From positions 1 through 30,768 of IMG/VR virus record IMGVR_UViG_3300036770_001272: 30,768 nt of DNA; one strand, given 5' to 3'. Every line of letters begins with the position of its first letter. Within the stretch, counting starts at the first letter, position 1. Below the pieces are notes generated by a model. That model saw only the letters and a list, made by a program, of their open reading frames with translations, was not told where the DNA came from and searched no databases. A program made the position numbers and the translations under genes. Shown here piece after piece: positions 1 through 30,768 of this stretch. Origin of the DNA: a virus.

Positions 1-1718
1 ACGGCGAAACAATTACAACTGACATTGTAGATTCAAATGGTGTTCTGATACAATTAGAGGCAGACACATTTTCAATTCTTACAAAAATAAATGTAATTGA
101 AGGTGGTGCAAATTATAATGTTGGTGACCCAGTAACCGTTGTTGGTGGTGGCGCTACAACTCCTGCAACTGCTGAAGTTGAATCTATTACTGATGGTTTT
201 ACTGACCGATTCATAATTAACTACGGCGGTGCAGGCTTTAAAACTGCATCTATCATTTCTTCTGACGCAAGTTTATTACCTGGTGTAATCACTGGTGCTG
301 TTGATGCAGTAAACACAAGTCACTATACTGCAAATACTTACAATGTTTTAGGTATTGATATTATTCAACCATATGAAAATGTCACTATCGATGCAATAGA
401 CTATGGTTTTCCTGCTGCACCAACAGAAAATGCAAACACAAGAATTGTCGATGCACTTACAAATCTATTGGTGACTGATTTGGGACCAATGACAAACGCT
501 ATTGTTCTTTTCTCTAATGTATCAGTAAATACAACATCGTTAGATTCTGAAGGCGCAAAATATCTTTCCGGCAATACATTCTTCGATATCAAAGATTTTA
601 AGTCTGTTGGAAGAATAGATGTTTACTCTGGTGGTACTGGTTATGCAATTGGTGATGAAATTATTTTTGGTCCTGATCCGAGTGGTACTGGCGCAGCAGC
701 TGCGGTAAAAACAGTTGATGGTTCTGGCGCAGTATTAACGATTGAAATACAACCACCAAGAATTACTGGTACTGCAAATGTTCTGAACAATACAGTAGAA
801 ATTATTGGTACTGGAACAGACTTTACAAATGAATTACAAGTTGGTGATAAAATTGTTATTCGTAGCCAAGAAAGATTTGTCAATGCGATTACTTCATCAA
901 CTACTGCAAATGTAAATGTGGCATTTTCTTGGACAGATGGAACAACATATGCAAATAACTATAGAATTGGTTCATTTGCCAGAGGTCTTGTAGGCGGAAC
1001 AAACTATACTCAAAATGTATTCCCAACAGTTACAGTTTCTACTGACTCTGGTGGTTCTGCCGCAAACATTGCAATCACTTCATTGATGGGCGATGGTGAA
1101 TCATTAGAAGCAATTGCAGACCAGATTGCAGGTGCTATCACATCGATTCGTCTGTTGACTGGTGGTGTTGGTTATCAATACATTCCAGAAGTCGACCTCA
1201 CGAACTATGGTGATGGCAGAGCTGTTGCAAACGCTACTTTGGGTGGTGTCTATACTACCTTACCAGGTCGTTGGACAACATCTGATTCTATTATTTCTAA
1301 CTCTGAGAGAAAACTGCAAGGTGCAAATTACTATGTTGACTATGCCTATGTAACATCTTCGTTGACACAATTTGCAAGATACAAACAAGTTCTCAGAGAA
1401 CTCATGCACCCAGCTGGTTTTGTAAATTACGCAGATTTGAACAAACAATCGTCTGCAAACACCTCTGTTACCGTTCAGGATGGAATCTCAAATACGATTT
1501 CTGGTACAGTCGATGTTTCTTCTGGTTCTACTTTTATTCTCGGAACTGGTACAAGATTCGTTCTTGCAAACAATCGAGGTATTCTCACGGTTGGTTCAAA
1601 TGTTGCGGTCAATGGTGAAATACGAACAATTGACACAATCATTAGTAACACAAATGTTTCGGTCACTTCTGCATTTACTTACTCTGCAAACGACCAGACA
1701 CTCATTATACTGACATAA
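1..1718 (+). CDS. Large baseplate/structural protein in the gp7 position, 5' truncated
   Basis: The reading frame is open from base 3 to the TAA at 1716-1718, giving at least 571 residues with no start in the window, so the N-terminus lies upstream. The protein has several Gly-Tyr beta motifs of the type GGxGYxxGD (GGANYNVGD, GGTGYAIGDEI, GGVGYQYIP). It also has two GTGTxF...VGDxI small-barrel motifs, near 798-870 and 1540-1640. Near the C-terminus, 'YVDYAYVTSSLTQFARYK' and 'LRELMHPAGFVNYADL' look like the conserved ending of large structural proteins next to gp8 in marine T4-like phages. It lies directly upstream of gp8, where T4 has gp7, but I see no clear T4 gp7 similarity. A baseplate wedge role is inferred from position. 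That it is a virion structural protein is fairly sure. Confidence 0.7.
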   Translation, partial: GETITTDIVDSNGVLIQLEADTFSILTKINVIEGGANYNVGDPVTVVGGGATTPATAEVESITDGFTDRFIINYGGAGFKTASIISSDASLLPGVITGAVDAVNTSHYTANTYNVLGIDIIQPYENVTIDAIDYGFPAAPTENANTRIVDALTNLLVTDLGPMTNAIVLFSNVSVNTTSLDSEGAKYLSGNTFFDIKDFKSVGRIDVYSGGTGYAIGDEIIFGPDPSGTGAAAAVKTVDGSGAVLTIEIQPPRITGTANVLNNTVEIIGTGTDFTNELQVGDKIVIRSQERFVNAITSSTTANVNVAFSWTDGTTYANNYRIGSFARGLVGGTNYTQNVFPTVTVSTDSGGSAANIAITSLMGDGESLEAIADQIAGAITSIRLLTGGVGYQYIPEVDLTNYGDGRAVANATLGGVYTTLPGRWTTSDSIISNSERKLQGANYYVDYAYVTSSLTQFARYKQVLRELMHPAGFVNYADLNKQSSANTSVTVQDGISNTISGTVDVSSGSTFILGTGTRFVLANNRGILTVGSNVAVNGEIRTIDTIISNTNVSVTSAFTYSANDQTLIILT

Positions 1719-1721
1719 ATA
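1714..1721 (+). promoter_or_regulatory. Late-promoter-like motif CATAAATA
   Basis: CATAAATA overlaps the stop of the upstream gene, 6 bases before the gp8 ATG at 1728. It resembles the T4 late promoter box TATAAATA. The spacing would give a nearly leaderless message, so chance occurrence at a TAA stop in AT-rich DNA is quite possible. Confidence 0.25.
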
Positions 1722-1727
1722 ATACTT

Positions 1728-3344
1728 ATGGCTACATCTATTAATACAAGAAAACTTAGTTATAATTCTGCAAAACTTTGGCGAGATGCGCTTCTAAATG
1801 CCTCGACAAATGCCTGTCCAGTTTTGTATGTGACGATTGGTAACAATGTGCCGTATGCCAATGAGGCATCGCCAGATTCAATTGTTGACACAATCAATAC
1901 AGAAAAAGAAGCATGGGACAACATCTTTGCAGGTAAAAGAGCCACAGGCAACGATGTTCAATTGGTTGTTCCAAGAGTTAACTGGACTGCCAACACCAAA
2001 TACAGACAATACGATGATACTTCTGACATCATCGACCTTGTTACTGCAAATACAGAATTAAATCTAAAACCGATGTATGTCATTACATCGGCACGAAATG
2101 TCTACAAATGTCTTTCAAATTCTGCTGGTGCCAACTCAACTGTTGAACCGACAGGTGACTATACAACTTCAAATGGTAACATTGCAACTGCTGACGGTTT
2201 TGTTTGGAAGTATATGTTCAATGTTCAACCGTCAAACAAATTCTTAGACGATTCTTGGATTCCAACACCAACTTCTACAACTGCACTTGACTACGGTGTA
2301 AGTGATACTGGTGTTGTGATTGGAGAATTGACAACAATCATAATGACTGCCAATGGCACAAATTATCGTGAGGCATCAAATATTCGTGTAGATGGTTTTG
2401 TTTCGGGTCAATCTACAATCCGTCTTTCAAATACTGCAAACACTCTTGCAATTTTCAGTATTCCTACTCTTGCAAATCTTTCCAACATGGCCATTTCTGG
2501 TACTGGAATTGCAACAGATTCTTACATCACAGACATTGCAATTGCGAATGGTTTGATTACTCTTTCTTCGGCAACAAATGCGGCTGGTGGAAACGCAAAT
2601 AACATTACAATTTCTACCCGTGTTTATATTGATGGTGATGGTGTTGGTGCGGTTGCAAATGCTGTTCTTTCGAACACCAGTATTGATGTGACGGCTGCAA
2701 ACGCCAATATTGCAAGAGTAAATGTGACAACGATTGGTACTGGATATACCCGTGCCAATGCATTCATTTATGGTTCTGGTACTGGTGCAAACACCCGTGT
2801 CACAATTGGTCCTAAGTTTGGTCATGCATTTAATCCAGCAGAAGAATTATACTCAAATAGTGTTTTAGTTGTTGTGAGATTTGGTGAATTAGATTCTACT
2901 GAGAATGGACTTATTTCTGTTGATACTTCGTTCAGGCAGATAGGACTTCTTCAGAATCCGTATAAATATGATGCAAATAGTAGAGTTGAGGTTTCAAATG
3001 CCAATACAGTCATTTCTCAAACGACTGATTTAAGTATTGTGGCAGGAACAGATTATACTCTCAATGAATATGTTTATCAAGGTTCTTCTGCAAACAATTC
3101 CTCTGCATATGGATATCTGTATGCTCAAACATCAAATGAAGCTCGTCTAACAAGAGTGACAGGCACATTTGAGACAGGTTTGCCACTCATTGGAGCATCT
3201 TCTGGTGTTTCTAGAACCGTTACCGGCATTGCAAATCCAGAGTTGAAACCATACTCTGGAGACATGTTATACATAGAGAATGCAGTTAAAACTGACCGTG
3301 CTGATGGTCAGGCAGAAAATATTAAACTGACAGTAAGTTTTTAA
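1728..3344 (+). CDS. gp8: Baseplate wedge subunit gp8
   Basis: This 538-residue protein aligns by eye with T4 gp8 at both ends. The N-terminal part has 'LYVTIGNNVPY', then 'VPRVNWTANTKYRQYDD' (T4: IPRRDWGDTRYPDP), 'VYKCLSN...STVEPTGDY' and 'DGFVWKYMFNV' (T4: STIEPGDGYVWEYLFEI). The C-terminal part has 'FRQIGLLQNPYKYD' (T4: FRQISIITNP) and 'SGDMLYIENAVKTDRADGQ' ending in 'IKLTVSF' (T4: SGEMIYMENR...INILFTF). T4 gp8 has 334 residues. The extra ~200 sit in the middle (about residues 200-370) and include a GTGYTRANAFIYGSGTG Gly-Tyr motif. In T4, gp8 dimerises and joins gp7, gp10, gp6 and gp53 in the wedge. The next gene follows after 10 bases. Confidence 0.93.
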   Translation: MATSINTRKLSYNSAKLWRDALLNASTNACPVLYVTIGNNVPYANEASPDSIVDTINTEKEAWDNIFAGKRATGNDVQLVVPRVNWTANTKYRQYDDTSDIIDLVTANTELNLKPMYVITSARNVYKCLSNSAGANSTVEPTGDYTTSNGNIATADGFVWKYMFNVQPSNKFLDDSWIPTPTSTTALDYGVSDTGVVIGELTTIIMTANGTNYREASNIRVDGFVSGQSTIRLSNTANTLAIFSIPTLANLSNMAISGTGIATDSYITDIAIANGLITLSSATNAAGGNANNITISTRVYIDGDGVGAVANAVLSNTSIDVTAANANIARVNVTTIGTGYTRANAFIYGSGTGANTRVTIGPKFGHAFNPAEELYSNSVLVVVRFGELDSTENGLISVDTSFRQIGLLQNPYKYDANSRVEVSNANTVISQTTDLSIVAGTDYTLNEYVYQGSSANNSSAYGYLYAQTSNEARLTRVTGTFETGLPLIGASSGVSRTVTGIANPELKPYSGDMLYIENAVKTDRADGQAENIKLTVSF

Positions 3345-3354
3345 GGCTGAATAA

Positions 3355-6300
3355 ATGGCACTTGATACAAATTTTAATGTAAATCCATACTATGACGATT
3401 ACGATGCGGATAAAAAATTCCTCCGCATGCTTTTCAAACCAGGTTATGCTGTTCAGGCTCGTGAGTTAACACAACTTCAAACAATTCTTCAAAAGCAAGT
3501 TGAGCGTTTTGGTGACCATATTTTCAAAGATGGTTCTGTTGTCACTGGTGGTGAAACAGTTTATCAAAATACAACTTTCATTAATGTGTCTTCTTCTTAT
3601 GCTGGCACGGCAGTAAACATCAATAGTTTTGTTGGTCAGACAATTGTTGACAACATTCAAAATCCTACCAAGAAAGCACAAGTTCTTAAAGTATACAATG
3701 AAGATGCTGGTACAGGTGAACCAAAAACTCTGATTGTTGCACCACTCTTTGGTACATTTACTGGTAGTGAAACAATCCTTACTTTCAGTTCTGCACCAGT
3801 TTTTGCTAACACAACATCTATAGGCACAAATCAAGTATTCTCAGTAAACGATGGCGTTTACTATTACGATGGTTTCTTTGTTGATGTTGATGCACAAACT
3901 GTTGCAATCTCAAAATATAATCAAGCAGGTAATGCAAGAATTGGTTTTGAAATCACAGAATCAATCGTCACTTCAGCAACAGACACATCACTTTTAGACC
4001 CAGCACAAAATGCTTCTAACTATCAGGCACCTGGTGCTGACCGTTACAAAGTGCAGATGGTTCTTGCAAATCGTTCATTAGATTCAACTGACGATACACA
4101 ATTCATCGAACTTGCTCGTTTTGAAAATGGTAATCTAACTAAGTTTGTTCAGTATCCTCTCTATTCAGTTTTAGAAGATACTCTTGCTCGTAGAACATAT
4201 GACGAATCTGGTAACTATACTGTTCGCCCATTCAAAATTGCTTTAGAAACAAATGCATCTAATACTGCAAACTTAGATGTCATTCTTTCGCCTGGTAAAG
4301 CCTATGTTTATGGTTATGAGTTTGAGACAATTTCTCCAACTACATTGACCTTTGATAAACCAAGAGAAACCGATAGTGTTGCAAACAGAAGATTGACGGC
4401 TGATTACGGTTACTATGTCTTTGCAAATACGCCGCACGGTTCTTTCCCAATCAACAGTTTACAAACAGTAGATTTGCATTGCGTTGCAAATGCATCTATC
4501 AATACAACATCTTCTGGCACAGTTTCAAATACAAAAATTGGTACTGCAAGAGTCAAATCAATTTCATATGATTCTGCGGCTGACTCTGCCAACTCTGCAT
4601 CTTACGAATACAAACTTTTCTTGTTTGATGTAAATGTTGGTTCAATCAATGGTGGAAATACAAATGCAAGTATTTCTGCTGCAAATACAACTTATGTTCA
4701 ACTTGCAAATACACTTAATGGTGTAAATCTTTATTCGACAGTTGACAATGCCTATCGTGGCGCAAAACTTCGCATTTCTGCTGGCCCAGGTGTTGGTGAG
4801 TTGCCGAGAACAATTACAAATTATAACGGAACAACTCAGACTGTTCAAATTGATGTTCCATTTACTGCCAATGTAAACCAAGGTACTTCTACTTGGGCAA
4901 TTGACTTTGAATTCAATGACGCAAAAGCTGTCATCGTTTCAACGGGCACATCAATCACTTCTGCGATGAACATTGATGAAAGGTCTAAAGATGACGCTTC
5001 TGTTTTTGATGACACTTTCATTACTGACACAAGTACCGAACTATTAGTATTTCCTCTTGGTGATGATTTTATTGCCAACGGTTCTATCTCTGATGTTTCA
5101 TATTCTTATCGTAGACTTTATGAATCTCAGGCATTTTCTACATCACAATCACCTGCACTTACTGTAGGTACTGGTGAATCTATTGCCTCTGCAACATCGA
5201 CATCAGCTCGAGCAGAAAACTATCAAATCGTTGTTACATCACAAGGCACTGGTGCTTATGCTGTAGGACAAACTGTTCCTGCAACTGCAATTACAAGTGT
5301 TGATACCGTTGCTCGTAAGATTACAATTACAAATGCAAATAACATGACTGCTAACATCATTGCAACAATTGATGTGAGCAATCCGACACAAAAGAATAAG
5401 ACATACATTGCAGGTAATAACACAGTTCAAATCTCTGGCGGTATTGACTTATTTTCTAACGGTGCGATTACTCTGTATGGTTCGCAAGGTCAAATTCAAA
5501 TTGCAGCCAATACGGTTGTAAAAACACCGGATACACCACAATCCCTGTATACATCTGATGTTGTAAATCTGATTTCTGTTTTAGATTTCAACGGCAATGC
5601 AATTACTGCTGCTGAGACAGGTGCAATCAATGTTACATCTCGGTATGCTCTTGTAAATGGTCAAAAAGATTCTTACTATGACCACGCATACATCACATTG
5701 TTACCTGGTGTTGCTGCACCAGTTGGTCCTCTCGTTGTCAAATTCAATCAATTTGTTTCTTCTGGTCCCGGTTTCTTCACCGTAGATTCTTATACTGGTG
5801 GTGGTTATGCCTACGAAAACATTCCTGCATACAATTCACCAAACGGAACAAAGTATGAATTGCGTGACAGTTTAGACTTTAGACCAGTTCGTGCAAATGC
5901 TACTGTTGCAACTGCCAGTTCAATTGTGTTTGATGTTGATTCTACAACAACTGGACCTAAGATACCAGAAAATGGTTCGGATATTATTCTTGACTTTGAA
6001 TACCATTTGGCAAGAAATGATAAAATTGTTCTGAATAAAAACAGAACATTTGAGGTCATTCAGGGTGATTCATCTTTAACTCCTGTTGATCCAAAAGATA
6101 AAGATAACGCAATGACACTTTATGTTTTGCGTCATCAACCTTATTTGTTAAACACTTCAAATACTACAGTTCAGTATATCAATAATAGACGATATACTAT
6201 GAGAGACATTGGAAAAATTGAAAGACGAGTTGAAAACTTAGAATATTATACCTCTCTTTCATTGTTAGAACAAGAAACTCTCAGCAAACAAGACTTAACA

Positions 6301-9300
6301 ATTCTTGATTCTTCCAATTTGGCAAGATTTAAGAATGGCATCATTGTAGATTCCTTTAGAGGACATTCTATTGCGGATGTTTCAAAAAATGAGTATCGTG
6401 CATCTATTGATCCAAATAGATTGGAAATGAGACCTACATTTAATGTTTCGGCTCATTCGATGACATTTGATTCTGCCAATTCATCCGGCTACACACAAAA
6501 CGGGGCTTTCATTACAGTTTCTACAAATGTGATACCTTTTGTTACGCAGAATCTTGCTTCTAAAGTTGTCAATGTTAATCCATTTAACTTGGTCAACTAT
6601 CTTGGTAAAATCGAATTAAATCCAAAGTCAGATATATGGGTTGATACTAGTCGAAATCCAGATGTTCTTGTGAATATTGGTGGCGATAAAGACGCATGGG
6701 ATTTAATTATTGGAGATAGAACGCCATTTAGTTACGAGTGGGGTGATTGGCAAACATATAATGTTGGTGTTTCTGTCGAACAGGCTCAATGGGTTGGTGG
6801 TCCTCCTTGGGGTGCTGGTAATCAAAACTTACCTCAACTTTTTGCTAATGACAGAGTTATTACGACAACAAGACAGGCAAGAACTGGTGTTGCTACAACT
6901 GTTGCACCTGAAACAATCACACAAAGAATTGGTGACCGTGTTGTAGACATTTCAATTATACCATACATGAGAAGTGTTGGGGTGTTGTTTACGGCTTCTG
7001 ATTTCAAACCATCTACAACTTTATTCCCATTCTTTGATTCTACATTAGTCGAAACATATACGGCTCGTGCAAATAAATTTAGATTGACAAACAACAATCT
7101 TCGTTATCAGACAACAACTGGTAACTATGAAACTGTAAGTGTCATTGATAATGCGACAAGTACCACGAACGGTACTGCCATCATTGTTAAGACATCAAAC
7201 ACAGAAGCATTTGTTGTAAATATTGACCCATCAACTTCGTTCAATATTGCAAATGCCAATCTCGTTGGTTCTTCAACTGGCACATCTGTTCGCATTAATG
7301 GTTACGACCATTACTCTGGTAATGCTAATGCTGCTACAGTAAGTTCTATCACACTTAGAATCGATGCTTCTGGTTCTAGTAATGAAACTTTCTATGCAAA
7401 TACTGCAAACAGTAACACAATTTTTATTGTTGCTGGTACTGGTGCTGGCCAAGAACGCACGATGAATTCTTATAACTCTGTTACAAGAACTGCAAATGTG
7501 AGTGTTAACTGGTCTACAACTCCAGATACGACTTCTATTTACTCTATTGGTCGACCAACAACTACACAAGCTGGCGACATCGCTGGTGTGTTTACAATTC
7601 CTGCATCTACATTCCGTATTGGTGAAAAACGATTTAGATTAATTGACAATAGTGTAAACGATGTTGGTTCATCTTCTACAAATGGTGACGCTTCGTTCTT
7701 TGCACAAGGTCTTTTACAGACAGTTGAAGATACAATTGTGTCGGCAACAGTACCAACAATTCAACGAGTTACTGTTAATGATGAAAGAGTCTTTACGACT
7801 GTGACGGATGGACAGAGAAGACACATTGGTTGGGTTGACCCACTTGCACAAACATTCCTTATTGCATCTGATGCTTATCCAAATGGATTGTTTATTAATC
7901 GTGTGAGATTCTGTTTCAAAACAAAAGACGATACAGTTCCAGTCACACTACAAATTCGCCCTGTTGTCAATGGTTATCCATCATATGCGGTAATCTATCC
8001 GTTTGCAACAGTTACAATGACACCAGATAAAGTCAACATTACTGATGCACCAGACTTAGATGATCCAAACAAATATACTGACTTTGTTTTTGACACACCA
8101 ATTTACATGCAACCTGGTGAACATTCATTTGTTCTTCTTGCAAACTCTAACAAGTATGAAGTATTCGTTGCAGAAGTTGGTGCATTAGATATCGTTACTG
8201 GTCGTCAAATTTCTTCGCAACCATATCAAGGCTCTCTGTTTTTATCACAGAACGGTTCTACATGGGAACCAGACCAACAGTCTGATATGACATTTAGAAT
8301 GTTTAGAAATCAGTTCTCATTGACACCTGCAATTGCTCAATTCAAATTAGATGCGCCTTCGGCAAATACTCCAGTCGATTTAATTAATTTGAATTCTGGT
8401 GATATGGTAATTGCTGACACATCATTATTGTATCGATTTAATTCTACCACAGATTCTACTGGTTCTTCAACTGGTCTGATACCATTTACACCATTAGAAG
8501 ACTATGACATGAATGATGGTTTTGGTCGCAGAGTTCTTGTTGCCAATTCAAATAGTTCGTTTACTGTTCAGGCTACAATGGCAACAAATGACCCGGCTGT
8601 TTCGCCAGTCATTGACACAACAAGATTTGGCTTTGTTGCAGTTGAAAACATCATTAATAATCTGCCATTGCAGAACACAGGATTCATCATCACAAATGGT
8701 GGTAGTGGTTATGCTAACTCTGCTGATGTAACTGTCACGATTTCTGGTGGTAATGGTTCTGGCGCAACTGCAACTGCAAATGTGAACGGTTCTGGTATCA
8801 TTGATGCCGTCACACTCACAAATGCTGGTTCTGGTTACACAACATCGCCAACAATTACACTCACTCCAGGTTCAGGCGGTGGTTCTGGTGCAGTCGTAAC
8901 CTACAATGGTGAAGACAAGAAATCTGGTGGTAACTCAGAAGTTCGTTACATTACTCGCCGAGTTACACTTGCAGACGGATTTGATTCTGGTGACTTACGA
9001 GTTTATGTGACTGCCTACAAACCAAGTGGTAGTGAAATCTATGTTTACTACAAATTACTGTCTACATCTGATACTGATGATTTTGATGATAAAGAGTATC
9101 AGTTAATGACACAGTTAGATAACAATAACTTTGTTTCATTGAATGCAACTGACTATCGTGAATTGACCTTTGCGCCAGGTATAAATGCAACTGCCAACAA
9201 TCAAGTATCTTACACTTCTGGCACAACATCTTATCGTAACTTTAGAACATTTGCAATTAAGATAGTTTTGGCTGGCACTTCTACTGTTGATGTACCAAGA

Positions 9301-9345
9301 GTGCAAGATTTCCGTGCCATTGCTCTACCTGAGGGAACAGTATGA
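3355..9345 (+). CDS. Giant DUF4815-type tail/baseplate structural protein
   Basis: At 1996 residues this is the largest gene in the window. The N-terminus '[18 protein letters not shown]' followed by '[19 protein letters not shown]', '[11 protein letters not shown]' and 'VVTGGE' is the hallmark of DUF4815 proteins of marine T4-like phages. About residues 949-1029 carry the family's second conserved block: '[20 protein letters not shown]' (a short coiled coil), '[11 protein letters not shown]' and a D-rich stretch. A Gly/Ser beta module with two GSGY motifs lies at about residues 1775-1858. The C-terminal ~130 residues are the usual conserved ending ([27 protein letters not shown]). It sits where T4 has genes 9-12, so it may stand in for the fibre-attachment or short-fibre part of the baseplate. 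The role is inferred. The final TGA overlaps the next ATG by 4 bases (ATGA). Confidence 0.85.
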
Positions 9346-9572
9346 GTATCGTAGCAATTAAAGACCATCAAAAACTGGTTCGGGATACTGGTTCTAAAGC
9401 AGTTCTAAATACAGACAAGGCTGGTCTACAAGAATATTATGCAAAAAGAGAAGTTCTGAAAAAAGAACAACAAGAAAAAATAGAAACAAAAGAACGCTTA
9501 GCCAAGATAGAATCAGAGATGCAAGACATTAAGAATTTACTTATTGAAATTGCCGAACTTCGGAAATCATAA
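9342..9572 (+). CDS. Small charged coiled-coil protein
   Basis: This 76-residue protein has no recognised domain. Residues 30-76 are strongly helical and charged ([20 protein letters not shown], then [20 protein letters not shown]), with heptad-like spacing of L and I that suggests a coiled coil. The ATG overlaps the stop of the giant DUF4815 gene (ATGA), and its own stop shares one base with the next ATG (TAATG), so all three are probably translationally coupled. A short coiled coil between a baseplate protein and a fibre protein could be an assembly chaperone, in the manner of T4 gp57A, or a trimerising linker. Neither is demonstrated. Confidence 0.75.
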
Positions 9573-10120
9573 TGGCAAATACAATCAATAATTTAACCAC
9601 CTCTAATACCTTCTTACAATGGTTGACTGGTACACAATCAGTCATTTCGTCTTTGAATTCTCTGAGAGAAGGTGGCGTATCTAACACTTATGTTGTAAAC
9701 ACTAGCATTGAAATTGCAGGTGATTTACTTGTAACTGGTAATCTTACACTTGATTCAATCGGCTTCAATGACTTAAATGTTGCTGGCAATACTGTAATCA
9801 ATGGCACTCTGACTGTTGGTGGAAACACATCGCTCGATAATGCCTATGTGACATATGGTAACTTTGAAACATCCAATGTCACAATCATGGTCGGTGATGC
9901 GAATACCGCCGTCTATGCAAACATTACGGCAGTATCAGGATTTGCTTCTGCGGCAGGTTCATATGCCAACTCTGCATTCATTCATGCTAATTCAGCATAT
10001 GAATCACAAAATACAACTGGTGTTTATGCGAATTCTTCATTCATTCATGCAAATAGTGCTTTTAATGCGGCGAATACCGCTGCATCTGATTCATTAGCGT
10101 TCGCTATCGCACTAGGATAA
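9572..10120 (+). CDS. Tail fibre protein with ANSAF repeats
   Basis: 182 residues. The middle shows the fibre beta-repeat 'IAGDLLVTGNLTLDSI...AGNTVINGTLTVGGNTS', a pattern common in phage tail-fibre shafts. From about residue 130 it has helical repeats of the form YANSAFIHANSAYESQN and YANSSFIHANSAFNAANTAA, shared with the fibres at 22185, 24150 and 24832. It ends in 'AFAIALG', nearly the same ending as the 89-residue protein at 24832. It is probably a fibre or fibre-base segment attached near the baseplate. A TATAAATA box follows directly after its stop. Confidence 0.75.
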   Translation: MANTINNLTTSNTFLQWLTGTQSVISSLNSLREGGVSNTYVVNTSIEIAGDLLVTGNLTLDSIGFNDLNVAGNTVINGTLTVGGNTSLDNAYVTYGNFETSNVTIMVGDANTAVYANITAVSGFASAAGSYANSAFIHANSAYESQNTTGVYANSSFIHANSAFNAANTAASDSLAFAIALG

Positions 10121-10128
10121 TATAAATA
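10121..10128 (+). promoter_or_regulatory. Late promoter TATAAATA
   Basis: This is an exact match to the T4 late promoter -10 box TATAAATA. It sits in the 30-base gap between two genes, with an expected start near 10134. A ribosome binding site AAGGAAAA follows before the ATG at 10151. It is the best-placed late-promoter match in the window and would drive the fibre cassette zone. Confidence 0.65.
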
Positions 10129-10150
10129 GAGTATCTAAGGAAAATTTTAA

Positions 10151-10477
10151 ATGGCCAATACCTTTAAATCGAATGTTGCAGTCAACATTGAAACGACAGG
10201 AAATACTGTCTATACATGCCCAGCTGCAACACAAACTACACTTATTGGTTTGACGATTGCAAATAAATCGAATGGTACCGTAACTGCGAATGCTTATCTT
10301 CGTAGGTCTTCGGTAGATTATGCGATTATTGCGAATGCACCAATTCTGAATGGTTCGACTCTTGTTCCAATTGGGGGTGACCAGAAAGTTGTTTTGCAAG
10401 ATGCTGACGAATTGAAAGTTACTGTTTCTTCGAATAATGCAGTCGATGTCATTGCAAGTTTATTGGAGATTTCTTAA
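10151..10477 (+). CDS. Small beta-rich structural protein, divergent A-type
   Basis: 108 residues, predicted all-beta, with no helices or membrane segments. It is built like the A-type proteins at 11294, 15438, 19695 and 20048: a 'N.....TVYTCPAATQTTLIG' start matches their 'TNVYxVPAATEAVISTI', a 'LTIANKS' strand matches 'ITICNQ', and it ends in 'LLEIS' as they end in 'FGSEIS'. It is the most divergent member. It has a good AAGGAAAA site and a TATAAATA promoter upstream, and the next gene follows after 3 bases. Such proteins are common unnamed structural or fibre-associated proteins in marine T4-like phages. Role unknown. Confidence 0.7.
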   Translation: MANTFKSNVAVNIETTGNTVYTCPAATQTTLIGLTIANKSNGTVTANAYLRRSSVDYAIIANAPILNGSTLVPIGGDQKVVLQDADELKVTVSSNNAVDVIASLLEIS

Positions 10478-10480
10478 TAA

Positions 10481-11287
10481 ATGGCATACCTTGGTTTAGT
10501 CGCACCAATTTACGACCCAACAAGAGCACCAGTACCTCAGTTAGATGCTGAGCGTTTTAATGGTAATAATGTTACCGTTGCATTCACTCTTACACGGCAA
10601 GTAAACTCACCAACAGACATTGATGTAATTGTTGAAAATGTTCGTCAAGAACCAACTACTGCATACAATATTGAAGGTTACACTTTAACATTTACAGAAG
10701 CCCCACCATCTGGCACAAATAATATCTATGTCATTTATCGTGGTGGTGCAACAAATTCTTACGCATATGTACCAGATGGTTCGATTACATATGCAAAATT
10801 GGCACAAAACATTCGCCAATTTACAGTAGATACATATACAGCAAACGGTTCAGGTCAGACATTTGTTCTTACTGAAACACCTGCATCTGCAAACACTCTT
10901 GTAGTTTCGATTGATGGTGTTGTTCAAATTGCACCAGACAACTATAGTGTTTCTGGTACAACTTTAATCTTTACTTCTGCACCATCCAACGGTTCAAATG
11001 TTGCTGTCAAACATCTTGGTTTTAGAACGACCGCAACAGTTACAGAAGTTCCTGCTGATTCTATTACAACAAATGAATTAGCAGATAATGCTGTAACTAC
11101 TCCAAAAATTGCTGACGATGCTGTTACTGCTGCAAAACTTGCTGATACTGCTGTTACACCAGGAACATATGGTGGCGAAGAACAGATTCCAGTTGTTGTA
11201 GTTGACCAACAAGGTCGTCTAACATCTGCTGCAAATGTTTCAGTTTCAGCACCTTTACCAAATATTTTAATGTTATCAGGAATGTAA
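10481..11287 (+). CDS. Tail fibre protein with tandem beta modules (cassette 1, L gene)
   Basis: 268 residues. Two tandem ~90-residue beta modules share the pattern FxGxxxxxxFxL...PxDIDVxVxxVxQxPxxxYxIxGxTLxFTEAPPSGTNxIxVxYxG (about residues 25-90 and 115-185). This is the bead-on-string module of T7-like fibres and many environmental phages. Residues 190-235 carry the repeated 'ADSITTNELADNAVTTPKIADDAVTAAKLAD' linker (given here as its repeat unit ADxAVTxxKLAD). The last part, 'DQQGRLTSAANVSVS', is the fibre D-xx-GR motif, and it ends in 'NILMLSGM'. The 59-residue protein at 15258 ends in 'NPFLLSGM', and both are followed by an A-type gene. It is likely a fibre shaft or connector. Confidence 0.75.
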   Translation: MAYLGLVAPIYDPTRAPVPQLDAERFNGNNVTVAFTLTRQVNSPTDIDVIVENVRQEPTTAYNIEGYTLTFTEAPPSGTNNIYVIYRGGATNSYAYVPDGSITYAKLAQNIRQFTVDTYTANGSGQTFVLTETPASANTLVVSIDGVVQIAPDNYSVSGTTLIFTSAPSNGSNVAVKHLGFRTTATVTEVPADSITTNELADNAVTTPKIADDAVTAAKLADTAVTPGTYGGEEQIPVVVVDQQGRLTSAANVSVSAPLPNILMLSGM

Positions 11288-11293
11288 ACAAAA

Positions 11294-11632
11294 ATGGCAC
11301 AAACATATAAACGACTAGGCGCAATTAACCCATCTGCTAATACGCAGACCAATGTGTATGTTGTGCCGGCTGCGACAGAAGCAGTTATCTCTACAATTAC
11401 AATTTGCAACCAGGCAGCAACAAACGCATCGTATAGTTTAATCGTAATGCCGGCAAGTACCTTTGCTTCTCCTGCGGGTGCTGCACACTTTGTAATACGA
11501 GGTGCAACTGTTCCTGCAGCAGACACAATTATTCTTACTGTTGGTTTGACTGCAAATGCTGGTACAGTCATTGCAGCTAATACCAATTCTCCTAATGTTT
11601 CATTTAGTGCATTTGGTTCGGAGATTTCTTAA
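11294..11632 (+). CDS. A-type small beta protein (cassette 1)
   Basis: 112 residues. Conserved blocks shared with the copies at 15438, 19695 and 20048 are 'YKRLGAINPSANTQTNVYVV', 'PAATEAVISTITICNQAA', 'NASYSLIV', 'RGATVPAADTIILTVGLTAN' and the ending 'FSAFGSEIS'. Predicted beta sandwich, no signal or membrane segment. Its TAA shares one base with the ATG of the glycine-rich adhesin (TAATG), so the two are likely translated in a fixed ratio. It is related to a very common family of unnamed proteins of marine T4-like phages. A role as base or partner of the adhesin is inferred from this fixed neighbourhood. Confidence 0.75.
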   Translation: MAQTYKRLGAINPSANTQTNVYVVPAATEAVISTITICNQAATNASYSLIVMPASTFASPAGAAHFVIRGATVPAADTIILTVGLTANAGTVIAANTNSPNVSFSAFGSEIS

Positions 11633-12657
11633 TGACTATTCGTAGAGCAACCGGTTTAACTGGTGGTCAATTTACAGGTGAAAGTGTAAGACCACAAGGA
11701 TATCAATTTCCTGTTGGATTATCAAGTATAACTGCAAATGTTGTTCCTAATACAACATTTTCTCCATCGCCAGCTGTTACTGTATCTGGGGATGGAACAA
11801 ACACTTCGTATACATTTACAAGCTCTGGAACATTAACAGCTGGATTTACTGGTGAAGTTGAAGTTTTAGTTGTTGCTGGAGGAGGTTCTGCTGGCAAAAG
11901 CCAATGTAACTCTTGGTCTGGCGGTGGTGGTGGTGGTGGGTTAGTTTATCATTCTGCATATTCAGTTGCAAATGGAACATCATATACCGCCACAATAGGA
12001 AGTGGAGGAATAAATCCAGGAAGTGTTGGTAGAGGCTCGGATGGAAATCCAAGTTCTATTGCTGGGCCAGGTTCTCCTACGATTACAGCTCTTGCTGGAG
12101 GCGCCGGTGCAGGATTTAATAGCGGACCAACACCAAACCCAGGAGCTATTGGTAGTCCTGGAGGTTCAGGTGGTGGTGGAACCGCAGGATGGGGATTCAC
12201 ATCACCAGGAAGTAGTTCAACCCAATCTCCTTCTGGTGGCGGAACTGGATATGGTTTTGGTGGTGGGGGAATTGATAATGGTGGTTCCCCACACTATGGC
12301 GGCGCTGGAGGCGGAGGTGCTGGAAGTGCTGGCGATGACGCTAGTGGATCCTCAGCTTACGGAGGTGCTGGAGGTTTAGGATTGACCTATTCTATTTCTG
12401 GTTCTGCCGTTGGATATGCCGGGGGTGGTGGTGGAGGAGGTACAAATATGAATCCCCCAAATGGAAATCCAATTAATAGAGGCGTTCCTTTTGGTGCCGG
12501 TCAGTCAAATCCACCTGGCACTGCTGACAATGCAACTGCTAACCGTGGCGGCGGAGGTGCCGGCGCAATCTGCAACAACAATGGTAGCAATGGAGGTTCT
12601 GGTGTAGTCATTATAAAAACAGTTAATATAGCTTTTATTGGATATCGAGTAAACTAA
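11632..12657 (+). CDS. Glycine-rich adhesin-like tail fibre protein (cassette 1, B gene)
   Basis: 341 residues. Order: a short N-terminal anchor with 'RPQGYQFPVGLSS' (residues ~20-32), a beta strand 'VEVLVVAGGGSAG' typical of the Gly_rich_2-type domain, then about 240 residues of poly-glycine blocks (GGGGGGGLVY, PGAIGSPGGSGGGG, GGGGAGSAG). A conserved 'YSISGSAVGYAGGGGGGG' motif lies near residue 252, and the C-terminus is 'GSGVVIIKTVN...YRVN'. Glycine-rich blocks separated by variable loops are how the T-even distal adhesin gp38 displays its receptor-binding loops, so a receptor-binding tip is likely. This is analogy, as no gp38 sequence match is claimed. Paralogues are at 15767 and 20377. 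The stop is separated by one base from the next ATG. Confidence 0.78.
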   Translation: MTIRRATGLTGGQFTGESVRPQGYQFPVGLSSITANVVPNTTFSPSPAVTVSGDGTNTSYTFTSSGTLTAGFTGEVEVLVVAGGGSAGKSQCNSWSGGGGGGGLVYHSAYSVANGTSYTATIGSGGINPGSVGRGSDGNPSSIAGPGSPTITALAGGAGAGFNSGPTPNPGAIGSPGGSGGGGTAGWGFTSPGSSSTQSPSGGGTGYGFGGGGIDNGGSPHYGGAGGGGAGSAGDDASGSSAYGGAGGLGLTYSISGSAVGYAGGGGGGGTNMNPPNGNPINRGVPFGAGQSNPPGTADNATANRGGGGAGAICNNNGSNGGSGVVIIKTVNIAFIGYRVN

Positions 12658-12658
12658 T

Positions 12659-12979
12659 ATGACAAACTGGGCAAAAATAAATGAAAATAATATCGTCACA
12701 CATGTAATTGTAGCTGACGAAGATTTTATTAATTCTGGTGCTGTTGGCAGTTCAACTGATTGGGTGGAATGTATCAATAATGTTTCATCGATTGGATGGT
12801 CATATACAGAACAAGAACAAAAATTTTATCCTCCAAAAGAATATGATAGTTGGATTTGGAATGAAGAATATACCAGATGGGAACCTCCTATTCCTTATCC
12901 AGACCCAAATTTAGAATTAGGTAACGGCGCATATTCTTGGAATGAAGAAGATGGTAATTGGGAAAGAATGGTAGATTGA
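12659..12979 (+). CDS. C-type Trp-rich acidic small protein (cassette 1)
   Basis: 106 residues. Shared blocks with the copies at 16740 and 21194 are the start 'WAKINENNIVTHVIVADEDF', a 'FYPPKEYDSWIWNEEYTRWE' block and a 'YSWNEEDGNWE' ending. It is acidic and rich in Trp and Tyr. This family (start AxINENNxV, later FIPPKPFxSWxLNE, end WNExTxSWxxP) is widespread in marine T4-like phages without an agreed function. It always follows the glycine-rich B gene here by one base, which suggests a dedicated partner such as a chaperone, cap or attachment protein of the adhesin. That is inference. Confidence 0.75.
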   Translation: MTNWAKINENNIVTHVIVADEDFINSGAVGSSTDWVECINNVSSIGWSYTEQEQKFYPPKEYDSWIWNEEYTRWEPPIPYPDPNLELGNGAYSWNEEDGNWERMVD

Positions 12980-13149
12980 GAATATTTGCAACTGAAGAAA
13001 AAAGAGAACAACGAATAGAAATTTGCAAACCATGTGAACACAGAAAAACTCCTAGTGAAGAAAAACTAGGTAAATGCAATCTGTGTCATTGTTTTATAAT
13101 TGCAAAAACAAAATTAGAAATGGCCAAATGTCCTATTGACAAATGGTAG
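12976..13149 (+). CDS. Cys-rich zinc-ribbon-like mini-protein
   Basis: With the TTG at 12976 as start it has 57 residues. That TTG overlaps the TGA of the previous gene (TTGA), a typical coupled junction, with a GGGAAAG ribosome site about 10 bases upstream. The TTG at 12958 would add six residues. Cysteines at 17, 20, 34, 37, 39 and 52 form 'CKPC', 'CNLCHC' and 'KCPIDKW', that is CxxC-13-CxCxC-like-12-CPxxKW. This fits a small zinc-binding fold common in unnamed phage mini-proteins, whose CP..KW ending is recurrent. No catalytic residues are seen. Its role among fibre genes is unknown. Zinc binding is inferred from the cysteine spacing. Confidence 0.65.
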   Translation: MRIFATEEKREQRIEICKPCEHRKTPSEEKLGKCNLCHCFIIAKTKLEMAKCPIDKW

Positions 13150-13151
13150 AC

Positions 13152-13160
13152 GAATAAATA
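13152..13160 (+). promoter_or_regulatory. Late-promoter-like motif GAATAAATA
   Basis: GAATAAATA lies in a 47-base gap between genes, which gives room for a start near 13166 and a ribosome site AAGGAA at 13184-13189 before the ATG at 13197. The spacing is right for a real promoter, although the box differs from TATAAATA in its first bases. Confidence 0.45.
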
Positions 13161-13196
13161 CAATATCATCATTACTTGATTGAAAGGAAATAAAAA

Positions 13197-13595
13197 ATGG
13201 ATGTAAAAGAAGTCGCTAAAAATTTTACTGGTCAATCTGGAATGCCTTATGGAATTGATACTGCAATTAAGGCACTCAGACCAGGTGCAAAGTTTCAGAT
13301 GCAAGCAGGAAATGGAGAGTTTTCGTTTCCTCAATGGTGGGATCCAAATGGTTTGCCAGCTCCTTCCAAAGATGAGATTATGAAAGAGTTTGAGTTTCAG
13401 AAGGCAACCGCAGAATATTATCAGTATGCGTATGACAGATGTGCAAATTATCCTGATGGATTTGAGCAACTAGATATGTTATGGCATGCTGTAAAGAATG
13501 GTGTAGATTTAAAAGATTCAGAATGGTTTAAGGCGATTGATGAAGTAAAAGAAAAGTTTCCTAAACCTGAAGGACAACCTCCAGTTAAAGAGTAA
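13197..13595 (+). CDS. Small acidic protein, putative fibre assembly partner (D-type)
   Basis: 132 residues. It shares the layout of the D-type proteins at 14243 and 19192: 'DTAIKALRPGAKFQMQAGNG' (others: SLRPGAEWSLRGDNLEW), a Pro-x-x-x-E-I turn 'APSKDEIMKEFEFQ' (others: QPTDAEITAEIARL), a long helix ending in 'YDRCANYPDGFEQLDMLWHA' (others: ...EYPSLQEQLDMQYW) and the ending 'IDEVKEKFPKPE' (others: IKTKYPKPE). It is acidic and mostly helical. The arrangement recalls XkdW and tail-fibre-assembly proteins, which sit next to the fibre they fold. It has its own ribosome site (AAGGAA) and a promoter-like box upstream. The tip gene at 13599 follows after 3 bases. Confidence 0.7.
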   Translation: MDVKEVAKNFTGQSGMPYGIDTAIKALRPGAKFQMQAGNGEFSFPQWWDPNGLPAPSKDEIMKEFEFQKATAEYYQYAYDRCANYPDGFEQLDMLWHAVKNGVDLKDSEWFKAIDEVKEKFPKPEGQPPVKE

Positions 13596-13598
13596 TAG

Positions 13599-14246
13599 AT
13601 GGCAATTCAAAGAATAACTTCCGGTATTATCGCAGACGGTGCAATTGTAGCAACCGATATTGCTGATGGTATTGTAACAAATGATAAGTTAGCAGGTTCA
13701 ATTACCTCTGACAAAATTACATCGGTAAGTAATACAGCAATCTCAGGTTTAATACAGGCAGCACAAATTGGTTCTGCAAATGCTTCAGTAATCAATGCAG
13801 GAACATTGGCTAAAGCAAGATTGCCAACCGGTAGTGTTTTGCAGGTAGTTTACGCACAAGCAAACACAACAGTCTCAACAACATCTACTTCATATGTAGA
13901 CACGGGATTTTCTGCGTCAATTACACCAACTTCTGCAACTAGTAAAATTTTAATATTTGGAAGCGCAATTATTCGTGTTGGTACTGGAAGCAATAATTAT
14001 CAACACACAATTTTTAGAAACGGTACGACCGATTTAGCGCCATCTGCCACTCGTGGATTTATACAATGCCGTGATGCTAGTAACAACCAATCGGATTATA
14101 CCCCAGCATTTGCACACTTAGATTCTCCAGCAACAACTAGCGCAATAACTTATAACTGGTATCACAAAAGTGAGGGCGGTGTGTCGGTTTCGTTTTCGAT
14201 TGATAACTCCTTCGCACAACTTACTCTAATGGAAATTGCGGCATGA
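13599..14246 (+). CDS. Tail fibre tip protein, beta-repeat stalk plus knob (E1)
   Basis: 215 residues. Residues 1-45 are the fibre linker repeat (ADGAIVATDIADGIVTNDKLAGSITSDKI, unit ADGxIVxxDI). Residues 45-82, 'ISGLIQAAQIGSANASVINA' and 'GTLAKARLP', form the neck. Residues 80-215 are a beta knob beginning 'VLQVVYAQANTTVSTTSTSY' and containing 'DTGFSASITPTSATSKILI', a motif set found in many environmental phage fibre tips. It ends 'LTLMEIAA'. The neck is nearly identical, even in DNA, to that of the protein at 18464, while the knobs differ. It probably binds a host receptor. Its stop overlaps the start of the D-type gene at 14243 (ATGA). Confidence 0.78.
   Translation: MAIQRITSGIIADGAIVATDIADGIVTNDKLAGSITSDKITSVSNTAISGLIQAAQIGSANASVINAGTLAKARLPTGSVLQVVYAQANTTVSTTSTSYVDTGFSASITPTSATSKILIFGSAIIRVGTGSNNYQHTIFRNGTTDLAPSATRGFIQCRDASNNQSDYTPAFAHLDSPATTSAITYNWYHKSEGGVSVSFSIDNSFAQLTLMEIAA
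13746..13811 (+). repeat. Direct repeat copy 1 (fibre neck region)
   Basis: These 66 bases match 18695-18760 with two mismatches (13760 and 13793), both at third codon positions. They encode the neck of the fibre tip genes at 13599 and 18464. The identity ends where the receptor-binding knob begins. This is the pattern expected from recent duplication or a homologous recombination arm. Confidence 0.9.
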
Positions 14247-14551
14247 TTAATCAGATAACAAAAGCAGACGCTCTTATTTCCCTGCGCCCTGGTGCTGAGT
14301 GGTCTTTGCGTGGTGATAACCTCGAATGGTTAGACCAAAATCAGACGCAACCAACTGATGCTGAAATTACCGCAGAAATTGCTCGCCTAGAAGCAGAATA
14401 CGAAGCCAAATCTTATGCTCGTTCCCGTGCCGCTGAGTATCCATCACTACAAGAGCAACTCGATATGCAATACTGGGATGCCATCAATGGTACAACAAAC
14501 TGGGCAGATGCAATTGCAGCAATCAAAACTAAGTATCCTAAACCAGAATAA
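14243..14551 (+). CDS. Small acidic XkdW-like protein, putative fibre assembly partner (D-type)
   Basis: 102 residues. It has 'ISLRPGAEWSLRGDNLEWLD', then 'QTQPTDAEITAEIARLEAEY' (a Pro-capped helix), 'YPSLQEQLDMQYWDAINGTT' and the ending 'IAAIKTKYPKPE'. It is 4-base-overlapped with the tip gene E1 (ATGA), as the close paralogue at 19192 is with tip gene E3. The family is common beside phage fibres. The W.........PT.AEI pattern recalls tail-fibre-assembly and XkdW proteins. I infer a chaperone or cap role for the tip upstream. No enzymatic motif is seen. Confidence 0.72.
   Translation: MINQITKADALISLRPGAEWSLRGDNLEWLDQNQTQPTDAEITAEIARLEAEYEAKSYARSRAAEYPSLQEQLDMQYWDAINGTTNWADAIAAIKTKYPKPE
14342..14410 (+). 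repeat. Direct repeat copy 1 (D-type gene)
   Basis: These 69 bases match 19282-19350 with six mismatches. They include an uninterrupted identical stretch at 14348-14379 (to 19288-19319) and another at 14391-14410 (to 19331-19350). The offset (4940) is almost the same as that of the fibre-neck repeat (4949), so one E-D segment was probably copied as a unit. Confidence 0.9.
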
Positions 14552-14554
14552 ATA
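14548..14554 (+). promoter_or_regulatory. Late-promoter-like motif ATAAATA before an HNH gene
   Basis: GAATAAATA straddles the TAA stop of the D-type gene. The HNH gene starts at 14560, only 5 bases on, so a message from here would have almost no leader. Possibly chance, but the same sequence recurs at 13152 and 18431. Confidence 0.25.
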
Positions 14555-14559
14555 AACTA

Positions 14560-15261
14560 ATGAATTTACAAGAAGCATTAGAACAACATAAACCATTTTT
14601 AAATAATAAGTATACAAAATGGTACTTGTCTATTGTTTCAAAAGAATGTGATGATAGTTATGTTGAGAGACATCATATTTTACCTAGATGTTTATTTCCA
14701 CAATATGCAAAAAGTGAATGGAATATTGTTAAATTGAGTGCAAGAAAACATTATATTGTTCATGTTTTACTTTATAGAATGTTTGAAAAGAATACCAAAC
14801 AATATGGTAAAATGTTAACAGCCTCACTTAGAATGAAAACACACTCAACGAATAATCGATATGTTAATTCTAGGTTATATGAAATAACAAAAATTAAATT
14901 TTCAAATTATTTAAGAGAAACATTAAGGTGGTCAGAAGAACACAAGACTAGAATATCAAAAAAATTAAAAGGTATTGTTCGTGGACCAATGAGTGAAGAA
15001 ACCAAATTAAAAATGATTGCTACAAAAAAATCAAAAAATTTAGAAAAATCAACATTTATGGTTAAAGATGGTATTCAAAAAAGAGTATTCTTAACCGATG
15101 TGGAAGAATATAAAAAACAAGGTTGGATTCGTGGCACTAAAATGATAAAAACAGAAGAATATAAACAAAAATTAAGTAATGCTACAAAAAAACAATGGCA
15201 AAAAATGAGAGATAATGGTCATTTTGGTAATTTAAAAACTTTAACTGGGACTCAATCGTGA
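14560..15261 (+). CDS. HNH homing endonuclease (copy 1)
   Basis: 233 residues. The N-terminal 'NKYTKWYLSIV' and HNH core 'YVERHHILPRCLF' (His38-His39) with 'KLSARKHYIVHVLL' fit an HNH nuclease of the free-standing homing type. The middle has NUMOD3-like DNA-binding repeats ('SEEHKTRISKKLKG', 'SEETKLKMI', 'TEEYKQKLSNATKKQW'), and there is a 'VFLTDVEEYKKQGWIRGTK' module. It is paralogous to the gene at 25105. It is visibly richer in A/T and in AAA, TTA and AAT codons than its neighbours, a sign of separate origin. It sits exactly between two complete genes. Its TGA overlaps the GTG start of the next gene (GTGA). Confidence 0.88.
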   Translation: MNLQEALEQHKPFLNNKYTKWYLSIVSKECDDSYVERHHILPRCLFPQYAKSEWNIVKLSARKHYIVHVLLYRMFEKNTKQYGKMLTASLRMKTHSTNNRYVNSRLYEITKIKFSNYLRETLRWSEEHKTRISKKLKGIVRGPMSEETKLKMIATKKSKNLEKSTFMVKDGIQKRVFLTDVEEYKKQGWIRGTKMIKTEEYKQKLSNATKKQWQKMRDNGHFGNLKTLTGTQS

Positions 15262-15437
15262 GCTTAACCAAGGTAACACCAGCTTTAATCCAAGTTGCAA
15301 ACAATGTAACTTCTACTACACTTGGCAATTCAACGACAAGTATCTCACTCACATTTGATGAGAGTGGTGTTATTATTGCCGCATCTAACAATACAATCGA
15401 AACAGGTTTTAATCCTTTCTTACTATCAGGAATGTAA
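15258..15437 (+). CDS. Short fibre linker protein, GTG start (cassette 2, L gene)
   Basis: 59 residues, starting MSLTKVTPALIQVANNVTST. It starts with GTG overlapping the HNH stop (GTGA), with a GGGA site 7 bases upstream, and ends in 'NPFLLSGM'. The ending and the 'TFDESGVIIAASN' segment match the end of the L gene at 10481 ('VDQQGRLTSAAN...NILMLSGM'). The codon pattern and perfect packing between the HNH gene and the A-type gene at 15438 support a real gene. It could be a naturally short linker, as at 19492, or the remnant of a longer L gene whose 5' part was lost when the HNH gene arrived. Confidence 0.7.
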   Translation: MSLTKVTPALIQVANNVTSTTLGNSTTSISLTFDESGVIIAASNNTIETGFNPFLLSGM

Positions 15438-15767
15438 ATGGCAACCACATATAAAATTCTAGGTCAGGCCGCACCTACTGCAAATACATTGACAGATGTT
15501 TATACTGTGCCATCTGCAACACAAGCGGTCATTTCAACAATCACTATTTGCAATCAGACGGCAGTAAATGCATCATACTCAATCGCAGTTGCCGCAAATG
15601 GTACCGCAGATGCAAATACACAGTATATTGCCAGAGGTGCTACTGTACCTGCTGCCGATTCAATTTCTTTAACTCTTGGTATTACACTTGATGCATCTGA
15701 TGTTGTTCGTGCAAATACCAATCAATCAAATGTTTCTTTTAACATCTTTGGTTCCGAGATTACTTAA
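15438..15767 (+). CDS. A-type small beta protein (cassette 2)
   Basis: 109 residues. It has the full set of A-type blocks: 'TYKILGQAAPTANTLTDVYT', 'VPSATQAVISTITICNQTAV', 'ARGATVPAADSISLTLGITL' and the ending 'FNIFGSEIT'. It is closest to the copy at 11294. The ATG directly follows the L gene stop, and its TAA shares a base with the ATG of the glycine-rich gene at 15767, repeating the junction of cassette 1. Structural role inferred. Precise function unknown. Confidence 0.75.
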   Translation: MATTYKILGQAAPTANTLTDVYTVPSATQAVISTITICNQTAVNASYSIAVAANGTADANTQYIARGATVPAADSISLTLGITLDASDVVRANTNQSNVSFNIFGSEIT

Positions 15768-16738
15768 TGTCAGTTAAAAAGTTTAACACACAAGCAACTT
15801 TCAATCAGCAAAATTTTAGACCTAGAGGATTTCAATATCCTGTTGGGTTGAGTGGTGTTTTTGCTAATGCAGCTTCATCAATTTTATCCTCATCTCCAAG
15901 TGTTTCAATTAAAGTTTCTGGAAATGATGTAATTTTTAATTTTTCTAATTCTTCAACTCTTACATCTAGTGTTACAGCTGCAAATGTTGAAATACTAGCG
16001 GTTGGCGGTGGTGGAAGTGGAGGCAATGGCTCTGGTGGAGGTGGTGCTGGTGGTTTATTGTATGCTTATGGTTATCCTTTCACAGAAAACACAGTTTATA
16101 CGATAACAATTGGTGCGGGTGCTTCAACTTCAGGTACTTCCGCTAGTAATAGAGGTGCAAACACAACGGTTTCAGGCGGTTCAATTAGTATATCTGCTCA
16201 TGGCGGCGGCGCAGGTGTTCAATCAGGAATAAGTGGCGGTATTCAAAATGGTGGTTCTGGCGGTGGCGGAGCTTGGAGAAATGCTGCACCTGGTGTTGGA
16301 ACAGGAATTCCAGGACAAGGTAATAATGGCGGAAACAACGGCGGTTCTTATCCAGGCGGCGGAGGCGGCGGCGGTGGTGCAGGTGCTGTTGGAAGCAATG
16401 GTCAAAGTGGTGGTACTGCTGGTGCTGGCGGAGTTGGTTTAGCATATTCGATTTCAGGTTCATCAGTTTATTACGCAGGTGGCGGCGGTGGAGGCCACGA
16501 CTTTACTTCTCCAATATCAACCGTTGTACCAAATGCTCCTGGCGGTAATGGTGGAGGTGGAAACGGAACTGGTGGTAACGATACTGGGACAAATAATCCA
16601 GGAACCGCAGGAACTTCAAACCGTGGTGGAGGCGGAGGCGGCGGAGGTTCTAACTTTGGTGCCGGCTATTCTGGAGGTTCTGGTGTTGTAATTATTAAGG
16701 TACAAGATGGCATTTACTCGGAGTATTCTATAAATTAA
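15767..16738 (+). CDS. Glycine-rich adhesin-like tail fibre protein (cassette 2, B gene)
   Basis: 323 residues. The anchor 'FRPRGFQYPVGLSG' lies near residue 20 and the strand 'VEILAVGGGGSGG' near residue 75. Long glycine blocks follow, then the conserved 'YSISGSSVYYAGGGGGG' motif, and the end 'GSGVVIIKVQDGIYSEYSIN'. The two ends match the copies at 11632 and 20377, but the loops between glycine blocks differ in length and residues, as expected for receptor-binding loops under change. It is probably a distal adhesin. One base separates its stop from the C-type gene. Confidence 0.78.
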   Translation: MSVKKFNTQATFNQQNFRPRGFQYPVGLSGVFANAASSILSSSPSVSIKVSGNDVIFNFSNSSTLTSSVTAANVEILAVGGGGSGGNGSGGGGAGGLLYAYGYPFTENTVYTITIGAGASTSGTSASNRGANTTVSGGSISISAHGGGAGVQSGISGGIQNGGSGGGGAWRNAAPGVGTGIPGQGNNGGNNGGSYPGGGGGGGGAGAVGSNGQSGGTAGAGGVGLAYSISGSSVYYAGGGGGGHDFTSPISTVVPNAPGGNGGGGNGTGGNDTGTNNPGTAGTSNRGGGGGGGGSNFGAGYSGGSGVVIIKVQDGIYSEYSIN

Positions 16739-16739
16739 T

Positions 16740-17084
16740 ATGGCACACTTTGCACAAATAAACGAAAACAATATTGTAGTTAATGTAATAAGAGCCACAC
16801 AAGAATTTATTAATACTGGCGCTGTTGGTAATCCTGAAAAATGGATTCAAACATCTTATAATACAGATTCAGGTACCCATTTATTGGGCGGCACTCCTTT
16901 GCGTAAAAATTATGCTGGTATTGGATATACCTACGATGTAGAAAGAGATGCTTTTATTCCACCAAAACCATTTGCATCTTGGACACTAAATGAAGAAAAA
17001 TGTATTTGGGAAGCACCAATAGAAAGACCTTCTTTTAAACATCAATGGAACGAAGAAACCCAATCTTGGGATGCACCAGAATAA
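16740..17084 (+). CDS. C-type Trp-rich acidic small protein (cassette 2)
   Basis: 114 residues. It is the most typical member of the family: 'FAQINENNIVVNVIRATQEF', then 'LRKNYAGIGYTYDVERDAF', 'IPPKPFASWTLNEEKCIWE' and the ending 'HQWNEETQSWDAPE'. The KNYAGIGYTYD block, missing from the copies at 12659 and 21194, is the part most often kept in marine T4-like phages. It follows the adhesin by one base. Function unknown. A partner of the adhesin is inferred from constant linkage. Confidence 0.75.
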   Translation: MAHFAQINENNIVVNVIRATQEFINTGAVGNPEKWIQTSYNTDSGTHLLGGTPLRKNYAGIGYTYDVERDAFIPPKPFASWTLNEEKCIWEAPIERPSFKHQWNEETQSWDAPE

Positions 17085-17088
17085 ACAC

Positions 17089-17095
17089 ATAAATA
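17089..17095 (+). promoter_or_regulatory. Late-promoter-like motif ATAAATA
   Basis: CATAAATAA lies in the 15-base gap before the ATG at 17100. The box is good but very close to the start codon, so any message would be leaderless. Weak call. Confidence 0.25.
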
Positions 17096-17099
17096 AACC

Positions 17100-17522
17100 A
17101 TGGCATACATAGGCAATTACCCAATCTCAGGTACCATTCGTTCCCAGTTTTTTTCTGGTGATGGTTCTACAACAACTTTTAATCTTACATACGAATATGG
17201 CAACGAAGCTTCTGTTCTCGTATTCATTTCTGGTGTTAAACAGAAAACAGATTCGTATGCAGTCATTAATGGTCAGTTAGTTTTTACTGCTCCACCACCA
17301 TCTGCAATTGACAACATTGAAATCATCTATCTTGGTGGTTCTGTTGTCACTACACCATATTTGAGTGCAGATACATATGGTGTGATTCGTATTAATGCAA
17401 ACGAAATCAAAGAAAATGTTACCATTACTACAGGTTATAATGGAAGTTCAGCAGGTCCTTTGACTGTTGCAAACGGATTTACAATAAGCATTGCTAACGG
17501 TTCCACATGGACAATTGTATAA
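17100..17522 (+). CDS. Small fibre protein with one bead-type beta module
   Basis: 140 residues. The start 'MAYIGNYPISGTIRSQFFSG', then 'FNLTYEY...SVLVFISGVKQ' and 'LVFTAPPPSAIDNIEIIYLG', form one copy of the same ~90-residue beta module that occurs twice in the L gene at 10481 ('LTFTEAPPSGTNNIYVIYRG'). The last 45 residues are a short beta segment ending in 'ANGSTWTIV'. It is probably a fibre shaft or adaptor. It precedes the C1q-like tip at 17532 by 9 bases. Confidence 0.72.
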   Translation: MAYIGNYPISGTIRSQFFSGDGSTTTFNLTYEYGNEASVLVFISGVKQKTDSYAVINGQLVFTAPPPSAIDNIEIIYLGGSVVTTPYLSADTYGVIRINANEIKENVTITTGYNGSSAGPLTVANGFTISIANGSTWTIV

Positions 17523-17531
17523 GAGAAAAGA

Positions 17532-18260
17532 ATGGCCGGTAAACTCATAGTCGATACACTACAAACTGAATCAACATTCTTACAGATGAATGTTGGTACT
17601 ACACGCATTGCTACAATGAATGCATCTGGTATTTACAGTAATACCGGCACAAAGATGATTGGTTCTGATGGTTCGATTGGTGCAACTACAGTCGATGGTT
17701 CTGCATTGGTAGACAATACTGTTACGGCTGCTAAAATTGTTTCTGTTGCCAATACACAAATCACTGGTAATATCACAAGTTCTCAGATTGCAGCAAATGC
17801 CGTAACACAAACTGCAATTGCTTCTGGTGTTGCGGGGACTGGTCCAGCGTTTCGTGCCTATAAAAGTGCAGGAGATGGAAACCAAACTGGTTATTCAACA
17901 ACCACATGGACAAAAGTAACTTTTGGTGCAGAAACTTTTGACACCGACAATTGTTTTGCATCATCAACATTTACTCCAAATGTGGCAGGTTATTACAGGT
18001 TTCAATCAACTCTAAATCAAGGAAGTGGTTCAACTACCCGTTGCATTATTGGTCTATACAAAAATGGTTCACTAGTGTCACGGCTTATAGATTTGTCAGT
18101 AACATTTGGTAGCAATAGTAATATTGGGGGTTCTGATATTTTTTATATGAACGGAACGACTGATTATGCTGAAATTTATATATTTCAGGCTGGAGCTACA
18201 GGAGTTTACTTTAGTGAAATTGAAACATACTTTAGTGGTGAACTTGTGAGGGCTGCATAA
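17532..18260 (+). CDS. Tail fibre tip protein with C1q-like head (E2)
   Basis: 242 residues. The N-terminal 'MAGKLIVDTLQTES' anchor is shared with the gene at 18464. Residues 50-100 are linker repeats (DNTVTAAKIVSVANTQITG, ITSSQIAANAVTQTAIASG). Residues ~105-242 look like a C1q/TNF-like jelly roll: 'PAFRAYKSAGDG', 'TTWTKVTFGAETFDTDNCF', 'STFTPNVAGYYRFQSTL', 'IIGLYKNGSLV' and an ending '...YFSGELVRAA'. C1q-like heads form trimers and serve as fibre tips or adhesins. The stop shares a base with the ATG of the XkdW-like gene at 18260. Confidence 0.83.
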   Translation: MAGKLIVDTLQTESTFLQMNVGTTRIATMNASGIYSNTGTKMIGSDGSIGATTVDGSALVDNTVTAAKIVSVANTQITGNITSSQIAANAVTQTAIASGVAGTGPAFRAYKSAGDGNQTGYSTTTWTKVTFGAETFDTDNCFASSTFTPNVAGYYRFQSTLNQGSGSTTRCIIGLYKNGSLVSRLIDLSVTFGSNSNIGGSDIFYMNGTTDYAEIYIFQAGATGVYFSEIETYFSGELVRAA

Positions 18261-18436
18261 TGACACTTTATGAAAAAATAATTGCACTTTATCCAGAACT
18301 TGATGAATATGACTTTGCTGGTAGTTCCATCATCTTACAAAACGATTCTGACGGACAAGGTGACTACATTGCCAAGTGGGAACATCCAACACTTTCAAGA
18401 CCAACGCAAGAACAATTAGACGCTATTACAGAATAA
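18260..18436 (+). CDS. XkdW-like mini-protein
   Basis: 58 residues: 'MTLYEKIIALYPELDEYDF', then 'SSIILQNDSDGQGDYIAKWE' and 'HPTLSRPTQEQLDAITE'. This follows the XkdW pattern of a Tyr-Pro turn, a D/G-rich strand with YIxxW, and a final RPTxEQL helix. It is one base-overlapped with the C1q-like tip gene (TAATG), just as the D-type genes overlap their own tips. It may be the partner of the C1q-like tip. The identification rests on reading the motif, not on a search. Confidence 0.72.
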   Translation: MTLYEKIIALYPELDEYDFAGSSIILQNDSDGQGDYIAKWEHPTLSRPTQEQLDAITE

Positions 18437-18439
18437 ATA
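18433..18439 (+). promoter_or_regulatory. Late-promoter-like motif ATAAATA
   Basis: GAATAAATAA overlaps the stop of the XkdW-like gene, 25 bases before the TTG start at 18464, with an AAAGAGAGAA purine stretch between. The spacing allows a short leader, so this is one of the more plausible of the weaker boxes. Confidence 0.38.
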
Positions 18440-18463
18440 AAGTATTAACAAAGAGAGAACAAA

Positions 18464-19195
18464 TTGGCTGGCATTTTAAAAGTTGATACCCTACAATCAG
18501 ACAGTAATCTTGCACTAAAGATTGCTACTGCTAATGTGGCATTTATTGATTCCAACGGACTGAATGTTGTTGGTGGTAATCTAACCATTGGTGCCACACA
18601 GTTTGCAGAAGGTGGTCAGATACAGACGGCAGGTATTGCTGATGATGCAGTTACAAGCGACAAGATTCTTTCTGTTGCAAATACAAAAATTTCTGGTTTA
18701 ATACAGGCTGCACAAATTGGTTCTGCAAATGCTTCAGTAATTAATGCAGGAACATTGGCTGGTGCTAGATTGCCGGCGAATAGTGTGTTGCAGGTGGTCA
18801 GCGTAAATCATTCAGCAGCAGACACAACTACATCAACAAGTTTTACTGATACTGGATTAGAGGCAAGCATTACCCCATCCGCAACATCATCAAAAATTTT
18901 AATTATTACAACTGTTCATATTGGCTCTGATGGTGGAGACGGAGAGCACTCTCTTTTACAATTGGTCGCTAATGGTTCTGGGTTAAGCGTATTTTATGGA
19001 GTAAGAGATATGCCGTCCTGGGCAACAGCTTCACAAACAAATTTTTCATATTTGCATTCGCCAAGTTCTACATCTCTGCAAACTTACAAAATTAGACATA
19101 GAACGACAAACGCTGCCAGTGAGAGCAGGTATAACTATTATTCTGCTTCATATGGAATTACTTCAAATATAATTCTTATGGAGATTGCAGGATGA
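18464..19195 (+). CDS. Tail fibre tip protein, beta-repeat stalk plus knob (E3), TTG start
   Basis: 243 residues from a TTG start. The encoded start 'MAGILKVDTLQSDS' matches 'MAGKLIVDTLQTES' of E2, which fixes the start in spite of the rare codon. Order: anchor (1-14), beta stalk (20-60), neck 'ISGLIQAAQIGSANASVINA' then 'GTLAGARLP' (77-104), and a knob from 'VLQVVSVNHSAADTTTSTSF' to 'IILMEIAG'. The neck is almost identical in DNA to that of E1 at 13599. The knobs are related but clearly diverged. It is probably receptor binding. It overlaps the D-type gene at 19192 by 4 bases (ATGA), the same junction as E1 with its D gene. Confidence 0.78.
   Translation: MAGILKVDTLQSDSNLALKIATANVAFIDSNGLNVVGGNLTIGATQFAEGGQIQTAGIADDAVTSDKILSVANTKISGLIQAAQIGSANASVINAGTLAGARLPANSVLQVVSVNHSAADTTTSTSFTDTGLEASITPSATSSKILIITTVHIGSDGGDGEHSLLQLVANGSGLSVFYGVRDMPSWATASQTNFSYLHSPSSTSLQTYKIRHRTTNAASESRYNYYSASYGITSNIILMEIAG
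18695..18760 (+). repeat. Direct repeat copy 2 (fibre neck region)
   Basis: This matches 13746-13811 with two mismatches over 66 bases. It lies at the same place in the paralogous tip gene, just before the divergent knob. Confidence 0.9.
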
Positions 19196-19488
19196 TTACC
19201 AAAGCAAATGCTATCAAATCAATTCGTCCAGGCGCCCAATGGTCGTTGCATGGTGATGACCTAGAGTGGCTCGACACCGAGCAGACCCAACCAACTGATG
19301 CTGAAATTACCGCAGAAATCGCCCGTCTTCAAGCAGAATACGAAGCCAAAGAGTATCAGAGACAAAGAGTAACAGAGTATCCTCCTATCGGTGACCAATT
19401 AGATGCATTATGGAAAGGCGGAGAAGCAGCCGAAGAAATGCTTGCAAAAGTGCAGGCAGTTAAAATTAAATATCCAAAACCAGAGTAA
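19192..19488 (+). CDS. Small acidic XkdW-like protein, putative fibre assembly partner (D-type)
   Basis: 98 residues, a close paralogue of the protein at 14243: 'KSIRPGAQWSLHGDDLEWLD', 'QTQPTDAEITAEIARLQAEY', 'EYPPIGDQLDALW' and the ending 'VKIKYPKPE'. The central helix is conserved even in DNA, while the region after 'QLDALW' differs ('KGGEAAEEMLAKVQA' in place of 'DAINGTTNWADAIAA'). The variable C-terminal part next to a variable knob would fit co-evolution of a tip and its helper. Overlaps the E3 gene by 4 bases. Function inferred. Confidence 0.72.
   Translation: MITKANAIKSIRPGAQWSLHGDDLEWLDTEQTQPTDAEITAEIARLQAEYEAKEYQRQRVTEYPPIGDQLDALWKGGEAAEEMLAKVQAVKIKYPKPE
19282..19350 (+). repeat. 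Direct repeat copy 2 (D-type gene)
   Basis: This matches 14342-14410 with six mismatches over 69 bases, at the corresponding place in the paralogous D-type gene. Confidence 0.9.
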
Positions 19489-19491
19489 AAC

Positions 19492-19695
19492 ATGGCCGGC
19501 ACAATCGTAATATCAACAATTCAATTAGATTCAGGCAATGATTTTACCATTGTTTCAAACACAGGTACTACGCTTGTGTCTGCAAATGCATCAGGTATCA
19601 ATGCAGCAGTTTCTATTGCTGACGGAACAATTACACAAGCAAAACTAGGTCCAGACATTAGCACCATCAACCCATTACTGTTTACGGGTTCATAA
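19492..19695 (+). CDS. Short fibre linker protein (cassette 3, L gene)
   Basis: 67 residues: 'MAGTIVISTIQLDSGNDF', a beta segment with 'ANASGINAAVS', the linker repeat 'IADGTITQAKLG' and the ending 'INPLLFTGS', similar to the endings 'NPFLLSGM' and 'NILMLSGM' of the other L genes. The N-terminus resembles the fibre anchors at 17532 and 18464 (MAGxLxVDTLQ). Its stop shares a base with the next ATG. It looks like a fibre reduced to anchor plus C-terminal docking peptide. Confidence 0.7.
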   Translation: MAGTIVISTIQLDSGNDFTIVSNTGTTLVSANASGINAAVSIADGTITQAKLGPDISTINPLLFTGS

Positions 19696-20048
19696 TGGCA
19701 AACTCATATAAAATATTAGGACAAATTGCACCTTCTCAGAATACACTCACCAATGTGTATGTGACTGGTGCATCAGCTTCATCTGTTGTCAATACAATCT
19801 ATCTCTGCAATCAAGACTCTGCAAATGCAAATGTCTCGGTTATTGTAAGACCAGTCAACGAAACATTGGCAAATAAACACTATATTTTGCAGGATCAAAA
19901 ATTAGATGCTGCAGATACAATCATACTCAATCTAAATATAACAATGAACTCAGATGTTATTTTAGCTGCAAACATTGCTACAAGAGCAGGTGAATCAAAA
20001 TCTACTGCAAACTGTTCTGTGAATGCCTTTGGTGTGGAGATTAGTTAA
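19695..20048 (+). CDS. A-type small beta protein (cassette 3, first copy)
   Basis: 117 residues. Blocks: 'SYKILGQIAPSQNTLTNVYV', 'TGASASSVVNTIYLCNQDSA', 'VIVRPVNETLANKHYILQ', 'AADTIILNLNITMNSDVILA' and the ending 'NAFGVEIS'. It is nearest to the adjacent gene at 20048, so these two arose by tandem duplication within cassette 3. It has a small insert 'RAGESKSTAN' before the ending. One-base overlaps at both ends. Structural or adhesin-partner role inferred. Confidence 0.75.
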   Translation: MANSYKILGQIAPSQNTLTNVYVTGASASSVVNTIYLCNQDSANANVSVIVRPVNETLANKHYILQDQKLDAADTIILNLNITMNSDVILAANIATRAGESKSTANCSVNAFGVEIS

Positions 20049-20377
20049 TGCCACAATCATACGAAATTCTTGGGCAAGTATCACCATCACCAAACACAGT
20101 TACAAATGTGTATGTGACAGGTGCATCTTCGTCTGCAATCGTTAGCACAATTACAATACATAATTTTTCAGATAGCAATTCAAGTTACTCTTTGTTAGTT
20201 CGACCAATCAATGAAGCAGAAGCAGCCAAACACTTCATCATACGAGGCGGTATTGTTCCGGCAAGAGAACTGATTACAATTACAGGTGCGGTTACAATGA
20301 ATTCTTCGGCAATTCTTGCTGCAAATACAAATGGTGCATCAATTTCATTTAACGCATATGGCGTGGAGATATCATAA
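20048..20377 (+). CDS. A-type small beta protein (cassette 3, second copy)
   Basis: 109 residues: 'SYEILGQVSPSPNTVTNVYV', 'TGASSSAIVSTITIHNFSDS', 'LLVRPINEAEAAKHFIIRGG', 'ITGAVTMNSSAILAANTNGA' and the ending 'NAYGVEIS'. It is a tandem paralogue of the preceding gene. It takes the position next to the adhesin gene, with the usual TAATG one-base overlap. Two A genes in one cassette could allow a hetero-oligomer or simply a spare copy. Confidence 0.75.
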   Translation: MPQSYEILGQVSPSPNTVTNVYVTGASSSAIVSTITIHNFSDSNSSYSLLVRPINEAEAAKHFIIRGGIVPARELITITGAVTMNSSAILAANTNGASISFNAYGVEIS

Positions 20378-21192
20378 TGGGCGTTAAGTTTCTCAATCAA
20401 AATATTACAGTAAACACTACAAGACCTACTGGTTATAAGTTTCCTGTTGGTTTGTCGGTAGCAGAGGCCGCTGTTACTGGTCAAACAGTAACCTTCAATT
20501 CAACTCCTGGGCCAGGTTCATATACTATTCCAAACAGAGTTAGCACCGTTGAGTTATTAGTTGTAGCTGCAGGTGGTGGTGGAGGTCAAAATCTTGCCGG
20601 CGGAGGCGGAGGCGCTGGAGTAAGTTACTCTAATTCTTTCCCTGTTACGCCAGGTAGTTCAGTAACCGTAACAGTTGGTGCTGGTGGATCTGGTGCGCAA
20701 GGATATGGGCCGGCACCTGGACCAGGATCACCATCATCTGTATCAGGAGGAACTTCAGTATTTTCTTCTGTTACTGTGAATGGCGGTGGCGCCGGAAGCA
20801 ATGGAGATGCTGGCGTAGGCGGTGCAGCAGGAGGAGCAAATAATACAACTGGAACAGGCGGAACGGGAGCTGCATCAGGACAAAATGGAACGGCTGGTGG
20901 CCCAGGTGTAACTTACTCAATATCCGGTTCGCCAGTAACTTATGGTGGTGGAGGTGGTGGTGGTGGTTCACCGCCAGGACCAGGTTATGGTCAAGGACAA
21001 CCAGGAGGTGCCGGAGGTGGAGGTAATGGAGCCAACGGCACTGGTGGTACTGTAACTGGTAATCCAGGAACATCAAATTTAGGTGGCGGCGGTGGTGGTG
21101 GTTGCTACCAAGGAGGTCCTGGAGGCAATGGTGGTCCAGGTGTTATTATTATGAAATATGATAATGTTCCAGCTAAATACTCAATAGATTAA
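20377..21192 (+). CDS. Glycine-rich adhesin-like tail fibre protein (cassette 3, B gene)
   Basis: 271 residues, the shortest of the three. The anchor 'TRPTGYKFPVGLSV' lies near residue 15 and the strand 'VELLVVAAGGGGG' near residue 63. Glycine blocks follow, then 'YSISGSPVTYGGGGGGGG' and the ending 'GPGVIIMKYDNVPAKYSID'. The three B proteins share head, mid motif and tail while the loops differ. Probably a distal adhesin or receptor-binding tip. The C-type gene follows after one base. Confidence 0.78.
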   Translation: MGVKFLNQNITVNTTRPTGYKFPVGLSVAEAAVTGQTVTFNSTPGPGSYTIPNRVSTVELLVVAAGGGGGQNLAGGGGGAGVSYSNSFPVTPGSSVTVTVGAGGSGAQGYGPAPGPGSPSSVSGGTSVFSSVTVNGGGAGSNGDAGVGGAAGGANNTTGTGGTGAASGQNGTAGGPGVTYSISGSPVTYGGGGGGGGSPPGPGYGQGQPGGAGGGGNGANGTGGTVTGNPGTSNLGGGGGGGCYQGGPGGNGGPGVIIMKYDNVPAKYSID

Positions 21193-21193
21193 A

Positions 21194-21508
21194 ATGAAAA
21201 ATTACGCAAAAATCAATTTAGAAAATACTGTTGTTGATATTTTAGTTTTTGAAGAAACTCCAGCTTTATCATTACCTGAAGGTTGGAAATTAATTGAATA
21301 TGTAAATGATGGTAGCATCCGTTCAAATCCTGCTGTAATTAATGGAAAATATGATAGTGTTAGAGATATTTTTATAAACATACAGGATTATCCTAGTTGG
21401 ACACTTAATGAGAATACTGGGCGTTGGGAACCACCAACACCATATCCAAACGATGGTAATTTTTATCAATGGAACGAAGAAACACAATCTTGGGACGCCC
21501 CACAATAA
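21194..21508 (+). CDS. C-type Trp-rich acidic small protein (cassette 3)
   Basis: 104 residues: 'NYAKINLENTVVDILVFEET', 'DIFINIQDYPSWTLNENTGR' and 'FYQWNEETQSWDAPQ'. The ending is nearly identical to that of the copy at 16740, while the centre is different and lacks KNYAGIGYTYD. It is the last gene before a hairpin terminator, so it closes the cassette zone. Confidence 0.75.
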   Translation: MKNYAKINLENTVVDILVFEETPALSLPEGWKLIEYVNDGSIRSNPAVINGKYDSVRDIFINIQDYPSWTLNENTGRWEPPTPYPNDGNFYQWNEETQSWDAPQ

Positions 21509-21511
21509 AAT

Positions 21512-21535
21512 AAACCCCGCATAGTCGGGGTTTTT
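21512..21535 (+). terminator. Rho-independent terminator
   Basis: AAACCCCG pairs with CGGGGTTT (8 base pairs) around the loop CATAGT, and a run of five T begins within the 3' arm. It lies 3 bases after the stop of the C-type gene at 21508 and before a promoter-like box. This is the only strong intrinsic terminator I could see in the window. Confidence 0.88.
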
Positions 21536-21563
21536 CAATTCTGCCGCACAACTCCTGTTTTGA

Positions 21564-21570
21564 CTAAATA
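21564..21570 (+). promoter_or_regulatory. Late-promoter-like motif CTAAATA
   Basis: ACTAAATAG lies between the terminator and the GTG start at 21594, with GGGAG (21583-21587) as a likely ribosome site. A terminator followed by such a box supports a new transcription unit starting here. The 85-base gap is the longest non-coding stretch in the window. Confidence 0.45.
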
Positions 21571-21593
21571 GACGATAAAAACGGGAGTTATTT

Positions 21594-21926
21594 GTGGCAG
21601 CCTATACAGAGATAAGTGTCGAACAATACGCAACTTTTTCTACGACAGTCAATGTAGAAGACAGTCAGGGAGGTGCGGTGAATCTTGCTGGTTATTCAGC
21701 CGCCTCTCAGATTCGTAAGTCTTATTATTCAACCTCTGCCAATAATTTTACTGCAACCATCACTGGTACTGCAAACGGTGAAATTACGCTGTCAATGACG
21801 GCAGCAAACACGGCAAATCTAACTCCTGGAAGATATTTGTATGACCTTGTGATTACGGCGCCAGAAGGCACGAAAACACGGGTCGTAGAAGGTATTGTGA
21901 ATGTATTAGCAGGTGTAACGCAGTAA
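21594..21926 (+). CDS. Ig-like structural protein, GTG start
   Basis: 110 residues from GTG, with GGGAG upstream. It begins 'MAAYTEISVEQYATFSTTVN', then 'DSQGGAVNLAGYSAASQIRK', 'GEITLSMTAANTANLTPGRY' and 'YDLVITAPEGTKTRVVEGIV'. The Q-G-ATF...V.D..G...L.GY...AQIRKS pattern is a beta-sandwich found in many phage baseplate or fibre-attachment proteins, widely kept in marine T4-like phages. It is likely a small virion protein at the baseplate-fibre interface. The exact place is not known. Confidence 0.75.
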   Translation: MAAYTEISVEQYATFSTTVNVEDSQGGAVNLAGYSAASQIRKSYYSTSANNFTATITGTANGEITLSMTAANTANLTPGRYLYDLVITAPEGTKTRVVEGIVNVLAGVTQ

Positions 21927-21927
21927 A

Positions 21928-22185
21928 ATGGCAATCAATGCAAGAATTAACACGACAGGCTCGATTGGTCGTGCGATTATTAAGTCATCACCAAAAACTG
22001 CGATTGCTGCGGATACATTTGCGCCAAAACCTAATGTAAGTATTAATGAAGTGCGTGGTATCTCAACCACAGGTGTAGAGAATGGATTCACTCTAGTTTT
22101 TAACTCGACAACAGATAATTTTGAGGCACAACCAGCATCTAATGTTGCAGTCAATATAACACAAATAACCGGGGGCACCTTCTAA
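21928..22185 (+). CDS. Small structural protein ending in GGTF
   Basis: 85 residues: 'MAINARINTTGSIGRAIIKS' then 'SINEVRGISTTGVENGFTLV', 'DNFEAQPASNVAVNITQI' and the ending 'TGGTF'. The fibre gene that follows also ends in GGTF. A 'V....NG..LVFN..T..FE..PA' stretch resembles the standard fibre motif that reads out a value. The start follows the previous stop by one base, and its own stop shares a base with the next ATG. Probably a fibre-attachment or collar protein. Function unknown. Confidence 0.7.
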   Translation: MAINARINTTGSIGRAIIKSSPKTAIAADTFAPKPNVSINEVRGISTTGVENGFTLVFNSTTDNFEAQPASNVAVNITQITGGTF

Positions 22186-23663
22186 TGGCCAACACAGTAA
22201 TTCAATTAAAATTTTCCACGGCAACAGCAACGCCGACTTCGTTAAACATTGCTGAACCAGCTTACTCTTATGTAAGTAATACTCTGTTCATTGGTTCGCC
22301 AGACTCTGCCGGTGCGATTGCGATTGGTGGTAAGTTCTACTTAGACCAACAACAGATAATCTTTGATACTGCAAATGCAGCCTTTACATCTGCAAACAAT
22401 TCAACAAAGGCTAACTCTGCATTCGACCAGGCTAATGCTGCGTTTGAAGTTGCCAACTCTGCGGCAATTGCAGCCAACACACCAAGTCATGTTGCAAACT
22501 CTGCTGCCATCTATGCAAATGGTGCCTTTAGTGCTGCCAATACCGCAGACAGTAAGGCAGTAAGTGCAGGTTCTTATGCTAACTCTGCATTTGTTCACGC
22601 CAATTCCAGTTTCATTCATGCCAATGCAGCCTTTGACCATGCAAATGCAGGATTTACTGTTGCAAATACGGCTGAAGACATTGCGACTGCTGCGTTTATT
22701 CGTGCAAACAATTCTATCGATGCAAACAATGGCGGAACAATTTCTGGTGACTTAACGATTACTGGTAACTTAGTTGTTACTGGCACAGAAATTATTCAGA
22801 ATGTCAGCACGATTGCGGTTGAAGATTCTCTCTTTGAACTTGCAACAAACAACGCTGGCGATGGTTTAGACATCGGTTTCTTTGGTCAATATGTTTCTGG
22901 CGGCACAAAATACACCGCAGTTTATCGTGACCATGATGACGGTAAGTTTAGAATCTTAGTTGATGGTACAGAAAAACCAACTGCTGGCAATACTGTTAAT
23001 GCACAAGCGTTTTCACTTGCAACACTTGTTTCAAACTTAGAAGCAAATACTGTTATCATCAATGGTCAAAACATTGAGACATATACAACAAATGCTTACA
23101 ACCATGCCAACGCAGGATTCATTCAGGCTAATACTGCACAAGCCACCGGTACTGCTGCAGGTAACTATGCCAACGCTGCATTCTTAGTTGCGAATAGTGC
23201 ATCGGTTTCTGCGACTGCGGCATTCAATCATGCCAATGCAGGCTTTGATGCTGCAAATACTGCTGACTCTAAGGCAGTAAGTGCTGGTTCATATGCAAAC
23301 TCGGCGTTTGTTCATGCCAATGCTGCATTCGATGTTGCAAATACTGATGTCACTAATATCTCAATTAGTGCCGCAGACTATGGTACTGCATCTGCTGTGC
23401 CTGCATTTAGAGTCGAGGCAAATGGTCGAATCAGTTCTGCAAACTCTGCTGCGATTGCAATTGATGCTTCGCAAATCACTTCTGGTACTCTTGCAGTTGC
23501 CAGAGGCGGTACAGGCGCAGGAACATTTACAACCAATGGCGTCCTGTTGGGGCAAGGTACATCTGCATTTACTACTGCGTCTTCTTCAACAGAAGGTCAT
23601 GTTTTAACAATTAATAATTCTGGCGTTCCAACATTTGCACATCTGCAAGGCGGAACATTCTAA
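22185..23663 (+). CDS. Long tail fibre protein with ANSAF/HANAAF repeats
   Basis: 492 residues. Order: an N-terminal head 'VIQLKFSTATATPTSLNIAE' and 'PAYSYVSNTLFIGSPDSAG' (Mtd-N-like), then a helical repeat block (about residues 65-185) of NSAFDQANAAFEVANSA type. Next is a beta stalk 'SGDLTITGNLVVTGTEI', a 'DSLFELATNNAGDGLDIGFF' and 'TAVYRDHDDGKFRIL' fibre domain (about 215-270), and a second repeat block (about 300-385). The final 'LAVARGGTGAGTFTTNGVLL' fibre motif leads to 'HLQGGTF'. A 24-residue segment at 22533-22604 recurs exactly at 23250-23321. It is typical of marine T4-like fibres and likely a main fibre shaft. Confidence 0.83.
   Translation: MANTVIQLKFSTATATPTSLNIAEPAYSYVSNTLFIGSPDSAGAIAIGGKFYLDQQQIIFDTANAAFTSANNSTKANSAFDQANAAFEVANSAAIAANTPSHVANSAAIYANGAFSAANTADSKAVSAGSYANSAFVHANSSFIHANAAFDHANAGFTVANTAEDIATAAFIRANNSIDANNGGTISGDLTITGNLVVTGTEIIQNVSTIAVEDSLFELATNNAGDGLDIGFFGQYVSGGTKYTAVYRDHDDGKFRILVDGTEKPTAGNTVNAQAFSLATLVSNLEANTVIINGQNIETYTTNAYNHANAGFIQANTAQATGTAAGNYANAAFLVANSASVSATAAFNHANAGFDAANTADSKAVSAGSYANSAFVHANAAFDVANTDVTNISISAADYGTASAVPAFRVEANGRISSANSAAIAIDASQITSGTLAVARGGTGAGTFTTNGVLLGQGTSAFTTASSSTEGHVLTINNSGVPTFAHLQGGTF
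22533..22604 (+). repeat. Internal protein repeat in the long fibre
   Basis: This encodes 24 residues (AANTADSKAVSAGSYANSAF then VHAN) that are identical to those encoded by 23250-23321. The DNA differs at synonymous sites, so the sequence is kept at the protein level. Confidence 0.85.
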
Positions 23664-23682
23664 ACAATGAAAAGGGGTCGTT

Positions 23683-24150
23683 ATGAGTGTGGAATTTTCA
23701 AATGCTTATCAGGAGATTCTGCTTGATAACCTAATGGCAATCATCAAGCAGAATTTCGTGTTTCAGACGCAATTAAAACTTGCTGAAGATACAGGAAAAG
23801 TAAAAGCAGAACTACAGGCAAAATATAATGAGTTGTTACAGGCACATGAAGCACTAAAAGATTACAAAATAAAGGCAGATACAAATGCCTCGGCACACGA
23901 AGATAAAAGTCGTTTACAAAGTGCCTTAAATGACAGTATGAAGAAGTATGCGGCATTACAAAAAGAATTAGAAGCAAAAGACACGGAGATTGCAAGTTTG
24001 AAAGATTATATCGAAAAGTTAGAAAACATTGCAACTCCTTCTAAGCTGAAGAAATTGAATCCTGATAAATTTGTCGCAGAAGAAGTTCCTGTAGAACAGC
24101 CCGCACCTGACCTCTTTGCAATTAAGGCCAATGACGGTAGCTCGTTCTAA
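23683..24150 (+). CDS. Coiled-coil structural protein
   Basis: 155 residues. 'FSNAYQEILLDNLMAIIKQN' opens a long helix, and residues 30-118 read as a near-continuous coiled coil (LKLAEDTGKVKAELQAKYNE ... YAALQKELEAKDTEIASLKD). The C-terminal tail is proline-containing and acidic (VAEEVPVEQPAPDLFAIK). It has its own strong ribosome site AAAGGGG. By position between fibres and the neck genes it could replace the coiled-coil whisker protein (T4 wac), but no similarity to fibritin is seen, so this is a guess. Its stop shares a base with the next ATG. Confidence 0.72.
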   Translation: MSVEFSNAYQEILLDNLMAIIKQNFVFQTQLKLAEDTGKVKAELQAKYNELLQAHEALKDYKIKADTNASAHEDKSRLQSALNDSMKKYAALQKELEAKDTEIASLKDYIEKLENIATPSKLKKLNPDKFVAEEVPVEQPAPDLFAIKANDGSSF

Positions 24151-24821
24151 TGTCTAACACAATCATCGAATTACGCCATAGTTATGTTACCGGCAATGTG
24201 CCGAGTAGCCTGGCTAATGGTGAAATCGCCATCAACACCTACGATGGAAAGTTATTCTATCGTGGCGGTGTCTCAAATACAATCCAAACAATTGAGAGAT
24301 ACGAAGGTCCTGCTGGACTCGATGGTGAAGTTCAATTCAATGATTCTGGTGTTCTTGGTGCTTCCAACAAACTCACATTCAATAAAACTACTGGTTTACT
24401 TCAAACCACAAATCTTACTGCATCAAATGTAGCAACTCAAACATACATTCAGTTTGGTGATGGTACAAAACAATACACCGCAAATGCTGGTACTGGTGGC
24501 GGTGGTACAACAGACCAATACGCAAGAGATACAGCAAATGCAGCCTTCATTCATGCTAACTCTGCCTTTGATGCCGCAAATACTGGCGGTGGTGGTAGTG
24601 CAAACTCTTTTGGTCAAGTTGTTGCAAATGTAGGCACGATACTTGCTACTTCTGCCAATGATTCAATAGAATTTGTTGGTGAATCAGGCATCTCTGTTTC
24701 ATCTAATATCTCCGCAAAGAAAGTTATCGTAAGTGTACCAGCAGGTTACACATTCACAACTGCTGACTACGGTTTTGTATATGATTCTACAAATGTAATC
24801 TACGATTATGGCACACTATAA
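24150..24821 (+). CDS. Tail fibre protein with Mtd-like N-terminus
   Basis: 223 residues. The N-terminus 'IELRHSYVTGNVPSSLANGE' and 'IAINTYDGKLFYRGG' resembles the major-tropism-determinant N-terminal beta fold (LRRG...L..GEi...tD..kl...dG). A 'GEVQFNDSGVLGASNKLTFN' stalk and 'TYIQFGDGTKQYTANAGTGG' fibre motif follow, then a short 'DTANAAFIHANSAFDAAN' helix repeat, and a C-terminal beta domain ending in 'VYDSTNVIYDYGTL'. Such proteins sit at the collar, baseplate or fibre base in marine T4-like phages. A structural call is safe, its place is not. Confidence 0.78.
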   Translation: MSNTIIELRHSYVTGNVPSSLANGEIAINTYDGKLFYRGGVSNTIQTIERYEGPAGLDGEVQFNDSGVLGASNKLTFNKTTGLLQTTNLTASNVATQTYIQFGDGTKQYTANAGTGGGGTTDQYARDTANAAFIHANSAFDAANTGGGGSANSFGQVVANVGTILATSANDSIEFVGESGISVSSNISAKKVIVSVPAGYTFTTADYGFVYDSTNVIYDYGTL

Positions 24822-24824
24822 ATA
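24817..24824 (+). promoter_or_regulatory. Late promoter motif TATAAATA
   Basis: An exact TATAAATA followed by G, as at 10121. It overlaps the stop of the upstream gene. The ATG at 24832 is so close that the message would be nearly leaderless for that gene, but it could serve the neck genes downstream. Confidence 0.45.
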
Positions 24825-24831
24825 GAAGAAT

Positions 24832-25101
24832 ATGGCGACACAAGTTCAACTTAGACGAGGTAATAACACACAGACCCTTGCGTTTACAGGTGCTGAAGCT
24901 GAAATTACTGTAGATACAGACAAAGAAACCGTAGTTGTTCACGATGGTTCAACTGCGGGTGGATTTCCATTGGCAAGAGAATCTGCGGCAAATGCGGCTA
25001 GTTCTTATGCTAACTCTGCATTTAGTGCTGCAAATACTGCCTCGGCAGCTGCTGCTACGGCTGAAGCTGCAGCAGTTGCTCTTGCAATTGCGTTAGGATA
25101 A
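24832..25101 (+). CDS. Small fibre protein, Mtd-like head plus Ala-rich helix
   Basis: 89 residues. The head 'VQLRRGNNTQTLAFTGAEAE' and 'ITVDTDKETVVVHDGSTAGG' followed by 'FPLARE' is a clear match to the Mtd N-terminal type domain found at the N-terminus of many phage fibres. Residues 50-89 are an Ala-rich helix with 'SSYANSAFSAANTASAAAA' and the ending 'ALAIALG', the same ending as the 182-residue fibre at 9572. It is a minimal fibre that lacks a tip. It may be an adaptor to which other fibre parts attach. Confidence 0.77.
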   Translation: MATQVQLRRGNNTQTLAFTGAEAEITVDTDKETVVVHDGSTAGGFPLARESAANAASSYANSAFSAANTASAAAATAEAAAVALAIALG

Positions 25102-25104
25102 AAA

Positions 25105-25803
25105 ATGAATTTATTATTAGAAAACTTCAAAAAAGATTGCTTACACAACAAATATTCAAAATGGTATTTTTCAATTATTGATAATGCCTTTGAAAGAAAA
25201 TGGTCTAAAAAAACAGCCCCATCTTATGTTGAAGCTCATCACATTATACCTAAAAGTATAATGAAAAATGACATTGTTGTATTTCTAACTGCAAGAGAAC
25301 ATTTCATTTGTCATTTGTTGTTACCTAAAATGTTAATTGGTAAAAATAAAAGTAAAATGATGATGGCTTTACATAGATTAATATTTGGAAATAAACATAA
25401 CAATGTCGTATATGTCAAAAACTCAAAACAATATGATAAAATAAAAAAAGAATGTTCTGAGTATTTTTCAAAAAGGTCATTTGATTATTGGAATAATATC
25501 AGTAAAGAACAAAAGAGTTTGATGAAAAGTGGAGAAAAAAATTCGATGTATGGTAAAAACCATAGTGATTATTCTAAGAAAATAATTAGTGAAAAAGCAA
25601 AAGCAAGATTAAAAGATAAAACGAAACATCCTTTATACGGTGTTGGGCACTCTGAAGAAACAAAAAGAAAAATGGTATTAAATGCACCAAAAAGTTCTTT
25701 AGGAAAAAAATGGTATAATAATCCAACAACGAAAGAAGAAAAATATTTTATTTTTGGTCAACAACCAGAAAATTTTATTTTAGGAAGATTAAAGAATGGC
25801 TAA
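25105..25803 (+). CDS. HNH homing endonuclease (copy 2)
   Basis: 232 residues, paralogous to copy 1: 'NKYSKWYFSII', HNH core 'YVEAHHIIPKSI' (His45-His46) and 'FLTAREHFICHLLLPKML'. NUMOD3-like segments ('GEKNSMYGKNHSDYSKKI', 'HPLYGVGHSEETKRKMV') precede a C-terminal 'GKKWYNNPTTKEEKYFIFGQ' and 'NFILGR' DNA-binding module. Very rich in AAA, AAT and TTA. It lies between a fibre gene and gp13. Its last codons overlap the gp13 start by 8 bases, and the ribosome site for gp13 (AGGAAG, 25782-25787) lies inside it. Confidence 0.88.
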   Translation: MNLLLENFKKDCLHNKYSKWYFSIIDNAFERKWSKKTAPSYVEAHHIIPKSIMKNDIVVFLTAREHFICHLLLPKMLIGKNKSKMMMALHRLIFGNKHNNVVYVKNSKQYDKIKKECSEYFSKRSFDYWNNISKEQKSLMKSGEKNSMYGKNHSDYSKKIISEKAKARLKDKTKHPLYGVGHSEETKRKMVLNAPKSSLGKKWYNNPTTKEEKYFIFGQQPENFILGRLKNG

Positions 25804-26749
25804 TCCTACAACAAGACAACAATTTGTAGATTATTGTTTGCGGCGTTTAGGATGGCCGGTTCTTCAAATCAATGTGGATGATGACCAAGTAAGCGACCGT
25901 ATCGATGATGCTTTACAATTTTTTGAGGATTACCACTTCGATGGTGTCGAAAAAATTTACATGAAGCATCGAATCACACAAGAAGACATCAATCGCCGTT
26001 GGATTTATTGCCCTGATGCCGTTACATTTGTGACTGGCGTATTTCCTTTTGATGATTCTAATTCGTCAATCAATATGTTCGATTTGCGTTATCAGTTACG
26101 CTTGCACGACCTATATGACTTCACATCTGTTTCGTATGTGTCATATGAAATTACCATGCAACACATTCGCACATTGAATCTTCTGTTCTCTGGTACACCA
26201 CAGTTTCGTTTTAATCGTAAACAAAACAAAATATTCTTAGATGTTGATTGGGAAAGAGATTTTAATGTTGGAGATTATGTCATCATGGATTGCTATCGTG
26301 CATTACGACCAACTACACTTGTATTGACTGGAACAGGAACTGCTGTAACATCTGCAAACACAATTACAGGAACAAATACAGTTTTTGACCAAGAGTTATT
26401 AGAAGGCGACATCATCACACTTGACGGTCAAGAATTACAAGTTAAACAAATTATATCACCAACTGTTTTAACGACTATTGGGCCAGTCGCCTCTGATGTC
26501 ACAAACGGTACTTTAACCAAACCAGGTAACTCTGATGTTTGGAATGACCGTTTTCTTAAACAGTATGCAACTGCACTCATTAAAAAACAATGGGGTGAAA
26601 ACATGAAAAAATTTGGAGGCATTCAAATGCCAGGTGGTGTTACATTAAACGGAAAAGAAATTTGGGATGAGGCAACAGAGGAATTAAGAAATATTGAAGA
26701 ACAAATGTATAACTTTAATAGTTTACCAAGCGAAATATTTACAGGTTAA
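25796..26749 (+). CDS. gp13: Neck protein gp13 (head completion)
   Basis: 317 residues (T4 gp13 has 309). 'YCLRRLGWPVLQINVDDDQ' and 'RIDDALQFFEDYHFDG' are the standard gp13 opening (T4: [37 protein letters not shown]). About residues 175-240 form a 'TGTGTAVTSANTITGTNTVF' and 'LLEGDIITLDGQELQV' beta module of the type also seen in the protein at the window start. The C-terminus has 'KKQWGENMKKFGGIQMPGGV' and 'EELRNIEEQMYNF'. With gp14 it forms the neck that closes the filled head and accepts the tail. Its start overlaps the HNH gene. Confidence 0.93.
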   Translation: MANPTTRQQFVDYCLRRLGWPVLQINVDDDQVSDRIDDALQFFEDYHFDGVEKIYMKHRITQEDINRRWIYCPDAVTFVTGVFPFDDSNSSINMFDLRYQLRLHDLYDFTSVSYVSYEITMQHIRTLNLLFSGTPQFRFNRKQNKIFLDVDWERDFNVGDYVIMDCYRALRPTTLVLTGTGTAVTSANTITGTNTVFDQELLEGDIITLDGQELQVKQIISPTVLTTIGPVASDVTNGTLTKPGNSDVWNDRFLKQYATALIKKQWGENMKKFGGIQMPGGVTLNGKEIWDEATEELRNIEEQMYNFNSLPSEIFTG

Positions 26750-26751
26750 TT

Positions 26752-27279
26752 GTGAAACATAAACATCATATTATTCCAAAACACATGGGTGGAACTAATG
26801 ACCCTAGCAATATTATAGAACTCACAGTAGAAGAACATGCTGAGGCGCATCGTATTTTATATGAAAAATATGGTCATTGGCAAGATAGATTGGCTTGGCA
26901 AGGTTTAGCAAAAATTATAACAAAGCAAGAAATAATTGAACAAATGGTTTCACATGTTGGTAAAGACATGAAAAAAAATGCTTTGCGTGGAGAAAAACAT
27001 CCTTATTATGGTAAAAAAAGACCAGAACACTCAAAAATAATGAAAGAGTGGGCAAAAACATATGTCAAAACAGAAGAGCACAAAGAAAACTTAAAGAAAG
27101 CTTGTATAAAAGCATCTAAAGAAAATCCTAATAGGGCGGCCATTTGGAGTGTTAAATTTAGAGATGAAATTATGTCTATAAAAAATCTTAAAAAATTTTG
27201 TAGAGATAATAATATTGTTTACTCAACTTTATACACTAGAGGTAAAAGTAATGGGTGTGAATTAATTGGAAAAAAATAA
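26752..27279 (+). CDS. HNH homing endonuclease (copy 3) between gp13 and gp14
   Basis: 175 residues from GTG. The HNH domain is at the very N-terminus: 'HKHHIIPKHMGGTNDPSNII' (His5-His6, Asn20) and 'LTVEEHAEAHRILYEKYGHW' (His29, His33). A NUMOD3-like 'RGEKHPYYGKKRPEHSKIM' and 'EEHKENLKKACIKA' follow, then a helix-turn-helix-like C-terminus 'SIKNLKKFCRDNNIVYSTLY'. Its HNH type differs from copies 1 and 2. It is AT-rich. It starts 2 bases after the gp13 stop and ends immediately before the GTG of gp14, splitting a gene pair that is adjacent in T4. A ribosome site GGA for gp14 lies in its last codons. Confidence 0.9.
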   Translation: MKHKHHIIPKHMGGTNDPSNIIELTVEEHAEAHRILYEKYGHWQDRLAWQGLAKIITKQEIIEQMVSHVGKDMKKNALRGEKHPYYGKKRPEHSKIMKEWAKTYVKTEEHKENLKKACIKASKENPNRAAIWSVKFRDEIMSIKNLKKFCRDNNIVYSTLYTRGKSNGCELIGKK

Positions 27280-28173
27280 GTGGCCACCAACAATTATTTC
27301 AACCCATTCCCATCTAGCCAGATAACTTCCGAGCAGCTGCTCGTTGAAGATTTGGTAATTGAAGCCATGCAAATTTATGGTATGGATATCTTTTATCTTC
27401 CAAGAGCAACAAGAGACCAAGTAGACTATCTCTATGGCGAAGACACTCTCAAACAATACATTAGTGCATATCCAATTGAAATGTATTTGGAAAATGTCAC
27501 AGGTATGGATGGTGAAAGAGACTTCATATCTAAGTTTGGTTTAGAGATTCGTGATGAAGCAACATTCTTAGTTTCTCGCCGTAGATTTGCTGCAACTATT
27601 CCTAGACAAAGACCATTTGAGGGTGATTTAATTTACATTCCTCTATTGCGTAATCTCTATGAAATCACAAATGTAGAACACGAAAATGACCAGGCAATGT
27701 TCTATACATTGGGTCGTGGTCGTGGTGGCAATGTTTATGTTTATGCAATTAAGTTGAAACAGTATGTCTTCTCAAATGAAATCATACAAGTGGGTGTTTC
27801 TGAGATTGATGACCAAATTCGTGACTACTATCCAAGAACAAATGTTGCATTGGAAGCAGGTGGTACAGGAACATTTGTCAATGATGAAATTGTTTATCAG
27901 AGTGCAAACACACTTGCAAATGCTACTGCAACAGCCATTGTTCACGACTTTCTACCAAATTCACAAGTCACAATCTTCAGAACAATTGGTACATTCACGG
28001 CAGGCGGAACAATTCGTGGTAACACATCAAATGCAGTATGGACAATTTCTACCGCAGACGATTTGGCACCACTCGACAATGCCTTTGAAGATATCATTGA
28101 CAACAATCGTATTCAAACAGAAGCAAATGGTATCATTGACTTCTCTGAAACAAATCCGTTTGGTGAACCATAA
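27280..28173 (+). CDS. gp14: Neck protein gp14, GTG start
   Basis: 297 residues (T4 gp14 has 256). The opening 'NNYFNPFPSSQITSEQLLVE', 'DLVIEAMQIYGMDIFYLPR' and 'YPIEMYLENVTGMDGERDFI' followed by 'SKFGLEIRDEATFLVSRRRF' is the standard gp14 N-terminal half. 'GDLIYIPLLRNLYEITNVEH' follows. About residues 190-260 carry an extra 'GTGTFVNDEIVYQSANTLAN' beta module with a 'GTFTAGGTIRGNTS' strand pair, which would account for the extra length. Start choice: the GTG directly follows the HNH stop, with GGA 9 bases upstream. It works with gp13 at the head-tail neck. Confidence 0.92.
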   Translation: MATNNYFNPFPSSQITSEQLLVEDLVIEAMQIYGMDIFYLPRATRDQVDYLYGEDTLKQYISAYPIEMYLENVTGMDGERDFISKFGLEIRDEATFLVSRRRFAATIPRQRPFEGDLIYIPLLRNLYEITNVEHENDQAMFYTLGRGRGGNVYVYAIKLKQYVFSNEIIQVGVSEIDDQIRDYYPRTNVALEAGGTGTFVNDEIVYQSANTLANATATAIVHDFLPNSQVTIFRTIGTFTAGGTIRGNTSNAVWTISTADDLAPLDNAFEDIIDNNRIQTEANGIIDFSETNPFGEP

Positions 28174-29219
28174 TGCTAGGTAACGCACAATATTATAATC
28201 GTTCAATTCGTAAAATTGTTGTTGCCTTTGGCACAATCTTTAACGATATTCAATTACAAAGATACACAAAAGATGGTCTTACAAAAAAAGAAATCTTTCG
28301 TGTGCCTTTATCTTATGGCCCAAAAGAAAGGTACTTAACTGCGATTACTTCTGACCCAACATTGGTAAGAACAATCGGTGTCAATGTTCCAAGAATGTCA
28401 TTTGAACTTACTGGAATGGCATATGACCCATCTCGCAAACAACAATCTTTGTTACAAAACTTTGCTCAGAATGCAAACGGTGGTCTAAACACTCAATATG
28501 CGCCTGTACCATATGACTTTAATTTCTCAATGACAATTTATGTGAGAAATACAGAAGACGGTACACAAATTGTAGAACAAATTTTACCATTCTTCAAACC
28601 AGACTTTACTGTAACTGTTGATATGATTGCAGACATGGATCAAAAGTATGACATGCCAATCATATTAAATTCTGTGAACACAACAACAGAATACGAAGGT
28701 GCATTAGAAGATGGCACAACTCGTTTGATTACATGGGATTTAGAATTTACTGTTAAAAGTTTCCTTTGGCCTGCTGTCAGAACACCAAATGGACTGATTG
28801 GTGCCTACAGTTCTGTATCTGGTCGTTATGGACAGGCAAACACAAATATCTACATTGACACTCAGAATCGAGATGCACAACAAGTAACTGTTGATTATGC
28901 AAATGGCAACAATTACTTTACAACTGGTGAAACAATTCGTGTCGATAGAACAGATGCAAATGAAATTACAGGTAAAGTTATTTACTTTAGTAACAGTAAC
29001 AATGGAATTTTAATTGTTGGAGAGTTGTCTCAGTTGTTACAGGCAAATGATGTTGTTGTTGGTGATTATACAAACGCTACATACAATGTGACTTCAGTAT
29101 TAGTTTCACCACTCAAAGCAGTTGCGATTGTAACAAAAGCAGTTCCAGAAGATGCAGAACCAGATGATGAGTTTGGTTTCTCTACTACTATAACCGAATG
29201 GCCTAACACATTGATATGA
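28173..29219 (+). CDS. gp15: Tail completion and sheath stabiliser gp15
   Basis: 348 residues (T4 gp15 has 272). 'YYNRSIRKIVVAFGTIFNDI', 'VPLSYGPKERYLTAITSDP', 'VNVPRMSFELTGMAYDPSRK', 'YDFNFSMTIYVRNTEDGTQI' and 'VEQILPFFKPDFTVTVDM' form the conserved core of the family. 'TWDLEFTVKSFLWPAVR' closes it. The last ~130 residues are an extra beta region, including 'ETIRVDRTDANEITGKVIYF', which T4 lacks. gp15 caps the tail tube and sheath and binds the neck. Its start shares a base with the gp14 stop, and its stop overlaps the gp16 ATG (ATGA). Confidence 0.92.
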   Translation: MLGNAQYYNRSIRKIVVAFGTIFNDIQLQRYTKDGLTKKEIFRVPLSYGPKERYLTAITSDPTLVRTIGVNVPRMSFELTGMAYDPSRKQQSLLQNFAQNANGGLNTQYAPVPYDFNFSMTIYVRNTEDGTQIVEQILPFFKPDFTVTVDMIADMDQKYDMPIILNSVNTTTEYEGALEDGTTRLITWDLEFTVKSFLWPAVRTPNGLIGAYSSVSGRYGQANTNIYIDTQNRDAQQVTVDYANGNNYFTTGETIRVDRTDANEITGKVIYFSNSNNGILIVGELSQLLQANDVVVGDYTNATYNVTSVLVSPLKAVAIVTKAVPEDAEPDDEFGFSTTITEWPNTLI

Positions 29220-29605
29220 AAAATTTGAATGAAAAACTATCACAAGCACTAGACATCGAACCGATTGAATTAGAGACAAAAACAGAAATTGTTGAAGTCA
29301 ATAGTTCTATTGATGATGATGCCGAGTATGCAAGACAAAATCTACGCACATTAATTCAAAAAGGCAATGATGCGGCAGACCACATTGTTGAAATTGCCAA
29401 ACAATCAGAACATCCTAGAGCCTTTGAAGTCGCAGCAGGTCTTTTGAAAAATCTTGCAGATATGAATAAAGATTTGTTAGAGATTCAAAAAAGAAAACAA
29501 GATTTACAACCAAAACAAGTTACTCAACAAAACATCAATGTTGACAAAGCTGTGTTCATTGGTTCAACTTCAGAATTGATTAAGCAGTTACGAAATGAAA
29601 AATGA
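29216..29605 (+). CDS. gp16: Small terminase subunit gp16
   Basis: 129 residues (T4 gp16 has 164). An acidic N-terminus 'DDDAEYARQNLRTLIQKG' leads into two long central helices 'AFEVAAGLLKNLADMNKDLL' and 'EIQKRKQDLQPKQVTQQN', which form the oligomerising coiled coil of this family. The C-terminal 'KAVFIGSTSELIKQL' segment is also usual for marine T4-like gp16. It recognises DNA and regulates the gp17 motor. It is placed directly before gp17 as in T4. Confidence 0.9.
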   Translation: MKNLNEKLSQALDIEPIELETKTEIVEVNSSIDDDAEYARQNLRTLIQKGNDAADHIVEIAKQSEHPRAFEVAAGLLKNLADMNKDLLEIQKRKQDLQPKQVTQQNINVDKAVFIGSTSELIKQLRNEK

Positions 29606-30768
29606 TGGTTACCTTGGCAATGAACGCCTAAAAAAAGTTGGTGTAGAATTATCTTTTACTGAAGAACAGTTAAGAGAGATTATTAAGTGTACCGAAGACC
29701 CGGTATACTTTATTCGAAACTATGTTAAGATTGTCAATGTGGACAAAGGTCTTGTGCCTTTTGACATGTGGCCATTCCAAGAAGATATGGTTCGTGACTT
29801 TCATGCCAATCGATTCTCTATCTGTAAAATGCCTCGACAGGTTGGTAAAACAACTACAACAGTTGGTTATATGTTGTGGTCTGTTTTATTCCAAGACGAT
29901 TATACAATTGCCATTCTTGCAAACAAAGGCGCTCTTGCACAAGAAATTATGTCTCGTTTACAAAAGGCATATGAATATCTGCCTCTTTGGTTGCAACAAG
30001 GCATCATCGTTTGGAATAAAAGAAACATTGAACTAGAGAATGGTTCAAAAGTTTTTGCATATGCGACATCTGCGGCTGGTGTGCGAGGCGGTTCTTACAA
30101 TCTAATCTTCTTAGACGAATTTGCTTTCGTACCTAAGAATATGGCAGATGACTTCTTTACATCTACTTATCCAGTTATTTCTTCTGGTAAAACAACAAAA
30201 GTTATCATCGTATCAACACCATTTGGTCTGAATCATTTCTACAAGATGTGGGTTGATGCAATTGAAAAACGGTCAACATACAAACCAATTGAAGTTCATT
30301 GGTCTATGGTGCCGGGTCGTGATGAGAAGTGGAAAGAAGAAACAATTCGAAACACTTCAGAAGAACAGTTTCGACAAGAGTTTGAAACAGAATTTATTGG
30401 GTCTTCTGCAACATTGATTTCTGGTGCAAAACTGAGGTCACTTGCATTCTTCAATCCAATATCTTCTATAGACAGTTTTGATGTATACGAAGAACCTAAA
30501 CCAGGTCATTTGTATATTACAACAGTAGATTGTTCAGAAGGTGTTGGAGCTGACTATTCTACAATTAATGTGCTTGATGTATCACAAGTTCCTTACAAAC
30601 AAGTTGCAAAGTACCGCAACAACAAATTGCCTCTATTGTTTTTTCCAACAATCATTTACAGTATTTCAAAGAGATACAATGAGGCATTTATATTAGTTGA
30701 AACAAATAATGTTGGTCAACAAGTAGTTGACATTTTACATTACGAATTAGAGTATGAAAACATCTATA
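29595..30768 (+). CDS. gp17: Large terminase subunit gp17, 3' truncated by window end
   Basis: 391 codons are present (T4 gp17 has 610), starting at the ATG that overlaps gp16 by 11 bases. Walker A 'MPRQVGKTT' is at residues 79-87, Walker B 'LIFLDEF' at 170-176 with Asp174-Glu175 as the catalytic pair, and the coupling motif 'IVSTPFG' near 205-211. 'FRQEFETEFIGSSATLIS' marks the end of the ATPase domain, and the nuclease domain opens with 'TTVDCSEGVGADYS', where Asp312 fits the metal-binding Asp401 of T4. The remaining nuclease acidic residues lie past the window. This is the ATP-driven packaging motor and headful nuclease. Confidence 0.96.
   Translation, partial: MKNDGYLGNERLKKVGVELSFTEEQLREIIKCTEDPVYFIRNYVKIVNVDKGLVPFDMWPFQEDMVRDFHANRFSICKMPRQVGKTTTTVGYMLWSVLFQDDYTIAILANKGALAQEIMSRLQKAYEYLPLWLQQGIIVWNKRNIELENGSKVFAYATSAAGVRGGSYNLIFLDEFAFVPKNMADDFFTSTYPVISSGKTTKVIIVSTPFGLNHFYKMWVDAIEKRSTYKPIEVHWSMVPGRDEKWKEETIRNTSEEQFRQEFETEFIGSSATLISGAKLRSLAFFNPISSIDSFDVYEEPKPGHLYITTVDCSEGVGADYSTINVLDVSQVPYKQVAKYRNNKLPLLFFPTIIYSISKRYNEAFILVETNNVGQQVVDILHYELEYENIY

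Follow-up and report, generated by a model that had tools for sequence, protein, structure and literature searches.

In cyanophage Pam3, the tail fibre is a single protein, gp24, which joins a glycine-rich (Gly-rich) tip to its own N-terminal helical shaft and is accompanied by a small chaperone, gp25, with a C-terminal helical trimerisation domain (PDB 7YPX; PMC9608196). Gly-rich adhesins carry a TNF-like (Pam3 gp24) or beta-helix (S16 gp38) domain below the Gly-rich lattice, and chaperones of the Tfa/gp25 type grip the fibre with an N-terminal beta-sandwich. In the gp37-gp38 fibres of S16 and PP01, a separate Gly-rich adhesin is placed directly on the end of the gp37 shaft (PMC9608196, PMC12892980). 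In the branched receptor-binding protein (RBP) systems of K1-5, G7C and Klebsiella phages, short conserved N-terminal peptides of different RBPs dock on one T4gp10-like adapter (PMC6872550). In the marine Alteromonas phage V22/A5, a fibre gene is followed by a small gene for a helical DUF4376 chaperone with beta-hairpin tentacles (PMC10579305).

Here, we analysed a stretch of 30,768 nucleotides from an uncultivated virus (the window, meaning this stretch at its full length) in which a four-gene cassette occurs three times on the plus strand, at 10481-12979, 15258-17084 and 19492-21508. The genes encode a shaft or linker (L), a small beta protein (A), a Gly-rich adhesin (B) and a Trp-rich putative chaperone (C). 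The cassettes occupy the same T4-like site as the hypervariable host recognition cluster of pelagimyophages and cyanomyophages, between the baseplate region and the neck genes, but in the available portion of that publication the fibre genes are not resolved into L-A-B-C units (PMC7029224). The locus differs from gp37-gp38 in having a beta-sandwich gene between shaft and adhesin and a dedicated small chaperone gene after the adhesin, and from Pam3 in having separate A and L genes. Unlike the adapter of the branched systems, A (about 110 residues) stands alone as a protein and had no match to T4 gp10, and short end motifs occur here also at the C-terminus of the shaft and as a C-terminal YxIN on the tip.

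In cassette 1, L1 (10481-11287) ends in ILMLSGM and is followed by A1 (11294-11632; phrog_1276, family profile), B1 (11632-12657; anchor VRPQGYQFPVGL, C-terminus YRVN) and C1 (12659-12979; phrog_7759). In cassette 2, the short linker L2 (15258-15437, tail FLLSGM) has a GTG start that overlaps the 3′ end of an endonuclease gene, and precedes A2 (15438-15767), B2 (15767-16738; anchor FRPRGFQYPVGL, C-terminus YSIN) and C2 (16740-17084). In cassette 3, the short linker L3 (19492-19695) ends in LLFTGS and stands before an A doublet, A3 (19695-20048) and A3′ (20048-20377), followed by B3 (20377-21192; anchor TRPTGYKFPVGL, C-terminus YSID) and C3 (21194-21508). All coordinates of the preliminary description were thus recovered, together with the second A of cassette 3, the short LSGM- or FTGS-like ends of L, the one-base A-B overlap (TAATG) at 11632, 15767 and 20377, and the one-base B-C gap at 12658, 16739 and 21193. 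The identical junctions, which that description had put forward as an argument for linkage, are present but weigh little, since unrelated genes in the loci examined are also most often joined with a -1 offset; moreover, the B-C offset in relatives is mostly -1 with wide variation. Gene order is strong evidence for linkage, and the exact junctions are weak evidence.

Gene order was assessed in two sets of non-redundant viral loci, 63 retrieved with A and 54 with C, against gene shuffles within each locus that kept the gene content. A search for B relatives by degenerate patterns yielded three loci only, because Gly-rich patterns flood the scan, and the A- and C-fetched loci were used instead. 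A-B adjacency was observed 51 times versus 16.1 in the shuffles, and B-C adjacency 56 times versus 10.6 (loci fetched by C). A-B-C triplets numbered 17 versus 1.2 in the A-fetched loci and 6 versus 0.3 in the C-fetched ones, while the reverse orders were not enriched over the shuffles in either set. The gene before C was a Gly-rich B in 56/67 cases (C-fetched loci), 33/41 (A-fetched loci) and 8/8 (held-out loci). The full L-A-B-C set is also present in the cultured Pontimonas phage phiPsal1, and when bacterial and archaeal genomes were scanned, A-B-C turned up in two actinobacterial MAG contigs, the only ones returned. The co-occurrence of A, B and C in this order, suggested earlier as a check, therefore holds in relatives far above the shuffled expectation, and it supports the earlier proposal that their fixed linkage marks one functional unit. 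One could suppose instead that the order reflects mere clustering of fibre genes, A, B and C not forming one unit; the corresponding region of related phages is fibre-rich and hypervariable in the part of the account available (PMC7029224), and A and C are each found without the others. This explanation appears unlikely, given that content-preserving shuffles fall far below the observed A-B, B-C and A-B-C counts, that the reverse orders are not enriched and that shared DNA blocks (below) span the L tail, A and the B anchor together.

The A family is broader than the cassette, since most relatives of the P-SSM2 and MANIYKNAQ types lack B and C. The gene after A was B in 52 cases, another A in 20 and another protein in 35; non-Gly-rich proteins, including fibre proteins, followed A in 35/108, about a dozen of these being the A-like gene A0 before L. 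In addition, A is fused to the C-terminus of L in five loci (L017, L022, L023, L024 and L026). Because A precedes non-Gly-rich fibre proteins and is fused to some L C-termini, the "base" function first proposed for it is better worded as that of an adaptor. The A2 model is an eight-stranded beta-sandwich, and T4 gp10 was absent among its 50 best PDB fold matches. Structural matches of A include entries named "virion structural protein", annotations not traceable to spectra. No consistent Pfam match was obtained for A; neither A nor C fell into a Pfam or NCBIfam family, both matching only PHROGs of unknown function, and searching the PDB with the A, B and C sequences gave nothing significant.

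The "tip" function suits B. All three B proteins exceed the PF21722 cut-off and contain 45-48% Gly within their richest 100 residues. In anchored B proteins, the N-terminal RPxGYxFPxG and the C-terminal YxIN are shared, and the bodies between them vary. The anchor pattern RPx[GN][YF]x[YFW]P is present in B1-B3 and in tandem B proteins; it was found in 26/63 B proteins following A and 15/32 following another B, versus 0/75 following any other gene, and YxIN ends 38/43 anchored B proteins versus 0/215 other Gly-rich proteins. Relatives also have tandem anchored tips, and one C may follow two or three tandem B genes. In some phages, B or C adjoins a 2OG oxygenase gene.

Of the proteins encoded immediately before A, 68/79 end in a short hydrophobic-Gly tail, compared with 29/1135 among other genes. 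All three patterns (tail, anchor and YxIN) were formulated after inspection of the data, and the held-out test covers the tail only; the held-out loci agree with the tail rule, and other A subfamilies carry other tails. Tails of the FT..G type stand ahead of A doublets in 10/11 cases, as in cassette 3, and the remaining hydrophobic-Gly tails stand ahead of a single A in 48/48, so the tail type matches the A subtype. A different origin of the L end can be considered, in which it serves A as a ribosome-binding or coupling sequence, or serves recombination as a homology arm. Within the tail, 46/73 Gly codons are GGA versus 24% overall, producing Shine-Dalgarno-like AGGA/GGAG beside the A start, and part of the DNA pattern may therefore serve the translation of A; the DNA blocks shared with locus L011 also start at the tail. 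However, the tail persists where 12-80 nt separate L from A (8/9 versus 3/165) and is thus more than a ribosome site, only 25/792 closely spaced control genes carry it, and the peptide FLLMGA is encoded by 10 different DNA sequences at 12 loci. In the L-A fusions, a covalent link takes the place of the junction. Judging by these sequence comparisons, the tail is conserved at the protein level, a purely Shine-Dalgarno origin is at most partial, and we regard a DNA signal in place of a plug as improbable. In a read-through model of the L2 tail with A2, the placement of the tail was not confident (block means pLDDT 47 and 64). We found no earlier description of a fibre docking tail like that of L in the literature covered, which consisted mostly of openly accessible papers.

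The "helper" function fits C, which adjoins B and lies directly downstream of its fibre gene, as Tfa/gp25-type chaperones do. The C2 model is confident; it has no helix after residue 25, and its C-terminal half consists of short beta repeats that are Trp-rich. Its top PDB match is 7ypx_a, a 162-residue chain with the length of Pam3 gp25 (prob 0.82, weak E 0.59, TM 0.41), and Mu Tfa ranks sixth. No sequence match linked C to Tfa/gp25-type chaperones, and the C-terminal part of the model lacks a helical trimerisation domain of the gp25 kind. C also differs from the V22/A5 chaperone in having neither such helices nor a Pfam match. In some cyanophages (S-SSM5), C is also found away from tail genes. 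C might alternatively be a virion part, that is, a second receptor- or glycan-binding subunit; its Trp-rich repeats could bind sugars, and some fibre chaperones remain on the fibre (PMC10579305). We consider this rather unlikely, as the Pam3 chaperone gave the best fold match and Mu Tfa also appeared among the matches, and one C per two or three tandem B genes is more in keeping with a helper than with a stoichiometric subunit.

Two DNA blocks are common to the window and locus L011, one of 86% identity at 15407-15754 (L2 tail and A2) and one of 88% at 19666-20445 (L3 tail, A3, A3′ and the B3 anchor), both on the plus strand. They start within L, about 30 nt from its end, and stop at the end of A or within the B anchor, the tail and A being inherited as one DNA block. 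The sister phage L012 carries one cassette between the same flanks versus three in the window, and copy number varies among relatives, with several cassettes each in L011, L017 and L023. This is a concrete case of a fibre repertoire growing by whole units, and gain and loss of cassettes and tips as units is the best reading. The putative expansion to several receptors envisaged earlier is consistent with the copy difference and the tandem anchored tips. The record being a metagenomic fragment, the three copies might be ascribed to mis-assembly of co-occurring strains. Nevertheless, relative to the first copy, the others share 46-61% protein identity in A, 44-48% in B and 36-44% in C, or about 36-61% altogether, and an independent contig (L029), 99.99% identical over 18985-26374, spans cassette 3. 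As relatives also carry other copy numbers, mis-assembly is very improbable, and the copies are diverged, as stated in the preliminary description.

From the gene order, end motifs, DNA blocks and modelled folds of A and C we infer the contacts and activities of the following scheme, which we consider the probable one: each cassette would encode one multi-protein tail fibre, with gene order mirroring stacking order. L would be the shaft or linker; the attachment site of the fibre is probably set by the N-terminus of L, and its last 6-9 residues (PFLLMGA, ILMLSGM or LLFTGS type) would act as a C-terminal plug. A, a small beta-sandwich adaptor, would receive this plug, FT..G-type plugs pairing with an A doublet and those of the LSGM/LMGA type with a single A. 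B, the exchangeable adhesin, may dock on A by its N-terminal anchor and C-terminal YxIN, leaving the Gly-rich body between them to bind the receptor. C is proposed to fold B, as gp25 does for gp24 of Pam3. Whole cassettes, and in relatives also extra B genes, would be gained or lost between the baseplate and neck genes.

More speculatively, and with some doubt on our part, many unrelated tailed phages may use such a plug-socket code, in which shaft tails match the adjoining adaptor subfamilies and tips with the same anchor and YxIN compete for one adaptor, giving mixed receptor specificities within a population or even a virion. If the end-sequence code is true, the matching shaft, adaptor and tip could be read from sequence, the tips of a phage counted and host-recognition parts found in uncultivated viruses. 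The proposed adaptor and chaperone roles of A and C would annotate genes present in many aquatic viruses.

It should be mentioned that an extra A-like beta protein gene absent from the preliminary description, A0 (10151-10477, plus strand), is located upstream of L1. Its product aligns with A (37% identity to the first copy; phrog_1276/26609), and the A0-L-A order also occurs in relatives. The protein encoded upstream of A0 (9572-10120) ends in an IALG tail.

Across the 30,768 bases recorded for this uncultivated virus, baseplate wedge genes are found at the 5′ end, and the 3′ end carries T4-like genes for neck, sheath stabiliser and terminase. Three copies of a four-gene cassette, composed of a linker or shaft (L), a beta protein of about 110 residues (A), a glycine-rich adhesin (B) and a small Trp-rich protein (C), were confirmed in the sequence at 10481–12979, 15258–17084 and 19492–21508. 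The junctions reported in the preliminary description, A–B overlaps of one base and B–C gaps of one base, were found as described, and a copy-to-copy comparison bore out its claim that the proteins are diverged. A further A-like gene, A0 (10151–10477), had escaped that description; it precedes the first L and follows a gene whose product ends in IALG. A separate contig was 99.99% identical to the window over 18985–26374. A near relative, L012, shared 89% identity at 5270–10063 and 84% at 21485–24362; between these stretches it has one A-B-C set versus three sets and other fibres in the window, and thus the cassette number varies among sister phages. Three free-standing endonuclease-like genes (14560–15261, 25105–25803 and 26752–27279), two with NUMOD3/HNH signatures, lie within or beside fibre and neck genes; L of cassette 2 has a GTG start that overlaps the end of the first of them.

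One set of relatives was retrieved with A as the only query (63 non-redundant loci) and another with C as the only query (54 loci), and therefore the partner genes were not selected for. With genes called by our own greedy script and B defined by Gly content, B directly preceded C in 56/67 cases in the C-fetched loci and in 33/41 in the A-fetched ones. Compared with shuffling of genes within each locus, A-B adjacency was observed 51 times (mean 16.1 in shuffles), B-C adjacency 56 times (10.6, C-fetched loci) and the A-B-C run 17 times (1.2, A-fetched loci), related loci being less than fully independent of one another in these counts as in the tail and tip counts below. The proposed co-occurrence of A, B and C in this order thus held in relatives, and the reverse orders B-A and C-B showed no enrichment over the shuffles. 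The L-A-B-C set is also present in the cultured Pontimonas phage phiPsal1, where B is not annotated as a single gene, and A-B-C occurs on two actinobacterial MAG contigs. In phiPsal1, a Gly-rich reading frame of 299 aa (5346–6242 of locus L001) lies between A and C, where the record annotates small hypothetical genes.

The earlier remark on the LSGM- or FTGS-like ends of L led to the key finding. Of the proteins before A, 68 of 79 end in a short tail of hydrophobic residues that includes Gly, usually as the second-last residue (consensus approximately [PI][NHS][PI]FLL[MS]G[AMS]), compared with 29 of 1135 other proteins. The tail is retained across L-A gaps of 12–80 nt (8/9, versus 3/165 in the control), and it varies at synonymous sites (10 DNA versions of FLLMGA across 12 loci); selection therefore acts on the peptide. 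By its GGA-rich Gly codons, the tail may also aid translation of A. FT..G tails stand before A doublets, as in cassette 3, in 10/11 cases, and the remaining hydrophobic-Gly tails stand before a single A (48/48). The tail, anchor and YxIN patterns were defined post hoc, and the held-out test covered the tail: it was kept in 11/13 held-out loci for the window's A subfamily (our count from the listing; the script total, 12/46, includes other A subfamilies) and in 5/657 cases elsewhere. Upstream tails of other A subfamilies differ (KAYFFGAM-like, ERFTWFKSSG-like), and those before A0 are IALG-like. In some phages, A is fused to the L C-terminus. DNA similarity to the relative L011 begins about 30 nt upstream of the L end and stops near the A end (15407–15754) or within the B anchor (19666–20445); tail and adaptor are thus inherited together. 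Among P-SSM2-type A relatives (L174–L253), the upstream tails are aromatic and of a separate kind (EFFVGQI and KAYFFGAM), and the protein that follows is mostly not B.

A and C matched no Pfam or NCBIfam family and were assigned to PHROGs of unknown function. The model of A is a high-confidence eight-stranded beta-sandwich; its PDB matches give only a jelly-roll-like fold class, and among predicted viral structures it mostly matches phage proteins that are uncharacterised, with some matches bearing the names virion structural or tail fiber-like. C was modelled with confidence (pLDDT 94.5). Of 350,542 PDB chains, the one that best matched the C model was 7ypx_a, which at 162 residues has the same length as gp25 and comes from an entry containing the Pam3 gp24–gp25 fibre–chaperone complex (PMC9608196); a Mu fibre chaperone entry ranked sixth. 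The E value of 0.59 alone is not significant, yet the gene order already suggests a chaperone of a Gly-rich fibre. Since the helical trimerisation domain of gp25 is missing from C, we do not file C as a Tfa member.

The Gly-rich domain PF21722 was found in B of all three cassettes. In T4-like relatives, the anchor RPxGYxFPxG occurs near the N-terminus of 26/63 Bs after A, and of 15/32 second or third Bs of tandem sets, and it is absent from all 75 Bs that follow unrelated genes. A C-terminal [FYL]x[ILVF][ND], for example YSIN, was present in 38/43 anchored Bs and in 0/215 other Gly-rich proteins. Between the third B and its L011 relative, 92% of the anchor is shared and 45% of the body; at the sequence level, anchored Bs are fixed at both ends and variable in the body. 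In tandem sets with C, C follows the last B. In several loci (L012:8186–8812, L009:11084–11701, L037, L130, L151, L155, L167 and L169), genes for 2OG-Fe(II) oxygenases closely follow B or C or stand between the two, and a C homologue in cyanophage S-SSM5 likewise has such neighbours; perhaps the tips are hydroxylated by these enzymes.

We infer contacts among L, A, B and C, a chaperone activity of C and receptors for B, and suggest the following assembly. The shaft L would carry the adaptor A, single or double, which in turn would hold an exchangeable Gly-rich tip B; C would fold B and then depart, and the gene order would mirror the stack. Several cassettes with differing L N-termini and, in relatives, several tips per adaptor would broaden receptor choice. 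The Gly-rich tip with a chaperone resembles Pam3 gp24 and gp25, the tip also resembles gp38 of S16 and PP01, and branched systems likewise dock receptor-binding proteins on an adapter by short N-terminal peptides (PMC6872550). The cassette is therefore a variation on a known fibre kind, set apart from all of these by its stand-alone beta-sandwich adaptor, the C-terminal tails of its shaft and the C-terminal YxIN of its tip.

Another repeated fibre pair (13599–14551 and 18464–19488) consists of a fibre-like protein and, with a 4-base overlap, a small phrog_9114-like protein resembling a fibre chaperone; positions 13197–13595 hold a third phrog_9114-like gene. An 89-aa protein (24832–25101) has the same IALG tail as that before A0, and here an endonuclease gene follows in place of A0. 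The adjacent proteins at 21928–22185 and 22185–23663 end in GGTF (ITGGTF and LQGGTF), as do those of L012, and possibly represent another class of C-terminal tail.
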